NCBI GenBank assembly: GCA_013036095.1
Contig: JAAXCW010000003.1
Span: 248,001-312,000 of the forward strand
Source: Vulcanimicrobiota bacterium
GTDB taxonomy: Bacteria > Vulcanimicrobiota > Vulcanimicrobiia > Vulcanimicrobiales > Vulcanimicrobiaceae
Direction of reading: 5' to 3'
Length of the DNA stretch: 64,000 nt
The stretch's first letter is position 1, and every line of letters begins with the position of its first letter. Shown piece after piece: positions 1 to 64,000 of the stretch. A program made the translations under genes and the position numbers. The notes beneath the pieces were generated by a model. That model worked only from the letters and a program-made list of their open reading frames with translations. It was not told the origin of the DNA and did no database searches.

Positions 1-879
1 ATCGAGCGCGCGCAAGCGCCGAGTGATGCCGCCATCGCCTGGGTGGAGCGCTCGGAGGCGGACAGCTCCTACCAACTGAACAGCGCGCCGTACGATGTGT
101 CGGAGTATCTGCGAGCAATGCTTTTTGAACGGACGCAGAGCGTTGTGCTTACCAGCGCGACCATCGCCGACAGTGGCTCGGAAGACGGCGCATTCGAGTT
201 TCTCAAGCGGTCGCTGGGCGTTAACGAAGCGCAAGAGCTGATCGCGCCATCGCCGTTCGACTATCCGTCACAAGCGCGCCTCTACGTCGCGCCACCCGAG
301 CTCAATCCGAAGATGCCGCATTTTGCCAAACTCGCCGCGCCCCTCGTGGAGGAGTGCTTGGATCGCAGCCGCGGCCGCGCGTTTGTGCTCTTTACCTCGC
401 ACGCGCGTCTGCGCGAAGTCTACGCGCTGCTGCGCGAGCGGATCCCGTTTCCCGTGAGGCTGCAGGGCGAACTTCCGCGTATGCATTTGCTGGAATGGTT
501 CCGCACGACGCCCAATGCGGTTCTGTTCGCGACCGGTACGTTTTGGGAAGGTATCGACGTGGTCGGCGAGCAGTTATCGTGCGTGATTATCGACCGGCTG
601 CCATTCCCATCGCCGGGCGATCCGCTCGTGCAGGCGCGGATAGAGTCGCTGGAAGCTCGGGGCCTAAGCGGTTTCGATAATTACATGATCCCGTCGGCGA
701 TCGTAAGGCTCAAACAAGGCTTTGGGCGGCTGGTGCGCAGCAAGAACGATCGCGGCATGGTGGCGCTGCTCGATGGGCGCGCTGCTTCATCGCGGTACGG
801 CGAACTCATTCTGCGCGCGCTGCCGCCGGCTACACGTATCACCCACCTCGATGAACTTACGGAGTTTTTTAACGCATGA
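1..879 (+). CDS. DinG-family ATP-dependent helicase, C-terminal part (5' truncated by window)
   Basis: The reading frame is open from base 1, so only the last ~292 residues are visible. They form the second RecA-like domain of an XPD/DinG superfamily 2 helicase: a SVVLTSATI motif, then GTFWEGIDVVG (motif V region), and QGFGRLVRS with DRGMVALLDGR (motif VI with the arginine finger). These proteins unwind DNA with ATP, often in repair. The Fe-S and Walker A parts, if present, lie outside the window, so DinG cannot be told from related YoaA-type helicases. The stop overlaps the next start (ATGA), so the two genes are translationally coupled. Confidence 0.9.
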   Translation: MERAQAPSDAAIAWVERSEADSSYQLNSAPYDVSEYLRAMLFERTQSVVLTSATIADSGSEDGAFEFLKRSLGVNEAQELIAPSPFDYPSQARLYVAPPELNPKMPHFAKLAAPLVEECLDRSRGRAFVLFTSHARLREVYALLRERIPFPVRLQGELPRMHLLEWFRTTPNAVLFATGTFWEGIDVVGEQLSCVIIDRLPFPSPGDPLVQARIESLEARGLSGFDNYMIPSAIVRLKQGFGRLVRSKNDRGMVALLDGRAASSRYGELILRALPPATRITHLDELTEFFNA

Positions 880-1895
880 AACGAATCGCAAGTCTTATCC
901 TCGCCGCGCTCTGCGCGGTCCCCGCGCCTGCGCTCGCATGGGGATCGAAGGGCCATGAAATCATCGGACAGCTGGCGGGTTCGTCGCTCCCGTCGACGTT
1001 ACCGGCGTTCATGCGGACCATGTCCGCGCAGTATGAATTGATGTACCTGGGGCCTGAATTGGATCGCCTCAAGGGTTCGGGCACCGCATGGGATGCCGAA
1101 GTCGACCCGGGGCATTACGTCGATTTGGACGACAGCGGAATGATCGCGGGCGCAATCTCACTGCAAAAGTTGCCGTCGAGCCGCGAGGACTACGACACGG
1201 CGCTCCGGGCCGCCGGCACCGATCAATACCGTCAAGGGTACTCGCCATATGCGATCATTGAGGGTTGGGAACAGCTCAGGTACGACTTTGCATACTGGCG
1301 CGTCGACAACTATCGTGCGGTGCACGGCGCTCTTGCCGCCGTACGCGCCGAGGGAGCCACGAATCGCGCCATCGACCAAGCGCTGATTCTGCGCGACGCC
1401 GGTGTGTGGGGGCACTTTGTCGAGGATGCGTGCCAGCCGCTGCACGTTACCATTCATTTCAACGGGTGGGGCAAGTATCCCAACCCGAACGGTTATACGG
1501 AGGCGCAAAACACGCACTCGTTTTTTGAGAGCACCTTTGTCAATCGCTATGTGTCACCTAGCGCCGTAAAGCAACTTATGGTCCCTTCGATGATGATGGC
1601 GCCGGATAAACTGTTGACGCAAGATCAAATCGCGGCGCTCGTTGCCGGCTACATTCAGGGATCGCTGCACGCCGTTGGGCCGCTCTATGATATCGAAAAG
1701 GCCGGCGGCTTCGCGAATGGCTCGCCGGCAGCCGTCAAGTTCACGGCAACGCAGCTCGCGCGCGGTGCCGACGAACTGCGCGATCTTATAACGCTGGCTT
1801 GGTACGACAGTTTAAACGCTAAGGTCGGCTATCCGTACCAAAGCGTGCGCGATATCCTAAACGGGGCACCGCCACCGAAGGGCAGCGGCGGCTAA
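876..1895 (+). CDS. Secreted S1/P1-type nuclease (zinc-dependent)
   Basis: 339 aa. A signal peptide ends at Ala21, leaving Trp22 as the mature N-terminus, as in S1/P1 nucleases where the N-terminal Trp binds zinc. The next residues are WGSKGHEIIG. Other expected ligands are visible: an Asp/His in DPGHYVDL, the HFVEDACQPLH motif and HSFFES. The family cleaves single-stranded nucleic acids (and 3'-nucleotides) outside the cytoplasm with three zinc ions; phospholipase C shares the fold, so substrate is inferred. The ATG overlaps the stop of the helicase. Confidence 0.85.
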   Translation: MKRIASLILAALCAVPAPALAWGSKGHEIIGQLAGSSLPSTLPAFMRTMSAQYELMYLGPELDRLKGSGTAWDAEVDPGHYVDLDDSGMIAGAISLQKLPSSREDYDTALRAAGTDQYRQGYSPYAIIEGWEQLRYDFAYWRVDNYRAVHGALAAVRAEGATNRAIDQALILRDAGVWGHFVEDACQPLHVTIHFNGWGKYPNPNGYTEAQNTHSFFESTFVNRYVSPSAVKQLMVPSMMMAPDKLLTQDQIAALVAGYIQGSLHAVGPLYDIEKAGGFANGSPAAVKFTATQLARGADELRDLITLAWYDSLNAKVGYPYQSVRDILNGAPPPKGSGG

Positions 1896-1915
1896 GCGCA
1901 ACGCGCGTGAGCGCG

Positions 1916-3874
1916 TCACTCGTCTGCGGAAGAGGCCTCGGATTTTGCGCGATCTTGTAAGTCTTTAACGATCGTCGCGTCCGCAAGCGTCGTTGTGTCG
2001 CCGAGCGTGCGGCCCTCGGCCACGTCCCGCAGGAGGCGGCGCATGATCTTTCCGCTACGAGTCTTCGGCAGTTCTTGCGTAAACGTAATGTATTTCGGAC
2101 GCGTGAACTTGCCGAGTTTGTTCCCCACGTATTCGCGCAGCTCGTCGGCCAGCTCCGTGCTGCCGAGCTCGCCGCCGCGCAATGAGACGAACGCGTAGAT
2201 GGCCTGTCCGGTCACATCGTCGAGTTTTCCGCAGACGGCGGTTTCCGCGACTTTCGGATGCTCGACGAAGGCGCTCTCGACTTCGGTTGTCGAGATGCGG
2301 TGGCCGCTCACATTCATTACGTCGTCGATCCGGCCCATAAACCAGAAGTTGCCGTCGAGATCGCGGCGTGCGCCGTCGCCCGCTAAATACTTGTGCGGAA
2401 ACTTCGACCAGTACGTCTGCTTGTAACGTTCGTCGTCGCCCCAAATGCCGCGCAGCATGCCGGGCCACGGGCGCGTAAGCACCGCATAGCCGCCCCCGCC
2501 GAGCGGAACGGATTCGCCCTGATCGTTGACAATGTCGGCCGCGATGCCGGGAAGCGGATAGGTCGCGCTGCCGGGCGCCGTCGCGGTAACGCCGGGGAGC
2601 GGCGAGATCATGATGCCGCCGGTTTCGGTTTGCCACCACGTATCCACGACCGGGCAGCGGTTGCCGCCGATATGTTCGCGATACCACATCCACGCTTCGG
2701 GATTGATCGGCTCGCCGACCGAGCCCAAGAGCCGCAGCGTCGAAAGATCGTGCTTGCGCGGATACTCGTCGCCCCATTTCATGAACGTGCGAATCGCGGT
2801 TGGCGCAGTGTATAAAATGTTGACTTTGTAACGCTCGACGATCTCCCACAGCCGGTCCTTATCGGGGAAATCGGGCGTACCCTCATAAATGACGCTCGTT
2901 GCGAGATTCGCGAGCGGCCCGTAGACGATATAAGAGTGGCCCGTCACCCAGCCGATGTCGGCCGCACACCAGTAGACGTCGCTCTCTTTGAGATCGAAGA
3001 CCAACTTGTGCGTCATGGTCACGTGCGTCAGATAACCGCCGGTCGTGTGTTTGATGCCTTTCGGCTTTGCGGTGGTTCCGCTCGTGTAGAGAAGATAGAG
3101 CAAATCTTCCGCGTTCATTGCTTCGGGTGCGCATTCGCCGGGTTGATCCTTCACGACGTCGTCCCACCAAACGTCGCGCCCGGCCTTCATCTCGATTGGA
3201 TCCCCCACGCGTCTTGCGACGATGCAATGTTTGATCGACGGCGTGTTCGCCATCGCCGCGTCGCAGTTCCGTTTCAGTGGAACTTTGTTCCCGCGCCGCC
3301 AACCTTGATCGGCGGTAATGAGCGCAACACATTCGGCATCGTTCACGCGATCGACGATTGAATCCGGTGAAAATCCACCGAAGATGACGGAATGCGCTGC
3401 GCCGATTCGCGCGCAAGCCAGCATCGCGACGGGGAGTTCCAGAATCATCGGCATGTAGATGGCGACGCGGTCGCCCTTCTTCACGCCGAGTTTGCGCAGA
3501 CCGTTGGCAAAGCGGCAGACGTCGTCGAGCAGTTGCTTGTAGCTGATCGTCCGGCGGTCGCCGGGTTCGCCTTCATAGTAATAGGCGATCCTCTCACCCT
3601 TGCCCGCGCGCACGTGGCGGTCGAGGCAATTCACCGACGCGTTGAGCTCGCCGTCACCGAACCAGCGCGCGAACGGCTCGTTCCACTCGAGGATCTTGGT
3701 GAAAGGCTTGGACCAATCCAACTTGCGCGCCCAGGACTCCCAGAAGGCCAAGTAGTCGCGTTCGGCTTCCTTATAAATGCCCGGCTGAGCGTTGGCTTGA
3801 GCGGCAAATTCGGGCGGCGGCGGAAAGCGACGGCTCTCTTTTGAGAGGGCCTCGATCGATTCGGCGGACTTCAT
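1916..3874 (-). CDS. acs: Acetyl-CoA synthetase
   Basis: 652 aa, the usual full length for AMP-forming acetyl-CoA synthetase, which activates acetate to acetyl-CoA through acetyl-AMP. Visible motifs: the P-loop-like YTSGTTAKPKGIKHT, the adenylate site YWCAADIGWVTGHS, DTWWQTETGG, the hinge GRIDDVMNVSGHRIS, and the C-terminal PKTRSGKIMRR whose second Lys is the regulatory acetylation site of the family. It is a single gene, convergent with the nuclease and divergent from hrcA. Confidence 0.97.
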   Translation of the reverse strand: MKSAESIEALSKESRRFPPPPEFAAQANAQPGIYKEAERDYLAFWESWARKLDWSKPFTKILEWNEPFARWFGDGELNASVNCLDRHVRAGKGERIAYYYEGEPGDRRTISYKQLLDDVCRFANGLRKLGVKKGDRVAIYMPMILELPVAMLACARIGAAHSVIFGGFSPDSIVDRVNDAECVALITADQGWRRGNKVPLKRNCDAAMANTPSIKHCIVARRVGDPIEMKAGRDVWWDDVVKDQPGECAPEAMNAEDLLYLLYTSGTTAKPKGIKHTTGGYLTHVTMTHKLVFDLKESDVYWCAADIGWVTGHSYIVYGPLANLATSVIYEGTPDFPDKDRLWEIVERYKVNILYTAPTAIRTFMKWGDEYPRKHDLSTLRLLGSVGEPINPEAWMWYREHIGGNRCPVVDTWWQTETGGIMISPLPGVTATAPGSATYPLPGIAADIVNDQGESVPLGGGGYAVLTRPWPGMLRGIWGDDERYKQTYWSKFPHKYLAGDGARRDLDGNFWFMGRIDDVMNVSGHRISTTEVESAFVEHPKVAETAVCGKLDDVTGQAIYAFVSLRGGELGSTELADELREYVGNKLGKFTRPKYITFTQELPKTRSGKIMRRLLRDVAEGRTLGDTTTLADATIVKDLQDRAKSEASSADE

Positions 3875-3932
3875 GCCGCGAAGTTACCGGGACGAGGGCG
3901 GCGGCGCCTGCCGAAAAAATCCGTGCCGGGTG

Positions 3933-3959
3933 CTAGCACTCCCAGCCGCCGATTGCTAA
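3933..3959 (+). promoter_or_regulatory. CIRCE operator (HrcA binding site)
   Basis: CTAGCACTC (3933-3941), a 9-nt spacer, then GATTGCTAA (3951-3959). Each arm matches the CIRCE consensus TTAGCACTC-N9-GAGTGCTAA at 8 of 9 positions with exact spacing. It lies 9 nt before the hrcA start, implying autoregulation of the hrcA-dnaJ operon by heat-labile HrcA. Confidence 0.9.
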
Positions 3960-3962
3960 GAT
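3957..3962 (+). promoter_or_regulatory. Probable -10 element of hrcA, overlapping CIRCE
   Basis: TAAGAT fits a TANNNT -10 box and ends 6 nt before the hrcA ATG. It shares bases with the right arm of CIRCE, so bound HrcA would cover the polymerase site. The spacing implies transcription starting at or next to the ATG (leaderless mRNA); no Shine-Dalgarno is seen. No convincing -35 was identified. Confidence 0.5.
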
Positions 3963-3968
3963 AGAGCC

Positions 3969-5021
3969 ATGAATCCCGGGACCCCCGGTGGCCTGGACAA
4001 GCGCAAAGCGTATATCCTGGCGACGGTCGTTTACGAGTATATTGCCACTGCCGAGCCGGTGGCGTCGCAGACGCTCACGCAAAAATACCGTCTGGGCGTG
4101 AGTTCGGCAACGGTGCGCAACGAATTGGCCGACTTGGAGGCGGGCGGCTATCTCGTCCAGCCACATACATCTGCCGGCCGCATCCCGTCGGATGCCGGCT
4201 ACCGCACATTTGTTGATCAACTGATGCATCCCGAGACGCTGCAGACTGCGGACCGGCGGCGTATCCGCGACGAGCTGCGCGACGCGAGCCGCGAACTCGA
4301 CGAAGTGATCGAAAGCGCCACGCGGCTGCTCGGCAGACTTTCAAAAAATCTTGCGTTTGCGACCAAGCCTTCGAACGATGCGCAAACGTTCCGCCACCTG
4401 CAGCTCATTTGGCTCTCGGCGCGAACGGGTATGGCGATCGTGGTGACGTCGATGGGAGTTGCCGCGCAAAGTCTCTTCGAACTCGCGGCCGATGCGGGGC
4501 CGGACGAACTCACGCGCCTTTCGAACGCGCTCAACTCGAGACTCGGTAATAAGATGCTGCGCGACATTCGTGAGAGCGACGTCGCGGCGGCGGTCGACGA
4601 ACTCGGCTTGGCAGCCGAATTCAAAAAAGTGATCATGACCGCAATGCGCAGCGCGCGCTCCGGCGAACAATCCACGCTGGCGTCGTCGGGCGCCCAGAAT
4701 CTGCTCGACCAGCCGGAGTTCCAAGACGCTAGAAAACTGCGTTCGATACTCAACATCGTCGAAGAGCAGAAAACGCTCTACGATCTGGTCGCCGATTCGA
4801 TGACCGCCGAGTCTCCCGAAGTGAAGATCGGCCACGAGCTGGGCGTCGACGAGATGACCGATTTTAGCATCGTGACCGTGCCTTACCGTTTTGGCGAAAG
4901 CGCGATCGGCATGCTTTCGGTCTTGGGACCCCGCCGCATGCCGTATGCGCGCCTGATGGCGCTCGCATCGGGTACCGCGGAAACCTTGTCCTCGCGTCTC
5001 TCAGACGCCGAGATCAAGTAG
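3969..5021 (+). CDS. hrcA: Heat-inducible transcription repressor HrcA
   Basis: 350 aa. The N-terminal winged helix is typical of the family: VASQTLTQKYRLGVSSATVR, then NELADLEAGGYLVQPHTSAG and a GRIPSDAGYRTFVD segment. A GAF-like domain with the HrcA insert follows. HrcA represses class I heat-shock operons through CIRCE and is kept active by GroEL. The CIRCE site just upstream supports the call. dnaJ follows after 3 nt; grpE and dnaK, often between them, are absent here. Confidence 0.96.
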   Translation: MNPGTPGGLDKRKAYILATVVYEYIATAEPVASQTLTQKYRLGVSSATVRNELADLEAGGYLVQPHTSAGRIPSDAGYRTFVDQLMHPETLQTADRRRIRDELRDASRELDEVIESATRLLGRLSKNLAFATKPSNDAQTFRHLQLIWLSARTGMAIVVTSMGVAAQSLFELAADAGPDELTRLSNALNSRLGNKMLRDIRESDVAAAVDELGLAAEFKKVIMTAMRSARSGEQSTLASSGAQNLLDQPEFQDARKLRSILNIVEEQKTLYDLVADSMTAESPEVKIGHELGVDEMTDFSIVTVPYRFGESAIGMLSVLGPRRMPYARLMALASGTAETLSSRLSDAEIK

Positions 5022-5024
5022 GCG

Positions 5025-6164
5025 ATGTCGCGCGATCTGTACGAAGTGCTCGGCGTAAGCCGGGCAGCGGATGCCGACGAGGTGCGCCGCGCGTACCGCA
5101 AGCTCGCGCGCAAACATCACCCCGACGTGGCAGCCGATAAATCCGACGCCGAGCACCGTTTTAAAGAGATCAATCAGGCTTATGAGGTGCTCTCGGATCC
5201 GCAGAAACGCGCGCAGTACGATCGGTACGGCACGATTGGAAATGGCGCGAGCGCCGGACACGGTTTCAGTGATTTCGGTTTCGGCCAAGGCTTCGGCTCG
5301 AGCGGTTTCGGCGACATCTTCGACATGTTCTTTGGCGACCGCGGCGGCGCGCAGCAAACGATGCGGCGCAACGGACCTGCGCGAGGCGAAGACCTGCGTT
5401 ACGATCTGCAGATTACGCTGGAAGAAGCCTTTGCGGGCGTGACGCGGGAGATCCAGTTTTCGCATTTGGCGGCTTGCGAAACGTGCCGCGGATCGGGTGC
5501 GGCGCCAGGCACGCTCATTACACCGTGCGATCGCTGCTCCGGAACGGGCGTCATGCGGACGGTGCGCCAAACACCGCTCGGCCAATTCGTGACGCAGTCC
5601 GCGTGCTCGAAGTGCGGGGGCGAGGGCCAGGTCGTTGAGCATCCGTGCCAGGATTGCGCCGGCCGCGGTAGACGCGAAGTCGAACGTACGCTGAGCGTAA
5701 AAATTCCGGCAGGCGTCGACGAAGGAAGCCGCATTCGTATCAGCGCGGGTGGTGCATCCGGAACGCGCGGCGGCAGCGCGGGAGATCTCTACGTCTACAT
5801 TACTATCGCACCGCACAAGGTCTTCAGACGCAACGGGCTCGACACGTACGTCGACGTACCGCTCAGTTTTCCGCAGGCGGCGCTCGGTGGCACCATCAGC
5901 GTTCCTTCGCTTGAAGGGCCACTCGAACTGGGCATCGGCGCGGGCACGCAATCCGGCGTCAGTGTGAGAATGCGCGGCCGCGGCATGCCGACCGTTCGCG
6001 GAACGCAACGCGGAGACCATGTCGTGACGGTGCACGTAGAGATCCCGGGGAAATTGACGCACAAGCAGCGCGAATTGCTCGAAGAATACGCGCGCCTCGG
6101 AGGAGACCGCGTCCAAGAGCGCTCGTTCTTCGACAAAGTCAAAGACGCGTTCCGGCCGGAGTAG
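5025..6164 (+). CDS. dnaJ: Chaperone DnaJ (Hsp40, type I)
   Basis: 379 aa with all type I parts in order: a J domain with the HPD tripeptide (HHPDVAADK), a Gly/Phe-rich linker (about residues 75-110), four zinc-binding repeats (CETCRGSG, CDRCSGTG, CSKCGGEG, CQDCAGRG), and the C-terminal substrate-binding domains. DnaJ delivers unfolded clients to DnaK and stimulates its ATPase. It sits 3 nt after hrcA and 2 nt before rsmE, so it is probably co-transcribed under HrcA/CIRCE control. dnaK must lie elsewhere. Confidence 0.97.
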   Translation: MSRDLYEVLGVSRAADADEVRRAYRKLARKHHPDVAADKSDAEHRFKEINQAYEVLSDPQKRAQYDRYGTIGNGASAGHGFSDFGFGQGFGSSGFGDIFDMFFGDRGGAQQTMRRNGPARGEDLRYDLQITLEEAFAGVTREIQFSHLAACETCRGSGAAPGTLITPCDRCSGTGVMRTVRQTPLGQFVTQSACSKCGGEGQVVEHPCQDCAGRGRREVERTLSVKIPAGVDEGSRIRISAGGASGTRGGSAGDLYVYITIAPHKVFRRNGLDTYVDVPLSFPQAALGGTISVPSLEGPLELGIGAGTQSGVSVRMRGRGMPTVRGTQRGDHVVTVHVEIPGKLTHKQRELLEEYARLGGDRVQERSFFDKVKDAFRPE

Positions 6165-6166
6165 CG

Positions 6167-6898
6167 ATGGCGGCGCCGCGATTTTTCATCGAGGGCGTTT
6201 ACGGCGCGGGCCAAACGGTGACGCTTGCCGGAAACGATGCTCACAAGATCGCTCACGTTCTGCGGAAACGATCGGGCGATACGATTCAGATCATCGATTC
6301 AACGGCCAATCGTTTCGATGCCGTGTTGAAGATAGAGGACGGCGCCGTGCGGGCGCAGCTCAGCGAGCCGGTCGCACCGAAATCGTCGCAGCGTCTGCAG
6401 ATAACGATTGCGCAGGGCGTGCCGAAGGGACGAAAGATGGACTTCGTCGTGGAAAAGGTTACGGAGCTCGGCGTCGCGGCGATCGTTCCCTTCTATTCCG
6501 AACGTTCGGTTGTGGTCGAAAGCGGACAAGGTAAACTGGATCGCTGGCGGCGCTTAGCAAAAACCGCTGCGGCGCAATGCGGGCGCGACGAAATTCCTGA
6601 AGTTGCCGAACCGGTAGAATTCCCGGCGTTGCTGAAAACGTTTACGGCCTACGACTGCGTGCTCTTTCCGTGGGAACTCGCCGAAGCTGCGCCGCTTCGC
6701 GATATACTTCCGGCGCTTGTCGCCGACTCGCGGCGCGTTCTCGTTGTGATTGGACCCGAAGGCGGCTTTGCACATTCCGAAGCTGAGGCGGCGGAGCGTT
6801 GCGGCGCGCACGTCATCGGTTTGGGTACGCACATTTTACGCACGGAGACCGCCGCGCTGGTGGTTGTCGCGTTGTTGAATTACGTGACGGGGGTATAA
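6167..6898 (+). CDS. rsmE: 16S rRNA (uracil(1498)-N(3))-methyltransferase RsmE
   Basis: 243 aa SPOUT methyltransferase. The N-terminal PUA-like part (PRFFIEG...HKIAHVLRKRSGD) is followed by the trefoil-knot SAM site: VVIGPEGGF, then LGTHILRTETAA. RsmE methylates N3 of U1498 in 16S rRNA. It follows dnaJ by 2 nt, the dnaJ-(prmA)-rsmE neighbourhood known from many bacteria; prmA is absent. Confidence 0.95.
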   Translation: MAAPRFFIEGVYGAGQTVTLAGNDAHKIAHVLRKRSGDTIQIIDSTANRFDAVLKIEDGAVRAQLSEPVAPKSSQRLQITIAQGVPKGRKMDFVVEKVTELGVAAIVPFYSERSVVVESGQGKLDRWRRLAKTAAAQCGRDEIPEVAEPVEFPALLKTFTAYDCVLFPWELAEAAPLRDILPALVADSRRVLVVIGPEGGFAHSEAEAAERCGAHVIGLGTHILRTETAALVVVALLNYVTGV

Positions 6899-6904
6899 AC
6901 AGGC

Positions 6905-7186
6905 ATGCCGAAGCTGCTCGAAAATCTGGCTCACGGAACGCCCGTGCTCAGCTCGACCGAAGGCGTGCTGGGCGAAGTGCGCGGCGTCTTTGCCATAGGA
7001 GAGACGCGCGTCCCTGAATGTTTGCTCATTTTTTGGAACGACACCAAAGAAGAGACACTGCTGGATGCGGACGAGGTGCTTTCTATCGCCGACGACGGCG
7101 TGATGCTGCGCAGCGCGCGCGAAATGTACAAGGTGCTCCCAGGCTACGACCCGCAGACCAACCCGCTGCTCAAGCGCCTCTCCTAG
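6905..7186 (+). CDS. Small PRC-barrel-like protein of unknown function
   Basis: 93 aa, starting 6 nt after rsmE and probably in the same operon. The central part (GTPVLSSTEGVLGEVRGVF, then LDADEVLSIADDGVML and a Tyr-Lys-Val-Leu-Pro end) has the alternating small-residue/strand pattern of PRC-barrel or DUF2171 proteins, which often bind RNA or act as small regulatory modules. No catalytic motif, signal peptide or membrane segment is seen. The barrel assignment is by pattern only. Confidence 0.6.
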   Translation: MPKLLENLAHGTPVLSSTEGVLGEVRGVFAIGETRVPECLLIFWNDTKEETLLDADEVLSIADDGVMLRSAREMYKVLPGYDPQTNPLLKRLS

Positions 7187-7237
7187 AACGTCCTAGACCG
7201 GGACAGGGCGCGCCCGCGTCGTATCCTGTGGGGAGGC

Positions 7238-7948
7238 ATGTGTGGTTTGAAATTCTCCATTGTCATTCCGACGTACAACGAATCGGGCGGCATCGAACGC
7301 CTCATTCGCGAGCTCGACGATGTCTTCAAAGCGAACGCGCTCGACGGCGAGATCATCGTCGTCGACGACAATTCACCCGACGGCACGGGAGCGATCGTCG
7401 ACCGGCTGGCGACGGAGTTTCCGGTTCGTTGTCTGCACCGCCCCGGCAAGCTCGGTCTTTCAAGCGGTGTCATCGACGGGTGGCGCATTGCGCGGCCGGA
7501 ATCCGAAGCGCTGGGAGCGATGGACGCCGACTTCAGTCACGACATTGCGATTCTTCCGAAGCTCGTGCGCGCGCTCGAAGACGGCTACGGACTAGCAGTC
7601 GGAAGCCGGTACGTCCGCGGCGGCGGCATTACGAATTGGCCATGGAAGCGCATCGTGACGTCTAAGGTCGCCTGCGCGTTGGCGCAGCCGCTGACGCGCA
7701 TCAAAGATATTACCAGCGGATACTTCTTGGTACGCCGCTCCGCGATTGAAGGCGTCGCGCTCGATCCGATCGGCTTCAAGATCGGATTGGAAGTGATCGC
7801 CAAGGGACATTACGGCAAAGCGCTGGAAGTGCCATATGTGTTTACCGATCGGGTCGTGGGCGAGTCTAAGCTCAACAATAAAGAGATCGTGAATTACTTG
7901 AAGCAGCTGCGCAAATTGTACGCCGGCCGGATATTTTCGAGTTCGTAG
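7238..7948 (+). CDS. Family 2 glycosyltransferase, polyprenyl-phosphate mannosyltransferase type
   Basis: 236 aa, soluble, like bacterial dolichol-phosphate-mannose synthase homologues. Motifs: SIVIPTYNE, IVVDDNSPDGT (nucleotide binding), GAMDADFSHD (DXD metal site), VGSRYVRGGG and the late KLNNKEI segment. It would transfer a sugar from NDP-sugar to a polyprenyl phosphate. The ATG at 7238 follows a strong GGGGAGG. No membrane helices are seen at the C-terminus, unlike ArnC/GtrB types. accD starts directly after its stop. Confidence 0.85.
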   Translation: MCGLKFSIVIPTYNESGGIERLIRELDDVFKANALDGEIIVVDDNSPDGTGAIVDRLATEFPVRCLHRPGKLGLSSGVIDGWRIARPESEALGAMDADFSHDIAILPKLVRALEDGYGLAVGSRYVRGGGITNWPWKRIVTSKVACALAQPLTRIKDITSGYFLVRRSAIEGVALDPIGFKIGLEVIAKGHYGKALEVPYVFTDRVVGESKLNNKEIVNYLKQLRKLYAGRIFSSS

Positions 7949-8803
7949 ATGCCCGATTGGTTGCCGCGCCGCCGCGCGAAAAACGAACAGGCCGAAGATG
8001 CCGCGACGTGGAGCAAATGTCCGAAGTGCTCCGAGGTATTGTACCGGCGCGATCTCGCGGCGAACCTGTGGGTCTGTCCGCGCTGCGGCCATCACTTCCG
8101 CATGAGCGCGGTCGACCGAATCAACATCACCGTCGACGGCGACTTCATGGAAATCGGCGCGGACGTTCTCCCGGGCGACCCGCTTGAGTGGGTCGATAAG
8201 AAGAAGTACACAGCAAAGATTGCCGGCGACCGCGAGAAATCGCAGTTGAGCGAAGCAGTGATCTGCGGGACCGGAAAGATCGGGGGTTTCGAAACGGCAA
8301 TCGGCGTCATGGATTTTCACTTCCGCGGCGGGACGATGGGAACGGTGGTTGGCGAGCGGATTGCCATGCTGCTCGAACGGGCGCGCGAGCTTCACTTGCC
8401 GTGCGTCATCTTCACCGCCAGTGGCGGCGCCCGCATGGAAGAGGGCATGCTTGCGCTGATGCAGCTGGCGAAGACGACGGCCGCCGTCGCGCGATACCGC
8501 GAAGACGGTAACTTTTTGGTAACGGTGCTGACCGATCCCACGACGGGCGGCGTTTCGGCTTCGTTCGCTTTCCAAGCCGACGTGATCGCGGCCGAACCCA
8601 AGGCAATGATCGGCTTTGCGGGGCGGCGGGTGATCGAGCAAACGATCCGGCAAAAACTCCCCGACCAATTCCAAACCGCCGAGTTTTTGTTGGAAAAGGG
8701 CCATATCGATATGGTCGTTCCCCGCGCCGATCTCAAAGCGACGCTGACGCGGCTGCTCGATTATGCTGCCGCCGGCCACCGTGCGCGGACCGCGGCCTCG
8801 TGA
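7949..8803 (+). CDS. accD: Acetyl-CoA carboxylase carboxyltransferase subunit beta
   Basis: 284 aa. A Cys4 zinc ribbon opens the protein (CPKCSEVL, then WVCPRCGHH), followed by the crotonase-like carboxyltransferase core with FTASGGARMEEGM and TDPTTGGVSASFAF. With AccA it moves the carboxyl group from biotin to acetyl-CoA, giving malonyl-CoA for fatty acid synthesis. Its stop overlaps the GTG of accA (GTGA). The biotin carboxylase and carrier genes are not in the window. Confidence 0.97.
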   Translation: MPDWLPRRRAKNEQAEDAATWSKCPKCSEVLYRRDLAANLWVCPRCGHHFRMSAVDRINITVDGDFMEIGADVLPGDPLEWVDKKKYTAKIAGDREKSQLSEAVICGTGKIGGFETAIGVMDFHFRGGTMGTVVGERIAMLLERARELHLPCVIFTASGGARMEEGMLALMQLAKTTAAVARYREDGNFLVTVLTDPTTGGVSASFAFQADVIAAEPKAMIGFAGRRVIEQTIRQKLPDQFQTAEFLLEKGHIDMVVPRADLKATLTRLLDYAAAGHRARTAAS

Positions 8804-9780
8804 ATTTGATCGTGGAACGCGAGAGAGGGCTGCTCGAACTCGAAAAACGCATTGCCGAGCTGCGCGCGGCAAATGCTCAGCAGTCGCTCGATCTATCGCC
8901 GGAAATTCTCGCGCTCGAGGAAAAATACTCGCAGATTCAGCGCGAGATATTCGGCTCAATGACGCCGTGGCAAAAAGTGCACATGGCGCGCCATCCGAAC
9001 CGGCCGACTGCGGCGGATTACATTGCAGAGTTCGCACAGTTCGACGAACTCCACGGCGACCGGCACTTCCGCGACGATCATGCCATCGTCGGCGGATTCG
9101 CAAAACTCGGCGACCGTTCCGTAATGGCGATCGCGCAGCAGCGCGGCCGGGACACCAAGGAAAACCTGAAGCGCAATTTTGGTATGCCCTCACCCGAAGG
9201 GTATCGCAAGGTTCAGCGCTTAGCGCATCTGGCGTCGCATCTGGGCTTGCCGATCGTGACCTTCGTCGATACCAAAGGGGCCGATCCGGGCATTGGTTCG
9301 GAGGAACGCGCACAATCTGAAGCCATCGCAGCGTGCCTCTATGAATTTACGATCGCGCGCGTCCCGATCGTCGCGACGGTTATCGGTGAAGGCGGCAGCG
9401 GCGGTGCTCTCGCGATGAGCATTGCCGACCGCATCATCATGCTGGAACACAGCTATTACTCGGTCGCGAGCCCCGAAGGCTGCGCGGCCATTCTGTGGAG
9501 CGACGCGTCCAAAGCTGAAGAAGCGGCGACGCGGCTGAAGCTGACCGCGCAAGATCTGCTCCAGTTCGGGATCGCCGACGAAATCGTCCCGGAACCGACG
9601 GGTGGCGCGCACCGCGATCCAGCGGGGACGATCTCGCGCGTGTTGAAGAATATCGGCGACGCCCTCGACGAGCTCGCGAGCTTGCCGGCGGCGCAGCTGA
9701 AAGAGGCACGCTATCAGAAGTACCGGCGAATAGGCGCATGGCAAACCGAGCGCCTGGAAACAGTAAAAACCGGCCCGTAA
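8800..9780 (+). CDS. accA: Acetyl-CoA carboxylase carboxyltransferase subunit alpha
   Basis: 326 aa, close to the usual 315-320. The N-terminal coiled helix (LELEKRIAELRAAN) and QRGRDTKENLKRNFGMPSPEGYRK are typical of AccA; the oxyanion region reads GEGGSGGALAMSIADRI followed by SVASPEGCAAILW. It completes the carboxyltransferase with AccD. The GTG start overlaps the accD stop, and the 3' end overlaps the next gene by 43 nt. Confidence 0.97.
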   Translation: MNLIVERERGLLELEKRIAELRAANAQQSLDLSPEILALEEKYSQIQREIFGSMTPWQKVHMARHPNRPTAADYIAEFAQFDELHGDRHFRDDHAIVGGFAKLGDRSVMAIAQQRGRDTKENLKRNFGMPSPEGYRKVQRLAHLASHLGLPIVTFVDTKGADPGIGSEERAQSEAIAACLYEFTIARVPIVATVIGEGGSGGALAMSIADRIIMLEHSYYSVASPEGCAAILWSDASKAEEAATRLKLTAQDLLQFGIADEIVPEPTGGAHRDPAGTISRVLKNIGDALDELASLPAAQLKEARYQKYRRIGAWQTERLETVKTGP

Positions 9781-10082
9781 AAAAGCGTCCGGCCCAGCTT
9801 TTCCGTCTCCTGAGCCGCATGGCCGTCGCCGCCATGATCCTCGTAGCAGCCACTCTCGTCTCAATCCAGTTCGCGCACATCGTCAACGAAAACGTGGCGA
9901 TGGCTCGCTCGCTTTCGTCCGCTCAAAGGGACATCGGTGTGCTCGCGCACCGCAAGCGCAGCGAGCAGCGCGAGATACGGCGTTTGATGGATCCGCAAGG
10001 CGCCGTTCCCGAGATTCACGACCGGCTGCATTTGGTCGGTCCCAACGAAACGATCATTTACGTAAAACCGCCTCGGCAATGA
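9738..10082 (+). CDS. FtsB/DivIC-like septum formation initiator protein
   Basis: 114 aa. A basic N-terminus (about residues 1-27) is followed by one membrane helix (about 28-47, MAVAAMILVAATLVSIQF) and an Arg/Glu-rich amphipathic segment with coiled-coil character, then a short tail ending in GPNETIIYVKPP. This layout, and the late G-P-N-E-x-x-I-Y-V motif, match the small FtsB/DivIC divisome proteins. It starts inside accA and overlaps the next gene by ATGA. A later Met at 9819 would leave too little before the helix. Confidence 0.7.
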   Translation: MANRAPGNSKNRPVKKRPAQLFRLLSRMAVAAMILVAATLVSIQFAHIVNENVAMARSLSSAQRDIGVLAHRKRSEQREIRRLMDPQGAVPEIHDRLHLVGPNETIIYVKPPRQ

Positions 10083-10444
10083 ACGCCCAGACGCAGCAAG
10101 GCGTCGTTATCAACATCCACGCCTTCGGAGCAGTCGTCCGCTTAGAGGATGGCCGCTTGGCAACCGTTCCTGGCGCGGACCTGTCTCGAAACCGCGACGG
10201 CTACGAGCGCGCGCTCGCGCGGCGCAAGCCGGCAGAGTTCGTCGTGACCGGCGACGAGCGCCACCCGCTTGCCATGCTCGCGCCGCAATTGCACGACGCC
10301 GATCTCGAAGAGCAGATCACGCAATACCTCAAAATGACGCAGGAGTGGGAAAAGCCTGACGTCGCGCCTGCGCACGAGCGTCATTTCTTGCGCAAAAAAC
10401 GCCGCGCCGCGCTTTTCGAATCGCGCCACAGCCCTGACAGTTAA
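10079..10444 (+). CDS. Small S1-domain RNA-binding-like protein
   Basis: 121 aa. The first ~60 residues resemble an S1/OB-fold: GVVINIHAFGAVVRLEDG, then a short loop and AEFVVTGDERHPLAM. S1 domains bind RNA in general stress and translation proteins. The C-terminal half is helical and charged and ends in a basic patch (LRKKRRA). Its ATG overlaps the stop of the FtsB-like gene. The specific partner is unknown. Confidence 0.6.
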   Translation: MNAQTQQGVVINIHAFGAVVRLEDGRLATVPGADLSRNRDGYERALARRKPAEFVVTGDERHPLAMLAPQLHDADLEEQITQYLKMTQEWEKPDVAPAHERHFLRKKRRAALFESRHSPDS

Positions 10445-10480
10445 TGGACGGATGATATCAGGGTGTAATCCTGAGCCAAT

Positions 10481-10522
10481 GTCATCCTGAGTAGCGCGCC
10501 CTCGGCGCACGTCGTCGAAGGA
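10481..10522 (+). repeat. 42-bp palindromic repeat, copy 1 (GTCATCCTGAG family)
   Basis: Starts GTCATCCTGAG and ends CGAAGGA with an inner hairpin built on GCGCGCC/GGCGCAC. Same length and ends as the copies at 60028 and 60126. A truncated TAATCCTGAGCC lies just before it (about 10466-10477). Confidence 0.75.
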
Positions 10523-10527
10523 TTAGT

Positions 10528-10569
10528 GTCATGGTGAGCGGGCGCCATGAGGCGCCTCAGTCGAACCAC
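10528..10569 (+). repeat. 42-bp palindromic repeat, variant with GTCATGGTGAG end
   Basis: GTCATGGTGAG start, inner perfect hairpin GGCGCC-ATGA-GGCGCC, end GTCGAACCAC. Same 42-bp length and layout as the neighbouring repeat, separated from it by 5 nt, but with different end sequences. It contains the likely start codon of the following phosphatase gene. Confidence 0.6.
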
Positions 10570-11451
10570 GGCCGAGCGAAGTCGAGGCTGCGTAAAGCTC
10601 TGATTTCAACCGGAACGAACTCGACGCGCGCGTTAGTCGTTGAGTTCGATCCCCTGCACATTCTGCTGCATCGTTCCACCGGAACGCGGATAGGCGAGGG
10701 ATTGCGCGAGAGCGGGCGGTTGAGCAAAGACGCGATGCACCGGACGCAACAAGCGATCGAGGAGCACGTCGCTGCAATCCGAGAATTCCAACCCGTTTTG
10801 AAGGTGATTGCTACAAGTGCGTTGCGACGGGCGGAAAACGCTGACGAATTTGCCGAATGCGTTCGAGCCGTCACCGGCGCGCTGCTCGAGATCATCACCG
10901 GCGAAGAAGAAGCGCGCTGTTCTTATGAAGGCGCGGTCTCAGGTTTGCCCGCCGACCAGGGTTATGGGGTGCTCGACGTTGGCGGCGGCAGCTCGGAGTA
11001 CGCAACGCGCGATGCTAGCGTTTCGCTTGAGATCGGCGCAGTGCGTTTGACCGAGCGGTTTCCATCGCTTCGTGAAGATGCTACTGTTGACGAAATAGAG
11101 CGCGCCCGATCTGAGGTGCGAACCGCGCTCCAGCCGCTACTAGCTTTCACGAAAGTCGATCGCTTGGTGATGGTTGGAGGAAGCGCGACGACCTCGCGCG
11201 CCGTCGCGGCTGGCCGGCGAATGACAGGCCCATACGAGGCGTTAATGCACGCGGACTTGAGGAACGTAATCGATCGGCTCGCGTCGCTGGAGCTCGCACA
11301 GCGTAAAGAGCTGCCGGGTATGATCGCCCAGCGAGCGGATATCTTGCTCGCGGGCGCGCTCATTCTCGACGAAACCTGCGCCTTAACGGGGCACGCCGAA
11401 GCACTTGTCTCAACGAACGATTTGCTCTTAGGCTACCTCCTACGTCACTAG
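10531..11451 (+). CDS. Ppx/GppA-family phosphatase (exopolyphosphatase or pppGpp hydrolase)
   Basis: 306 aa of the ASKHA-fold family. ALISTGTNSTRALVVEF is the first phosphate loop, KVIATSALRRAENADEF the connecting region, ITGEEEARCSYEG follows, and VLDVGGGSSEYA is the second phosphate loop. This is the short two-domain form without a C-terminal HD domain. It removes phosphate from polyphosphate or from pppGpp; the sequence does not decide which. The first ~20 residues (from ATG 10531 or GTG 10534) are encoded by a dispersed repeat, and no other ATG/GTG/TTG precedes the first strand. Confidence 0.85.
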   Translation: MVSGRHEAPQSNHGRAKSRLRKALISTGTNSTRALVVEFDPLHILLHRSTGTRIGEGLRESGRLSKDAMHRTQQAIEEHVAAIREFQPVLKVIATSALRRAENADEFAECVRAVTGALLEIITGEEEARCSYEGAVSGLPADQGYGVLDVGGGSSEYATRDASVSLEIGAVRLTERFPSLREDATVDEIERARSEVRTALQPLLAFTKVDRLVMVGGSATTSRAVAAGRRMTGPYEALMHADLRNVIDRLASLELAQRKELPGMIAQRADILLAGALILDETCALTGHAEALVSTNDLLLGYLLRH

Positions 11452-11475
11452 CGGACCGGAGCGCCGTGCGTAGAA

Positions 11476-12009
11476 GTGCGCACGATGAGCGATAGCGAGG
11501 TTTTCCGGGCGGTGCTCGACGCGCGGCGCGCGTGGAGCTACTACTTAGACGCGACCGAAGAAGACGAAGAAGAGCTTTACGAGGCGTATCTGGAGACGGC
11601 CACCGAGGCGATTCCGTATGTCGGCGGCCTAATCGAACTCTGCGTCGAGGCAAACCTCATCGCGATCTCAGCGCACGACCGCGAGGACCGCTACGTCGAT
11701 CTGGCTGCGACGGGCGCTCGCGTGCACGCCGACGCGATCATCGAAATTGCGGGCGACATCGTGCTCGGACACTCCGACGAACTGCCCTCGTTCGAGCGCC
11801 GCTCGCGTGAAGAAGATGAGGAGACGCGTTTCAACCGCGCGCGTGAGGTCTTTCGCGAGATGAACCGGCCCAACGTGAGCCGTGCGGTCGAAGAGCTGCG
11901 CGCTCTGCGTGAGGAAGCTCTGCGCGGCGGTCAGAGCAAGCTCGCGGAAAAGCTCTCGCACGTGCTGGGTTTGCTGCAGATCTCTCCGCCGCGCTTAACG
12001 AGCGACTAG
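11476..12009 (+). CDS. Uncharacterised acidic helical protein
   Basis: 177 aa from GTG 11476; ATG 11485 is an equally good start. Not recognised. It is rich in Glu/Asp and Arg, predicted mostly helical, with an acidic run (DATEEDEEELYEAYLETATE) near residue 30 and alternating charged helices at the C-terminus. No signal peptide or membrane segment. It may be co-transcribed with the Ppx/GppA gene 24 nt upstream. Confidence 0.55.
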   Translation: MRTMSDSEVFRAVLDARRAWSYYLDATEEDEEELYEAYLETATEAIPYVGGLIELCVEANLIAISAHDREDRYVDLAATGARVHADAIIEIAGDIVLGHSDELPSFERRSREEDEETRFNRAREVFREMNRPNVSRAVEELRALREEALRGGQSKLAEKLSHVLGLLQISPPRLTSD

Positions 12010-12010
12010 A

Positions 12011-12259
12011 TTAGCGCTTTTTCTTCGGAACTTTAGCGCCTTCGCTGCGCGCTTCCGAAAGGCCGATTGCAATAGCTTGTTTGCGGCTCGTGACTTTCTT
12101 GCCGCTGCGGCCCGACTTGAGCTTCCCGCGTTTCATCTCGTGCATGCTGCGCTCGACTTTGCGCGACGCCTTGGGTCCGTACTTCCGTTTCTTTCGTCCA
12201 GGGGTCTTTTTGCGGCCGGTGCTTTTCTTACGGCCGCTGGTGCGTTTTTTTCTTGCCAT
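12011..12259 (-). CDS. Lys/Arg-rich DUF6496-type protein
   Basis: 82 aa. The N-terminal half is a histone-H1-like run of Arg/Lys/Gly/Pro repeats (GRKKSTGRKKTPGRKK); the C-terminal half (KVERSMHEMKRGKLKSG, then VTSRKQAIAIGLSEAR) matches the small DUF6496 family pattern. The very high positive charge suggests nucleic-acid binding, but the family has no assigned function. Convergent with the upstream gene, with the stops 2 nt apart. Confidence 0.75.
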   Translation of the reverse strand: MARKKRTSGRKKSTGRKKTPGRKKRKYGPKASRKVERSMHEMKRGKLKSGRSGKKVTSRKQAIAIGLSEARSEGAKVPKKKR

Positions 12260-12273
12260 GCGTACCTCGTACC

Positions 12274-12450
12274 CTATTCAGTGCTAGGGGCGCTATCGGT
12301 GTCGCCCGAGGATTTTTTTACCAACCCTTGCCTGAGCTCGTCGCGGAGCTCGGCCAGTGCGGGATCTAATCCGCCCTGCTGATCGAGGCGTTCCAGCGCG
12401 AGCAGCAGCCGGTTGGCGCGCGACGCGTCGGACCGTATGACGATCTCCAT
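12274..12450 (-). CDS. 58-residue protein downstream of the DNA ligase
   Basis: Short frame running from ATG 12450 to TAG 12274. It starts 9 nt after the ligase stop on the same strand. The sequence (MEIVIRSDASRANRLLLALE, then a Gln/Gly turn and LAELRDELRQGL) predicts two amphipathic helices and an acidic tail. Position and length suggest co-expression with the ligase. Function unknown. Confidence 0.45.
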   Translation of the reverse strand: MEIVIRSDASRANRLLLALERLDQQGGLDPALAELRDELRQGLVKKSSGDTDSAPSTE

Positions 12451-12459
12451 GAAACTTCT

Positions 12460-13476
12460 TTACCCCGAATGGGCCATTTGCTCCATGGTGCATTGGCGCG
12501 GCGCCTTATCGGGACGCCACCGCAGCAGCCGGGCGCCATGACGGAAGCGTTCGCCCGTAACGCGATCGTATTGCACCTCGACGACGACGCGTGGCGCGAC
12601 CGGGTGCCATTGTGCTTCCCGCGATCCCCAGCGGCTCGGGCCGCCGGGCTGCGCGCCGGTAAAGCCGGGGCCTTCGACGATTGGCTTGAGCAGGTCGGCG
12701 GCATGCGCTCTTTCCGCCGCGCTCATACTTCCGACGAAGCCGACCAAGTGCAGCAGACCCGCGTCATCATATAATCCGAGCAGCAAAGATGCGATCGTTT
12801 CCTTATCCTTCGCCAGGCGGAAACCGCCAACGACGCAATCAGCGGTATAGACCCGTTTGATTTTTACAACGGCGTTGCGGTCGCCGAAGTGGTAGGGCTC
12901 GCCGATCTTTTTTGCGATCACCCCGTCGAAATGCGCGAGTCCGCCCGTAAACCAGGCGCGCGCGATGGCCATGTCGGCGGTCGAAGGCGAGATTGCTAAC
13001 CGCGCGTTCTTCTTGAAATGCGCTGCTGCGAATGCCTCGAGCCGTTTGCGGCGCGTCTTCAGCGGGTCTTCGTACACCTTTAGCCGATCCTCAAGCGACA
13101 GCGCATCGAAAACCGCGTACCTTGCGGGAGTTTCAACCGAGAGCCGCTTGACGCGCGATTCGGCCGGATGGATACGCTGCAGCAGCGCATCGAAATCGAG
13201 CGCGCCTTCCAGTTCGATGGCCAGTTCGCCGTCGATAATGAACCGCTCCGTTTTCAGCGCCTGCAACGCCTCCACGATCTCCGGAAAATAGCGCTCCAGC
13301 GGCTGCCCGGACTTGGACTGCAGCGCGACGTTTTCGCCGTCGCGAAAGGCGATGCAGCGAAACCCGTCCCACTTGGGTTCGTACTGCCATTGCGCTCCCT
13401 CGGGCATTTCTTTGAGGGCCCGCGCTTCCATAGGTTCGACGGGCGGCTGCAGCGGGAGCGCGGGGAAGGTACGCAT
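12460..13476 (-). CDS. ATP-dependent DNA ligase (LigD ligase-domain type)
   Basis: 338 aa from ATG 13476. An upstream extension of 32 residues is open but lacks family character, and the start chosen gives the usual LigD/LigC N-terminus (LPLQPPVEPMEARAL). Motif I with the adenylated Lys is EPKWDGFR; IIDGELAIE, FDGVIAKK (motif IV) and VVKIKRVYTADCVVGGFR (motif V) follow, then an OB domain. It seals nicks using ATP, typically in Ku-dependent end joining. The polymerase partner is a separate gene at 14993-15919. No Ku gene is visible. Confidence 0.9.
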   Translation of the reverse strand: MRTFPALPLQPPVEPMEARALKEMPEGAQWQYEPKWDGFRCIAFRDGENVALQSKSGQPLERYFPEIVEALQALKTERFIIDGELAIELEGALDFDALLQRIHPAESRVKRLSVETPARYAVFDALSLEDRLKVYEDPLKTRRKRLEAFAAAHFKKNARLAISPSTADMAIARAWFTGGLAHFDGVIAKKIGEPYHFGDRNAVVKIKRVYTADCVVGGFRLAKDKETIASLLLGLYDDAGLLHLVGFVGSMSAAERAHAADLLKPIVEGPGFTGAQPGGPSRWGSREAQWHPVAPRVVVEVQYDRVTGERFRHGARLLRWRPDKAPRQCTMEQMAHSG

Positions 13477-13514
13477 GGCAAGAACTAGGCGTTTCCCGCG
13501 CGAACGCGCGTTGC

Positions 13515-14237
13515 ATGATCGGCCCGGGCGACTCGGGTGAAACGTCTTACCACGTTCATACTCATCCTTCAAAGGTCGAGCATTGGCGACATTTGCTCGA
13601 AATCATCGCTCTTATTATTGCCGCCGTCTGGGCCTTTTATGTTTTTATTTATCAGGAACGGATCAAGCCGGCGACGCTGCCCGTGTACGTCGAATCCAGC
13701 GTGGCAGTTTCACACCAACCGATCGGCGCAAATGTCGAGTTCATAAATGTTGCGCTGAACTTCCGCAACATCGGGTCGACCCAGGCTGATCTGGCGGGAG
13801 TTGCCGCAAATGTCTTTGGATACCGGTTTCTGCCGAAAACGTTCGCTTATACCGCCGCACATCCAAAAGTGCCTGGCTGGTTCGACGTTTATGACTCGCT
13901 GGGAACGACTCAACCAAAGCTTCTGCATTCCTATTATCATGTTTGGCAACCTTTTGGGGGATACGGCGCGCGTCATTTGGATGCGGGCGGCACGTCGCAA
14001 ATTTCTTTCTGGCTGGGCATTCATCGCGGCGAATACAATGTCGTCACGGTCGCTTACAGATATTGTTTCACGCGCACCGGTGATGACAGGACCTACCATG
14101 CGACCCCGACTCGGCACGACAAGAACGGTCCTTTTTGGCTCCCGGACGCCTTCAAGAACGATTTACCTAGCGGAGAGCGCGGATATCGCTGCGTCCTTGC
14201 TTCAAGCATACAGTCCTCACAGGGATTCCCGCTCTAG
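13515..14237 (+). CDS. Single-pass membrane protein, paralogue A of an uncharacterised pair
   Basis: 240 aa. A short cytoplasmic N-terminus carries the His cluster SYHVHTHPSKVEHWRH, followed by one membrane helix (about residues 30-47) ending FYVFIYQERIKPA, then a ~190-residue extracytoplasmic domain with alternating strands (FINVALNFRNIGSTQADLAG) suggesting an Ig-like or immunity-type fold. Not a family I recognise. The next gene is a clear paralogue sharing the His cluster, the helix and the FPL C-terminus. Divergent from the ligase. Confidence 0.65.
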   Translation: MIGPGDSGETSYHVHTHPSKVEHWRHLLEIIALIIAAVWAFYVFIYQERIKPATLPVYVESSVAVSHQPIGANVEFINVALNFRNIGSTQADLAGVAANVFGYRFLPKTFAYTAAHPKVPGWFDVYDSLGTTQPKLLHSYYHVWQPFGGYGARHLDAGGTSQISFWLGIHRGEYNVVTVAYRYCFTRTGDDRTYHATPTRHDKNGPFWLPDAFKNDLPSGERGYRCVLASSIQSSQGFPL

Positions 14238-14309
14238 CTCACCGTTCGTTCCAGAATAAATGAGGGCATCGGGCGAGGACTAAGAGGCGGCGGCGCGCAA
14301 AGCGCACGC

Positions 14310-14998
14310 ATGGCCGATCCGGATAACCCCGGAACTTATCACGTCCATACCCATGCGTCGGGCGCCGAACATTGGCGGCATGTCATCGAGATTGCGGCGT
14401 TTGTTGTCGCAGCCGCGTGGGGCTTCTACGTTTTTATCTATCAAGAGCAGATAAAACCCGCCAACACGCGGCCGCAGGGCCAGTTTGTCGTCAGCCTTTC
14501 GCACCAACTGGTTCATTCCGGCTCGGAGTTCGTCAGCGTCAATATCGACATTCACAATAGCGGAACGGTTCGCTTCCAGCCGGCCGGCTATGTGGTGAAT
14601 GCGTACGGCTACCGTTATCTTCCGCGAATGACGCAGACGATCACCAAGAGTCTGAGCGGAAACGTCACCACACTACATCGATCGTTGGGAGAAACTCGCC
14701 CGGTGCTGTTGCAATCCGTATACGCGATATTTGCCAACTTCGGCTCCGCCCGGACCCCGTTTGTCGTGGGACCTGGGGGAGACGCCAAAAACAACTTCGC
14801 CTTTGGCATTTCCCGCGGTGCGTACGATGTGATTTTCTTGGCGTACAAGTTTGCGGTGCGAGGTATGGGAATACGCAAGTTTACGATCCGGGAAAATACC
14901 GCGACCCGCAAGGCGCATATTGGTTCCGCTATGCAAATATAGATCCCAATACGGGGCTCTTCTGCGCCCAAACCTCACGCCGCGAGTTCCCGCTATAA
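14310..14998 (+). CDS. Single-pass membrane protein, paralogue B (probable one-base frameshift near its 3' end)
   Basis: Same plan as the upstream gene: TYHVHTHASGAEHWRH, helix, FYVFIYQEQIKPA, then the outer domain (SRGAYDVIFLAYKFAVRG aligns with HRGEYNVVTVAYRY in paralogue A). The frame as written stops at 14942. One missing G at GGG 14867-14869 would instead continue through YRDPQGAYWFRYANIDP to a stop at 14996-14998 and end in FPL exactly as paralogue A does. I therefore give the longer span. The 3' end overlaps the convergent polymerase gene by a few bases. Confidence 0.6.
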
Positions 14999-15919
14999 CC
15001 GCTCGATCAAAGGCCGTAAGTCGAATCGGCTGCGAGATTGCGTCAGCGGCTTCCAGAGATCGCCAATTTTTTGCACGCGTTTGACGGCATTGCGCATGGT
15101 GAAGTCTTGGGGCTCGGTACCGCGTTCGACCTCGTCCCACGTCACCGGCATGGAAACGCCTGCAAAGGCATTCGGTCGCACCGAATAAATCGAAGCCAGC
15201 GTCGCGCCGGAGCGGTTTTGATTGTAATCGAGGTGGACCTTGTCGCGCGGCCGGTTCGCAACTTTATATTCGACGGTAAAGACGTCGCGGTGCGCGCGCG
15301 CCAGTTCGTGTCCGAGCTTCTTCGAAAACGCCCAGACCTCGTGCTGCGCCGGGCCGCGTTTCATGCCGACGTAGATATGCATGCCGCGACCGCCGGACGT
15401 CTTGGCGAAAACCGTCATCCCGAGACCTTGGAGCGCGTCGCGCACGATGAGCGCCGCTTCGCGAACTAGCGCGAATGGCGCTTCCTTTTCAGGGTCGAGA
15501 TCGAAGTGCAGCACGTCGGGCTGATCGGGAGAGTCGCAGAAGCCGTACCAAGGATTGAGGTCGATGCAGCCCAGATTGATCAGCCAAAGAAGAGACGCGA
15601 GGTCGTTGGCGAGCGGAAAATCGATCACGCCTTTGCCGTGCTCGACCGGACACGTTTTTATCCACTCCGGCCGCGAAGCCGGCGTCCGTTTCATGAAGAA
15701 GAACTCACCGTCGATGCCGTTGGGATACCGCTTCATCACGATCGCGCGGTCCCGCAAATGCGGTAAGAGCGCGGGCGCAATGCCCTCGTAGTATTCGAGT
15801 AAGTCGCGTTTGCGCAAGCCGAGTTTCGGCCAGAAAACCTTATTGAGGTTTGTCAGCGGAAGCGTCTTGCCCGCGATCTTGATAGTCGCGTTTTCTACGT
15901 TCTTTGCAATCAAGCTCAC
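14993..15919 (-). CDS. LigD-type primase-polymerase domain protein
   Basis: 308 aa from GTG 15919, whose start overlaps the hydrolase stop (GTGA); a longer open frame upstream is only the shadow of that gene. Family motifs: LTNLNKVFWPKLGLRKRDLL, the metal-binding FDLDP, TSGGRGMHIYVG, and ATLASIYSVR with AGVSMPVTWDEV. These archaeo-eukaryotic primase-like polymerases fill gaps with NTPs in bacterial end joining. Here the polymerase stands alone rather than fused to the ligase. Confidence 0.92.
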   Translation of the reverse strand: MSLIAKNVENATIKIAGKTLPLTNLNKVFWPKLGLRKRDLLEYYEGIAPALLPHLRDRAIVMKRYPNGIDGEFFFMKRTPASRPEWIKTCPVEHGKGVIDFPLANDLASLLWLINLGCIDLNPWYGFCDSPDQPDVLHFDLDPEKEAPFALVREAALIVRDALQGLGMTVFAKTSGGRGMHIYVGMKRGPAQHEVWAFSKKLGHELARAHRDVFTVEYKVANRPRDKVHLDYNQNRSGATLASIYSVRPNAFAGVSMPVTWDEVERGTEPQDFTMRNAVKRVQKIGDLWKPLTQSRSRFDLRPLIERL

Positions 15920-16572
15920 GGCGCGCCGCTTTCCGGCAGATGTGTGGCAAACCATTGTTGCGCGAGCGCTGTCACGTCTTCGAGCGCGCCCGCTTCTTCG
16001 AAGAGGTGCGTGGCGCCGGTGACGACGGCAAGTTCGCAGCTCCGCAATCGCGATGCGGCCACGCGGTTCAACTTCATCACCACCGGATCGCGCGAGCCGA
16101 CGATCAGCAACACTGGCGCTGTAACCGAGTCGAGCGCTTCTCCGGCTAGATCGGGGCGGCCGCCGCGCGAGACGATCGCGGCCACATCTTTTTCTTGCGT
16201 CGATGCGACCAGCGCGGCGGCCGCGCCCGTGCTTGCGCCGAAGTAGCCGACCGGCAAGCTCTTGAGCTCGGGCTGAGCGCGCGCCCAGATGGTGGCATCC
16301 GTCACTCTGCGTGCGAGCAAACCGATGTCGAATCGGAGTTCGCCTGAACTGTCGTCCGTACGCTCCTCGTCCGCGGTGAGCAAATCCAGCAGCAATGTCG
16401 CGAAGCCGGCGTCGTTCAAGTTCGCGGCGACGGATCGGTTGCGCGGGCTCCGCCGGCCGCTTCCGCTGCCGTGCGCGAAGACGACGAGACCGACCGCGCT
16501 CCGGTCCGGTGTTCCGAGCGTTCCGCAAAGAAGATTACCGTCCGCGCGCAGTTGGATCTCCCGCTCGCTCAT
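15916..16572 (-). CDS. Alpha/beta hydrolase (dienelactone-hydrolase-like)
   Basis: 218 aa from ATG 16572, chosen because it overlaps the upstream stop as ATGA; an ATG five codons earlier is possible. The oxyanion segment VVFAHGSGSGRRSPRN, nucleophile elbow GASTG, acid strand VLLIVGSRDPVV and catalytic His in GATHLFEE are all visible. Substrate unknown. A hydrolase of this type next to a phosphoribosyltransferase (as here) is a recurrent bacterial pairing of unknown purpose. Confidence 0.85.
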   Translation of the reverse strand: MSEREIQLRADGNLLCGTLGTPDRSAVGLVVFAHGSGSGRRSPRNRSVAANLNDAGFATLLLDLLTADEERTDDSSGELRFDIGLLARRVTDATIWARAQPELKSLPVGYFGASTGAAAALVASTQEKDVAAIVSRGGRPDLAGEALDSVTAPVLLIVGSRDPVVMKLNRVAASRLRSCELAVVTGATHLFEEAGALEDVTALAQQWFATHLPESGAP

Positions 16573-17219
16573 TGCCTCGGCAACCATTGGCGGGCGCTCT
16601 GCAGCATGCTGCGCACTTCGTCGTCGCTGACTTGGCGGAAATCACTGTACCAAAAACCGACGCCGCGAAACGGCTCGGGCGTGGTCGCGCAGACCATGTC
16701 GTCGACGTACCGGGCGATGCTCGCGCACGTGTCGGCCGGCGCCACCGGAACCGCGACGACGATTTTGCTTGGTGAGCGGGCACGCAGCGCGAGCACGGCC
16801 GCGTACATGCTCGCGCCGGTTGCAAGTCCATCGTCGATCAGAATGACCGGTCTTCCTGAAACCTCCGGCGCAGGAAAGCCGCCGCGGTACGCGTTTTCAC
16901 GGCGTTGCAGCTCCGCCAACTCGGCTTGCGTGACCGCCTCCAGAGTCGCTTCGTCGATCCGCAGTTCTGCCAGTGTATCTTCGTTCAACACGCGAACGCC
17001 GCCCGACGCAATCGCGCCCATGGCCAATTCCACATGCCCTGGAACACCGAGCTTGCGTACAACAAAGACCTCGAGCGGCGCGCGCAGCGCCCGCGCGACT
17101 TCGAAAGCCACGGGTACTCCCCCGCGCGGCAGCGCGAGGACTTGCGCGCCGCTATCCTTATAAGACGCCAGTTTTCCGGCCAGCTGCAAGCCTGCATCGG
17201 CGCGATCGCTGAAGATCAT
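16569..17219 (-). CDS. Phosphoribosyltransferase-family protein
   Basis: 216 aa. The PRPP-binding motif VILIDDGLATGASM is intact and ALPRGGVPVAFEVARAL is the N-terminal phosphate loop. The family is often annotated as putative phosphoribosyltransferase without a known base. First gene of a minus-strand run PRTase-hydrolase-polymerase joined by 4-nt overlaps, which suggests one transcript. Confidence 0.85.
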   Translation of the reverse strand: MIFSDRADAGLQLAGKLASYKDSGAQVLALPRGGVPVAFEVARALRAPLEVFVVRKLGVPGHVELAMGAIASGGVRVLNEDTLAELRIDEATLEAVTQAELAELQRRENAYRGGFPAPEVSGRPVILIDDGLATGASMYAAVLALRARSPSKIVVAVPVAPADTCASIARYVDDMVCATTPEPFRGVGFWYSDFRQVSDDEVRSMLQSARQWLPRQ

Positions 17220-17329
17220 CGCTTTCGGTTGTTCTCCAAGGAAGGAGGGTTGGAAACGGTTGCCTGCCCGCCCTTGCGGGCCCGCGCTTGGGTATGTTGT
17301 AAGTGACTCACCGTAATGGAGGTAGCGAG

Positions 17330-17782
17330 ATGGCGGTACGTATGGACCCCAGTGAATTATGGCAACGCTCGCAAGGCGTGATCAACCAGGCCGTCGGCCG
17401 CGGTGCTGAGCTGCTGGCCGATCGGGTCGAGCACTACGGCACAGTCGCGAGTGACGTCGGCGAAGTTTTGCGTGAAAAAGGCGAGCCCCAGGCGGCCGAT
17501 CTTGTCGACATGCTGGCCGGCGGCGTAAGCGACGCGGCGAGCTACCTACGGTCACGCGATGGTACGTCGCTTTGGAGCGACGCGCAAGAGTTCGCACGCG
17601 GCCGCACGTGGCTGTTAGCCGGAATCGGCTTGGTCGGCGGCATGGCTGCGGCGCGCGCTGTGCGCAGTGCGAATCGTCCGCGTGATTGGGAACAGCCTGA
17701 TTACGTCGAATCTTATTCGCAGTCGCAACCCACGTTCGGCGAATCCTCGCTGAACGGCGGGCGGTACGACGAGCGGTTATGA
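17330..17782 (+). CDS. Uncharacterised membrane-anchored protein (first gene of envelope cluster)
   Basis: 150 aa from ATG 17330, which has GGAGGT 6 nt upstream; a GTG at 17303 is less likely. Amphipathic helical N-terminus (SQGVINQAVGRGAELLADRV), one short hydrophobic segment (TWLLAGIGLVGGMAAARAV) near residue 105, and a polar Ser/Gln-rich tail. Not recognised as a family. It overlaps the next gene by ATGA; together with that gene and the DUF3618 gene it forms a cluster of the kind common in soil bacteria. Confidence 0.7.
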   Translation: MAVRMDPSELWQRSQGVINQAVGRGAELLADRVEHYGTVASDVGEVLREKGEPQAADLVDMLAGGVSDAASYLRSRDGTSLWSDAQEFARGRTWLLAGIGLVGGMAAARAVRSANRPRDWEQPDYVESYSQSQPTFGESSLNGGRYDERL

Positions 17783-18174
17783 ACCAGCACGAATCGCTTG
17801 GAGATTCGCTGCGCCATCTGGCGCGCGATCTCGGCGACTTGTTTCGCGCCGAGCTTGCGCTCTTCAAACGCGAAACGGCAACGCAGCTCCGCGGCCTAGC
17901 CGCAGCCGGAATTTGGATGAGCGGCGCGGCAGTGCTCGGGCTGGCGTTCCTGGGCGCGTTCACGGCCATGCTGATCATAGCGCTCGGCCTGGCGCTCCCG
18001 CTGTGGGCGTCGGCGCTTATCGTCACCCTGTTTTACGGGATTGGGGCAGCCGGTTTGCTGGCTGCCGCAATCGCAAAATTTCGAGAAGCAACACCACTGG
18101 ATTTCGATCAAACGGCGCGTAGCGTGAAGGAGGACATAGCATGGATCAAGAGCGGTATGAATTCCGCGAAGTAG
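17779..18174 (+). CDS. Phage-holin-3-6/DUF1469-type membrane protein
   Basis: 131 aa. Amphipathic N-terminus (LRHLARDLGDLFRAELALFK) followed by two adjacent membrane helices (about residues 46-70 and 75-97) and a charged tail (TARSVKEDIAWIKSG). This is the pattern of the putative Actinobacteriophage holin III / DUF1469 proteins, which in chromosomes sit next to DUF3618 and YtxH-like genes and are probably envelope proteins, not lysis factors. Start overlaps the previous stop; the 3' end overlaps the next gene by 34 nt. Confidence 0.75.
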   Translation: MNQHESLGDSLRHLARDLGDLFRAELALFKRETATQLRGLAAAGIWMSGAAVLGLAFLGAFTAMLIIALGLALPLWASALIVTLFYGIGAAGLLAAAIAKFREATPLDFDQTARSVKEDIAWIKSGMNSAK

Positions 18175-18626
18175 AAGACGCGCGCGAGCGCGTCGCTGAA
18201 GACGTTCGGTCGGTCGCATACAACGCGAACGTCGTCGAGCGCACCAAAGAAGCGGCACAAGACAAAGTCGACGATGCGAAAGGTGCCGTCATGGATCGCG
18301 TGCAGAGCGCGAAAGATGCGATTGGAAGCGCCGGGATGCGCGTGCGCGACGTGACCGTCGAGAACCCAATGGGCATGCTGCTCGCCGGAATGGCGGTTGG
18401 CTTCCTCGTCGGTATGATGTTGCCGGTCACCCGTTTCGAGTCCGAGCGTATCGGGCCGATGACCGATCAGATGAAAGACAAAATGCGTGAGGCCGGCGGC
18501 GAAATCGTGCGTCGCGGCGGTGAAGTCATCAAGGACACGATCGAGGCATCCAAGGAGGCTGCTACGGCTTCAATCCGCACGCAAACTGCGGAGATGATGC
18601 CCGACGACACGTCGTCGATGACCTAA
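18141..18626 (+). CDS. DUF3618-like membrane protein
   Basis: 161 aa with AAGGAGG before the ATG. Long amphipathic helix rich in Lys/Asp/Ala (KEAAQDKVDDAKGAVMDRVQ), then VENPMGMLLAGMAVGFLVGM as a single membrane segment around residue 75-95, and a second amphipathic helix. The N-P-x-G-x-L-L-A-G-x-A-x-G-F pattern is that of DUF3618/YtxH-type stress proteins. Function unknown; presumed membrane-surface scaffold. Confidence 0.75.
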   Translation: MDQERYEFREVEDARERVAEDVRSVAYNANVVERTKEAAQDKVDDAKGAVMDRVQSAKDAIGSAGMRVRDVTVENPMGMLLAGMAVGFLVGMMLPVTRFESERIGPMTDQMKDKMREAGGEIVRRGGEVIKDTIEASKEAATASIRTQTAEMMPDDTSSMT

Positions 18627-18644
18627 AGAACTGCTGTCCAGGCA

Positions 18645-18690
18645 GTAAAGGGACGGCCGATTCGATAAGAATCGACCGCCCCTTTCTTTT
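18645..18690 (+). terminator. Intrinsic terminator after the DUF3618 gene
   Basis: A long hairpin with arms built from AAAGGG/CCCTTT, CGG/CCG and CGATTC/GAATCG around GATAA, followed by TTTCTTTT. It ends at the base before tRNA-Leu, which leaves no room for a separate tRNA promoter outside the hairpin. Confidence 0.8.
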
Positions 18691-19006
18691 GGGATGGTGG
18701 TGGAATCGGTAGACACAGCAGACTTTTCTTGGAGCCGCGGATAGGGAAACCGCCCGCGGGATGCGCTCAAATTCGGTGAACGCTTTTTCGTCGCATGCGG
18801 CGGATGCCAACGCCGAGCCAAGCCACTTCGGTGGAAGGTGTAGAGACTGGACGGGCGCGACCTACGTGAGGAAGATTAGAAGATCATAAGGTCAAGGCAC
18901 AGTCCGGACCACAAACGGGTCGCATAGCGAACCGGTGACGAAAGTTATAGTGGTGCGAAAATTTGCTGGCCGAAAGGCCGTCCGGGTTCGAGTCCCGGCC
19001 ATCCCA
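18691..19006 (+). tRNA. tRNA-Leu(UAA), split by a group I intron
   Basis: Exon 1 is 18691-18725 and exon 2 is 18958-19006. Joined, they give a class II tRNA: acceptor GGGATGG/CCATCCC, D-arm with GGTAGA, anticodon loop CTTAAAA (anticodon UAA), a long variable arm (GGCCGAAAGGCC), T-arm CCGGG-TTCGAGT-CCCGG and discriminator A. CCA is not encoded. The intron interrupts after U34, the classic position of the cyanobacterial and plastid tRNA-Leu intron. Confidence 0.95.
18726..18957 (+). ncRNA. Group I intron in tRNA-Leu(UAA) (232 nt, no ORF)
   Basis: The 5' splice site follows a U and the intron ends in G (18957), as group I introns require. Core elements resemble the conserved tRNA-Leu intron: P4 side AATTCGGTGAA (about 18770-18780), R-like GCCAACGCCGAGCCAAGCC (18806-18824), S-like AAGGTGTAGAGACTGGACGG (18835-18854), and the returning AGTCC (18901-18905) for P7. 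A small P6-type hairpin CCAC-TTCG-GTGG lies between. It is expected to self-splice; subgroup IC3 is inferred from likeness. Confidence 0.92.
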
Positions 19007-19041
19007 GTATTTCGGAACTCTTGCAGGCACAGGGAGAAATT

Positions 19042-21216
19042 ATGAATCGCGTGATAGGTTCGTTTGGCGTTGTTGCTTTAATCGTTGCCCTAACTTTTGG
19101 GCTGAACGCGGCGTTGCTGGCCGGTGCACAGTCTTCCGGGCTCGCAGCGCAGGCGACCGTCGCAAAAGCGCCGCCGGTTACCCCCGGGGGTGCGGATCCG
19201 TTCCTCTGGCTTGAAGATAAAGACGGCGTGCAGTCGATGGCATGGGTGAAAACGGAAAATGCGAAAACGCTTCCTGTCCTGCAAGGCGATCCGCACTACG
19301 CCGCCCTGTACGCTGACGCGCTCAAAGTAGCGCAGGCCAAAGGACGCATTCCCGTTCCTTCGATCATTCACGGGGCGATCTATAACTTCTGGCAAGATGA
19401 TCGGCACGTGCGCGGCATCTTTCGCCGGACGACTCCTTCCAGCTATGCCTCCGCCACGCCGCATTGGACGGCGGTGCTCGACCTAGACGCGCTGGCGGCA
19501 TCCGAAAAGGCTAATTGGGTCTGGGAGGGTGTGGATTGTTACTGGCCGGCGGAGCAGCGCTGTTTGTTGGCGCTTTCCGACGGCGGCGAAGACGCGCGCA
19601 CCATCCGGGAATTCGACCTTCGCACGCGGTCCTTCGTGCCGGGCGGATTCGCCCTTTCGCGTGGCAAGCAGCAAGCCGCGTGGGAGGACGCGAACACGTT
19701 GCTGGTTTCGCGCGAGTGGAATCCGGGCGAACTGACTTCGTCGGGATATGCGTACATTATCAAGCGCGTGAAGCGCGGGCAGCCGCTTTCCAGCGCGGCC
19801 GAGGTCTTCCGCGGAGAAAAGAGCGACGTCAGCGCGGACGCCTTCACTTTGCAAGACGGATCCGGAAACCGTGCGACTCTGATCCGGCGCGGCGTGACGT
19901 TCTTTACGTCGCAGTACTACATTTTCACACCAAGTGGGCTGCAGCGCCTAGCGGTGCCGCTCAAGGCTGACATACGCACACTCGTTGGCGGAAAAATCAT
20001 TCTTTCGCCCAACGAAAATTGGACGGCGAATGGCCACACCTTCGCGCCAGGCGCGTTGCTGGCCGTTGACCTAGCAGCCGCAAAGGCCGATCCGGCACAT
20101 CTAAAACCGCAGCTCGTGTACGCGCCCGGGCCTCGGGAATCGATCAACGGAGTGCAAGCGACGCATTCGCAACTCCTCGTGGCGCTCTATCAAAATGTTC
20201 GCGGCCGCGGCATCGTCTTTACTCCGCGTGCCAACGGAATGTGGAGTTCGCGCCGTCTGAATCTTCCCGACAACGCTTCGGTCAATCTGGTGGATAGCGA
20301 TTTGCATAACGGCAATGCGTTTCTGCAAGTTACGAGCTTTTTAAGGCCGACCACACTGTGGGCCGTCAATGCTTCAACCGGGACAGCGTCGGTTGAGAAA
20401 GCGCTCCCTGCGCAGTTCAACGCCTCGCGGGATGTCGTCGAGCAGCACGAAGCAACGTCGAAAGACGGCACGAAGATTCCGTACTTTATTGTTCATCGTA
20501 AAAACCTGCAACTGAACGGCCGCAACCCAACCGTAATGAATGCGTACGGGGGATTTCAGATATCGGAGACGCCGTTCTATTCAGGTACGCTGGGCAAACT
20601 GTGGCTTGAGCGCGGGGGCGTATTCGTGCTGGCCAATATACGCGGCGGCGGCGAATTCGGACCGGCGTGGCACGAGGCCGGCCTGAAAACGAACCGGCAA
20701 CGCATATACGAAGATTTCTACGCGGTGGGTCAGGATTTGGTCGCGCGCAGAATTACATCGCCGCGCTATTTGGGGATCGAAGGGGGCTCGAACGGCGGCC
20801 TGCTTATGGGCGTCGAATTCACGCAGCATCCCTCAATGTGGAACGCGGTCGACATTCAGGTCCCGCTTCTCGATATGTTGCGCTATGAAAAAATTCAGGC
20901 CGGCGCATCGTGGGTCGGCGAGTACGGGAGCATCTCGGTTCCGGCGGAAGCTGCGTTCCTTGCGAAAATTTCCCCGTACAACAATCTTCGAGCGGGAGTC
21001 GCATATCCGGAGCCCTTCATTTGGACCACCACCAAGGACGATCGCGTTGGACCGCAACACGCCCGCAAGTTCGCCGCCATGCTTTCGGCAATGCAGGTTC
21101 CCTATCTGTTCTACGAAGTCACCGAAGGCGGCCACGGATCGGGCGCCAATCTGAAAGAGCGCGCACATACCTCGGCGTTGGAGTGGACATATTTCACGAA
21201 AAAACTGATGGAATAG
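19042..21216 (+). CDS. Prolyl oligopeptidase (S9 family), exported
   Basis: 724 aa from ATG 19042, preceded by GGGAG; a start 7 codons earlier is possible. A signal peptide covers about residues 1-30. The beta-propeller region is followed by the alpha/beta hydrolase domain with IEGGSNGGLLMG (nucleophile Ser), TKDDRVGPQHARKF (Asp) and TEGGHGSGA (His). S9A enzymes cut short peptides after proline. The full triad suggests an active enzyme in the periplasm or outside. Confidence 0.93.
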   Translation: MNRVIGSFGVVALIVALTFGLNAALLAGAQSSGLAAQATVAKAPPVTPGGADPFLWLEDKDGVQSMAWVKTENAKTLPVLQGDPHYAALYADALKVAQAKGRIPVPSIIHGAIYNFWQDDRHVRGIFRRTTPSSYASATPHWTAVLDLDALAASEKANWVWEGVDCYWPAEQRCLLALSDGGEDARTIREFDLRTRSFVPGGFALSRGKQQAAWEDANTLLVSREWNPGELTSSGYAYIIKRVKRGQPLSSAAEVFRGEKSDVSADAFTLQDGSGNRATLIRRGVTFFTSQYYIFTPSGLQRLAVPLKADIRTLVGGKIILSPNENWTANGHTFAPGALLAVDLAAAKADPAHLKPQLVYAPGPRESINGVQATHSQLLVALYQNVRGRGIVFTPRANGMWSSRRLNLPDNASVNLVDSDLHNGNAFLQVTSFLRPTTLWAVNASTGTASVEKALPAQFNASRDVVEQHEATSKDGTKIPYFIVHRKNLQLNGRNPTVMNAYGGFQISETPFYSGTLGKLWLERGGVFVLANIRGGGEFGPAWHEAGLKTNRQRIYEDFYAVGQDLVARRITSPRYLGIEGGSNGGLLMGVEFTQHPSMWNAVDIQVPLLDMLRYEKIQAGASWVGEYGSISVPAEAAFLAKISPYNNLRAGVAYPEPFIWTTTKDDRVGPQHARKFAAMLSAMQVPYLFYEVTEGGHGSGANLKERAHTSALEWTYFTKKLME

Positions 21217-21222
21217 CGAGGC

Positions 21223-21288
21223 ATGAGCGACTCTCGGAGCAGAAATGCAACCTTTATCGCGCAGCTGGGGTTAGGTGAAGCGATATGA
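21223..21288 (+). CDS. Possible 21-residue leader ORF
   Basis: ATG 21223 with GCGAGG upstream; stop 21286-21288 overlaps the ATG of the next gene. Peptide MSDSRSRNATFIAQLGLGEA plus Ile. It may only couple translation to the downstream gene. Very short, so chance is possible. Confidence 0.25.
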   Translation: MSDSRSRNATFIAQLGLGEAI

Positions 21289-21620
21289 TCTGCGAACCGG
21301 AAGCCGCCCCCGTCGATGTCCTCCTCGTGAAAGCCAAACAAGCAGGCGCGGAGGAGGTCCAGGAGCCCATTTATGGCGGTTATGAAAATGCCCGCGGCGA
21401 TGTTTCCCTTTTCGGAGAGAAGCTCGTTTACCGCGTGAATTTCAAAAACCGGACGGTTCGCCAGCATCCGAGCCTCAATCCCGAGGCCCAAGGGCTCTAC
21501 GAAGCCGCCCAGGCAGGCGAGGCGTTCAAATACTGCAACGTCAGCTTCCGCCGCTTGAGCAACGACCAGATTGTCGAGATCTGCGGCTCGGGTTCGTTCC
21601 GCGCCACCCCGCGAGTCTAA
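21285..21620 (+). CDS. Uncharacterised small protein
   Basis: 111 aa, not recognised. The central segment (SLFGEKLVYRVNFKNRTVRQ) suggests a small beta-sheet domain; two Cys (CNVSF, EICGSG) lie near the C-terminus and one near the N-terminus. No signal peptide or membrane helix. Start overlaps the stop of the mini-ORF. Cytoplasmic, function unknown. Confidence 0.5.
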   Translation: MICEPEAAPVDVLLVKAKQAGAEEVQEPIYGGYENARGDVSLFGEKLVYRVNFKNRTVRQHPSLNPEAQGLYEAAQAGEAFKYCNVSFRRLSNDQIVEICGSGSFRATPRV

Positions 21621-21640
21621 ACGGCGGGTAAGACCGCTTT

Positions 21641-21835
21641 ATGGAAAAGCTTCCCAAAGACCGTGACGGTGAGATCTTTCAGGACGACCTCACCGAAAAT
21701 CAAAGCAAACCCCGAGGACCGCGCCGCGACGACGCCGAGCGAGACGAGAAAATGGATCCCGGTGTAGATTCACAAGAAGACGATCGCGCCATGGAAGAAA
21801 ACCGCTTCGGCGTGAACGAACCGAAGAAACCCTAA
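21641..21835 (+). CDS. Small, highly charged, probably disordered protein
   Basis: 64 aa, nearly all Asp/Glu/Arg/Lys/Pro/Gln with no hydrophobic core (RRDDAERDEKMDPGVDSQED). It has no clear Shine-Dalgarno. It sits directly before the HAD gene and resembles, in composition, the 50-aa protein after that gene. Likely an intrinsically disordered stress-type protein; this is inference. Confidence 0.5.
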   Translation: MEKLPKDRDGEIFQDDLTENQSKPRGPRRDDAERDEKMDPGVDSQEDDRAMEENRFGVNEPKKP

Positions 21836-21838
21836 CGC

Positions 21839-22501
21839 TTGCCGGCGTTCATTTTCGATCTCGACGGAACGCTCGTCGATAGCGTCTATCAGCACGTGAT
21901 GGCGTGGCATGCCGCGCTGCGCGAATGCGGCTTCGATCTTTCCATTTGGCGAGTCCACCGGCGCATCGGGATGAGCGGAGGCTTGATGATTCGCGCGCTC
22001 GCGCGCGAGCTCGATATGCCGCTCGAGGAGCCCATCATCAAACGTTTGGGCGAGTTGCACGAACAAGAGTTTAAGCGGCGCATCTCGTCGATAGCTCCGC
22101 TTCCCGGCGCCCGTGATCTCTTAGCCGAGCTGCGCGATCTAAATATCCCTTACATCATTGCGACGAGCGGAACGCAAGCCGATGCCGGACCGATGCTTGA
22201 GCTGCTGGGTCGCATCGGCGAGAAAATCGTTACGCGCGAGGATGTGAAGCGCGCCAAGCCCGATCCTGATCTCTTTCTAACCGCCGCCAAGAGGCTGCAC
22301 GTCAAAGACGTCGAGGTGATCGTGGCCGGCGACAGCGTCTGGGATATGTTGGCAGCCCGGCGCGCGAATTTTCTGGGCGTAGGCGTGCTCAGCGGAGGTT
22401 ACGGGCAGCAGGAACTGGAGCAGGCCGGAGCATTCCGGGTCTACGCCGATCCCGAAGAGATGCGCCGGCACCTAGACGAACTCGGCGTGCGTGAAGAATA
22501 A
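21839..22501 (+). CDS. HAD-superfamily phosphatase
   Basis: 220 aa from TTG 21839, which is needed because the core begins at once (PAFIFDLDGTLVDS). All HAD motifs are present: DLDGT with the two Asp, the cap domain, IATSGTQADA (motif II), KRAKPDPDLF (motif III Lys) and AGDSVWDMLAARRA (motif IV). It resembles phosphoglycolate phosphatase / beta-phosphoglucomutase types; substrate cannot be read off. Starts 3 nt after the preceding small gene. Confidence 0.88.
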   Translation: MPAFIFDLDGTLVDSVYQHVMAWHAALRECGFDLSIWRVHRRIGMSGGLMIRALARELDMPLEEPIIKRLGELHEQEFKRRISSIAPLPGARDLLAELRDLNIPYIIATSGTQADAGPMLELLGRIGEKIVTREDVKRAKPDPDLFLTAAKRLHVKDVEVIVAGDSVWDMLAARRANFLGVGVLSGGYGQQELEQAGAFRVYADPEEMRRHLDELGVREE

Positions 22502-22510
22502 GGAGCTTTT

Positions 22511-22663
22511 ATGGAACGCGAACGTCTCGACGACGAAGATAAAGCCGAACGCGAAACCGATGAAGGAGAGCCGGCCGAGGCGGTCTACGCCGATACGGAT
22601 TTAGATCCCAACGCCGATGATCAAAAAGACGCGCACCATGCCGAGCCGGACGAGCACGTCTAA
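22511..22663 (+). CDS. 50-residue acidic protein
   Basis: ATG 22511 has AAGGAG upstream and lies 9 nt after the HAD stop. The sequence is strongly acidic with no hydrophobic segment (MERERLDDEDKAERETDEGE, then ...DTDLDPNADDQKDAHHAEPD). Good ribosome binding site and operon position argue that it is real. It overlaps the convergent hydrolase stop by 4 nt. Function unknown. Confidence 0.5.
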   Translation: MERERLDDEDKAERETDEGEPAEAVYADTDLDPNADDQKDAHHAEPDEHV

Positions 22664-23586
22664 CCCGGCGGGTGCTGCCTTACAAACGTGGCGACGGCAT
22701 CGTGCAGCTTTTGCGGCTGGTCATACATGATGAAGTGCCGTGAGGGTTCGATCATTTGCACGTTGGCGGCCGGGTCGTTTGCCAACAGCATCTCGTAGTA
22801 GCTGCGCTTAGCGGCAGCATCAGGCAGCATCTTCCCTTCGAACGCTGCGTCGTAGGGCGCGATCACCAAGAGCGGCGCCCTCACCGCAGTAAGCTGCGGG
22901 CGCAGATCGAGCGCAAGATCTTCTGATATCCAGGCCGCAGTCGCGGCGGGATCGCTGCGCCCGGCCAGCGGCGCAACAACTGCGATGTCGTCGGGAGATG
23001 TCATCAGATTGGGCAGAACATAGGTTTTTTCCATTGCGGCGAACTGCGCGGGCGTTGCGATCGACGCCATCGACCCGGCCATCTGCGTGCCGGCCTGTGC
23101 CCGTTGATCGGCCGTCATTCTGTCCATACCCGGGAAGATCGGAAGCCCGTCAACGGATATCACGCCCCCGAGTCTGTCCGAGTGCTGTTCGGCAAGCATA
23201 ATTCCAAGCGAACCGCCCAAGCTGTGTCCGACGACGACGGGCTTGACGATCGACTGCGTTTGCAGCAGCGACCAAAAGTCAGCCGAAACGGTTTGGACGA
23301 GCGGAGGCTTAATGGCCGGTTTCCCGTCGAAACCTGGCAGTGTGAGGGCGTAAATGGTATATGACGGAGAGAACTGCGCAATTTCGCCAGACCACTCCCA
23401 CGGTCCGCACGTTAATCCGGGAATGAAAATCAGCGCGCGCCTTCCGGAAGTTCCGTAAACGTCGACGTGAAGCGAGCCGGCATCGAAGGATTTTGCGGGA
23501 GTGGGAAGCGGCGGCGGAACGGTGGCGCGCGCGGCCGCCGTCGCGGCAAATAGCGCGAGGGCTGCGGCAAGAAGAAAGCGCTTCAT
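22660..23586 (-). CDS. Exported alpha/beta hydrolase
   Basis: 308 aa. Signal peptide about residues 1-21 (MKRFLLAAALALFAATAAAR). Hydrolase landmarks: FIPGLTCGPWEWSGEI (oxyanion), the nucleophile elbow VVGHSLGGSLG, an acid strand at PLLVIAPYDAAF and a late His in PSRHFIMYDQP. Lipase/esterase-like; substrate unknown. Monocistronic, convergent with the acidic-protein gene. Confidence 0.85.
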   Translation of the reverse strand: MKRFLLAAALALFAATAAARATVPPPLPTPAKSFDAGSLHVDVYGTSGRRALIFIPGLTCGPWEWSGEIAQFSPSYTIYALTLPGFDGKPAIKPPLVQTVSADFWSLLQTQSIVKPVVVGHSLGGSLGIMLAEQHSDRLGGVISVDGLPIFPGMDRMTADQRAQAGTQMAGSMASIATPAQFAAMEKTYVLPNLMTSPDDIAVVAPLAGRSDPAATAAWISEDLALDLRPQLTAVRAPLLVIAPYDAAFEGKMLPDAAAKRSYYEMLLANDPAANVQMIEPSRHFIMYDQPQKLHDAVATFVRQHPPG

Positions 23587-23626
23587 GTATTACTCCTGTA
23601 CATTAAACTTGGCTGACGAGCAGACG

Positions 23627-24436
23627 TTAGGGCCGGAAACCGATACCGAAGCCGAAATAATGCCCTCGGGCGAGGTCGGTCACGGTTTGGCCGAGCTCGG
23701 CGTCGATCTCGACATTCGGTCTCACCAAGTATTGAATGCCGCCGTCGATGCCAAAGAGCCTTCCGCCATCTGGACGGATCCGCGTTTGGCCGTACCCTTC
23801 CGCATAAAATTGCGTGCGTGGATTGCTCTGGATCGTGAATACAACCGACGGCAGCAACGATGTAAAACGCGACGCGTGTCCGTCGAGTGTTTGCGCGAAA
23901 GAGGACTGCACGCCGATCGTCGTTGCGAATCCGGCGGCGGGTGAAAGTGAGTGTCCGTAGTCGAAATTCATCGTTGCAACGGGCGCTCCGGCAGTGAAGA
24001 GCGCGGAGCCGGTCGGAAAAATGTAGAGCAGGTCGAGCGCCGCTGTGTCGGATGGCCCGCTGAAAAATTCATACTTGGCACCGACGCCGCTATCGGCAAA
24101 GCCCCGCTGAAGGATGCCGCCAGATTTTTGTGCCAGGTCGTTCGGACCGACGACGTCCCACTCTAATCGCGGCGACGCACCATAACGAATGAACCCTTGC
24201 GGATAAGCTGCCGCGTGCGAACCGTCATTTTGCATGAGGTTGACGTAGCCGAGTTCCCATAGGCTCTCGTGCGGCTTCACGGCGCAGGCGCTAAAACCAA
24301 TCGTCGGCCGGTTCAACGCCGCCAGCAGATTCGTCGTCGCGCCGCCGCACGGATCCGACACCGGCGCAGCGCTCGGTGCCGGCAACGGAGCAGGCGATGC
24401 AAGGGCTGCGAATATGAGAATGATTCCTAAATTCAT
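23627..24436 (-). CDS. Outer-membrane beta-barrel protein (MetA-pathway/phenol-degradation type)
   Basis: 269 aa. A signal peptide is followed by alternating amphipathic strands (WELGYVNLMQN, RLEWDVVGPN, GVGAKYEFF, LDLLYIFPTG) and a C-terminal strand ending GHYFGFGIGFRP with aromatic and Arg-Pro end, as in outer-membrane barrels. The pattern fits the PF13557-type porin-like family. 40 nt upstream of the hydrolase on the same strand, so the two may be co-expressed. Confidence 0.6.
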   Translation of the reverse strand: MNLGIILIFAALASPAPLPAPSAAPVSDPCGGATTNLLAALNRPTIGFSACAVKPHESLWELGYVNLMQNDGSHAAAYPQGFIRYGASPRLEWDVVGPNDLAQKSGGILQRGFADSGVGAKYEFFSGPSDTAALDLLYIFPTGSALFTAGAPVATMNFDYGHSLSPAAGFATTIGVQSSFAQTLDGHASRFTSLLPSVVFTIQSNPRTQFYAEGYGQTRIRPDGGRLFGIDGGIQYLVRPNVEIDAELGQTVTDLARGHYFGFGIGFRP

Positions 24437-24484
24437 TACGAGCCTACGTTCCGCGACGGCAGGGGCGTACCTCCAGGGAGCTCA

Positions 24485-24553
24485 ATGAACCCGGGTTCTC
24501 TCAGAACCCCTTCCGGGGTCTCAGTTTTTCTTGGAGGTCTTTTCCTCGCGTGA
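24485..24553 (+). CDS. 22-residue leader ORF overlapping etfB
   Basis: ATG 24485 with AGGGAG 7 nt upstream; reads MNPGSLRTPSGVSVFLGGLF plus Leu-Ala, stop 24551-24553 overlapping the GTG of etfB. Two competing hairpins lie inside it. The overlap and binding site suggest coupling or attenuation of etfB. Short, so moderate confidence. Confidence 0.4.
   Translation: MNPGSLRTPSGVSVFLGGLFLA
24493..24528 (+). promoter_or_regulatory. Two mutually exclusive hairpins before etfBA
   Basis: Hairpin 1: GGGTTCT-CTC-AGAACCC (24493-24509). Hairpin 2: ACCCC-TTCC-GGGGT (24506-24519), followed by CTCAG and TTTTT (24524-24528). They share ACCC, so only one can form at a time. This is the layout of an attenuator or a weak terminator; function inferred. 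Confidence 0.45.
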
Positions 24554-25338
24554 AGATCGTCGTAACCGTAAAGCTCGTGCCGGATCCGAATGCCGCCCGC
24601 CGCATCGATCCGGCGACAAAGCGTTTGGTGCGAGGGGGCGAAACCGCGCTCAACCCATTCGACGAATACGCAATCGAAGCTGCTCTTCAATTAAAAGAGA
24701 GGCTCGGCGCGGATACCACAGTCACCGTTTTCACGATGGCGACCGAGAGCATGAAAGAGTCGCTGCGCAAAGCGCTTGCGATGGGCGCCGACGACGCCGT
24801 CATGCTGAGCGATCCCACGCTGGAAGGCGGCGACGTTTCAGTTACGTCGTACGTCATGGCGCAAGCGCTCAAGAAAACGGGGTTCGATCTGATTCTTTCG
24901 GGCGCGCTCTCCGACGACGGCAACACCGGGGGCGTGCCCGGCGCGCTGGCTGAATATTTAGGCGTGCCTGGGCTCACGAACGTGCGGAAGATCGAAGAGA
25001 TCGGCAACGGCCGCATGAAAGCGCAGCGCGAAACCGATAGCGGCTACCAAGTCGTGTCCGGTCCGTTGCCGGCGCTGGTCACGGTGACGATGGCCGTCGG
25101 CGAGCCGCGGTACGCATCGCTCAAAGGCATCATGGGCGCCAAGAAAAAGACGATCTCGATGCTTTCCGCCGCCGATTGCGGCATCGATCGCCCGGTCGGC
25201 ACCGACGGCGCAAAATTGGAAGTCGTCGCGATCGCCGCGCCCAAGGCGCGCGAAAAAGCGAAGATCGTCGAGGCCGCCGACGGCGCCACCGGCGCGCAAG
25301 CTATTTTCGATTTTCTGCGCGAACGGAAACTCGTCTGA
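24550..25338 (+). CDS. etfB: Electron transfer flavoprotein subunit beta
   Basis: 262 aa from GTG 24550, with GGAGGT 11 nt upstream. Family features: KIVVTVKLVPDPNAARRIDP at the N-terminus, ALNPFDEYAIEAALQLKE, and GALSDDGNTGGVPGALAEYL with PALVTVTMAVGEPRYASLKG. EtfB binds AMP and, with EtfA, shuttles electrons from acyl-CoA dehydrogenases to the quinone pool. Its TGA overlaps the etfA ATG by one base. Confidence 0.96.
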   Translation: MKIVVTVKLVPDPNAARRIDPATKRLVRGGETALNPFDEYAIEAALQLKERLGADTTVTVFTMATESMKESLRKALAMGADDAVMLSDPTLEGGDVSVTSYVMAQALKKTGFDLILSGALSDDGNTGGVPGALAEYLGVPGLTNVRKIEEIGNGRMKAQRETDSGYQVVSGPLPALVTVTMAVGEPRYASLKGIMGAKKKTISMLSAADCGIDRPVGTDGAKLEVVAIAAPKAREKAKIVEAADGATGAQAIFDFLRERKLV

Positions 25339-26324
25339 TGCGCGCTGTGATCGTCTTCGTCGAGCACAACGGCGGACAAACGCGCAAAGTTACGTTCGAG
25401 CTCGCGGCTGAGGCACGCCGGCTGGCAGATGCGCTCGGCGGAAAGGCGTATGCGCTTGTTGCGGGTTCAGGATCGGACGCGGTCGCGAAGCAATTGCAAA
25501 ACCATCCGCTCGACAAGATCTTTCACACCGAAGACGCCGACGTCGACAAGTTTCTGCTCGATCCGGTCGTCGATTATTTGGAAGCCGTCGCAAGAACAAC
25601 CGGGCCTGCAGCGATCTTGGTGCCGAACACCATGCTGGGGCGCGACGTCGCCGGCCGCATCGCAGCGCGATTGGATGCGGGCTTAGCCTCGGACGTCACC
25701 GAGCTGCGCGTCGAAGACGGGCGCGTGCATTGCATCGCGCCGAAACTGCAAGGCTCAACGATCACGACGTGCGCCTTCAAAACCGCAGACTACGGCGTTA
25801 TTACCATTAGGCCTAACGCCTTTGCCGCGCATCCGCAAGTGACCGGCGCGGAGCTGGTGCCGCTCGAAAAGCCGGCCGTCAAAACCTACGGTATGGCCGT
25901 CGAGAGCAATGTTGAAGAGGCGAGCGCAGAAATCGGCCTCGAAGAGGCCGCGGTAGTTGTCAGCGGCGGCCGCGGACTCGGCGGGTCCGAGCCATTCGAG
26001 ACCCTCCTGAAACCGCTGGCGGAGGCGTTAGGCGGCGCGGTCGGCGCCTCACGCGCGGCGGCCGATGCCGGGTGGGTGCCCTATAGCCTCCAGATTGGGC
26101 AGACCGGCAAGATCGTCAGCCCTCAACTCTACATCGCCGTAGGCATTTCCGGCGCTATCCAGCATAAAGTCGGAATGCAGACCGCCGGGACGATCGTGGC
26201 GATCAACCGGGACGGCACCGTACCGATTGGCGAAACCGCGGATTTGCTGGTGGTCGGCGATCTTTTTCAAATCGTTCCCGCGCTCACGAAGCTGGTCCAA
26301 GCGGCTAAGGCCGCGCATGCGTGA
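25338..26324 (+). CDS. etfA: Electron transfer flavoprotein subunit alpha
   Basis: 328 aa from ATG 25338 (TGATG junction with etfB); a longer open frame upstream is the shadow of etfB. The FAD domain is clear: VVSGGRGLGGSEPFETLLKP, then GASRAAADAGWVP, QIGQTGKIVSPQLYIAVGIS, and AIQHKVGMQTAGTIVAINRD. Together with EtfB it forms the heterodimeric FAD-carrying electron carrier. Confidence 0.96.
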   Translation: MRAVIVFVEHNGGQTRKVTFELAAEARRLADALGGKAYALVAGSGSDAVAKQLQNHPLDKIFHTEDADVDKFLLDPVVDYLEAVARTTGPAAILVPNTMLGRDVAGRIAARLDAGLASDVTELRVEDGRVHCIAPKLQGSTITTCAFKTADYGVITIRPNAFAAHPQVTGAELVPLEKPAVKTYGMAVESNVEEASAEIGLEEAAVVVSGGRGLGGSEPFETLLKPLAEALGGAVGASRAAADAGWVPYSLQIGQTGKIVSPQLYIAVGISGAIQHKVGMQTAGTIVAINRDGTVPIGETADLLVVGDLFQIVPALTKLVQAAKAAHA

Positions 26325-26377
26325 CGTTCGCCTCCCTTGGGCCGTTAACACCGTAGCATTTCGATAAGGACGAAGAC

Positions 26378-27913
26378 TTGAAACGTTTCCTATTGCTCGC
26401 CTCGTTCGCAGCCGCACTCGGTTCGGCGCTTGCTTTCTCCGGTACGCCGGCGCACGCAACGTTGATTGCTGCTCGCGCGACCGCTACGCCCTCTCCCACG
26501 CCGGCTCCGTTGCCTACGGCTTCACCCGAGCCGCCTCAGATCGCGATCCCTCGTCTCCAGGCCCGGCTGAAAGCGAATCCCAACGATCGCGACGCGATGA
26601 TCGAACTGGCCGGTCAGTTCCTTGGATTGGGTTCTCCACAAGCAGCGCAAGCCGCGGTGCAACTGACGCAACACGTCATGCAGCTGGGCACGAAAACCGC
26701 GCAGGTCTATTTCCTCGACGGTTCGGGACAACTCGCTTTGGGCAATCTCGGTCCCGCGACGGCGGACTTTGAAGCCGCTTCCAATCTCGAGCCGACCAAT
26801 CTCGCCGTGCTCGGACAGCTCGCGCAGTTGTATCTGCAGTCGAAGCCGCCGCGCTCCGCCGATGCCGAGCGCATTGCCAACCGCGCGGTAACGTTTAATA
26901 AGACCGAGCCGCGCGCCTACGTCACGCTGGGCGCGGTGCTAGCCGCGGAACAGAAATGGGACGAGGCGCGCAAGCAATTCGAGCAGGCCTATGTTCTCGA
27001 TCCGAAAGATATCAGTCCGCTGATTCAAGAAGCGCAAACGTGGGTGGCCCAAAATACGCTGCCCAACGCGCTCACGGCGATCGACCGCGCGATTTCGCTG
27101 GATCCAAAAAACGTTCGTGCGCTGATCTTTCGCGCCGGCGTGCTTGCCAAGCAAAACAACATCGCAGCATCGGCTCAGGGCTTCGACGACGCGATCGCCG
27201 CCTCGACCAGCGATTACGAGAAGGCGACGATCGTCGTGCAGAAAGCGCTGATGTATGCGACGGCAAAACAGCCCTCGCAAGCGCAAGGCGTCTACGAAGC
27301 GGGCTTCCGGCAGTACCCTGCCATTTCGAGCCTGCACACCGCCTACGGCGAATATTGGATGGCAAACCGCCAGCCGGGCCGCGCCGAGCAGCAGTTCTTG
27401 CAAGCCGTGCGCATCGACAAGAACGACACGAGCGCGCTGATCGATCTCGCGCAGCTGAAGATGGGGCAAGGCAAACCGGCCGACGCGGCGCGTTATCTCA
27501 AACAGCTCGCCGAGGTCGCCCCGAGCGGCCAAACGTTCGCGCTGCTCGGGCAAGCCTACGTGTCAAGCCACCAGTACGCGTTAGCGCGGGCGGCATGCTT
27601 GCAGTCGTTCCAGATGGTGCGCAACCCGGATACGCTTGCATGCATCGCGGGCTCGGATTACAGCATGAAAAACTATAAAGAATCCGCACAGCTCTTTACG
27701 ATTCTCGATACGCAGCTGCGGGGCTACATCGATCAGCATCCGGACTATCTGTACATGATGGGCGTTTCGTACACCAACACGAAGCAGCCGGCAAAAGGCT
27801 GCAAAGCGTATACCCGGCTTCTGAAGATGATGAAAAAGAGTACCGTGCAGTATAAAAAGATAGCAGCGACATCGGCTCAAGTCTGCACCCCGGCAGCCAC
27901 GAAGAAACACTAG
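26378..27913 (+). CDS. Exported TPR-repeat protein
   Basis: 511 aa from TTG 26378 (AAGGA upstream). Signal peptide to about Ala27, a Pro/Thr-rich linker, then about ten degenerate TPR units (for example PRAYVTLGAVLAAEQKWDEA, FALLGQAYVSSHQYALARAA) to the end. TPR arrays are protein-binding scaffolds, often for envelope complexes. Partner unknown. Ends 5 nt before the deacetylase gene. Confidence 0.85.
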   Translation: MKRFLLLASFAAALGSALAFSGTPAHATLIAARATATPSPTPAPLPTASPEPPQIAIPRLQARLKANPNDRDAMIELAGQFLGLGSPQAAQAAVQLTQHVMQLGTKTAQVYFLDGSGQLALGNLGPATADFEAASNLEPTNLAVLGQLAQLYLQSKPPRSADAERIANRAVTFNKTEPRAYVTLGAVLAAEQKWDEARKQFEQAYVLDPKDISPLIQEAQTWVAQNTLPNALTAIDRAISLDPKNVRALIFRAGVLAKQNNIAASAQGFDDAIAASTSDYEKATIVVQKALMYATAKQPSQAQGVYEAGFRQYPAISSLHTAYGEYWMANRQPGRAEQQFLQAVRIDKNDTSALIDLAQLKMGQGKPADAARYLKQLAEVAPSGQTFALLGQAYVSSHQYALARAACLQSFQMVRNPDTLACIAGSDYSMKNYKESAQLFTILDTQLRGYIDQHPDYLYMMGVSYTNTKQPAKGCKAYTRLLKMMKKSTVQYKKIAATSAQVCTPAATKKH

Positions 27914-27918
27914 ATGGC

Positions 27919-28933
27919 TTGAGAATCGTCTACGACGAACTCTACGGCGACCACTTACGCGGCGTTCCCCATCCGGAATCGCCGGGCCGCGTTGAAGCGG
28001 TCGCCGATTTCTTGCGCCGCAGCGGCAAATTCGAAAATGTCATAACGCCTCGCGATGCTACCGCCATCGAGATCGAACGCATCCACGCGCCCGGGTACGT
28101 CGATCTCGTGCGCGCCGAAGCTGCGAGCATGGCGGATTTCGCGGGTTATCTTTCCACCGGTGATACAGTCGTCGACGTCCGTTCTTTCGATGTTGCGCGC
28201 AGAGCTGCCGGCGGCGCCGTCGTCGCGATGGAAACGGCGATGCACGAAGGAGCTAGCGCTTTTGCGGTCGTGCGGCCGCCCGGCCACCACGCCGAAGCGC
28301 GGCGCGGCATGGGGTTTTGCGTCTTCAACAACGCGGCTATCGCAGCGCGCGCGGCGCAGGCACAATTCGGAGTGCGCACGCTGATCGTCGATTTCGATTA
28401 TCACCACGGCAACGGAACGCAAGCCGTCAGCGGCGACGGAGTCTCATACGTTTCGGCGCATGCATATCCCGCGTATCCGGGAACAGGCGGCCCGGACGAA
28501 AGCTACACACTCCCGAAACACGACGCGATCGTCAATGTGCCGCTCCCGCCGCACGATTTTGGAACCGAAGCGTTCGTCCGCGCTCTGGGAACGGTTACTT
28601 CCCGCGACTGCCGCGCGCGTGCGGCCCGACCTGCTCATTGTCAGCGCAGGGTTCGATTACGTCAGGGGCGATCCGGCCGGCGATCTCGGCGTCGAGGTTG
28701 AAGCCGCATCGCATCTCGGTGCGCTCATCGAGCGCGTAGCGAACGAGTATTGCGGCGGACGCGTCGCTTACGTCTTGGAGGGCGGCTACGATCTGGATGC
28801 GCTTTCGCGTTCGGTGCACGCGATCATCGAAGCGCACGATGCGCCGCAGACGCGCGAGCCGAGCGGCGCGGAAGGTTCCGCGATTCCCGGACCGCAGCGC
28901 GAACTGCTCGAAACGATCGAAGCGTTAGACTGA
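27919..28933 (+). CDS. Histone-deacetylase-family amidohydrolase (probable one-base frameshift)
   Basis: Class II HDAC/AcuC/acetylpolyamine amidohydrolase family: zinc-site motifs RPPGHHAEARRGMGFCVFNN and VDFDYHHGNGTQ, then SAHAYPAYPGTGGPDE. The frame from TTG 27919 runs out of family sequence after FVRAL near 28590; the rest (LLPATAARVRPDLLIVSAGF and the late VLEGGYDLDALSRSV) continues one frame over to 28933. Deleting one G at GGG 28587-28589 gives FVRALERLLPA, the expected family sequence. Removes acetyl groups from lysine or polyamines. Confidence 0.8.
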
Positions 28934-29919
28934 GGATCCGATGCGTGTCAGCTCGGCCAGCGTGAGTTCGCCGACGAGCGCAAAATGCAAATTTCCGTCG
29001 GTCCAAGCGAGCAGTGTGGTCGAACCATCACGCACGTACTCGGCGTCGCGCGATTGAAGTTTCGTCGCGTGAACCGTGTAGCGGCTCATGTCGACCGCGG
29101 CCCCGCGCGCGTTCTCAAAAAGCGACACCGTGCGCAGTCCGTCCGAGTAGAGCAGATGCAGCGTACGTACGCCTTTGACGTCGTGCAGCTCGCCGGCGAC
29201 CGGTAGGAACCCTTCGGGCAAGTATTTGGGCCCGAGCGCGCGGAAGCCGGCCGTTTTGACCAAGCCCTTCAGATCGTTTGATGGCAGGCCTTCGTCTTGA
29301 CCGCGCACCTGCGTGAAACCGGTCGGCACTTCAAAGGTCTGTTGCGGAATTGCAGACGTGAACCGTATTTGTTCGAACCGCATCTGGCTCGTGACCGAGC
29401 CGGTGGCGCCGAAGCGGTCCCGTTCCAGCACGAGCTTGGTTTCTGAGTCGAGCGAAAGCCGGATGACCGTCTCTCCCGTGTATTTGTTTACGAGAATCAC
29501 TTGATACGCTCGGCGGCCGGCCACGCTCGTGTCGGGGGCCATCACGGCATTATAGTTGCGCAGCAACAAGCCGAAGTTGTCGTCGAAGGCGACCTGGTCG
29601 TCGAGTGCGTCGTTGCGTGCCACGACGATCCGGTTGCGGTGCACGTCGACGTCGTACTCCATCGTGCCGCGGCCGATGATCGAATCGCCGTAGAGCGATT
29701 CAGGGGCCAGATACCAGCGGCGGGTCTTGTCGGGCGCGCGGTGTTCGACGCGGAAAAGCACGGCGTCGGCGCGGTTGGTTCCGAAATCGACGCTCTGAAT
29801 CTGTCCGATGTACGAGATCTTGCTGTACGCCTCGACGGCCTGCCGCAAGAGCTGCGCAGGATCGTTGCGCTGCGCCGATCCGAGCAGGAGCGTGCCGGTC
29901 AGCGCGAGCGCGAACGCAC
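28925..29919 (-). CDS. RseB/MucB-like sigma-factor regulatory protein, exported
   Basis: The clear part (28925-29848, ~307 aa) has the RseB-type N-terminal LolA-like domain (YIGQIQSVDFGTNRADAVLF, then strands and PTGFTQVRGQDEG) and the smaller C-terminal domain (PKYLPEGFLPVAGELHD). The frame upstream encodes a signal peptide (FALALTGTLLLGSAQ), but no ATG, GTG or TTG stands in that frame. GTG 29919, 5 nt after the anti-sigma stop, would fit if one T is restored at 29913-29914. Its place downstream of sigma and anti-sigma matches the rpoE-rseA-rseB layout. Confidence 0.75.
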
Positions 29920-29924
29920 GCGGG

Positions 29925-30440
29925 TTATGGATTGGCGTCCGCCGTGTAAGATGCTGCTAGTGCAACCGCGCCCGGCGCTCTTAGCCTCGACGATTCGAGA
30001 TCGGCGGCGCTGGCCGTCGCGCGGTCGCTGAACGGTACCGTGCTCTGGAGTGCGGCGTGGTCTTGTAAATAGTAACCGGCATCGATCGGTGCGGCGCCGT
30101 GCGGTCCGAGATAGGACGTTCCGAAATATGCCGCGAGAGCCAGAGCAGCCGCAACCGGAAGTGAGACCGCCGGCCGCAGCCAGTTCGCCCACGTGCCCCA
30201 CGGCGACGGACGAGCGGCGCGAATGCGTTCCCAAATCTCGGCTTTGACCGATGACGGCAGCTCGCGCGTATCCGAGGCGGCAAAAGATCGCACTAAATCG
30301 GTCAATGCCAGCTCGGCGTCGTATTCCGCGCGGCATCCGGAGCAGGCTTCGAGGTGCGCGTAAACGCGCGCGTCTTCTTCGGGACCCAGCCCTGCATGCA
30401 TGTAGTCGATTAATATTTGGTTGTTCAGATGCTCGGTCAT
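29925..30440 (-). CDS. Zinc-finger-type anti-sigma factor, single-pass
   Basis: 171 aa from ATG 30440, which overlaps the sigma stop (ATGA); a longer upstream frame is a shadow. The zinc-binding anti-sigma motif is seen as H-x3-C-x2-C (YAHLEACSGCRAEYDAELAL). One membrane helix (PAVSLPVAAALALAAYFGTS, about 97-116) separates it from a periplasmic tail. It would hold the ECF sigma factor at the membrane until stress. Confidence 0.88.
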   Translation of the reverse strand: MTEHLNNQILIDYMHAGLGPEEDARVYAHLEACSGCRAEYDAELALTDLVRSFAASDTRELPSSVKAEIWERIRAARPSPWGTWANWLRPAVSLPVAAALALAAYFGTSYLGPHGAAPIDAGYYLQDHAALQSTVPFSDRATASAADLESSRLRAPGAVALAASYTADANP

Positions 30441-31009
30441 GATTTCTGTTGCTCCATTTGTCTCTGTACGAGTCTGCGAAGTAGCGCCCGGGCACGGTGG
30501 AGTCTCGAACGGACCGTCCCTATCGAGCACCCCATGATTTCGGCGATTTCCTGATAGCTGTACTCCTCGATATCCGCAAGGACGATCACCTGGCGCTGGT
30601 CTCCCGAGAGCTGCTCGAGCGACCGCGCAAGCGGTTCGCTCAGTTGGCCCTCGACATACTCCTCGATCGGCGACACGGCCAGGGGGCGTTCCCCTGCGAA
30701 TTCCTGAGGGGCGTTGTCCTCGGGAATCTCTTCCTGATAACGTCCCTTTCGGCGGCGAAGTTCGTCCCGGTGAAGATTCGTGACGATCCGGTAGATCCAC
30801 GATAGAAACGAAGTCCCGGGCTGAAATGACCGCCAGGCCCGGTAGACCCGGATAAAGGCCTCCTGGGTCAAATCACGGGCGTCAGCCTCGTTATGGGTTA
30901 GCCGGTAGGCGAAGTTATACGTCGCCTTGCCGTATTGCTCGATCGCCCGCTCGAGAAAGGCCGACTGTTCCGGGGTCGGCGGCGCAACCGGTTTTCTCGG
31001 GACTCCCAT
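30437..31009 (-). CDS. ECF RNA polymerase sigma factor (RpoE-like)
   Basis: 190 aa. Sigma-2: TYNFAYRLTHNEADARDLTQ, FIRVYRAWRSFQPGTSFLSW; sigma-4: LSGDQRQVIVLADIEEYSYQ, EIAEIMGCSIGTVRSRLHRA. The linker is long and acidic. Encoded with its anti-sigma and an RseB-like protein, so it is an envelope-stress-type regulator. Target promoters cannot be told here. Confidence 0.93.
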   Translation of the reverse strand: MGVPRKPVAPPTPEQSAFLERAIEQYGKATYNFAYRLTHNEADARDLTQEAFIRVYRAWRSFQPGTSFLSWIYRIVTNLHRDELRRRKGRYQEEIPEDNAPQEFAGERPLAVSPIEEYVEGQLSEPLARSLEQLSGDQRQVIVLADIEEYSYQEIAEIMGCSIGTVRSRLHRARALLRRLVQRQMEQQKS

Positions 31010-31131
31010 CGTGCCTCGTTTTACCCGTACGCTTGCTTTAGGCCCTGTGCAGGCGGTGGCAGGCTGGCGCTTGTCCGGGCCACGCGCTTCACGCTGGGTA
31101 CCTTCTTAGATGCCATGACGCGAGAGACGAT

Positions 31132-32013
31132 ATGCGAGTGATTCGAGCGGAACAGCTCACCCGGTCCGGGGACACGTCGCACGCGGAACTCGCGCGGCAA
31201 TGTGTCTATTCCGCGCGCTGTGAAATCGCCGGCGTCGTTATGGAGTTGCGCACCGACATCGCGCAAGTCGCTCATCTCTTCGGTCTGCGTTACGCCGATC
31301 ACGCTACCGAGCGCGAACCCGATTTTCGTTATTACGTCTCGACCGCGCGCGCGGGTTACGCGTTCTGGTCCGACCACGCGCCATCGTGGCGCTGGACGCA
31401 GGGGCCGCTGCCGGCGGACGCGATCGTTTTTTTGGCCGACGCCGTGATCGTTTCGGCCGTGATCCGCTATGATTCCGAGATCGCATCGATACATGCCGCC
31501 GCCTTGGAATTCCAAGGCGCAGCGATTGCGATCGCCGGTAATTCCAGCTCGGCGAAGACGAGCGCCATGCTCGCGTGCGTGCGCCGCGGCATGCGCGTCT
31601 ATTCCGACGAGCGCGCGCTGATTCGCGGAACGACGGTGTATCCGTTCTTGCGGCGCTCCTCGGTGCGGGCTGCCGGCGCGCGGCTGCTGCTGGCCGACCG
31701 CGATGCAGCGCTCGATCCGCCCGAGCTCTCGCTGAAAACATGTTTCGGACCCGAGGCTGTCGCCGAGCCGCGTCCGCTGGGTGCGCTCTTCGTGATTGCG
31801 GGCTCGGGTGGTTCCGCTTCGCTCGAACATATCGACGCGGCGGCGGCTCTGCCGGCGATAACGCGCTGGTTCGACGCGCGCGGCGATCTGATGGACCGCG
31901 TCACCTGCGCCATCGCGCTGCTGCGGCGCGTGCACTGTTTCCGGCTTGTGCTGGGCACGCCCGACGAAACGGCCGTCGCAATTGCATATGCCGTGACGAT
32001 GCTGGCGCAATGA
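31132..32013 (+). CDS. HprK-like P-loop protein
   Basis: 293 aa. The C-terminal half looks like the HPr kinase nucleotide-binding domain: SIHAAALEFQGAAIAIAGNS then SSAKTSAMLACVRRGMRVYS, with a Walker-A-like GNSSSAKT and a downstream SDERALI for the usual SDD. Bacterial HprK-like proteins of this kind phosphorylate serines or act in peptide modification clusters. The Walker A Ser-Gly is replaced by Ser-Ser-Ala but Lys and Thr remain. ATGA-overlaps the next small membrane gene. Confidence 0.7.
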   Translation: MRVIRAEQLTRSGDTSHAELARQCVYSARCEIAGVVMELRTDIAQVAHLFGLRYADHATEREPDFRYYVSTARAGYAFWSDHAPSWRWTQGPLPADAIVFLADAVIVSAVIRYDSEIASIHAAALEFQGAAIAIAGNSSSAKTSAMLACVRRGMRVYSDERALIRGTTVYPFLRRSSVRAAGARLLLADRDAALDPPELSLKTCFGPEAVAEPRPLGALFVIAGSGGSASLEHIDAAAALPAITRWFDARGDLMDRVTCAIALLRRVHCFRLVLGTPDETAVAIAYAVTMLAQ

Positions 32014-32303
32014 AAAACATCCGGGCGCGCTTTCTCTTCATGGTGGTCGGCGCCGCGGACGTGACGATCGTCCTCGGCGGGATACCTCTGCTGCGCGATA
32101 CGTATCTGGCGCTCGAGCAACGCGCCGGTGACGTTCCGCTGCTCTTGCAACTCCTCGTTGCCAATCTGTCTCTGATGCTGCTCGTGGTCGCCGCGACGTT
32201 CGCCTGCGGAATGCTGAGTGTGCGCGCCGTGACCGCCTTCAGGTATTCCCCCAGATCTTCCGCACAACCCATCCGAGCGTTACAAACGAGATACCGGCGA
32301 TAA
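32010..32303 (+). CDS. Small two-helix membrane protein
   Basis: 97 aa from ATG 32010 (overlapping the previous stop). Two hydrophobic segments (FLFMVVGAADVTIVLGGIPL and LLVANLSLMLLVVAATFACG) span residues ~8-27 and ~48-67. Not recognised. Its 3' end overlaps the convergent SCO gene by 65 nt, unusual but the hydrophobic part lies outside the overlap. Confidence 0.55.
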   Translation: MKNIRARFLFMVVGAADVTIVLGGIPLLRDTYLALEQRAGDVPLLLQLLVANLSLMLLVVAATFACGMLSVRAVTAFRYSPRSSAQPIRALQTRYRR

Positions 32304-33270
32304 TTAAAAACAAGACCGTCTCGAGCGCAACGATTCCGGCAAACTGATTTCCGCCGCAGAGCGCGGTGACGCCCGCGACCAGCCACAATTGAAAGCGCCC
32401 GAACGGACTGCTCGCCATGCCCGCGAGGTGCTGGGCCTGCGCGGCAACGGAGCCCGGCGTGAAACCGGCCGTCTGCAAGATCTGCGCGATCCGTCCCTCG
32501 GGCGAAGCTAAGAAAACCTTGTCGCTGTGAATGAAGGTGGCATCGCCGTTTTGCAGCGACGTGATGCCGAATTGGTCGAGCAACGTGGCAATGTCGTGCG
32601 GCTGCCCCGTCAGGACGGAGATCGACTCCGGATTCATTCGGAATTGGCGCGCGTAGCGCGCGATGACGAAAGGGGAATCGTACATCGGGTCGATCGTGAT
32701 CAAATAGAGATGAAAGCGGCTCGTATCGAGCTGTTTCTTCATCTCCACAAACTTTGCGGCGATAAGCGGGCATTCGTCTCTGCATCGCGTGAAGATGAAG
32801 CTCGTCAGCGATACGCCGTGAAACGCCGCTAGGTCTACGAGTCGCTCTCGCTGATCGACCAGCTGCGTGTGCGGCAGCTTCGAGCCGATATCCAGCGCGA
32901 TCACTTTTCCGGTTTGCGGGATGCCAGGCACAAACGGCCCGGCCAGTGCGGCGTCGTACAGGCGCCACGGCCGCGTCCGCTCGTCGACGAACCCGTCGAT
33001 GCCGGCGCCGGCGCTCAGAATCAGCTGCGGCTCGATCCGGTACGCGCGTGTCGCCGAAGGCAGCATTCCGGTTACGGCTTCGTTCCGCACAATCGCGGTA
33101 TTTTTCGAGGTAACGGCCAGCACGGTTCCGTGTACCGGGATAATTTGCGCTTGAGTTGCGGCCGACGCGTTCCTGGCTACGAACAAAAACAGAATGAATA
33201 AAATTGTCAGGGATATGGCTTTCTGCTGAAATCTGCAACTTTTTCGAGCACGACAGGATGTCGTCTTCAA
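32239..33270 (-). CDS. SCO1/SenC-family copper-binding protein with extra domain
   Basis: 343 aa from TTG 33270, the only plausible start before the signal peptide (ISLTILFILFLFVARNASA); a longer open frame upstream is not coding. The thioredoxin-fold core shows the SCO CxxxC site (FIFTRCRDECPLIAAKF) and a later His (TFIHSDKVF). Unlike most SCO proteins it has an N-terminal ~90-residue extension and two C-terminal membrane helices. SCO proteins deliver copper to CuA of cytochrome oxidase or act as thiol reductases. It lies after an inverted repeat at the end of the metal/cytochrome cluster. Confidence 0.85.
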   Translation of the reverse strand: MKTTSCRARKSCRFQQKAISLTILFILFLFVARNASAATQAQIIPVHGTVLAVTSKNTAIVRNEAVTGMLPSATRAYRIEPQLILSAGAGIDGFVDERTRPWRLYDAALAGPFVPGIPQTGKVIALDIGSKLPHTQLVDQRERLVDLAAFHGVSLTSFIFTRCRDECPLIAAKFVEMKKQLDTSRFHLYLITIDPMYDSPFVIARYARQFRMNPESISVLTGQPHDIATLLDQFGITSLQNGDATFIHSDKVFLASPEGRIAQILQTAGFTPGSVAAQAQHLAGMASSPFGRFQLWLVAGVTALCGGNQFAGIVALETVLFLIIAGISFVTLGWVVRKIWGNT

Positions 33271-33300
33271 AACTTTGTTATCTCGAAAAAGTGCCGAAGC

Positions 33301-33328
33301 CGCGAAATTACATGGACGTAATTTCGCG
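33301..33328. repeat. Perfect 11-bp inverted repeat upstream of the SCO gene
   Basis: CGCGAAATTAC-ATGGAC-GTAATTTCGCG, 11-bp arms and 6-nt loop, between the end of the His-rich gene (33372) and the start of the SCO gene (33270). Could be a transcription-factor operator or part of a terminator; there is no tight T-run. Confidence 0.6.
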
Positions 33329-33371
33329 AGCGGTTTCAGCGGGAAGCCATGTCCCGGACGAGACATAAGCC

Positions 33372-34130
33372 TTAGTCCCCGAAGGGGAACGCGTAATTCG
33401 GCGGAGGCGCGATCGGCTCGCCGACCTCCAAGACGATCTGCTGATGGGCGCGGAGTGGAATTGATGCGAGATCGCCGTTGTATTGCGACCCGTTGACGAA
33501 GGCGGTGACAGAGCCTTTGAATGGACCAATCTGGTTCCGGCTCAGTGGCTGTCCCCAGAGGTCGAAGAAGTTTCCGAGCGTGTAGTTTCCGCCGTTCGGT
33601 GAAACAATGCTGCCGGCTTCGATATGGATGATGCCGCTCGGATCGTGCGTGTGAATCCAGTACAAGCAACCTTGCGTGGGCGAGAGCGAGGCCATTCCCA
33701 AATATGGCGGCACCTGTACCTGAACGCCATGATTGAAGATCGCGAGGTGCGTGTGCACGTGCAGCACGGCCGCCTCGGAGCTCTGGCACGGAATGTTGTC
33801 GACCGGCAGGCTGCGCCCGCCCATAATGGTGTCACCGATAAAACCGTGCGCCGGATCGGGAGTCGGAAACGCTCGTTTGCCGACGGCTGCGCCGTCTTTT
33901 AGCTGGATCGGCTTCGCGCTTGCGTTGGGGCCCGGCGTCGGGGTAGCGGTCACGAAACTCTGCTGCGCGTTGCGCTTGGAATTCTGGACGGCCGACATGA
34001 TGCCGAAGCCCACAAAAATCAGCACGATAATAACGGCGAGGCCGATGTAGACCGGAACCATGGGATCGCGCCGCGGCGGCGGACCCGAACCTCCACGGTG
34101 TTGACGACGGCGATCTGCGCGAGAACTCAT
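33372..34130 (-). CDS. Membrane-anchored His-motif protein of unknown function
   Basis: 252 aa. Basic N-terminus, one membrane anchor (VPVYIGLAVIIVLIFVGFGI, about 25-44), a Thr/Pro linker and an outer domain. The domain holds two striking motifs, AVLHVHTHLAIF and CLYWIHTHDPSGIIHIE, plus two Cys (PCQSS, QGCLY); these are likely metal ligands (inference). No named family recognised. ATGA overlap with hldD upstream, so it is translationally coupled to the cluster. Confidence 0.65.
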   Translation of the reverse strand: MSSRADRRRQHRGGSGPPPRRDPMVPVYIGLAVIIVLIFVGFGIMSAVQNSKRNAQQSFVTATPTPGPNASAKPIQLKDGAAVGKRAFPTPDPAHGFIGDTIMGGRSLPVDNIPCQSSEAAVLHVHTHLAIFNHGVQVQVPPYLGMASLSPTQGCLYWIHTHDPSGIIHIEAGSIVSPNGGNYTLGNFFDLWGQPLSRNQIGPFKGSVTAFVNGSQYNGDLASIPLRAHQQIVLEVGEPIAPPPNYAFPFGD

Positions 34131-35158
34131 GCGCTGCGATTAAGTGCAGCGGACGATTCGGCCTGCGCCGGGTCGAGTCCGCGGCCGGGCAGCAAGTAAT
34201 TGGAGACGTAGTCGTCGACGGCGCGATCGAGCGCCGTTACGGGACGATCGTAGCCCGCGGCGCGGAGCCGGTCAATCGTGGCGCACGTGTTGTATTGGTA
34301 CTTGTCGCGCAACTGGTCCGGCATGTCGACGAATTCGATGCGCTCGGGAGCGCGGAGCGATCGGAAGATCGGCCGCACGAGGTCGAGCCATGTGTGCGCC
34401 TCCCCCGAGCCGAGGTTGAACAGACCGAAGGCCTCGCGATCGGCCAAGTGCAGCGTCATCTCGGCGGCGTCTTTGACGTAGAGAAAGTCGCGCCGCTGTT
34501 CGCCGTCGCGATACTCGCTGCGGTAACTTTTGAACAACTGAATGCCGCCGGTCTCCTGGATTTGACGAAACGCTTTATCCACCAAGCTGCGCATATCGCC
34601 TTTGTGCTGCTCGTTGGGTCCGAAGACGTTGAAGTATTTTAATCCGGTGATTTTGTCGGACCAGCCGTTGTCGCGCGCGAAGACGTCGAAGCGGTGCTTT
34701 GAATACGCATACATGTTTAGCGGCCGGAGCGTATCGAGCTCGCTATCGTCGCGCAGGTTGCGCTCCAGCCCGCCGTACGTTGCCGCGGATGAAGCGTAGA
34801 CGAACCGGACATTGTGTTCTATCGCCCACTGCGCCAAGTGTTTGGTGTACTCGTAGTTGTTGCGCATCAAAAACGCGGTGTCGGTTTCGGTGGTTGACGA
34901 GCAAGCGCCTAAATGCATCAGCGTTGTAACGTCTTTGAAATCGCCGGGCCGCGCAAGGAGTGCGCATTCGAAATCGCTTGCGTCTGCGTAGTCCCGGTAG
35001 CGCAGCGGGACGAGATTTTTCCACTTTTCGGATTGATCGAGCCTGTCGACGATCAGGATGTCGTCGATGCTGCGCAGGTTCAGCGCCCAGACGAGCGCGC
35101 TGCCGATAAATCCGGCACCGCCCGTTACCACGATTCGGCCGCGTTCGAGGAGGGGCAT
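34127..35158 (-). CDS. hldD: ADP-L-glycero-D-manno-heptose-6-epimerase
   Basis: 343 aa from ATG 35158. Rossmann motif VVTGGAGFIGSALVW, Ser/Tyr/Lys SDR triad (ASSAATYGG; YAYSKHRFD), GLKYFNVFGPNEQHKGDM and LFNLGSGEAHTW are those of HldD/RfaD, which makes the L,D-heptose donor for LPS inner core. This supports a diderm envelope. It sits inside the copper/cytochrome run, 17 nt after the permease, without an obvious functional tie. Confidence 0.85.
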   Translation of the reverse strand: MPLLERGRIVVTGGAGFIGSALVWALNLRSIDDILIVDRLDQSEKWKNLVPLRYRDYADASDFECALLARPGDFKDVTTLMHLGACSSTTETDTAFLMRNNYEYTKHLAQWAIEHNVRFVYASSAATYGGLERNLRDDSELDTLRPLNMYAYSKHRFDVFARDNGWSDKITGLKYFNVFGPNEQHKGDMRSLVDKAFRQIQETGGIQLFKSYRSEYRDGEQRRDFLYVKDAAEMTLHLADREAFGLFNLGSGEAHTWLDLVRPIFRSLRAPERIEFVDMPDQLRDKYQYNTCATIDRLRAAGYDRPVTALDRAVDDYVSNYLLPGRGLDPAQAESSAALNRSA

Positions 35159-35175
35159 GCGGTTTACGTTTGCCG

Positions 35176-36285
35176 TTAGTGGGCGTGGCCCTCGTGAGCC
35201 GGGCAGCTGTGCGTCATCGGATGTTTGACGTTCACATACCACAGCGCGATTGCAAGGGCGCCGAGCGCAAGATTCAGCCAAAACGTGTAGTTGATTGCGA
35301 ACAGCGACAGGTCTGCGCGAATATGCGGATTGGCGTGCGGGATTGCCCCGAAGGCGCCGAAGACGAACTGCATGATGATGCCGGCGGCGACCATCGTGAC
35401 GAAGAACACGCCGCCGATGTAGACCGCCATTTTCAAACCGTAGTAACGCCGGTAAACGTCGAGCAGCGGCAATACGATGAGATCGGCATACAAGAAGCTG
35501 AGAACGCCGCCGAAGCTGATGCCGCTGCCCCACAGGATCGCCGCCATAGGAACGTTGCCTATGGAGCACACGAAAGAGACGATCGCGACCAGCGGGCCGG
35601 CGACCGCGTTCGCAACCAGCTGCACTCCCGGCGGCGCACCATGAAGGAAGAATGCGCCCCAGATACCGGCCGGAATGAAAATACCAAGTACGCCGGCGAT
35701 CAAGAAACCGGCTGCCAAATCTTTCCAAAGCATCGAGACGTCCATCACGAATGTTTGGGCGATCGTCACCGGAGTTTGCGGGTTGCGTAGTTTATCCCAG
35801 AACGTTTCGCCGGCGACGGTTTCGTCTTCGCCCGTCGCTTCGTCGAGATGGCGCCGAGCTTCGGCGATCAGCGCCGTGGGATACGTCGCTTTGACGATCA
35901 GCGCCATGATCGCGATCAGGAGAACGCCGCCCACCCACTCCGCCGCTGTGAACTGCCACCCCATCAGCAGGTAGAGGATGATGCCGAGTTCGATCACGAG
36001 ATTCGTCGAAGCGAAGAGAAACGCGAGCGAAGGAATGAATGCGGCGCCTTTTTTGAAGAGCGTCTTGCTCATCGCCGCCGCGGCGTACGAACAGGAAGAG
36101 CTCGCCGCGCCGTAAGCGGTTGCGAGCGCGATCTCGCGCAGACCGTTCCGGCCAAGCTGCGCGGTCATGCGCTCTTTCGAGACAAGCGTCTGAATTGCGG
36201 CCGAAAGAAAGAAACCCAGGACCAGGCTCCACGCGACCTGCCAGAACATTCCCGCGGCGAGCAAGAGCGCCTGAAGGAGCATCAT
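35176..36285 (-). CDS. Permease (ArsP/DUF318 type) with His/Cys-rich tail
   Basis: 369 aa with eight or more membrane helices. Family landmarks include AYGAASSSCSYAAAAMSKTL and SFVCSIGNVPMAAILWGSGI, typical of the PF03773 permease family that includes organoarsenical exporters. A cytoplasmic loop (~residues 150-190) is charged. The C-terminal HPMTHSCPAHEGHAH is an apparent metal-binding tail. Start overlaps the multicopper oxidase stop (ATGA). Transported ion unknown; context suggests copper or another soft metal. Confidence 0.8.
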   Translation of the reverse strand: MMLLQALLLAAGMFWQVAWSLVLGFFLSAAIQTLVSKERMTAQLGRNGLREIALATAYGAASSSCSYAAAAMSKTLFKKGAAFIPSLAFLFASTNLVIELGIILYLLMGWQFTAAEWVGGVLLIAIMALIVKATYPTALIAEARRHLDEATGEDETVAGETFWDKLRNPQTPVTIAQTFVMDVSMLWKDLAAGFLIAGVLGIFIPAGIWGAFFLHGAPPGVQLVANAVAGPLVAIVSFVCSIGNVPMAAILWGSGISFGGVLSFLYADLIVLPLLDVYRRYYGLKMAVYIGGVFFVTMVAAGIIMQFVFGAFGAIPHANPHIRADLSLFAINYTFWLNLALGALAIALWYVNVKHPMTHSCPAHEGHAH

Positions 36286-37697
36286 CCGTATTGAACCAGC
36301 GTCATCATCCCGTCCATCATATGAATCGCATTGTGGCAGTGCAACAGCCAGCGGCCCGGAGGTGAATCGGCGCGAAAACGCCAGCTCAGCGTTCCCCCGT
36401 TCCCGCGCACCAGCGACGTATCTTTCGGCAGCGGTCGCGCGAGCGGAAGGCCGTCGACTTCCGTAACTTCAAAAACGTGTCCATGCAAATGCATCGGATG
36501 GTCCATGTCGGTCTTATTGGTGAAACGGACCGTGACGAGGTCGTTACGGTGCACGTTGATCCGCTGCGTATTCGGATAGGTCTTGCCGTTGATCGTCCAG
36601 CGCGAGCTGCCGTATTTCCCGTCATCTAAAACGAAATCGTAGTGCTTTGCGCCCTGCGCCGGCATCACGCTGCCGGTACCGCCCGCTTTCACATACGTGA
36701 AGTAATCGGTACCTTCGAGCGATTGCGGATTGCTAAGCGGCGAAGTGTTTTCCATGCCGGGCGTGTGCACGACGGCCGCCTGCTCGTAGGCGAGGGGATC
36801 GGTCGAAAGGCCTTGCAGCAGCCATGCGCCGGGCTCGCTGACTTCAAACCACGCGTCGTATCGTTCGGCGACGCCCACGCGAAGTGCGTCTACCTCCACG
36901 GGCTGCGGAAGTTGGTTGCCGTCGCTGTGCGTGACGGTCAAGCGATGTCCGGCGAGCCTAACGTAGCGCGTCTGTGTCGGATTGGCGTTCAGAATGCGCA
37001 GCCGCACGTGCTGGCCGACTTTGACCGCTAACCGTTTGGTGTTCGGATAGGAAGCGCCGTTGATGCAGTGCGCGCTGAACGCGACCTCGTCGCCCATCTT
37101 GTCGTCGTTCATCTGTATGAGTTCGGGCGACCCGGCTGGATCGGTCATCGGAGCGCTGCCGACGCCCATCATTGCGGGTTGGACCGTTGCCATTTTTGGA
37201 ACGTCATGAAAGACGAGCGCGAACTCCGCATCGGCCCGCTGATCGCGTGGATCCTCGACGACGATCATGCCGAAGAGCCCGCGCAACAAACCATCGCTGA
37301 TGTGATCGTGATACCAGCGTGTGCCCGGCGGCTCGGGCGAAAATTCGTAGAGAAACGATCCGCCCGGCGGAACGGCCGGCTGCGAAACGCCCTCCGATCC
37401 GTCCATCTTGTTCGGCAAGATCATCCCGTGCCAATGAATGGTCGAGCCTTGTCCGGTGTTGTTGATGAATTTCGCGCGCAGCCGCTGCCCGTGGACGACG
37501 CGCAGCAGCGGTCCGGGAATGCCGCCGTTAAAACCGAGCCCGGCGAAATTCTGGCCCGGAACGGGCGAGAAACGAAGGGGTCCGGCAGTTAGCGTGTATT
37601 GCACGACATCGCTTGCCAGCGCGCGCTCCGAAAGCGGCGCCAGCGCGGCGACGGCCACCGCGCCGCCGCTCGCCCGCAAAAAGGAAGACCGTCGCAT
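36282..37697 (-). CDS. Multicopper oxidase, Tat-exported
   Basis: 471 aa from ATG 37697 (TAATG junction with the cytochrome-porin); the longer open frame upstream is a shadow. Tat signal (MRRSSFLRASGGAVAVAAL). All copper ligands are in place: IHWHGM, WYHDHIS, HPMHLHGHVFE and HCHNAIHMMDGM, the last with the T1 Cys and axial Met. CueO/CotA-like three-cupredoxin size without a long Met-rich insert. It couples oxidation of a metal ion or organic donor to O2 reduction in the periplasm. Confidence 0.93.
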   Translation of the reverse strand: MRRSSFLRASGGAVAVAALAPLSERALASDVVQYTLTAGPLRFSPVPGQNFAGLGFNGGIPGPLLRVVHGQRLRAKFINNTGQGSTIHWHGMILPNKMDGSEGVSQPAVPPGGSFLYEFSPEPPGTRWYHDHISDGLLRGLFGMIVVEDPRDQRADAEFALVFHDVPKMATVQPAMMGVGSAPMTDPAGSPELIQMNDDKMGDEVAFSAHCINGASYPNTKRLAVKVGQHVRLRILNANPTQTRYVRLAGHRLTVTHSDGNQLPQPVEVDALRVGVAERYDAWFEVSEPGAWLLQGLSTDPLAYEQAAVVHTPGMENTSPLSNPQSLEGTDYFTYVKAGGTGSVMPAQGAKHYDFVLDDGKYGSSRWTINGKTYPNTQRINVHRNDLVTVRFTNKTDMDHPMHLHGHVFEVTEVDGLPLARPLPKDTSLVRGNGGTLSWRFRADSPPGRWLLHCHNAIHMMDGMMTLVQYG

Positions 37698-39466
37698 TAC
37701 GTGCCGATGTTGAGCGGGACGTCCAACTCCTGCCCATCGTATTGGATGTGTACGATCCACGGGCCGCCCATCGAAAATTCGACGCGGCCGGTGAACGTAT
37801 GCGGATCGGAGGGCAGCGGCTGCAACTGCACCATTGCCGTGTGGTGCGTGCCCGTTCCCATGCGCATGACCGGAAGAACGCGGACAAACGGGGGCGGCGT
37901 TCCCGGGAACGTCACGCTGATTGTTGCGAAATCGACCGGCGCCGCCGGCGAGAACGTAACAGTTGGGGCTGTGTTGTTGATGCCGCCGTCGAGCGCCGTA
38001 AGATAAGCCACGATGTCGGAGACTTCCGCGGCGTTGAACCCGAAGTTCGGCATCGGCACGCGCGGATGCACGATGAAGTCTGCGATCTGATCGTTCGACA
38101 TATGGTGCTCGATTCCGAACAGAGCCGGTCCGATCCGGCCGCCCTTCAGACCCGCGCCGTGACAACCTGCGCAGCCGTTGGATTGCACGAGCTGCGCGCC
38201 GTTGTTCGCGTCGCCGGCCGCGGGCGTTGCGGGTGCGGCGGAAGCGTCAGCACCCGGAACCGCCTGCGCGGGGTGCAGCAGCGGTTGCGCGCTAAAAATT
38301 GCCGGCACATCGTGTCCGTTCGAGAGAATCCGATGGCCGTTATCCCATGGTCCGGCGTACGCGAGCCGGAACAGTATCTGCGGTTTTTGCGCCGGAACCA
38401 TCCGGACTTCGCCGATCATCGCGAGATTCGGTTGGAAGTTGTGCGAGAGATCGACGAGGTATTGCCGGTCGAGCGAGTCGCCGGAAGCGACGTCGTACCG
38501 GACGAGGACGTGGTCTCGTGCGAAGTCGCGTTCCGCTTCAAAGAAGAACCCATTTGACGTCGTGTCGGCAGTGTCGACGTCCGGCTGTGTGTCGTTTCCA
38601 TGATAGTACATCGTTTGGAAATGCCAGCGGCTGTCTTGATATGAGAGATACGCTCCTTGACGCGACCACCGATCGCTGAACAGAAAATCGCCGGAATCCG
38701 GATCGAGCACCGGCGCGTCGCCGCGCATCGCCACCAATCCAAGCTCCCACGGAATCTGCATGCCGCCATAGGAGATGTTGAAATCGTAAGCGCGCGGATG
38801 CACACTCTTGTTGAAGTTGAGCGCTTCACTCGTCGGGCCGCTTCCGGTGAGATACGACGCGTTATACATGAACTCGTTGCTCATGCCGGAGAACGCGACC
38901 CCCCACCGGGCGTCGGCTGCGTTGAAGTCGTTCTGGCCCGTGGTTTGCGACGCGAGCAGATAGCCCGAAGGCGTCCATGAGTGCGCGGGCATGAACGGGA
39001 AGGGCGTGTGGAATTTTCCGACTTGCAGCGAGTTGGTGCCACCGAACAAACCGTTCCACGAGAGCCACACCTGCTCGGTGCGGCCGATTGTGCCCGAATC
39101 GATGATGTGCTGCTCGGCGTACCACGTGAAATCTTTTCCGAGAAAACCGCCGCCCAGCACCGAGAGATCACCGACCTGGGTGTATCCTTTTTGATCTCCC
39201 GTAGTAAGCACCGTATCAACATACATGCGGACGGCAATCGGCAACGCTTGATCCTGAGCGTGCCGATCGAGAATTTGGAAATTGGTCATCATCACCATCA
39301 TGCCGTAGCGCGTCATGCCCGGGAACGTGGTGTGACAGGTTTGACACGAAACGCCTTGCCCGTTGGCAAAGACGGGAACGGCTTCAGCGCGTCCGGCGAC
39401 GGCTGCCGTGATCGCCACAGTCGCGCACATCGCGCGAACCGCGGCAACGAAAATGCGTTGCAACAC
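37697..39466 (-). CDS. Outer-membrane cytochrome-porin fusion with a second cytochrome c domain and a YtkA-like domain
   Basis: 589 aa from GTG 39466 with GGAGG upstream. Signal peptide to Ala29; heme site 1 at C41-QTC-H45 in PVFANGQGVSCQTCHTTFPG, the N-terminal signature seen in fused cytochrome-porins such as Cyc2. Residues ~75-400 alternate as amphipathic strands (FTWYAEQHII, VWLSWNGL, WHFQTMYYHG), a porin-type barrel. After an Ala/Pro linker comes a class I cytochrome c domain: C432-AGC-H436, Met ligand in RVPMPNF (~472). Residues ~500-589 resemble FixH/YtkA domains (VMRMGTGTHH, FSMGGPW). Likely moves electrons across the outer membrane. Confidence 0.8.
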   Translation of the reverse strand: MLQRIFVAAVRAMCATVAITAAVAGRAEAVPVFANGQGVSCQTCHTTFPGMTRYGMMVMMTNFQILDRHAQDQALPIAVRMYVDTVLTTGDQKGYTQVGDLSVLGGGFLGKDFTWYAEQHIIDSGTIGRTEQVWLSWNGLFGGTNSLQVGKFHTPFPFMPAHSWTPSGYLLASQTTGQNDFNAADARWGVAFSGMSNEFMYNASYLTGSGPTSEALNFNKSVHPRAYDFNISYGGMQIPWELGLVAMRGDAPVLDPDSGDFLFSDRWSRQGAYLSYQDSRWHFQTMYYHGNDTQPDVDTADTTSNGFFFEAERDFARDHVLVRYDVASGDSLDRQYLVDLSHNFQPNLAMIGEVRMVPAQKPQILFRLAYAGPWDNGHRILSNGHDVPAIFSAQPLLHPAQAVPGADASAAPATPAAGDANNGAQLVQSNGCAGCHGAGLKGGRIGPALFGIEHHMSNDQIADFIVHPRVPMPNFGFNAAEVSDIVAYLTALDGGINNTAPTVTFSPAAPVDFATISVTFPGTPPPFVRVLPVMRMGTGTHHTAMVQLQPLPSDPHTFTGRVEFSMGGPWIVHIQYDGQELDVPLNIGT

Positions 39467-39506
39467 GCGGGTCCCTCCGTTTGAGCATAGTCAAAAAATG
39501 CAGAGA

Positions 39507-40052
39507 CTACGCGAACGGAGGAGGACGCTGAAAGCGGCTGTTGCCTGCACTGGCAAAAAGCGCAACGGCGCGGGGCGCCGGGTCGATGAGTGCAAACGTC
39601 GCCGTTGCCGCGACGATACGCTCGAGATAACTTCCCGCTTCGTCGGCGCAGGCGATGCAGCGTTCGACGAGCTTGCTGAAGAGCGAAAGCACGTAGGCGG
39701 CGAGCAGCGCCGATGCGAGTTGCGTCGCGATTCCGCCCGGCGTGATGGCGCGACCTTCGAACGTTTCCGCCGCGCCAAAGAGCAAGATCTGCGCGGCTGC
39801 TAGCCGCGGAGCCAGCGCTAAGACCGAGCTTTCGACGGTCGAGCGCCGGAAGAGGCCCGCGCGAAGCAATGTGCTCGCGACAATAAGGGCGCCCAGCGCG
39901 ATCAGCGCGGCGGCGGAGACTTCCAGAGCCGGCGTGAGCCAGCCGTGATGCCCGTCGCCTGCCGTCGTGCCCGCCAGAGCGTAGCCCGCGACGTGGCCGG
40001 CAGCCATCGAGGGGACGATCGCGGCGAACCAGAGCGGCAGGCGTTTGCTCAC
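39507..40052 (-). CDS. Polytopic membrane protein, first gene of the cytochrome/copper cluster
   Basis: 181 aa from GTG 40052. About four hydrophobic segments (residues ~8-28, 45-64, 82-100 and 112-128). His residues stand at AAGHVAGYALAG and GDGHHGWL near the first helix. Not a family I can name. It lies 40 nt upstream of the cytochrome-porin on the same strand and is presumably the promoter-proximal gene of the operon. Confidence 0.6.
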   Translation of the reverse strand: MSKRLPLWFAAIVPSMAAGHVAGYALAGTTAGDGHHGWLTPALEVSAAALIALGALIVASTLLRAGLFRRSTVESSVLALAPRLAAAQILLFGAAETFEGRAITPGGIATQLASALLAAYVLSLFSKLVERCIACADEAGSYLERIVAATATFALIDPAPRAVALFASAGNSRFQRPPPFA

Positions 40053-40140
40053 GGCTGGGGGCTTCGCGAAGGGGCGGCCCTCCCCCCGGGGGCAACCGGG
40101 ACCCCCTCGTCATCGGTTGGAGAGAGCGTGAATAGCACAA

Positions 40141-40180
40141 GGGGGGCTCTTGAGCAGATGTCTAAGAGACCGGACCCCCC
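40141..40180 (+). repeat. G/C-run hairpin in the divergent promoter region
   Basis: GGGGGG-CTCTT pairs with AAGAG and CCCCCC, with an ACCGGA bulge on one side. It lies between the divergent starts at 40052 and 40223. The rest of the 170-nt gap is also rich in C and G runs. Function unknown. Confidence 0.4.
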
Positions 40181-40222
40181 AGCGAGTTAGAGCCCAAAAA
40201 ATAGGTACAAGGAAGCATCATT

Positions 40223-40771
40223 ATGAGCGCCCGGTTGCCCGTCGAGAATAGCGAAACCGTCAATTTGGTGTGCGCGCTGCTCGTGCGCTATCCGGAGATT
40301 GCGTCGATCCGCTCGATGCCCGGCGAGGGTATGGTGCGTTTTACTTTTGCGATCGGGCAGCGGATGGACCGCCAGACGCAGCGCGCCATGAGCGGCGAGA
40401 TCGAAGCGCACGTTAAGGCCTTTCTGGCGCTCTCGGGTGACGGCGGCGATTTGTGCGTCGAATGTGAATCCGAGCGGACGCTCAGCTTCGTGCACGTCAG
40501 CCGCGATCTCGCGACGTTCACAAAAGACGAACTGGGGATGCTGACGGGACTCTTCGCGCAGCGCTTTGGGGCGGCGCTGGTGCTCAATCCCGTACCGGAC
40601 GAACAGCCCGACGAAGATCCCGTCGCGCAAGACGAGCTGGTCGAGTGCGCGATCGAAGCTTTACGGGATCCGTCGCAGTCAAAGAGTCTTGTCGGCTTCC
40701 GTGAGGAAAAGCACGTACTCGTGTACTTCTTGAAATCGCGGAAGAAAGCAAAGGCTCCGGCGCGCCGATAA
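40223..40771 (+). CDS. Uncharacterised protein upstream of ymdB
   Basis: 182 aa, not recognised. N-terminal half has a mixed alpha/beta pattern (TVNLVCALLVRYPEIASIRS, MVRFTFAIGQ), the second half an acidic linker (PVPDEQPDEDPVAQDE) and a basic end (KSRKKAKAPARR). Soluble. It has AAGGAAG before the ATG and directly precedes the ymdB gene, so the two are probably co-transcribed. Confidence 0.6.
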   Translation: MSARLPVENSETVNLVCALLVRYPEIASIRSMPGEGMVRFTFAIGQRMDRQTQRAMSGEIEAHVKAFLALSGDGGDLCVECESERTLSFVHVSRDLATFTKDELGMLTGLFAQRFGAALVLNPVPDEQPDEDPVAQDELVECAIEALRDPSQSKSLVGFREEKHVLVYFLKSRKKAKAPARR

Positions 40772-40776
40772 CGACA

Positions 40777-41562
40777 CTGAATGTACTCCTGGTGGGCGAC
40801 GTCGTCGGATCGCCGGGACGCGAAACGCTCAAACGCTGCCTCCCGATGGCGCGCGATCAATACAAGATCGATGCGTGCATTGTCAATGGAGAGAATGCCG
40901 CCGGCGGATTCGGCTTGACGGTGCCGACTGCCGAAGAAATGTTCGAGACCGGCGTCGACTTCATCACGAGCGGCAATCACATTTTCGATAAGCGCGACTT
41001 CAAGTCGTATCTGGACTCCAGCGACCGCGTCATCCGGCCGGTCAATTATCCGCCGGGCGTCCCGGGCCGGGGTACCGGAACGTTCACCGTGAACGGCTCG
41101 ACGATCGGGGTCATAAACGTGATGGGCCGGACGTTCATGCCTCCGGTGGACGATCCGTTTCGGGCCGTGGATGCGGCGCTTGCGAACCTGAGCGCGCAGG
41201 CGCGCATTATCGTCGTGGACGTGCATGCCGAAGCGACCAGCGAGAAAGTCGCGCTCGGCCGGTACCTCGACGGTAAGGTCGCAGCCGTTTACGGAACACA
41301 CACACACGTCCAAACCGCCGACGAACAGATACTGCCGGGGGGGACAGCCTACATCAGCGACGTGGGTATGACCGGGCCGACCGAAGGCATCATCGGAATG
41401 GAGTCGGAAGCCGTCCTGGATCGCTTCATCACTGGATTTTCGGATAGGTTTTCCGTGGAGAAGACCGGCACGAAGCAGTTTTGCGCAGCGGTCGTAACCA
41501 TCGATACGGGCTCCGGGCGCGCGACGGAGATCAAACGCATATTTCAGCGAGGCATAGCATGA
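40777..41562 (+). CDS. ymdB: YmdB-family metallophosphoesterase (TIGR00282)
   Basis: 261 aa if started at CTG 40777 (reads NVLLVGDVVGSPGRETL); GTG 40792 is the first standard start but would remove the first strand. Metal-site motifs: GDVVGSPGR, NGENAAGGFGL, TSGNHIFDKRDF, DVHAEATSEKVA, GTHTHVQTAD. YmdB hydrolyses 2',3'- and 3',5'-cyclic nucleotides and in Bacillus affects motility and biofilm genes. Stop overlaps the spoVS ATG. No ATG, GTG or TTG lies between the last in-frame stop (40702) and GTG 40792. Confidence 0.9.
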   Translation: MNVLLVGDVVGSPGRETLKRCLPMARDQYKIDACIVNGENAAGGFGLTVPTAEEMFETGVDFITSGNHIFDKRDFKSYLDSSDRVIRPVNYPPGVPGRGTGTFTVNGSTIGVINVMGRTFMPPVDDPFRAVDAALANLSAQARIIVVDVHAEATSEKVALGRYLDGKVAAVYGTHTHVQTADEQILPGGTAYISDVGMTGPTEGIIGMESEAVLDRFITGFSDRFSVEKTGTKQFCAAVVTIDTGSGRATEIKRIFQRGIA

Positions 41563-41870
41563 TAGAGGATCCCGCAAAACCCGTCATCACGAGCAGCGTC
41601 CTTAAAGTTTCAGCCAAGAGCAACCCCAACTCGGTGGCCGGCGCCCTGGCCGCGGTTCTGCGCGAACGGCCTAGCGTCGAGCTGCAAGCCGTAGGGGCCG
41701 GCGCCATTAATCAGGCGGTCAAGGCGATTGCGATCGCGCGCAGCTACTTGGCCGGCCAGATGGATTTGAGTTGCGTGCCTTCCTTTATAGACGTGCAGAT
41801 AGACGGCAACGAGCGAACGGGCATCTCGCTACGGATAGAGCGCCGCTTGGAAGGGGAAGCGCAGCGCTAG
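41559..41870 (+). CDS. spoVS: Stage V sporulation protein S (SpoVS)
   Basis: 103 aa from ATG 41559. The whole Alba-like SpoVS core is visible: VLKVSAKSNPNSVAGALAAV, VELQAVGAGAINQAVKAIAI and FIDVQIDGNERTGISLRIE; the tail is ~10 residues longer than Bacillus SpoVS. The family is widespread in non-sporulating bacteria; a nucleic-acid-binding role is suspected. ymdB-spoVS is a conserved pair. Confidence 0.95.
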   Translation: MIEDPAKPVITSSVLKVSAKSNPNSVAGALAAVLRERPSVELQAVGAGAINQAVKAIAIARSYLAGQMDLSCVPSFIDVQIDGNERTGISLRIERRLEGEAQR

Positions 41871-42655
41871 TCGACTTTCACTCGCACACCTGCCAGAGCG
41901 ACGGCACCCTCTCACCCTCCGAGCTTCGTGACTTCATGCGCACGCGGGGCGTGCAGATTTTCGCGATCACCGATCACGATACGCTGGCCGCGTTCGACCG
42001 GCTCGAGCCCTTGCCCGGTCATCGCGTGGTGACCGGCATCGAAATCAACGCCGCGTATGCCGGCGGTGAAGTGCACATCCTGGGATATGGATTGCAGACC
42101 GGTCCGTCACCGCTGAGTGCCGTCATCGAAGCGAACCGGGAAGCGCGCCGGGTGCGCGTGGGACAGATCGTCACGCAGCTGCGTGAAGCCGGTCACGACA
42201 TCAGCTTCGCCGACGTGGAAGCGGAGGCCGCACCCAACGCGACGTTAGGGCGCCCGCACGTGGGCAAGGCGCTCATTCGCAAAGGCATTGTCTCCGACAT
42301 CGAGTCAGCGTTTCGCGGATTTTTGCGCGGCGGCACGGCGGGTTATGTGCCCTCGACTCACATCACGCCGCATCAAGCGGTCGATGCGATTCTCGCGGCG
42401 GGCGGCATTCCGGTGCTCGCGCACCCCGGACGTTTGCGCGACGAGTCGATCATCGGAGAATTGGCGCAGCGCGGCCTGCGCGGCTTGGAGGTGTTTTATC
42501 CGACGCACGACGCCAACTTGCGGCATCACTTTCGCGGAATTGCTCAGCAATACGGTTTAGTGATGACGGGCGGTTCTGATTTTCACGACATTCGCTACAA
42601 TACGCACGGCGTCGGCATGGAAGTGGCGGAAGAGGATATCCGCCCGTTTCTCGAT

Positions 42656-42670
<15 letters not shown>
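41771..42670 (+). CDS. PHP-domain phosphoesterase (start unresolved)
   Basis: The PHP domain begins near 41865: VDFHSHTCQSDGTLSP, ITDHDTLAAF, HILGYGL, VLAHPGR and TGGSDFHD supply the metal ligands. This matches the RNase AM / 5'-3' exoribonuclease and 3',5'-nucleotide-bisphosphatase group (YciV-like). The only standard start in frame is GTG 41771, inside spoVS, giving an unlikely Arg-rich leader; a non-canonical start near 41850 is more natural. The 3' end overlaps the convergent cyclodeaminase by 15 nt. Confidence 0.85.
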
Positions 42671-44554
<1,884 letters not shown>

Positions 44555-44555
44555 G

Positions 44556-45788
44556 ATGGCATTCCGGCGTCTTTTCACCAGCGAGTCGGTGACCGAGGGT
44601 CATCCCGACAAGGTCGCGGATCAAATTTCGGATGCGGTGCTCGATGCGATCCTCAAAGAGGATCCGCAAGGGCGCGTCGCCTGCGAGACATTTGCCATCA
44701 CCGGACAGATCCACATCGCCGGCGAGATCACGACCAACACCTACATCGATATTCCGCGCATCGTCCGCCAGGTGATACAAGACATCGGCTATACCAAATC
44801 GGCCGTGGGTTTCGACGCGGAGACCTGCGGCGTCAGCGTTTCGATCGACGAGCAGTCGGCCGATATCGCGCTTGGTGTCGACAACTCGCTCGAGGCCAAG
44901 GCCGGCGAGCATCCCGACGACCGCTACGAACGCCTGGGTGCCGGCGATCAAGGTATGATGTTTGGGTACGCGTGCCGCGACACCGAGGAATTGATGCCGC
45001 TGCCGATCGTGCTGGCCCATAATTTGGTCCGGCATCTCACGGCGCTGCGCAAGAACGGCGATATTCCTTATCTTCGCCCCGATGGCAAATCACAAGTGAC
45101 CGTCGAGTATGACGGAGACAAACCGGTGCGCATCGAGGCGGTCGTCGTTTCGACGCAGCACGATCCGGATATCGCGCTCGAAACGATCCGCAGCGAGATC
45201 ACCGAGAAGGTGATCAACCACGTCATTCCGGCTTCGCTGCGCGACAAGAACACGCGCATCTACGTCAATCCGACCGGCCGATTCGTCATCGGCGGTCCGA
45301 AAGGCGACGCTGGTTTGACCGGGCGCAAGATCATTGCCGATACGTACGGCGGGATGGCGCGGCACGGGGGCGGCGCATTTTCAGGAAAAGATCCCACGAA
45401 GGTCGACCGTTCCGGTGCATATGCGGCGCGCCACGTTGCAAAAAATGTGGTCGCGGCCGGGCTGGCGGATCGCTGCGAGGTGCAGGTCGCTTATGCGATC
45501 GGCGTCGCGCGTCCGATGAACGTTTCGGTCGAGACGTTCGGCACCGCAAAGATTCCCGAAGACCGGATCGCGGAGATCGTCGCAAAGACCTTCGACTTGC
45601 GTCCGGCAGCCATTATCGACCGCCTCGACTTACGCCGTCCCATATACAGGCAGACGGCTGCTTACGGACATTTCGGACGCCCCGATTTGGATCTGCCGTG
45701 GGAAAAGCTCGACAAGGTCGAGGCGCTCCGCGCGGCGTCAGGCCTGAGCGCCGACGCGCTCAAAGTCCCCGATTTCGCCAAGCATTGA
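44556..45788 (+). CDS. metK: S-adenosylmethionine synthase
   Basis: 410 aa from ATG 44556, one base after the ahcY stop. Signature sites: [30 protein letters not shown] (ATP), [18 protein letters not shown] and [19 protein letters not shown]. Makes SAM from methionine and ATP. Co-transcription with ahcY couples SAM synthesis to removal of its by-product. Confidence 0.98.
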
Positions 45789-45845
45789 ACTCCCTGCGGT
45801 GCTGTGACGTTACTTCTTAAAACGCTGCCAGCCAAAGGAGACCGC

Positions 45846-46442
45846 ATGAACTGCTCCAGCAAAATCGCGGCCGTCGCGATGCTCGTGGCCTTCGCTGCGC
45901 CGTCGTTCGCGTTCGCGCAAACGACCGTCACGCTTGCCAAGGGCGACAACGTAAATCTTTCGATGCAGAGCACGCTCGACACGGGCACGGCCTATGTCGG
46001 CGAGCGCTTCGCGGCGCGCGTCGTTCCGCCGTATCCCGAAGGCGACACCGATTTGGCCAATGCCGTCGCGAGCGGCGAAGTCGTCAAAGTGACTCCGGCC
46101 GGCCAAGGGCGCAATCCCGAGTTGCTTCTGAGCTTCTCGACGATCACGCTGGCAAACGGTTCGAGCTATCCGATCAATGCTGAAGTGACGGGCGCGGGCA
46201 CGACGCAGCAGCAGAAGAGCGGCGGCCACACCGTGCTAACGACGATCGGCGGATTAATTGCCGGCAACATCATCGGCAAGACGATCTTTCACGCCGCGAC
46301 CGGAATCGGCGGTCTGATCGGCGCTGCCGGCGGATTCCTGATCGGCCAAAACAAGAAATCCAACCTGACGCTCTCGCCCGGGGCGAATATCCAGCTGACG
46401 CTCACGCGTCCCTTGCTGGTCCGCCGCCAAGCGGGGCCCTAA
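45846..46442 (+). CDS. Exported protein of unknown function
   Basis: 198 aa from ATG 45846 (AAAGGAG upstream). Signal peptide ends at FAFAQ (~residue 25). The mature part opens with strands (VTLAKGDNVNLSMQSTLDTG, YVGERFAARVVPP) and has two glycine-rich hydrophobic segments near the C-terminus (TTIGGLIAGNIIGKTIFHAA; GLIGAAGGFLIGQ), like glycine-zipper outer-membrane proteins. Not recognised further. Confidence 0.65.
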   Translation: MNCSSKIAAVAMLVAFAAPSFAFAQTTVTLAKGDNVNLSMQSTLDTGTAYVGERFAARVVPPYPEGDTDLANAVASGEVVKVTPAGQGRNPELLLSFSTITLANGSSYPINAEVTGAGTTQQQKSGGHTVLTTIGGLIAGNIIGKTIFHAATGIGGLIGAAGGFLIGQNKKSNLTLSPGANIQLTLTRPLLVRRQAGP

Positions 46443-46470
46443 CGAGTTAACGAACACCCGTGAGTGCAGA

Positions 46471-46501
46471 GCGGCGCCCGGAAACGGGTGCCGCTTTCGT
46501 T
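46471..46501 (+). terminator. Hairpin terminator before tRNA-Asn
   Basis: GCGGCGCCCG-GAAA-CGGGTGCCGC with a GNRA-type loop, followed by TTTCGTT. 28 nt after the preceding stop. Confidence 0.75.
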
Positions 46502-46524
46502 AGCGGAGAACAGGCCGAGCGCAG

Positions 46525-46600
46525 TCCGGATTAGCTCAGTTGGTAGAGCAGCTGACTGTTAATCAGCGGGTCGTTGGTTCGAGTCCAACATCCGGAGCCA
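46525..46600 (+). tRNA. tRNA-Asn(GUU), CCA encoded
   Basis: Acceptor TCCGGAT/ATCCGGA, D-arm AGCTCAGTTGGTAGAGCA, anticodon loop CTGTTAA (anticodon GUU), variable AGCGGGTCGT region, T-arm GTTGG-TTCGAGT-CCAAC, discriminator G and encoded CCA. Its 3' 45 bp recur exactly at 58710-58754, marking it as an integration site. Confidence 0.96.
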
Positions 46601-46603
46601 TGT

Positions 46604-46638
46604 AAAAGCCCGCCAAGCTTAGCGTTTGGCGGGCTTTC
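46604..46638 (+). terminator. Terminator after tRNA-Asn
   Basis: AAAAGCCCGCCAA, loop GCTTAGCG, TTTGGCGGGCTTT. Begins 4 nt after the tRNA CCA. Confidence 0.8.
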
Positions 46639-47030
46639 CATTTACGACGACGTTGCGTCGCACGATCTTCGAGCTGGCTCCGAACGAATTGTGCCTGAGC
46701 CGCTGACTAGCGCGCCGTTCGGCGCAAGTATGCCTGGTTTGTATTCTAGCGTGAGGCAGCTGCTGAGGTTAGCGGCTTCTTCGCGGTGAATGGAAAGCCG
46801 CTATCCTGAGCCCCAGGCGAGGAAGGGAAGATCGGTGCCCAGCGTCCTACTGGCGTTCCCCCTATGGCGTGGCACTATATAGTAAGGAGGGGACAATAGG
46901 CCAAAATGTTCGCCCCTTCCCAATGTTCCTGGCGTTGACATCTACTAACACTCGCCCTGGGGACTGAGCGAAACGATCAGGACGGTCTAACGGATGTAGC
47001 GCATGTGGCTTCCCTCATGGATCTGACAGA
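46639..47030. other. Gene-free stretch at the left end of the island
   Basis: I see no supported gene. It holds a degenerate CTATCCTGAGCC...GGAAGGGA string (around 46802) reminiscent of the 42-bp repeat family and a GGGGACAA...TTCGCCCC imperfect inverted repeat (46892-46917). Confidence 0.4.
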
Positions 47031-47906
47031 TCAAGGCTCGCGAATCAACGAGTTACTTGTCCCCGCATTGAACGCGCCTTTGCCGGCGGGGATACCTTCA
47101 AATGAAATGTCGATCCAATCGAACCAATGACGAATTGGACGCTCGCTGATTTCGTGCGCGATATAAAGCGCACCATCGACATGTTGGAACGTGACTGTCC
47201 ACGGTACGCTGGAGGTTCCGGCGTCCATAAAGTTTCCGTCTGTGCGCAATCGGTCGGTTGCGAAAGTCTTCCGATCGACCCATACGTCGCGCAATCGATA
47301 TTTGCGCGGATCGCGAGTTGGAATGAGAGATAAGTGATAGTCGGGATGATCACCGACCTGCTCGATTCCAATGAGCGTGATCTTATACGCGGATGAAGAG
47401 GAGAAAACGTGTGCGATGGTTTTCGGATACTGCTGCTCCAATTGCGCGATCTTATCCGGCGCCGGATCGTGGTATTCGGCTCGGATTTCGGCCACGAGTT
47501 CCGCTGGCGTGAGCGCTTCCGGTGGAACGTACTCGGCGATGCCAAACGAATAATTCGGAGCCAAGACCGGCACGCCGACCAAATCGCCGTTCGTTCCGGT
47601 ACCTTCATTCGGGCCGCCGATATGTCCGATGTGCACGAGGATCGAGACATCGAAGCCCGGCGGCGGCCGATAAGGGTGCGCGCGCTCCTCGACGCTGATT
47701 GGATCGACGGCAACGTTATTGGATATCGCCAACCAACGCGAGAGGTAGTGTCGCTGCTCAGGTTTTTGTCGCCTAAGCGTCTCGACATGAACAACATAAT
47801 TCACAGAGGATGGGTAGTGTTGGGATTGCCAAGCCCGCTCCGCTCGTTCGAAGACCCAGTAGGGGTTAACACCCAAAGTGACGAGCATCAGCAACGCAAG
47901 CTTCAT
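47031..47906 (-). CDS. Exported protein, possibly LolA/RseB-fold
   Basis: 291 aa. Short hydrophobic N-terminus (MKLALLMLVTLGVNPYWVFE) as signal peptide, then a domain with strands and the segments SVNYVVHVETL and VWVDRKTFATDRLRTDGNF, which recall LolA-like lipoprotein-carrier folds. The likeness is weak. Divergent from the sigma factor gene; a lone minus-strand gene in the island. Confidence 0.55.
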   Translation of the reverse strand: MKLALLMLVTLGVNPYWVFERAERAWQSQHYPSSVNYVVHVETLRRQKPEQRHYLSRWLAISNNVAVDPISVEERAHPYRPPPGFDVSILVHIGHIGGPNEGTGTNGDLVGVPVLAPNYSFGIAEYVPPEALTPAELVAEIRAEYHDPAPDKIAQLEQQYPKTIAHVFSSSSAYKITLIGIEQVGDHPDYHLSLIPTRDPRKYRLRDVWVDRKTFATDRLRTDGNFMDAGTSSVPWTVTFQHVDGALYIAHEISERPIRHWFDWIDISFEGIPAGKGAFNAGTSNSLIREP

Positions 47907-48044
47907 GCCGTTCCCCTTCCCAAAGGAGCCCTTGGGGACCCTTCGCCGCGGCGGTCGAAGCGGCTAAGAATCGTGTTTCCGCAAGATCCCAACACTTTAC
48001 CGGGTTAGGCTCCTCTCTTTGCCAAACAGACGAAGCGAGGGGCT

Positions 48045-48578
48045 ATGAGGTTGCTCGTACCGCCAGAGATCATCGAAGCGGCACGCGATGCGCAAGCGCC
48101 AGCGGTAGAAGAGCTTCTGCGCGTGGTCTGGCCACACGCCTTCCGCATCGCACGCTCAATTATCGGGGACGACGCCCTCGCGCAAGATGCAGCGCAGGAG
48201 GCTTCTGCGATAATTTATCGCGATATTCCACGCCTGCGCTCTGTGGATGCCTTTCGCGCATGGGTGTATCGAATCGCGACCCGGGAAGCTGTACGCGTCG
48301 CAAAGCGCCATGCTGCATATGTCAGCCAATCTGTGGCCGAGCCCGAAACTGATGTTGATGCACGACTGGACATCTTACGGGCCTTAGGGCACTTGTCAGT
48401 CGATTTGCGCGTTGCCGTCGTTCTTCACTATTACGCTCACCTAAACAGCGCTGAAATCGGCGCCGCGCTGGGAGTTCCAAGCGCGACGGTACGTTTTCGG
48501 ATCGCGCTTGCGCGCAAGCGATTACAAAAGCTGCTTCGACCCGAGCCTTCTGGCGCGATCGCGGAGGCATCTTCATGA
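48045..48578 (+). CDS. ECF-type sigma factor, island-borne
   Basis: 177 aa. Sigma-2 region: WPHAFRIARSIIGDDALAQD, AFRAWVYRIATREAVRVAKR; sigma-4 helix-turn-helix: LNSAEIGAALGVPSATVRFR then IALARKRLQKLL. The next gene overlaps it by ATGA and encodes a membrane protein, probably its anti-sigma factor. It may direct the exported-protein genes that follow. Confidence 0.88.
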   Translation: MRLLVPPEIIEAARDAQAPAVEELLRVVWPHAFRIARSIIGDDALAQDAAQEASAIIYRDIPRLRSVDAFRAWVYRIATREAVRVAKRHAAYVSQSVAEPETDVDARLDILRALGHLSVDLRVAVVLHYYAHLNSAEIGAALGVPSATVRFRIALARKRLQKLLRPEPSGAIAEASS

Positions 48579-49198
48579 AACCGGAAATCCTGAGCAACCT
48601 CGAATCAGCGGTGGACGCCTTGCCCGTGCCGGCATTCGACTTTGCAGCCATTCAAGCGCAGGTCGGTCGCCTGGCGAACCGCTCAGTTGTCAGACGGAGA
48701 ACCCTGATCACCGGAAGCGCTTTGATTATCGTATTGTCGGCCTTAGCAGCGGCAGCTAGCTATTTCACGCATCTCAACGTTGGTCATCGCTTTGGCACGT
48801 GGCAAGTTTATGGGCCGCGAGTGGCGATAAACTTGCATCCAACGCAGAAAACGTTAGACCAACTTGCCCGCAACGCGCCGTATCGCGTCATCTGGCCGAG
48901 CGCACTTCCCAAAGGAACCAGGCTGCGCATGGCCGGCAGCATGGCATCGGAGTTGATGATACTCGGCTACGATTGTGCTCACACAGGAATATTGCGATTC
49001 GCTATCATTCCGCACAGTTCGGACGCAATAAACCCCAAGCTGCGAATGTGGCTTTCCAGTCTGAAAGTTAAACAGGGAATAAATCAGGATTGGCAAGTCG
49101 CTGAGGAACGGGTTCACGTACAAACGAATTGCCTCACTAACAGCCAGATACAAACAATCCGGTCGGCCATGCTGCGGAACGCAAAGCGGTTACCTTAA
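48575..49198 (+). CDS. Membrane protein, probable anti-sigma factor
   Basis: 207 aa. Cytoplasmic part (~55 residues) without a zinc motif, one membrane helix (TLITGSALIIVLSALAAAAS, about 43-62), then an outer domain with two Cys (YDCAHTG, QTNCLTN). The ATGA overlap with the sigma factor and the topology suggest anti-sigma activity; the class is not recognisable. Confidence 0.6.
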   Translation: MKPEILSNLESAVDALPVPAFDFAAIQAQVGRLANRSVVRRRTLITGSALIIVLSALAAAASYFTHLNVGHRFGTWQVYGPRVAINLHPTQKTLDQLARNAPYRVIWPSALPKGTRLRMAGSMASELMILGYDCAHTGILRFAIIPHSSDAINPKLRMWLSSLKVKQGINQDWQVAEERVHVQTNCLTNSQIQTIRSAMLRNAKRLP

Positions 49199-49360
49199 GA
49201 GACGCCCAAGGGCCCTAATGTGTTGACAGAAACTGCGCAACGAGATGGAGCGCATTGGAAACAAACCTCCACAGAACCGATGAATGCTGAGAACCACGTC
49301 CTTTATTACGTGGCAGTTTTTCGGTCGAGGATGGCCGTGCGTAACCTCGAAGGATTACGG

Positions 49361-51829
49361 ATGCGGCCTCGGGTGGCGCTTGTTTCCTTGCTCTTGCCGT
49401 TGGTCGCGGTCTTCTTTCTCAACGTGAAAGCGGCGGCGCAAACGGATAGTCAAAACCAAACGGGCACGCTCATCGTCACCATTACCGATGCGGCTACAGG
49501 TAAGCCCGTTGACAACGCAGACGTTTACTTGCTTGGCAGCGAGTCTCCAACGGCGTCGCTGAGCGATGCTAGCGGGCTGGCCGTTTTTGCCGGTTTGGCT
49601 CCAGCCTATTACCGCGTGCGCGTGGAGGCGGACGGCTACGCCCCCACACGAACGGCCGATCTCGACTTGAGTCCCGGGCAAAAAATCGCAATCATTGTGA
49701 AATTAGCGCGCAATGCTTCCGCGCTCAAAACCATCGCGTCAGTCGTTGCACATAGATCGGACGTTTTTGTGGTCGACGTCACCAGCGAAAGCGCGCAGCG
49801 AATGGTGTCGCAAAATTTGGCCGATGCGCTCGATAAGCTCGCTGGCGTAAGTGTCTCCAACGAACTCTATGGCCCGAATTCCTCATTCAGCATCGCCTTG
49901 CGGGGCGCAGATCCCAGCCAAACGGGCTACCAAATCAACGGCGTCCAGGTGACCGGCAACGCCGCGCAGACGGCCGGCGTACTGCAAGACCTATTTACGG
50001 GAGCATCGATAAGCTTTGCACCAAGCGCGCTCGGGCCGGCGGGGACAGTCAATTTCTTCACGTTGCAGCCGTCGAGACTCTGGAGCTACAGTTTTTTGGG
50101 AAGCCTGGGGAATTACGGGCTTACGACCGGCTCTTGGAACGTCTCTGGCGGCATCGGCAAAATGATGCTCGCGCTGCAGCACAGCGCCTCCGGTGGTGAT
50201 TCGCCGTTGGAGGGGCTCTTTTATGAGGACCAAACCGGCAATGCATACCAGCACACCGGCGGCTATGTTCGCAACAGCAATCTTTTTACTATTTCCACAC
50301 CGATTTCGTCCGTTTCCACCATCCGCTATACCATAACGCAGGGTCTATCCAGCTCGACGTACATTTGCGCGAGCGCCACGGCGCTGCTGCCATGCAGCAG
50401 TGGCCCAGACAGTACGTCGGCTACGTCGACGACCAGCCAAAGCTTCAATTTCGGATCGCTTCTGGGGCATTGGATCTACAATCTGAACGCCAACTATTCA
50501 GTGAACCGCAACCAGCAAGCCGAGCCAAACCGCGCGGTAAACGGCATGCTTGTCCCATTGGTTTCAAGCGGCGCAAACAGCTCGCTCAACCTGTCCAGTT
50601 CCTTGAACAAGCTGGTCCGGCGCCATACAATATCGGCGAGCATCTCCGGGAGTGCCGATAGCGCCGCCTATACTTCCACGTACAACGCCACCCAGAGCGT
50701 CCAGAATGCCGTGGCTTATCGCACTTTTTCGGCCGAGTTGAGTGATGCGGTGAAAGCCAGCGACAAGCTCACGATGCAATACTCGCTCTCGCATTCTAGC
50801 GGAACGGGCACGGGGAGCACCATCGAGGCGTCCAGCTCGGCGAACTGGCGACCGCAATCAGCGGATAGCTTCAACCTTGGAATTGGCGTCGGTAGCTCCA
50901 ATCCCGGCCCCAGCATTGCACGCGCCATCGGTGATCCACTCACCGCGCAATACGATTGCTTCAACGGATCGGTCTTTGTCCTCGGACCCAACGACCGGCC
51001 CACGCACCAGACGTCGTTGAACTATAACTTGGGCTGGAATCATGTCATCAAGAAAGATTCGTTTACGCTTCAAGCTTTCCGCACGGATTTGGGCGGACAG
51101 GCGATTCAGGGCGCCGTTCCGATCGCCGGCGAACCACCGGACATTTTCCCAAACGATTCTTTAGCGCAGTATCTGGCTGATCTGCAGAACACTTGGGCGC
51201 AACCCACCGTTTGCGGCTCGACGCCTTTTGATCCCACGCATGTCTACGTGACGCAATTGGTTTCAGGTGAGACGCGAATAACCCAAGGGTTCACGATATC
51301 CGGAAGGATCTCGCTCGGTAAGATCGCTCTGCTTCTACCATCGTATGCGATCACAAACTCATACTACTCGACGCTCGATCCGCGGTTGTTACTTCCGGGC
51401 AGCTACTACGGGCTCGGGGTTCAGGTTCCACGCGTCCCCGTGGCTAGGGCAGGGCTGATCGTCCAAAGCGCTGCGCAGCATTCACGGGTTGGCTGGTACC
51501 TCAATGCCCAGTACACTTCAGCGAATAATCCGGCCAATCAGCCGGCGTACACGATCTACAATGCAAGCTTGGTCTTTCAGGCCACGCGAGGAAATTTGGT
51601 ATTCTTTGCAGGCAATATTTTCGGAGCGCACACGGGCCTGTTTACCACCTATCAGGGTATCGACCCGTTGCCCACGCAGGGCGGCGGCAGCTTTGCGCTT
51701 GCAACAACGCCCTTACAGCCGCGATCTTTTTCCATTCAGTACCAGATTCGCGGCCAACAACACGCCAAACCGCTTCCTGCATCGCCTAGTCCTGGTCTTT
51801 CGTCACCTCCTGCCAAGCCGCCACACTAA
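49361..51829 (+). CDS. TonB-dependent-receptor-like outer-membrane protein
   Basis: 822 aa from ATG 49361 (AAGGA 6 nt upstream, start of the signal peptide RVALVSLLLPLVAVFFLNV); a longer frame reaches 49220. A carboxypeptidase-regulatory-like domain (GTLIVTITDAATGKPVDNAD) precedes a plug-like domain (NLADALDKLAGVSVSNEL, then IALRGADPSQTGYQINGV). The rest is a beta-barrel with many Ser/Thr/Tyr strands, but the end (PLQPRSFSIQYQIRGQQ, then a Pro-rich tail) does not close on the usual aromatic residue. Ligand unknown. Confidence 0.82.
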   Translation: MRPRVALVSLLLPLVAVFFLNVKAAAQTDSQNQTGTLIVTITDAATGKPVDNADVYLLGSESPTASLSDASGLAVFAGLAPAYYRVRVEADGYAPTRTADLDLSPGQKIAIIVKLARNASALKTIASVVAHRSDVFVVDVTSESAQRMVSQNLADALDKLAGVSVSNELYGPNSSFSIALRGADPSQTGYQINGVQVTGNAAQTAGVLQDLFTGASISFAPSALGPAGTVNFFTLQPSRLWSYSFLGSLGNYGLTTGSWNVSGGIGKMMLALQHSASGGDSPLEGLFYEDQTGNAYQHTGGYVRNSNLFTISTPISSVSTIRYTITQGLSSSTYICASATALLPCSSGPDSTSATSTTSQSFNFGSLLGHWIYNLNANYSVNRNQQAEPNRAVNGMLVPLVSSGANSSLNLSSSLNKLVRRHTISASISGSADSAAYTSTYNATQSVQNAVAYRTFSAELSDAVKASDKLTMQYSLSHSSGTGTGSTIEASSSANWRPQSADSFNLGIGVGSSNPGPSIARAIGDPLTAQYDCFNGSVFVLGPNDRPTHQTSLNYNLGWNHVIKKDSFTLQAFRTDLGGQAIQGAVPIAGEPPDIFPNDSLAQYLADLQNTWAQPTVCGSTPFDPTHVYVTQLVSGETRITQGFTISGRISLGKIALLLPSYAITNSYYSTLDPRLLLPGSYYGLGVQVPRVPVARAGLIVQSAAQHSRVGWYLNAQYTSANNPANQPAYTIYNASLVFQATRGNLVFFAGNIFGAHTGLFTTYQGIDPLPTQGGGSFALATTPLQPRSFSIQYQIRGQQHAKPLPASPSPGLSSPPAKPPH

Positions 51830-51888
51830 TACCCGTGCTGTCATTCTGAGGTTGGTCACGACAATCCACTGATGAACGCTATAACGGC

Positions 51889-53361
51889 ATGAAACGCGCG
51901 GCATTGGCGTTCGCACTGCTGCTTACCAGCGCGGCGGGAGCGTCCGCCTTGCAATTCGTCGAGCCGCCTAAACCACCAACGATCATATTCCAGGCCCCTT
52001 CGCATGGAGCGCTTGTCGTCGCGCTGGCCGATGGCGAGGGTTCCTCGCGATCGGATCGCGTCCTGATTCGTTATGCGATCGAAGGCGACCCCATCGCGAG
52101 CGGCTTCATGCAGCCGCCGGGCGAGCTTGGAAGTCACCGAAAAAACGTGACAGACGAGCAGATCGAAGACGCCGTCGCACAACTTGAGGACGGCGGCATC
52201 GACCCCCGTCGCATCTCTGCGCAGAGGTACCGTCCGTGGGATCTCGGTGGATCGCCGCAGGCCGTTGTCGGGCTGGTCTCGGTCTCGCTCGAGAACACTA
52301 CCCCCAACCAAGTCGAACAGGTCTACGCCGCGATGAGCAGCCGGCGCAGCGGGGACGTCTACGCCGGAACGTGGCAGATATCGGCAAGTTGCGACAAATT
52401 GGTGGCAGAGTCTCGACGAACTGCAGACGAAAATGCGAAGGAGCAATCGCGCGTCGTCGCTTTAACCTTGGGATTGCAACCATCCGACGGATCGTTGCAG
52501 CGAGTATATCGATCAGTTGATCCCAACGCTGGCGTGCGTTGGGCGACCGACATACGAGCCGCCACGTGCGCATTCCCGACGCTTCCAATTAACACATACT
52601 ACATTCCCATGCCATCGAGTCTTGCTTCGGCGCAAGTTGCGTCGCTTTCGATCTCCGCGTACCACGCCGCTCCGTCAGCACTTCCGCGCGAAGCAGTGCC
52701 AAAGCCGATGGCGCAAGTGGTCGATTTTTACGGCAGCGGCGATTACGACGGTAACAACGTCGTTTCGATCGATCCGGCGCAGCGTACGCCCATCATCCTT
52801 ACACAAGCACACCCTGCGGTGATGCTTGAACGCGCCGACGCCTGGCTCGTCACGCTCGTGTCCGTTGGGCGGGATCCGAGCATTTCCCATATCCTTCAAG
52901 CGAGCGGCATTCCGGATAGCGACGTTTTCGAGCGCGTGGATCCACAATCGTCGGCGCAAATCACACAGGTTCGTTTCAGGTCTATGACGCGCGCCCAGAT
53001 TTCGGAGCGCCTAGCAGCTTTGCGCGCAGCTTCCGAGCATGCACAGGCCGGCCTGACCGCCACCCACACGTTTGCATTCCTGAACTCGTGCAAGCAGGTA
53101 GAGAAATTCGCTTTACAACAGGCTGCTCTCCAAGCGAGGGCAAACGCGCGTTCAGCCGCAGCGGCTACGCAGAAGAGTTTGTCCGTGCCGGTCGCGGTAA
53201 TCACTGAGTTAGCCATCGGATCAATACGCTGCGGTCCGGTGCCGAAAGACGTTCGATCCATGGGGTACGCTCTCGCTTTGAACGCGAGCACGTCGGACGA
53301 TGCGCCCGATCAGGTCGGATCTCTTTTGCCCCGGGTCACGGTGATGTATGAGATACGCTAA
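51889..53361 (+). CDS. Exported protein with SIMPL/DUF541-like repeats
   Basis: 490 aa. Signal peptide to about residue 20 (LAFALLLTSAAGASA). The helix-rich pieces DENAKEQSRVVALTLGLQ and LQARANARSAAAATQKSLSV resemble the long helix of SIMPL domains, suggesting two copies; Cys residues appear near each (SASCDKL, LNSCKQ, SIRCGP). Not certain. The C-terminus overlaps the next gene by 14 nt. Confidence 0.5.
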   Translation: MKRAALAFALLLTSAAGASALQFVEPPKPPTIIFQAPSHGALVVALADGEGSSRSDRVLIRYAIEGDPIASGFMQPPGELGSHRKNVTDEQIEDAVAQLEDGGIDPRRISAQRYRPWDLGGSPQAVVGLVSVSLENTTPNQVEQVYAAMSSRRSGDVYAGTWQISASCDKLVAESRRTADENAKEQSRVVALTLGLQPSDGSLQRVYRSVDPNAGVRWATDIRAATCAFPTLPINTYYIPMPSSLASAQVASLSISAYHAAPSALPREAVPKPMAQVVDFYGSGDYDGNNVVSIDPAQRTPIILTQAHPAVMLERADAWLVTLVSVGRDPSISHILQASGIPDSDVFERVDPQSSAQITQVRFRSMTRAQISERLAALRAASEHAQAGLTATHTFAFLNSCKQVEKFALQQAALQARANARSAAAATQKSLSVPVAVITELAIGSIRCGPVPKDVRSMGYALALNASTSDDAPDQVGSLLPRVTVMYEIR

Positions 53362-54172
53362 CGGCGCGCTTCCCGCGATGCTGGCACTTACTGCCTGCGC
53401 CATCAGTGCGCACGCCCAATCGCCGTTCTTGAGAACTCCACGGGTTAAGATCCCGATTTCTACTCACGTGATCGACGTCGTCCCGACGCCATTGGCGCGT
53501 TCGCAGTACACCGACTCTTCAGATGTGACGCTCCCGCGCATCCGTGTTTTCGAAGCGAACGGAACGGCCAAAGCAACTGCAGCAGCCGACCTGACGTATT
53601 TTCACGTTGCGTTCGGCGCACGTGACATCCCAAGCACCACGTCGCCACGACCGATTACGGAAGATGATGCAAAGCCACTCCTCGACGGTCTCGCCGCGCA
53701 AGGCGTTGGTCGTCCGGCCATTCGTATTACCACGCGTGAAGACGCTTTTCAGCCACCTTGGCAAAGTGCGCGACCCGGATGGATCGACATCGCCTTCACG
53801 GTCCATCATCAGACCGGCGCGCAGCTGCGCCGGCTTGGCGAAATCATCCAGAAAGCGTCGGGCTATCCGACTTATCATGTCTTCAGCGACGCGATTCCGG
53901 CCGCGAAGAACTGCGATCACATCTTAGCGGCGGCCCGTTCATCGGCGTTTGCAAATGCGCAAAAGTTCGCATCGGAACAAGCCGCGGAATTACACCTGCA
54001 CCTCCGGAAGCTTCTAATCGTGCGCGAGGTGACTGTAAACGTGACACAGGGCCAGTGCGACTTCGAGGGTCCACACGGGCCGCCGCAGCTTGTCTATCGC
54101 AACGAAGAACCACCGGATCCGGGGATGGTCGTTGTGACAGCGCAGCTGCGCCTGATTTACATGACGTATTAG
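53348..54172 (+). CDS. Exported protein, SIMPL-like, partner of the upstream gene
   Basis: 274 aa with a signal peptide (GALPAMLALTACAISAHA). Helix SSAFANAQKFASEQAAELHL and the surrounding strands again resemble a SIMPL/DUF541 domain, so the two adjacent genes may be related in fold. Cys in NCDHIL and GQCDFE. Function unknown. Confidence 0.5.
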   Translation: MRYANGALPAMLALTACAISAHAQSPFLRTPRVKIPISTHVIDVVPTPLARSQYTDSSDVTLPRIRVFEANGTAKATAAADLTYFHVAFGARDIPSTTSPRPITEDDAKPLLDGLAAQGVGRPAIRITTREDAFQPPWQSARPGWIDIAFTVHHQTGAQLRRLGEIIQKASGYPTYHVFSDAIPAAKNCDHILAAARSSAFANAQKFASEQAAELHLHLRKLLIVREVTVNVTQGQCDFEGPHGPPQLVYRNEEPPDPGMVVVTAQLRLIYMTY

Positions 54173-54365
54173 TTCTCGGAACGCAAGAACGAATAGGATT
54201 CTTAAGGGCACCGAGAGCGCTCTACGTCGCCCTACCGAAATCGGAAGGTAAGCCCACGCGCGGAGAGGGCCAATCCAACGGTGCGTGATTCGTACTTCGC
54301 TGCGGCGCACTAAGTGAGACCAACGGTCACAGCTCCAGGTTCCCGCATGTTGACTAGAAAACTGT

Positions 54366-57164
54366 ATGCATATGATCGCGAAAGCCGGTCTATGTGCGTT
54401 ACTCCTCGCCGCATTTGTTCCGGCGGGGAAAGCGCTCATCGGCGCGGGTGGCTGTGCCGTCCCTAACAAGGATGCGACCCTTCAGGCGTTGCGCGTCATA
54501 CCGGTGCCGCACATTCCGCAACTCAAGCTACCCCGTCAGAAAACGGAAACGCAGGTACTGGTGCACATTTCCGGTTACGGCGTTGTGATGTCGACGAAGG
54601 TTGTAAAAAGCTCCGGTAACCCATTTGTCGACTTGCATGCAATGAGCTCTGTCCACATGAGCACATACTCCGGAAAAATTGTGAATTGTCAACCCATTCC
54701 AAGCGATTTGACGGTAAACGTTCTATACGATCCGAACGCGCGGCAGCCAACCCCGTTCCCGATGCGATCCTTACCTCCGACGCCGGTGCCTTCGGGTGAG
54801 CCGGCGCCGCCGATCCAAATCATCCAAGGTGCTGCGCTACCCTTACCAGCTTATGTCGCCCAACCGGCGGCGAAAAGAACACTTCCGCTCGCGTTGTTTT
54901 CGGGAAACTATGGGAATCTCGGAATGGCGAGCGCCGGCGGAATACTGTACTTCAACATCATCAATTCGCCGGAGGGTTTTTCCGCTGAAAGCCATCCGGT
55001 CGTTGCGGTTGACTTGAGCACCGGCGCGGTGCTATGGCGCCGCCGGTCGGGGATTGTCGCCGGCGCAAACCAGGCTGGCGTTATCGTGTCGGTCGCACCG
55101 CCCGAGAGCGAGATGCGAGCGTACACGCGCGACCTTACGGCCTACTTGCGTGCGCACAAGTCTCCCAAGAGCGTACTGACGGAGCTCGATCGGAAGACGG
55201 GGCGCCCACTTTTCGTTTTGCCGGGGACGGGGACGACCGGAGCTATCGACGGTGTTGCGTTCACCCAGGACGGAAGCATCTATAGTGCGTCGAGCGTTGC
55301 AACCGGCAAGCTGCTTTGGGCGAGCAACGGCGCGCCAAGTCTGGGCGCTCAAGAACCACCGGTTGTTCGCAACGATGTCTTACTTCAGACTGCGACCATA
55401 AGCGGCGCGATCACCGAAAATGTCTTGTACGCGTTCGACCTGCCAACGGGGCACGCGAAATGGGAAATGCTTTCCAACGAGAAGCCGCTGGGGTTCAAAA
55501 GCAACGTCGTGTACATCGACTCGACCTGGTTTCCACAGCGTATGGACTATTATATTCCGATGACGATCGCCGCGGTCGATCTCGCTACAGGGACAAAGCG
55601 CGATGAGTACACCTATCGTCCGGACCCGATTCCGAATGCAGCAGAAGATTATCGCCAGGCGCCGCTGATGGCATACGTCTCCAGTGGTTATGTGTACGTG
55701 ACCGTAAACAACCGATGGTACCGATACGTCGCGGAGCGCGAACCGGCGCAAGCCGCTCCAGTTAGCCTTGGCTCTCTCTCGGTGGACGCGACTTTTGAAA
55801 ACGGGCGATTGCTCGTGCATGAGAATCAAGGAACCTACATCGCCGAGAGTTCGCCGGACAGGCTGCAGCTGCACAGATTTGCTGAAGGCGACCTGCGTTC
55901 GAAGATTGTCGAACGTGAGGATGGGACGCGCTACGCGGTATTCGGCGGTACATTGTATGCGTTCGATCAAAACGCGGGCGTGCGCAGGGTCGGATCGGTC
56001 GAGAATTGCGCTTCGGCGTATTCGATTATCGCTTGGTCCGGTCACGTCGCCGTTTTGTGCGGCACCGCGGGCCAAAGTGCTACCGAACTTTTGTTTAACG
56101 ACAAAGCCGAACGTATTGTGGCGTTGCATATAACGCCGCAAACTCCGCCGCCATACCGCCTGCAAATACGCGAGTTTCAAGTTCCGGGTTCAAGTGCGGA
56201 TGGCCGTACGGGGCAATGGGGTGTCGGCCCCATGGCGCCTCTATCGAACGGCGGCATTGCGATTACGCTCGTGAATGAGCTGAAGAATTCCATCATGTAC
56301 GTGTCGCCTGGCGGGAAGATGAGGCGCGTACCGATTGCGCCGGAGATTGCGCCTCCAACGCCAAATGCGAATCCAACTCCGTACCCGACAGGCCCGCCGA
56401 TATTTTCCAATTGGCCACCGCGAGGGCCATCGCCAAATCAATTGGTCGCCGGAAAGCGCGGCACGTTATGGTTCAACGACGTTTGGCATCCGGATATTAC
56501 TTCGCTCAGTCCCGGAGGTACGTTAGCGACGAGGGCAGTGGGAGCCGGAAGCAACGCGCGTTTCAGCTCGGCCATCATTCGACTCGCTTCGACACCTGAC
56601 GGTGAAGTGTGGTACGCGCGCTCGCTGCCAACTCCGCAGATCGGCCGCGCTGATGGTTCATTGAAGTTTGATATTCCTGCGCAATACGGGAATCCGGCAG
56701 TTTTCCTTGGCGGAAGCGATAACGCGCTCTGGTTCTTTTCGGCGGCATCGCTCGTTCGCGTCACAACACGCGGGCAGTTCACTTCGATTGCGCTGCCTTC
56801 GAAATTAACGGACCGGCGCACCGGCCCTCCGGTTGTTACCAGTGGCTCCAGAGGAACGATCTGGGCAGCTGAGCGCGAGACGATTTATCATATAGGCTCA
56901 GCCGGTGTTCTCGGCGAGCATACTCTTCCCGACGCAACACTATCGGTAGGAGCCATGGCGACGGGCTGCGATGGGTCGCTCTACGTTACACCAGGGTATC
57001 AGGGCGTGCTGTTTCACCTGCGTCCCAACGGCGTTTTCGAAAGATATCAAGTGCCGTTTTACGTGAGCAACATCATGCGCGCGCCGGATTGTACAATCTG
57101 GTTTGTGCAAGGGACGAATTATCCAACGACGAGCGTCGGCACTTTCAAACTCGTGCCGCGATGA
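54366..57164 (+). CDS. Large exported mosaic protein: TonB-C-like domain plus two propeller types
   Basis: 932 aa. Signal peptide to about residue 23. Residues ~65-130 (VLVHISGYGVVMSTKVVKSS, FVDLHAMSSV) look like a TonB/TolA C-terminal domain. A Pro linker follows. Residues ~170-600 carry PQQ-type propeller strands (TGAVLWRRRSGIVAGANQ; ATGKLLWASNGAP). The last ~300 residues read like a virginiamycin-lyase-type propeller (GSDNALWFFSAASLVRVTTR, GTIWAAERETIYHIG). Architecture inferred from repeats only. ATGA overlap with the next gene. Confidence 0.6.
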   Translation: MHMIAKAGLCALLLAAFVPAGKALIGAGGCAVPNKDATLQALRVIPVPHIPQLKLPRQKTETQVLVHISGYGVVMSTKVVKSSGNPFVDLHAMSSVHMSTYSGKIVNCQPIPSDLTVNVLYDPNARQPTPFPMRSLPPTPVPSGEPAPPIQIIQGAALPLPAYVAQPAAKRTLPLALFSGNYGNLGMASAGGILYFNIINSPEGFSAESHPVVAVDLSTGAVLWRRRSGIVAGANQAGVIVSVAPPESEMRAYTRDLTAYLRAHKSPKSVLTELDRKTGRPLFVLPGTGTTGAIDGVAFTQDGSIYSASSVATGKLLWASNGAPSLGAQEPPVVRNDVLLQTATISGAITENVLYAFDLPTGHAKWEMLSNEKPLGFKSNVVYIDSTWFPQRMDYYIPMTIAAVDLATGTKRDEYTYRPDPIPNAAEDYRQAPLMAYVSSGYVYVTVNNRWYRYVAEREPAQAAPVSLGSLSVDATFENGRLLVHENQGTYIAESSPDRLQLHRFAEGDLRSKIVEREDGTRYAVFGGTLYAFDQNAGVRRVGSVENCASAYSIIAWSGHVAVLCGTAGQSATELLFNDKAERIVALHITPQTPPPYRLQIREFQVPGSSADGRTGQWGVGPMAPLSNGGIAITLVNELKNSIMYVSPGGKMRRVPIAPEIAPPTPNANPTPYPTGPPIFSNWPPRGPSPNQLVAGKRGTLWFNDVWHPDITSLSPGGTLATRAVGAGSNARFSSAIIRLASTPDGEVWYARSLPTPQIGRADGSLKFDIPAQYGNPAVFLGGSDNALWFFSAASLVRVTTRGQFTSIALPSKLTDRRTGPPVVTSGSRGTIWAAERETIYHIGSAGVLGEHTLPDATLSVGAMATGCDGSLYVTPGYQGVLFHLRPNGVFERYQVPFYVSNIMRAPDCTIWFVQGTNYPTTSVGTFKLVPR

Positions 57165-57784
57165 TGGAGAGTTTCGATTTTGCGCGTCGACTGGCTTGCT
57201 TGGTCATAACGATTCTGTGGGCATCCGCGGTTACGCCAGATGCACTCGGACAGGACTTCTCCCATCGGGCCGACTTGGATGGCCGTTCTGCAATGGCGCT
57301 GCAACGCGCGGCGGCGAAATTTGCTAACGACAACCCAGGGAGTATCGGCGCGTTACGATCGTACGAGGTGTTGTTTAAAGAGACGACGCCCGGAATATTC
57401 TCAGTCGAATTCGCCCCGAAGGCGCCAGGTGTACCTTCTGCGTATTACAATGTTCCGGTTAACCTGGGATCTCCGGCGAAGCGAGCCGCTCACCAGCCGG
57501 ATCTAACTGGAGCGCGGCAGCTAACGGGCGACTATGTGCATGCGCTTAAAGTGGCGTACGAATTCTGGAAGGACACCGCTATTGGACGGCGATTTGGCCT
57601 GCTAAGAGCAGCGGCCACGATTACGCAGCCTTATCCGGGAACCCCGGCGGCGTCAGTCTATTGGGTTTACTTCTCGCCACCGGAGACAAGCAGACCTCGG
57701 TTGACGGTCGGCTGTGGCGTTGAGCGCCGGTTTTCGGTGAATTTTTCAAGCGACAGCGTCACGCCGCTCAAACCCGTTTGCTAA
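57161..57784 (+). CDS. Exported protein of unknown function
   Basis: 207 aa from ATG 57161, chosen for the ATGA overlap (a start at 57164 or earlier is possible). Signal-like stretch LACLVITILWASAVTPDALG. Mature part has one Cys near the end (TVGCGVERRF) and a mixed alpha/beta character (VEFAPKAPGVPSAYYNVPVN). Not recognised. Confidence 0.5.
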   Translation: MMESFDFARRLACLVITILWASAVTPDALGQDFSHRADLDGRSAMALQRAAAKFANDNPGSIGALRSYEVLFKETTPGIFSVEFAPKAPGVPSAYYNVPVNLGSPAKRAAHQPDLTGARQLTGDYVHALKVAYEFWKDTAIGRRFGLLRAAATITQPYPGTPAASVYWVYFSPPETSRPRLTVGCGVERRFSVNFSSDSVTPLKPVC

Positions 57785-57824
57785 TAACGAAAGCGGGGAT
57801 ATCTAGCTTGTTTTTCGCGCTACG

Positions 57825-58528
57825 ATGGCGTGGGCTGGACTGACGTTTATGAATCTTTCTATTTTTTCAAAACGGATTATTTTCGCCGCCTCGTTACTGC
57901 TGATATCTGGCGCGTTGACACCAACCCCTACGATATCTGCAACTCCAATCGATGAAAGTGATGCGAGAATAGCAGATGCGCTACAGTCGCTACAACGGTT
58001 TTCTTTGCAGCGATCGCTGACCGATCTGCAGGAAGCGATCGGCATCCTTACCTCAGCAATCGACATCAGAGCGATTAGTAGGGGTGACCTGGTCGCCAAG
58101 CGCCGTCAGGTTGTCGGAGCGTGGGGTCGAATTTTCAAAGCAATAGAAGACTCAACTGATCCGACGTTTGATCTTAGTAATCGAAACAATATTCCAGACC
58201 AATGTGTTACGCCTCCGAGAGAGGCCAATGGTAGGCAGCTCCCGTCCTGCGCAGACCCGGCGGATGTTACGGATCCGGTAGCGCGAGCAAAGTATATCGC
58301 TGCTATCAACGCAAACGACCTGAAAAGCAGCGCGCCGGCTACCAAGCACGACTGCGTTATTTGGACGGCGGTGCAATGTCTTCACTCCAGATGGAGCTGA
58401 ATAATTTCCGTCCTGTTGCGCCCGGAGATGCTCCGGAGCTAATGATGATCTTAAGAGGCGCAGGACTGAGCAGCGCGAGGCTTGCAAAAATACAAGCCAT
58501 GATGTCCTCTTCGGTTCCTGCTCGCTAG
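57825..58528 (+). CDS. Exported protein (probable one-base frameshift)
   Basis: As read it stops at 58400 after an odd tail. Adding one A at AAAA 58323-58326 restores a helical continuation (KKQRAGYQARLRYLDGGAMS, SLQMELNNF, then a Met-Met-Ser end) to a TAG at 58526-58528. Signal peptide (IFAASLLLISGALTPTPTIS); ATG 57849 is an alternative start. Charged helical repeats in the middle (ADALQSLQRFSLQRSLTDLQ) suggest a coiled or TPR-like scaffold. Not recognised. Confidence 0.5.
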
Positions 58529-58709
58529 AAGAGTTCGCAAATTTTCCCCTTAGTTTTAACGGCCTTTCTTCCTCACAAAAAGGCAGTGCGGGTGACGGTT
58601 TGTTGACCCCCACGTTTGACCCCCGCCGCATCTAGCTGCATACGTCTAAATTGCTCTTAAACCGCCCCATCCACGAGGGATTCGGAACTTGCCGCAGGAC
58701 TGCCGGGTT

Positions 58710-58754
58710 CTGTTAATCAGCGGGTCGTTGGTTCGAGTCCAACATCCGGAGCCA
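58710..58754 (+). repeat. 45-bp copy of the tRNA-Asn 3' end (attR-like)
   Basis: Identical to 46556-46600: anticodon loop and stem, T-arm, acceptor 3' side and CCA. The 5' half of the tRNA is missing, so it is not functional. A hairpin terminator (58759-58796) follows. Confidence 0.9.
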
Positions 58755-58758
58755 AGTG

Positions 58759-58796
58759 AAACGCCCGTCCTGTAAGGGGAACGGGCGTTTTATTTT
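58759..58796 (+). terminator. Terminator after the attR-like copy
   Basis: AAACGCCCGT, loop CCTGTAAGGGGA, ACGGGCGTTT then TATTTTC. Confidence 0.75.
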
Positions 58797-58944
58797 CTGA
58801 CAGCTGAACCCGGCGATCACTCGCCCCATCTGGCCTTAGATACCGCGCTCGGCAAGCGGATTCGCGGCGTTTCTGCGGTACAAGGGTTACGCTTTGGTAA
58901 GAGCACCTGTCCACACAAGCTAGACCACCGAACAGAGGGATCAA

Positions 58945-59769
58945 ATGCGCATCTTGCTGGCATTCTCGCTAATTCTCTCGCTGGCATCGGCCAAGTTGAC
59001 GATCGTGACCGGGAACCATGAACCATGGGTTAACAATAGCCGTTGGATCAAAGGCGATAAGATCGCATTTCTATATTCGCGTCCACGCAAATCCGGCGAT
59101 TGGGTGCTGCGCGAATACCTTCCCGCCCATGCGTCGTCCGCGGCGCATTTTCACAGCCGGGGTGAGGCCAATACCGTGCTTTCCGGAACGTTGTACATGG
59201 GCTTTGGCGATAAACTAGACGCCTCACACGTCGTGGCCTTACCGCCAGGGTCGTATATCTACATTCCAGCGGGCGTCCACCACTACGCCATCACCAAAGA
59301 TTCATCTGTGCTGCTGGAGGAGCGCGGCGAGGGACCATTTCACAGCACGCGCGTTGCAAACGCTCGCGGGCAACACGGTTCGGAAGCGAAACCCATCATC
59401 GTCATCGCTGGGCACGAGCAGTGGAAGCCGCAGGCAGGTTTCGCCGAATCGACGATGCTTCTACGCGGAAGTCGAACTGGCGATCACGAATGGCGCGAGA
59501 ACATTCGCGCGAGCTATACGTCGCCTGTGCTCATGCACCGCGTAGGCGAGGCGAACACCGTACTTTCAGGAAGGGAGTGGTTGGGTGTCGGCGACACACG
59601 CGATCTGCGCCACGCAACCCTGCTGGGCCCCGGCTCGTTCGTGTACATACCGGCAGGCGTGCATCATTACGTTATTACGGGCGGTCAACCAGTAGTCTTA
59701 CAGGGAAGCGCGACGAGCAAGCTCGGTACGGTCGTCATTCCCTCACGCGGCAATTTGAAATCCAGATAG
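58945..59769 (+). CDS. Exported two-domain cupin (bicupin)
   Basis: 274 aa. Signal peptide to ~Ala16. The first cupin has both motifs: HFHSRGEANTVLSG (two His and Glu) and PPGSYIYIPAGVHHY. The second repeats them: MHRVGEANTVLSG and GPGSFVYIPAGVHHYVIT, but the first motif has only one His. So the first domain keeps a standard metal site and the second may not. Cupins are metal-dependent or structural small-molecule binding folds; role unknown. It is the only gene between two tRNA-Asn 3' copies. Confidence 0.8.
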   Translation: MRILLAFSLILSLASAKLTIVTGNHEPWVNNSRWIKGDKIAFLYSRPRKSGDWVLREYLPAHASSAAHFHSRGEANTVLSGTLYMGFGDKLDASHVVALPPGSYIYIPAGVHHYAITKDSSVLLEERGEGPFHSTRVANARGQHGSEAKPIIVIAGHEQWKPQAGFAESTMLLRGSRTGDHEWRENIRASYTSPVLMHRVGEANTVLSGREWLGVGDTRDLRHATLLGPGSFVYIPAGVHHYVITGGQPVVLQGSATSKLGTVVIPSRGNLKSR

Positions 59770-59999
59770 CCCGCCGTGGCGAGAAGATTTCTCCCTGATA
59801 CGTGATAGGTGAGAGGCGAACACGAGAGAGTGCGGCGCGGCTCCCACTACAGCAATAGCCACAGCAATAGGCCTCGTCGTCCTTCGTTGTCAGTCGTCGT
59901 GGGTAGAAAATGCCTAGGTAGCGGAGCCCTCGTAAATCCTTCGTGAATCGTCGTCTTTAGTCGTCTTTAGATGTTGTAGGGAGAAGATTGCGTGAAACG

Positions 60000-60089
60000 G
60001 ACTGTTAATCAGCGAGTCGCTGGTACCGTCATCCTGAGTAGCACATCTTCGATGTGCGTGTCGAAGGGCGAGTCCAACATCCGGAGCCA
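60000..60089 (+). repeat. Third tRNA-Asn 3' copy, interrupted by a palindromic repeat
   Basis: GACTGTTAATCAGCG continues (with two changes) to ...CGCTGGT at 60024, breaks for a 42-bp repeat (60028-60069) plus 3 nt, and resumes as GAGTCCAACATCCGGAGCCA to 60089. The following ATGTAAAAG matches the sequence after the intact tRNA. Confidence 0.8.
60028..60069 (+). repeat. 42-bp palindromic repeat, copy inserted in the tRNA-Asn remnant
   Basis: GTCATCCTGAG start, hairpin GCACATC-TTC-GATGTGC, end CGAAGGGC. Confidence 0.8.
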
Positions 60090-60093
60090 TGTA

Positions 60094-60120
60094 AAAGAGG
60101 CCGCTACGGGCGGCCTCTTT
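60094..60120 (+). terminator. Terminator after the third tRNA-Asn copy
   Basis: AAAGAGGCCGC-TACGG-GCGGCCTCTTT followed by CCTTTG. Confidence 0.75.
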
Positions 60121-60125
60121 CCTTT

Positions 60126-60180
60126 GTCATCCTGAGCCGCGCATCTGCGATGCGCATGGCGAAGGGCGTCATCCTGAATA
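60126..60180 (+). repeat. 42-bp palindromic repeat followed by a truncated copy
   Basis: Full copy at 60126-60167 (GTCATCCTGAG, hairpin GCGCATC-TGC-GATGCGC, end CGAAGGGC), then GTCATCCTGAATA (60168-60180), the left end of a second unit. Confidence 0.75.
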
Positions 60181-60311
60181 GCGTTCGCACTCGTCTCTCA
60201 CTCGTGCTCGGCGCCGCGATCGCGCTCGCGGGAGGGGCTTGCCGACGCCGTCGCATGCCGACGGTTAGGCCACCAGGGCTTAGCGTGTCGTCGGTAGATG
60301 CCAGGCGGCGT

Positions 60312-60877
60312 TTACTGTTGTCTCAAGAGCTGCCTTACCTTCGCCAACAGAACCGCGTTTGCAGAGCGCGTTAGGTTGCCCGCCGGACGAAAACTGCGAT
60401 CGGCGTTCAGCGGCAAGATTCCGTATTGTATCGCGAGCGCAAAATATGGCGCCGCCAACGGGGGCCAATCTTTCGCATCTGATGCGAGGTCCCGAATCGC
60501 GCGAACGTCGCTCTCGGTCGGCTGTGCGAGTTTTTTGCATTCTCTAGAATACGCACCGCGGCAAGCGCAGCTAAACCTCGACTCATGGGATCGTCAGGAA
60601 AGGATTTACGCGTGAACATACAGCTCATACATAACGGTCGCGGGTTCAAGTACGACGTGAGGGCTTGCAACGCGGGGAAAAGCCTATCGCTGGGGCTCAC
60701 ATCCACGTACGCAGGCAACTTTTGAGCGTTCGGCAACTTCGCGATTTGTTCGAGTTGAATCACGAAGTTTCCGCGATTAGCGGGGTCGTTCGCGGAAACG
60801 GATGGTACCGTTGCCATTCCTACGACGGGAATCGCGACGAATAAAAACAGCAACGCGTTCGTCAATTGTCGCCACAT
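60312..60877 (-). CDS. Exported SLH-domain protein (probable one-base frameshift)
   Basis: From ATG 60877 (GGAGG upstream; an earlier ATG at 60895 is possible). Signal peptide (LLFLFVAIPVVGMATVPSVS), then S-layer-homology-like sequence: NRGNFVIQLEQIAKLP, DVSPSDRLFPALQALTSYL and SFPDDPMSRGLAALAAVRIL. The frame as written ends at 60407 with a poor tail. One more A at the run 60531-60536 restores a second SLH-like unit (LAAPYFALAIQYGILPLNAD, RSFRPAGNLTRSANAVLLAK) ending at 60312. SLH domains attach proteins to the cell wall or outer surface. Confidence 0.65.
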
Positions 60878-61002
60878 AGATCCTCCGGGTAACAAATGCC
60901 CGTCATCCGCCCTGCATGTCTCCCCTTGCCAGCAAGACTAAGGCTTTGGACGTTCAGTATAACACTAAGTGAGGCGACCTCCATCTGGCTTCGTTCAGGT
61001 GC

Positions 61003-61008
61003 TATAAT
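61003..61008 (+). promoter_or_regulatory. -10 box of a leaderless gene
   Basis: TATAAT, 7 nt before the ATG at 61016, placing the transcription start at or next to the start codon. No Shine-Dalgarno is seen. A -35 element is not clear. Confidence 0.55.
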
Positions 61009-61015
61009 AAGCGAA

Positions 61016-61858
61016 ATGCGCCTGATTACATTGGTGCTGACACTGCTTTGTTGGTCGATTCCGCTCGTGAGTTTTGCGGATTCTCCGGCATGGCTAAACC
61101 AAATGGGAGTAGTCTTTCCGGCAGAAGTTAACGCATTGAACTTTCCGGACTATCAATTCGTCGATAGCACCCACACAACGGTGCTGGGCGAATGGACCGT
61201 AGGTTTGAACGGGCTACATCGACCAACTGCGAGCCTGACATCGCCCTGTTCGCGGGCGTTCAACGGCTCACACGAGACCTGCGAGATGACGATCGATGAC
61301 CTGGTTTGCCGGAACTCAGCAACTATCACCCCCTGTAAGATGCTATTGGAATACGCAAATTGGGTCGATGAGTACGACTGCTCCCTTTCCATCAGCACCG
61401 AAAACGTAAGCATGCGGTACTGCCCGGAAGTCCAGTTTGTGGCCGGCGGCAAAACGATTGGGCCGCGAAGCTTCAGCGCAGTACCAGTGCTGTCGCGTCC
61501 CGTAGTTCGATGGGTTACCGTTCACAACAACACCACCGACCCAATTGCGGACATATCGGTCGAATTCAGCTGCTGCGGTTCGAGCAGTGAGATGTGGGCG
61601 GTCCTCTTAAGTGCCGATGCCGGCGACACGCCAATCGGCCCGGGCCAAGCGCGGGCGCTACTGCTTCCGCGATCGCTGATCGGCAACGTTTCGACCAAGG
61701 ATCCTAGCGTCGTGGATCGCGATCAGATAGATCTCACCGGTCAGTGTGTGGCTCAAGGCGTCGCCGTTCATTTAAAGTCCGCAAAATTCGGGCCGTGGAG
61801 TGAAACTCTCGGGGCGATCGATCTCTGCAAGGTCGCCATCAACGTGAAGCCTTTTTGA
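61016..61858 (+). CDS. Exported Cys-rich protein of unknown function
   Basis: 280 aa from ATG 61016, chosen for the signal peptide (MRLITLVLTLLCWSIPLVSF) and the TATAAT box 7 nt upstream; a longer open frame back to 60896 has no family character. The mature protein has about ten Cys (for example SPCSRAF, HETCEM, LVCRNS, EFSCCGSS), suggesting disulphides outside the cell, and strands typical of a beta-sandwich (PVVRWVTVHNNTTDPIADIS). Not recognised. Confidence 0.6.
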   Translation: MRLITLVLTLLCWSIPLVSFADSPAWLNQMGVVFPAEVNALNFPDYQFVDSTHTTVLGEWTVGLNGLHRPTASLTSPCSRAFNGSHETCEMTIDDLVCRNSATITPCKMLLEYANWVDEYDCSLSISTENVSMRYCPEVQFVAGGKTIGPRSFSAVPVLSRPVVRWVTVHNNTTDPIADISVEFSCCGSSSEMWAVLLSADAGDTPIGPGQARALLLPRSLIGNVSTKDPSVVDRDQIDLTGQCVAQGVAVHLKSAKFGPWSETLGAIDLCKVAINVKPF

Positions 61859-61922
61859 CGACTAGCGTCGCGTTGGCGAAACCTGAGCGCAAGCGAGGTC
61901 CTAGCATTATTGAGATTCTTAC

Positions 61923-62495
61923 ATGAATAATAGTACGGCCGATCACATCCGCGACGAGCTCTTCGCTGCGATACGCCGTAAGGACGAGAAGGCGTTCCAG
62001 CAGTATTGCTCGACGCATCAGGGGACGATCCTTACAAACTTCGGTAATTGGCAGCGGTCACCCGAATCGATTCGGGACGACGAGAACGCGGTGGAGGAAT
62101 ACGGGCGCGCGCTACTGACAATTGCGAATCACTTTGAGTCGCTGGGTCATCCGGAACTGCTCGACTTACTAAAGCCCCCTGCGGACTTGTTTGATTCGGC
62201 GTCCGTGAAGTTTGCGCAAGCGAACGCTCTTGCGGCTCGACAAGAGTATGAGGCAAGCAACGTTTTGATAAAGGAGGTACTACATGTTGTTGAAAGGTGG
62301 CGAGGGCCGGGGGTGGCCGGTTTTCGAGCCAAGGTTTATGGCCTGCTCGGCACTAATTATTTTCGACTGCTGCAGTTCGAGAACGCGCGACGCTATACGG
62401 AACTAGCGCTGCTGGATTGCAAAAACGTCGGCGACCAGGAAGGCATTCGGATCTACCGTGAAAACCTCCAAGTACTCAACGATGCCGGCTCGTAA
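61923..62495 (+). CDS. TPR-like helical protein
   Basis: 190 aa, no signal peptide. Helical pairs resembling TPRs (EYGRALLTIANHFESLGHPE; FAQANALAARQEYEASNVLI; YGLLGTNYFRLLQFENARRY). Probably a cytoplasmic protein-interaction module. Separate from its neighbours by 64 and 143 nt. Confidence 0.6.
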   Translation: MNNSTADHIRDELFAAIRRKDEKAFQQYCSTHQGTILTNFGNWQRSPESIRDDENAVEEYGRALLTIANHFESLGHPELLDLLKPPADLFDSASVKFAQANALAARQEYEASNVLIKEVLHVVERWRGPGVAGFRAKVYGLLGTNYFRLLQFENARRYTELALLDCKNVGDQEGIRIYRENLQVLNDAGS

Positions 62496-62638
62496 GATTT
62501 CGGTACCGTGCTCCTCTACGTAGACGAATGCAAAGGCAGCGATCAGGCTACCAGGCTCCTTACAACGTACAGGCTGCGTGCGGGAAGATTAACGAAAGTT
62601 TCCGTACTGGCGCACAAGCTTTAGAATTTGTTTCACGA

Positions 62639-63655
62639 GTGAAATTGTTATGCTCGTCCTACCAGCCCTTCGCTGTCGCAATTTTGTCCCTTGCGCTGGT
62701 TCAGTGCGGCGGTCCGGGTGGCAGTAGCGCGGCGACGCCAATCGTAACGCCCTCGCTCACGCCGGCGATTACGGAGTACTCCGCCGGCATTTCGCCAGGC
62801 TCACAGCCTTACGATATTGCTGCTGGCTCGGACGGCGCACTTTGGTTCACCGAATTTAGCGATAACCGCATCGGTCGGATCACAACCGGCGGCGCTGTTA
62901 CCGAATACGCCGCTGGTATTTCGGCAGGCGCTGGGCCGGGGAGCATCGCCGCCGGCCCAGACGGCGCTCTCTGGTTCGCGGAATATAGTGGAAGTCGCAT
63001 CGGCCGAATCACGACCAACGGAGTGGTGACGGAATACTCGGCGGGAGTTTCACCAAACGCAGGTTTGACCGGCATCGCGGCCGGTCCCGACGGTGCGCTG
63101 TGGTTCACCGAAGTTGTCGGCCGAATTGGACGGATTACAACAGCCGGTTCCGTGACGGAGTTTTCCGCGGGTATTTCAGTGGGCGCGCAGCCATTCAGCA
63201 TTGCGGCCGGCTCCGACGGTGCGCTCTGGTTCACCGAAGTCGGCGGACGGATCGGCCGCATTACAACGGTGGGTGTCGTCACGGAATTCTCAGCGGGCAT
63301 TTCGGCAAACGCTATCCCCACGGGCATCACGGCCGGCGCAGATGGCGCCCTCTGGTTCACTGAAGTCGGCACAAACCGGGTAGGCCGGATTACAATCGGC
63401 GGTTTGGTCACAGAGTATTCCGCCGGTATTTCGGTAAGCGCTCAACCATTCGGCATTGCGCTGGGTCCGGACGCCGCTCTTTGGTTCGCCGAGTACAATG
63501 GTAACCGGATCGGCCGAATTACAACCGGCGGAGCAGTTAGCGAATACGCGGCTGCTCTTTCAGCCAACGCCAATCCGAATGGCATCGTCGCCGGCTCGGA
63601 TGGTGCGCTCTGGTTTACAGAAGCCGGCGCCGATCGGATCGGGAGGCTAAAATAG
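62639..63655 (+). CDS. Exported seven-bladed propeller protein (virginiamycin-B-lyase-like)
   Basis: 338 aa from GTG 62639, which opens a signal-like segment ending LALVQCGG (lipobox-like, though Gln before Cys is unusual); a longer frame starts at 62528. After a Thr/Pro linker come seven ~42-residue repeats built on VTEYSAGIS...GIAAGPDGALWFTE...NRIGRITTGG. Blade number and motif match Vgb/streptogramin lyase propellers, but so regular a set is more typical of surface repeat proteins. Lyase activity is not claimed. Confidence 0.75.
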   Translation: MKLLCSSYQPFAVAILSLALVQCGGPGGSSAATPIVTPSLTPAITEYSAGISPGSQPYDIAAGSDGALWFTEFSDNRIGRITTGGAVTEYAAGISAGAGPGSIAAGPDGALWFAEYSGSRIGRITTNGVVTEYSAGVSPNAGLTGIAAGPDGALWFTEVVGRIGRITTAGSVTEFSAGISVGAQPFSIAAGSDGALWFTEVGGRIGRITTVGVVTEFSAGISANAIPTGITAGADGALWFTEVGTNRVGRITIGGLVTEYSAGISVSAQPFGIALGPDAALWFAEYNGNRIGRITTGGAVSEYAAALSANANPNGIVAGSDGALWFTEAGADRIGRLK

Positions 63656-63690
63656 CTGCGGCGGTGCGGCTGTCAGCAGATGCGCCGGCG

Positions 63691-64000
63691 TTATTGCCAG
63701 ATCGTAGTGACGAACAGTGTGCGGGCGTTCTTGACGATCCTTCGCGTCCGGACGCCACACGTAGCGTAGTACGCTCCAGACACCTTGGCCGACGCATGCG
63801 GAACGTTGCAGACCAGGTTGCCCGGGCAAAAGTATTCATAGTCTCCGAAATCGGTTAAAGAGATCCCGGTGCCATTGGCATCACAGGTGATCCCGTTGCC
63901 GCTCGCGATGCGAAAACTCAACGGAGAGGCGACGCCCTGGACGTTTTGTTGAGGCAACGGAGTCGTGAGCCTTATAACCAAGCCGATATTCGTGCTCGCG
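63691..64000 (-). CDS. Exported-type protein, 3' part (continues beyond the window)
   Basis: The minus-strand frame is open to the window edge; the visible ~102 residues include LVIRLTTPLPQQNVQGVASP and four Cys (ITCDANGT, YEYFCPGNLVCNVP, YATCGVR). Strand-rich and Ser/Gly/Asn-rich, probably extracellular. The start lies outside. Not recognised. Confidence 0.5.
   Translation of the reverse strand, partial: ASTNIGLVIRLTTPLPQQNVQGVASPLSFRIASGNGITCDANGTGISLTDFGDYEYFCPGNLVCNVPHASAKVSGAYYATCGVRTRRIVKNARTLFVTTIWQ

Follow-up and report, generated by a model that had tools for sequence, protein, structure and literature searches.

The interrupted gene at positions 18691–19006 (+ strand) of the 64-kb window, by which we mean the whole stretch of DNA analysed, is a pre-tRNA-Leu(UAA) with a group IC3 intron, which very probably splices itself and stands apart from the main cyanobacterial lineage of trnL introns. 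The relatives of the intron place the host in the phylum Candidatus Eremiobacterota (Vulcanimicrobiota). This explanation joins computed features, namely the fold, the boundaries, the single copy of the gene, the intron clade, its agreement with genus and family and the empty sites of relatives, to what we infer about the splicing chemistry, splicing in vivo and the manner of the losses.

The locus holds exactly one pre-tRNA, and all its parts lie on the + strand. The 5′ exon (18691–18725) ends in GACUU, the last base being U34; it was delimited by ARAGORN on the joined exons and by the abutting empty alleles of relatives. The 3′ exon (18958–19006), read from the sequence and from ARAGORN, starts with AAAAUUUGC and has no encoded CCA. 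The group IC3-type intron of 232 nt (18726–18957) is placed after U34, its terminal G (18957) directly preceding A35, and is supported by a covariance-model match, covariation and empty sites. In intron mode, ARAGORN reported a tRNA-Leu (taa) with an intron of 232 nt, and the joined exons form an 84-nt tRNA-Leu(UAA); the default ARAGORN run did not report the interrupted gene at 18691–19006. In two genomes of the same genus (G001 and G003), positions 1–35 and 268–316 of the query abut, with precisely 232 nt absent. The boundaries are thus fixed independently of ARAGORN, because the empty alleles lack exactly 18726–18957. The original prediction was borne out by ARAGORN and these empty alleles in its coordinates, exon boundaries and 232-nt length; it was also right about the terminal G and the P/Q/R/S core, and the insertion at U34/A35 of tRNA-Leu(UAA) is, as it held, that of cyanobacteria and plastids. 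Scans for sigma-70 promoters and terminators found none.

The surroundings of the tRNA differ among related genomes. Three small genes upstream of it (window 17303–18626), one of which has a Phage_holin_3_6 domain, are missing at that place in G001, G003 and G002. The genes downstream vary from one genome of the genus to the next, as they would at a hot spot of integration, and in one of these genomes (L220, G005) an integrase-like ORF lies immediately downstream of the intron-bearing tRNA-Leu.

Next, we examined the fold of the intron using an alignment (A3) of 43 non-redundant Eremiobacterota introns and an IC3 structure drawn by hand. The structure was matched by 98.4% paired cells and 33 pairs covarying on both sides, as against 33–40% paired cells and 5–18 two-sided pairs when it was slid along the same alignment as a control. 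In the window, the internal guide sequence GAG (18732–18734) pairs with exon CUU (18723–18725) to form P1, with a U-G pair at the 5′ splice site, and the three pairs (UG, UA and CG) are unchanged in 43/43 introns. P2 (18735–18759) shows two-sided changes in seven of its nine pairs and carries a GAAA loop. Then follow the 5′ strand of P3 (18763–18768), which is constant in A3; P4–P5 with the P and Q core strings (18773–18816); P6 and P6a (18817–18839), all four pairs of P6a covarying; the 5′ strand of P7 (18845–18849), which holds the R core string and the guanosine site; the 3′ strand of P3 (18853–18858); P8 (18859–18893); the 3′ strand of P7 with the S core string (18900–18904); and the P9 region with its own GAAA loop (18908–18954), where all four pairs of the inner stem covary. 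For P4–P5, P8 and the 3′ strand of P7, covariation was observed both within the phylum and across phyla. Invariant in A3 are the splice-site U-G, the terminal G (G267) and the GAAA of L2.

The P3–P7 pseudoknot fold also holds in 101 introns of several phyla, with 99.0% of cells paired and 22 two-sided pairs. P3, which was absent from the search model, is 96.6% paired and five of its six pairs change on both sides; P7 is 100% paired, with two-sided changes in three of five pairs. The Eremiobacterota trnL introns measure 206–346 nt (median 224), reside in a tRNA anticodon loop and have no P5abc extension. These observations confirm that the window intron belongs to group I and, within it, to the IC3 (tRNA) type. 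In two of its relatives, a near-identical palindromic repeat (TGTCACCCTGAGCTTGTCGAAGGGTGA-like) occupies the P6a loop (L059) and the P9 loop (L045), apparently through separate insertions.

A covariance model built from 14 cyanobacterial trnL introns only (R2) gave a single match in the 64-kb window, at 18760–18913(+), with 74.6 bits and an E value of 1.7e-19; there was no second match at E ≤ 10. The Rfam model RF00028 gave no match to the intron, whether cut at its gathering threshold or relaxed to E ≤ 10, and a whole-genome search with it was likewise empty. The absence of an Intron_gpI covariance match was the very result that the original prediction had named as refuting the intron; we judged it a false negative from a positive control. 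With RF00028, three cyanobacterial trnL introns scored 71.5–111.7 bits (cut-off 50), a fourth (L140) 49.7 bits and two proteobacterial trnL introns 47, while both Eremiobacterota trnL introns tried gave no score. The negative result does not refute the intron, because this control shows the model to be insensitive for the lineage, and we do not treat recognition by RF00028 as defining membership of group I IC3. GC-rich IC3 tRNA introns from Eremiobacterota and Alphaproteobacteria are either missed by the same model or score close to its cut-off (control set L001, L010, L138, L140 and L175).

We then followed the intron through the phylum with a covariance model of the Eremiobacterota intron core (R1). 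After taking out six genomes with matches in other tRNAs, the trnL intron was present in 50 of the 149 phylum genomes, 43 of them in family f1 and 7 in f3, and it was absent from f2 and all other families. The carriers thus belong to two families of one class and to more than 20 genera. A pattern search (GACTT-GAGCC-GGATGCGCTCAA) in 84,980 species genomes yielded 37 real introns, nearly all from Candidatus Eremiobacterota or Vulcanimicrobiota and including three from the same genus (L070, L074 and L089 in G004, G006 and G005, respectively). Another 26 matches on genome contigs and four on viral contigs were chance matches, those inspected being protein-coding.

The intron sequences respect host taxonomy at each family and genus line tested. 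On the intron tree, a single change (93/85) separates families f3 and f1, and each of the six genera represented by at least two introns needs one change; the genus changes total five, which is the minimum, whereas shuffling gave a mean of 16.8. For 22 of the 26 rows, the nearest intron came from the own genus, against 2.4 on average under permutation. Clean empty alleles occur at the same syntenic locus within the same genus. Since the intron clade keeps to genus and family lines and close relatives have empty sites, these data point to vertical descent with many exact losses. The original prediction had allowed for either inheritance or horizontal acquisition; the intron tree, the taxonomy and the empty sites favour the former within the class, with many losses.

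The main alternative is that frequent gain within the phylum, by reverse splicing or by homing with a trans-acting endonuclease, explains the patchiness instead of loss. On a recA tree, presence and absence of the intron required 22 changes, at least 13 of them forced by well-supported (starred) branches, and presence was barely clustered (500 shuffles averaged 25.5 changes, and 52 of them needed as few), which speaks for gain, as does the existence elsewhere of an endonuclease gene in a trnL intron. Counting only the ten sequence-verified empty sites still left 7 changes; a parsimony count alone cannot separate gain from loss. The tree is of a single gene, with at least one odd placement (G036), and leaves out five genomes that had no RecA motif as searched. 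Intron and recA distances were weakly correlated (Mantel 0.12; 371 of 5000 permutations as high). Against gain, none of the 43 Eremiobacterota trnL introns contains an endonuclease-sized ORF (longest 85 aa), and in the sets tested the intron sequences stay within genus and family lines, although spread among close relatives would look alike. We therefore regard frequent gain as a serious but clearly less probable account. Taken together, the intron appears to be old, inherited vertically within its class and often lost exactly, and gain among close relatives may also have occurred.

A few irregular loci came up in this survey. A truncated-looking intron in G034 was actually an assembly gap of NN. 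In G043 (the end of C34, L137) and G026 (C11 and C6), contigs stop where the intron meets the 3′ exon or close to that point; G026 also has two 3′ exons on separate contigs, and the assembly might combine populations with and without the intron.

The host genome (97% complete by tool estimate) has 48 uninterrupted tRNA genes, whose Leu anticodons are CAA, CAG, GAG and UAG, and not UAA. The interrupted gene is its sole tRNA-Leu(UAA) and the sole reader of UUA, and therefore would have to be spliced; at this completeness, we consider splicing in vivo of this single-copy essential tRNA likely. The gene would be transcribed as a pre-tRNA, in which the 232-nt intron is predicted to fold into the P3–P7/P4–P6 ribozyme core. 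P1 would hold the 5′ splice site, with exon CUU on the guide GAG and U34 facing G. Exogenous guanosine, bound in P7, would attack the 5′ splice site, and the freed U34 would then attack the junction behind the terminal G and become ligated to A35. We infer this two-step, guanosine-initiated self-splicing chemistry from the intron family, and it fits the anatomy. The ribozyme might not be self-sufficient and require a protein splicing factor, as some group I introns do (for example CYT-18 in fungi). This seems unlikely for an intron with a small complete core and GAAA loops in L2 and L9, features that recall the very stable Azoarcus intron, which has GAAA loops in the same two places.

The trnL intron is the textbook ancient intron common to cyanobacteria and plastids. 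Their intron shares with the Eremiobacterota intron the gene, the U34/A35 site, P1 (CUU on GAG) and the core fold, and its model matches the window at the E value given above. The two differ in the R string (GTGTAGAGAC in Eremiobacterota, GTGCAGAGAC in cyanobacteria) and in P3 (GCGCUC versus GCUCUC), and the Eremiobacterota intron is a separate lineage in a different phylum, missed by RF00028. The original prediction had proposed a tree of the intron against cyanobacterial and other tRNA-Leu introns. Our cross-phylum tree, of moderate weight and not final with about 100 tRNA introns and 130 columns, placed the Eremiobacterota introns outside the main cyanobacterial trnL clade. They form one side of a branch supported at 97/91 (100/93 without two long rows), whereas 15 of 16 cyanobacterial trnL introns form a separate clade (98/98), placed together with tRNA-fMet introns; the two clades are not sisters on these 130 columns. 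With the same columns, a tree constrained to unite the Eremiobacterota introns with the 15 cyanobacterial ones was marginally rejected (AU p 0.044); one uniting all trnL introns in a single clade was rejected (p 0.006). L140, the sixteenth cyanobacterial intron, falls with those of Acidobacteriota, which agrees with the title of Rudi and Jakobsen 1997 (cited in PMC5733544), where cyanobacterial trnL introns are called polyphyletic. For the cyanobacterial/plastid intron itself, the mosaic distribution has been explained by one gain and several losses, as stated in PMC4476775 citing Paquin 1997.

With moderate confidence, then, we place the window intron outside the main lineage of cyanobacterial and plastid trnL introns, with which it would share the insertion site but not immediate ancestry. 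Recent acquisition from a cyanobacterium, or a cyanobacterial contaminant contig, might be suggested by the identical site, the recognition by R2 and a bin contamination estimate of 6.6%, but is highly improbable given one clade tracking host taxonomy over two families and more than 20 genera, its position and the AU result above, and an upstream flank 86% identical over 2.5 kb to same-genus G005, which together with synteny to same-genus genomes also excluded a foreign contig.

Contrary to what was suggested, it is not exceptional for a trnL intron to occur outside cyanobacteria. The same site is filled in Pseudomonadota (a Methylocystis bin, L138, and 21 other loci), Acidobacteriota (8 loci) and Chloroflexota (L268, L269 and L279); matches in Actinobacteriota reached 27–34 bits. 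The introns of the former three phyla share the site and the IC3 core with those of Eremiobacterota and mostly score 92–114 bits with the Eremiobacterota model, yet they fall outside the Eremiobacterota clade, among introns of other tRNAs. Proteobacterial introns of tRNA-Ile(CAU) (Azoarcus) and tRNA-Arg(CCU) (Agrobacterium-type) are likewise small IC3 introns with similar R and S strings, and the tRNA-Arg introns examined score 96–114 bits with the Eremiobacterota model; both differ in residing in another tRNA at another anticodon-loop position. For many trnL introns, ARAGORN in intron mode gave the wrong labels Ser or Phe, and we reassigned the hosts by reading the exons.

Further tRNA introns were observed along the way. 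A tRNA-fMet group I intron is present in five Eremiobacterota genomes (L128, L130, L131, L132 and L133 in G071, G078, G072, G077 and G039, respectively), with an ORF inside it in L130, L132 and L133; that of L133 encodes a PD-(D/E)XK endonuclease (PF11645, E 2.6e-50), an arrangement that resembles that of I-Ssp6803I in Synechocystis. Two other genomes carry group I introns in tRNA-Tyr(GUA) (L129; G083, family f8), with a core near the cyanobacterial trnL clade, and in tRNA-Asn(GUU) (L134; G080, family f5). In Chloroflexota, an HNH endonuclease gene splits the tRNA-Leu(UAA) intron of L279 (G953), which is possibly a mobile trnL intron.

According to one review (PMC4033280), group I introns of tRNAs occur in cyanobacteria and in alpha- and beta-proteobacteria; for tRNA-Leu it names cyanobacteria and plastids only. 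In the part of the literature covered, we found no paper on trnL introns in Pseudomonadota, Acidobacteriota or Chloroflexota. The trnL intron outside cyanobacteria is thus commoner than the literature found says and is under-described, yet the intron type is already known. A textbook gene and site are filled by a separate lineage in a phylum that the reviews found do not name for the trnL intron, and in three further phyla. It has gone unseen because neither the standard Rfam model nor tRNA finders run with default settings detect it; published censuses resting on RF00028 are likely undercounts, and genomes seemingly without tRNA-Leu(UAA) may simply hide an interrupted gene.

We give an even chance to the broader view that several group I lineages, in five or more bacterial phyla, each settled on their own at the U34/A35 site of tRNA-Leu(UAA), and that the Eremiobacterota intron has passed vertically, without mobility genes, and been exactly removed more than 10 times; a shared site would then be no proof of shared descent. 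Within the class, filled sites and exactly vacated ones form a clean natural series in which the loss of a non-mobile intron from an essential gene can be studied.

Follow-up and report, generated by a model that had tools for sequence, protein, structure and literature searches.

A 12.1-kb block of DNA in the genome of an uncultured soil bacterium, assigned to the Candidatus Eremiobacterota, lies between a complete tRNA-Asn gene and an exact 45-bp copy of the end of that gene, and contains no integrase. It is probably a non-autonomous, CIME-like island that was put in by recombination of the tyrosine-recombinase type; since it is without an integrase, it would be movable only when a helper integrase is supplied. 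The window, i.e., the whole stretch of 64,000 nucleotides that was analysed, belongs to contig C3 of a 2.58-Mb MAG with 6.6% contamination. Below, G000 stands for the host genome, other G numbers for the genomes of relatives and C for a contig.

tRNA-Asn, its repeats and the flanks

The target, tRNA-Asn(GTT), is the sole tRNA gene that ARAGORN finds in the 64-kb window, and the repeat spans the part from C32, the first base of the anticodon loop, to the CCA end. Integration at an anticodon-loop sublocation was reportedly described by Williams in 2002, and the boundary here likewise lies at the anticodon loop. The first-pass annotation had stated that the end of tRNA-Asn recurs exactly at 58710, which is correct: the pair remains 96% identical when extended to 52 bp, and dinucleotide shuffles of the sequence gave 0 matches by chance. 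Downstream of the second copy there is a 1.2-kb segment with a cupin gene and then a third, broken copy of the tRNA 3′ half, so that the locus is a tandem array in the order tRNA, 12.1 kb, copy 2, 1.2 kb, copy 3 (Table 1). Directly 3′ of the CCA of each att copy stands a hairpin resembling a rho-independent terminator, which differs among most copies and species. The first of these hairpins is unlike that of most relatives and 83% like the one that follows an att copy in G006, G005 and G001, and the sequence directly 3′ of tRNA-Asn in G004 is like that after copy 3 (91% over 46–68 bp), as insertion of two upstream segments predicts.

The REP-like palindrome (GTCATCCTGAG...TCGAAGGG) that splits the third copy abuts tRNA-Asn position 56 (CGAGTCCARCATCCGGAG), and one junction is found across several genera, i.e., in the window (60026–60089) and at G005:C90:11519 and 16206, G030:C23:160783, G035:C21:258006 and G102:C23:35706, with similar, less clear cases in G072 and G097. 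The palindrome may have inserted repeatedly into the T-loop as a REP element, or may represent a unit of a second type.

Table 1. Features of the tRNA-Asn array, in positions of the 64-kb window
Positions	Strand	Feature	Remarks
46525–46600	+	tRNA-Asn(GTT), putative integration target, kept intact	ARAGORN; Rfam
46556–46600	+	Left 45-bp repeat, left att core	C32 to CCA
46605–46643	+	Terminator-like hairpin, first copy	directly 3′ of CCA
47031–47906	-	Cargo: exported LolA-like protein	weak match, E=0.0018, below cut-off
48045–48578	+	Cargo: ECF sigma factor	profile match
48575–49198	+	Cargo: putative anti-sigma factor	4-bp overlap with sigma gene; no family match
49220–51829	+	Cargo: TonB-dependent receptor with CarboxypepD_reg domain	
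51889–53361	+	Cargo: SIMPL/DUF541 protein	74% identical paralogue at G000:C2
53348–54172	+	Cargo: second SIMPL-like protein	weak match; 76% identical paralogue at G000:C2
54366–57164	+	Cargo: exported BamB/Vgb-type beta-propeller protein	
57089–57784	+	Cargo: protein without assigned function	no family from Pfam, NCBIfam, PHROGs
57825–58400	+	Cargo: protein without assigned function	partial homologue in arm element G001:C14
58601–58709	+	Conserved right arm (arm A)	two GACCCCC sites; abuts right repeat
58710–58754	+	Right 45-bp repeat, right att core	
58762–58795	+	Second terminator-like hairpin	after CCA of copy 2
58945–59769	+	Cupin gene	second (1.2-kb) repeat-bounded segment
60002–60089	+	Third tRNA-Asn 3′-half copy	split by REP-like palindrome (about 60026–60068)
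60094–60120	+	Third terminator	91% like sequence directly 3′ of tRNA-Asn in G004
60121–64000	.	Rest of variable zone	not conserved among relatives

The left flank is syntenic up to the tRNA in G001, G002, G004, G005 and G006, among which ahcY, metK and the gene of a 212-aa protein are present completely or partly, and a stretch of 1.5 kb at 83–91% identity reaches the tRNA. Homology on the right begins within four bases of 64533, i.e., 533 bp beyond the window end (locus L010), and is common to G001, G002, G003, G005, G006 and a second-strain contig in the bin; it covers phyH, an ornithine-cyclodeaminase-like gene (OCD), topA, trmFO and hslVU, names that, except for topA, come from reading the protein sequences. 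The variable interval between the flanks measures 17.9 kb here, 17.3 kb in G002 and 39.2 kb in G006, and its content differs in every genus genome compared. Since the flanks are conserved among genus mates and the interior is different in each genome, the tRNA-Asn locus can be regarded, on this synteny, as an integration hotspot. The island genes are missing from the tRNA-Asn loci that were fetched from genus mates, apart from a 35% partial match of the gene at 57825–58400 in G001:C14, so relatives with the same genes in synteny but without the repeats, which the first-pass annotation had named as evidence against integration, did not turn up. None of the genus genomes has an empty site with both flanks joined. 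The GC content of the island is 57.1%, compared with 61.0% (sd 0.5%) on the left. The start of the repeat, the recurrent junction described below, the synteny of the flanks and the GC content give good support to the site-specific integration that had been proposed at first.

A second topA is located at G000:C18:9759–12345, 94% identical over most of its length and with a different upstream region; this contig appears to come from a second strain or species in the bin, which is consistent with the contamination of the MAG.

A conserved arm next to unrelated cargo

The 109 bp that precede copy 2, termed arm A, are 75–93% identical to sequences preceding other att copies, with similarity that reaches about 174 bp in some pairs. 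There are 13 copies in five of the seven genus genomes (one in G000, four in G001, two in G003, three in G005 and three in G006), a count that includes one G005 copy cut by an assembly gap and one G006 remnant without att. Most arm A copies have the junction GGGTT/CTGTTAATC (GGGTT/CTGTTAA), and the junction of the island also occurs at arm-bearing copies from four sister species. The cargo ahead of arm A is unrelated between elements: PPK2, a P-type ATPase and an aldo-keto reductase in G006, heme-copper oxidase subunits in G005, a propeller in G003, and a multicopper oxidase common to G006, G005 and G001 at 97% protein identity (functions in relatives are a reading of their sequences; the library search covered the window genes). 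An element common to three species at 97% protein identity is 2.4 kb long and holds one gene. The left ends of the elements are not conserved, apart from the terminators and a few pairs. Among GTDB genomes arm A is confined to the genus of the host, and neither arm A nor an autonomous element bearing it was found in IMG/VR, PLSDB or INPHARED, nor was such an element present in the genomes searched; the tRNA-Asn half gave ordinary tRNA-Asn matches in plasmids and phages and none in IMG/VR. Arm A was also considered as a folded attC-like site and rejected, since with z-scores of +2.2 and +2.5 it is less folded than shuffles on either strand.

The cargo of the 12.1-kb block was searched against Pfam, NCBIfam and PHROGs, and its functions are those implied by domain content. 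These libraries gave no recombinase, relaxase or phage structural protein in the island. For phage packaging, capsid and replication genes, the PHROGs matches comprised only the sigma factor and one weak unknown, and the reading of the island as a phage satellite or prophage was dismissed, because PHROGs shows no phage-related genes there. Of the sigma/anti-sigma pair in the first-pass annotation, the sigma factor is confirmed as ECF by a domain match, whereas the anti-sigma factor has no family match and is placed by its position. Since the pair precedes the genes of a TonB receptor and of exported proteins, the cargo may have a function in uptake or at the cell surface that is under regulation. 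Both SIMPL genes have paralogues (74–76% identical) that lie side by side at G000:C2:125554–127831; the first SIMPL protein is absent from 97 other family genomes and has a distant homologue in G023.

The protein encoded at 57825–58400 matches, with 35% identity across 106 aa, the C-terminal half of the product of a like-placed gene in G001:C14. Related arm-adjacent genes occur in three elements (G003:C104:3209–3829, G001:C14:5523–6644 and 57825–58400 of the window) and encode a two-domain protein, whole in G001 and represented by one half each in G003 and in the window. This gene was considered as part of the machinery of the elements and is treated here as cargo, since it has homologues elsewhere without a detected att site.

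The missing integrase and the ways to explain it

It was claimed from the outset that no recombinase lies between the repeats, and both the libraries and tblastn bear this out: with 27 tyrosine recombinases of the host and its relatives as queries, the island gave no intact gene and no remnant at E<0.1. Tyrosine integrases are located at or near tRNA-Asn or an att copy in G024, G062 (two), G021, G023, G102 and island 2 of G006, and those of G006 and G102 sit within tandem arrays. Since the tRNA-Asn integrases of the family do not form one group in a tree, in which several forks are weak, different integrases appear to have converged on tRNA-Asn. In a strict census of repeat-bounded segments at tRNA-Asn in the family, an integrase was present in none of five arm elements and in five of 15 others (two of the latter, G114 and one in G111, are flanked on both sides by complete tRNA-Asn genes and may have arisen by gene duplication), a difference too small to establish a separate lineage without integrase; with arm elements counted that have an interrupted or contig-end att, the figure is 0 of 9. 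Integrase-less segments bounded by repeats form the majority at tRNA-Asn among the family loci examined, and the island is not unusual among family tRNA-Asn segments.

The junction in the anticodon loop, the att arm, the exchange of terminators and the variable content between syntenic flanks are consistent with a tyrosine recombinase as the integrating enzyme, a class suggested by this anatomy and by the integrases of the neighbours. The stretch 46601–58754 would have been inserted into tRNA-Asn across the anticodon loop by site-specific recombination of this type. Because a tRNA 3′ half and a terminator would have come with the element, the tRNA would have been left intact and the older 3′ half displaced to the far end. 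Both att cores and the 109-bp right arm are still present; integrase and transfer genes are missing and would have been lost. Deletion is favoured by the arm-bearing island 1 of G006, which at 50 bp from tRNA-Asn retains 39 residues of an integrase (69% identical to a known one). The block may still move only if another tRNA-Asn element supplies an integrase, adjacent or in trans, as with CIMEs, and the circle would be predicted to join 58601–58754 to 46601 (arm A - CTGTTAATC...GGAGCCA - TGTAAAAGCCCGCC). Several findings count against this explanation: the island itself holds no integrase remnant, an autonomous arm-bearing element and an empty site in the genus were not found, and the integrase related to the G006 remnant is located near tRNA-Ala, not tRNA-Asn, in its closest relatives.

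A helper for the island, as the first-pass annotation had suggested, is plausible. The host genome has five PF00589 matches: a Xer, two proteins of a defence-like island on C6 (a phage-type integrase and a second recombinase) and a pair on C4; none of them is linked to tRNA-Asn. The phage-type integrase on C6, a candidate helper, groups weakly with integrases of mixed targets, and no direct repeats of at least 20 bp surround it in the 20 kb fetched. The integrase on G001:C85 was rejected as the helper of arm A, as its closest relatives are found near tRNA-Ala(GGC), not tRNA-Asn. By sequence reading, this apparent defence island (G000:C6:148001–168000) carries ThiF/E1-like, JAB-like and E2-like genes, a HipA-like toxin, a DNA methylase, an HTH excisionase-like gene and several tyrosine recombinases.

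It is conceivable, albeit rather unlikely, that arm A elements form a dedicated lineage of hitchhikers, made to move without an integrase and served in trans by a helper with affinity for arm A, much as MITEs or CALIN cassettes are. The spread of the arm before unrelated cargo (P-type ATPase and PPK2, multicopper oxidase, cytochrome oxidase, propellers) speaks for it, as do the census of integrases and the 2.4-kb one-gene element in three species; the counts are too small to separate the two classes, the remnant in island 1 of G006 points to deletion, and no helper bearing arm A was found in the genomes and databases searched. A related proposal, in which an arm A cassette family stacks at tRNA-Asn, each unit with its own 3′ half and terminator, and one helper recombinase is encoded elsewhere, is held to be unlikely; if true, the arm A family would be a tRNA-based cassette system for metabolic and surface genes. 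It is still less probable that the island arrived long ago with its own integrase, has since lost it and is now immobile. No integrase is linked to the block, the third att copy is broken by the REP-like insert, and the SIMPL cargo is not seen at tRNA-Asn elsewhere in the family, all as expected of such a fossil, but no difference separates the two repeats, the arm is complete and the island is confined to one species, all of which suggests that it arrived recently. Finally, an origin of the repeat by ordinary duplication or assembly misjoin, with no site-specific recombination, could draw on the contamination of the MAG and the related-strain contig with the second topA, but is highly improbable, since a like boundary and type of array occur in other assemblies and both flanks and the arm are conserved.

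Relation to known islands and significance

CIMEs are described as elements in which attL and attR persist although the integration and transfer genes have been lost, and which form tandem accretions (PMC5704250; PMC7563491). Like the CIMEs of Streptococcus described there, the island retains both att sites, one at each end, with no integration or transfer genes between them, and, as in accretion of CIMEs with ICEs and IMEs, tandem copies of 1.2–13 kb with metabolic cargo lie at the 3′ end of the target gene. Unlike in CIMEs, many copies here have one common arm and no known autonomous partner, the phylum is different, and no parent ICE or IME was found, a sister island having yielded the 39-aa remnant. 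Since no ICE or IME could be demonstrated as its ancestor, the island is called CIME-like rather than a formal CIME. The additive flexible genomic islands of Ca. Methylopumilus, in the parts of the source that describe them (PMC10872708), likewise array variable cargo, with short direct repeats that derive from a tRNA 3′ end, that of tRNA-Lys; the repeats given there are 20 bp long, compared with 45 bp and a 109-bp arm here, and those parts report no conserved arm. By analogy, the island would work like both CIMEs and these islands.

CALIN cassette arrays and MITEs (hitchers; PMC11389934) resemble the island in being non-autonomous, with the recombinase encoded elsewhere. In contrast to CALIN, no attC-like fold and no integron integrase were seen here and the target is a tRNA; the reading as CALIN or integron cassettes was rejected, as a foldable attC is lacking and the arm is no more structured than shuffles. 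As in Islander-style tRNA islands (PMC4383910), the ends are marked by a regenerated tRNA gene and a 3′ fragment displaced to the far end, and the insert is missing from relatives with syntenic flanks, where every site in the genus is occupied by something. Unlike in classical tRNA islands, the integrase gene, which is normally inside, is missing.

The kind of island is already known; what merits further work is the conserved arm, for which no autonomous partner is in sight. In a little-studied, uncultured phylum, one tRNA gene serves as a landing site for blocks of surface, respiratory and metabolic genes, which are gained and lost mostly without a recombinase of their own. With an arm common to 13 copies, the search for the helper has a concrete starting point, and so have tests of the spread of islands that lack an integrase, which for most genomic islands is still poorly understood.
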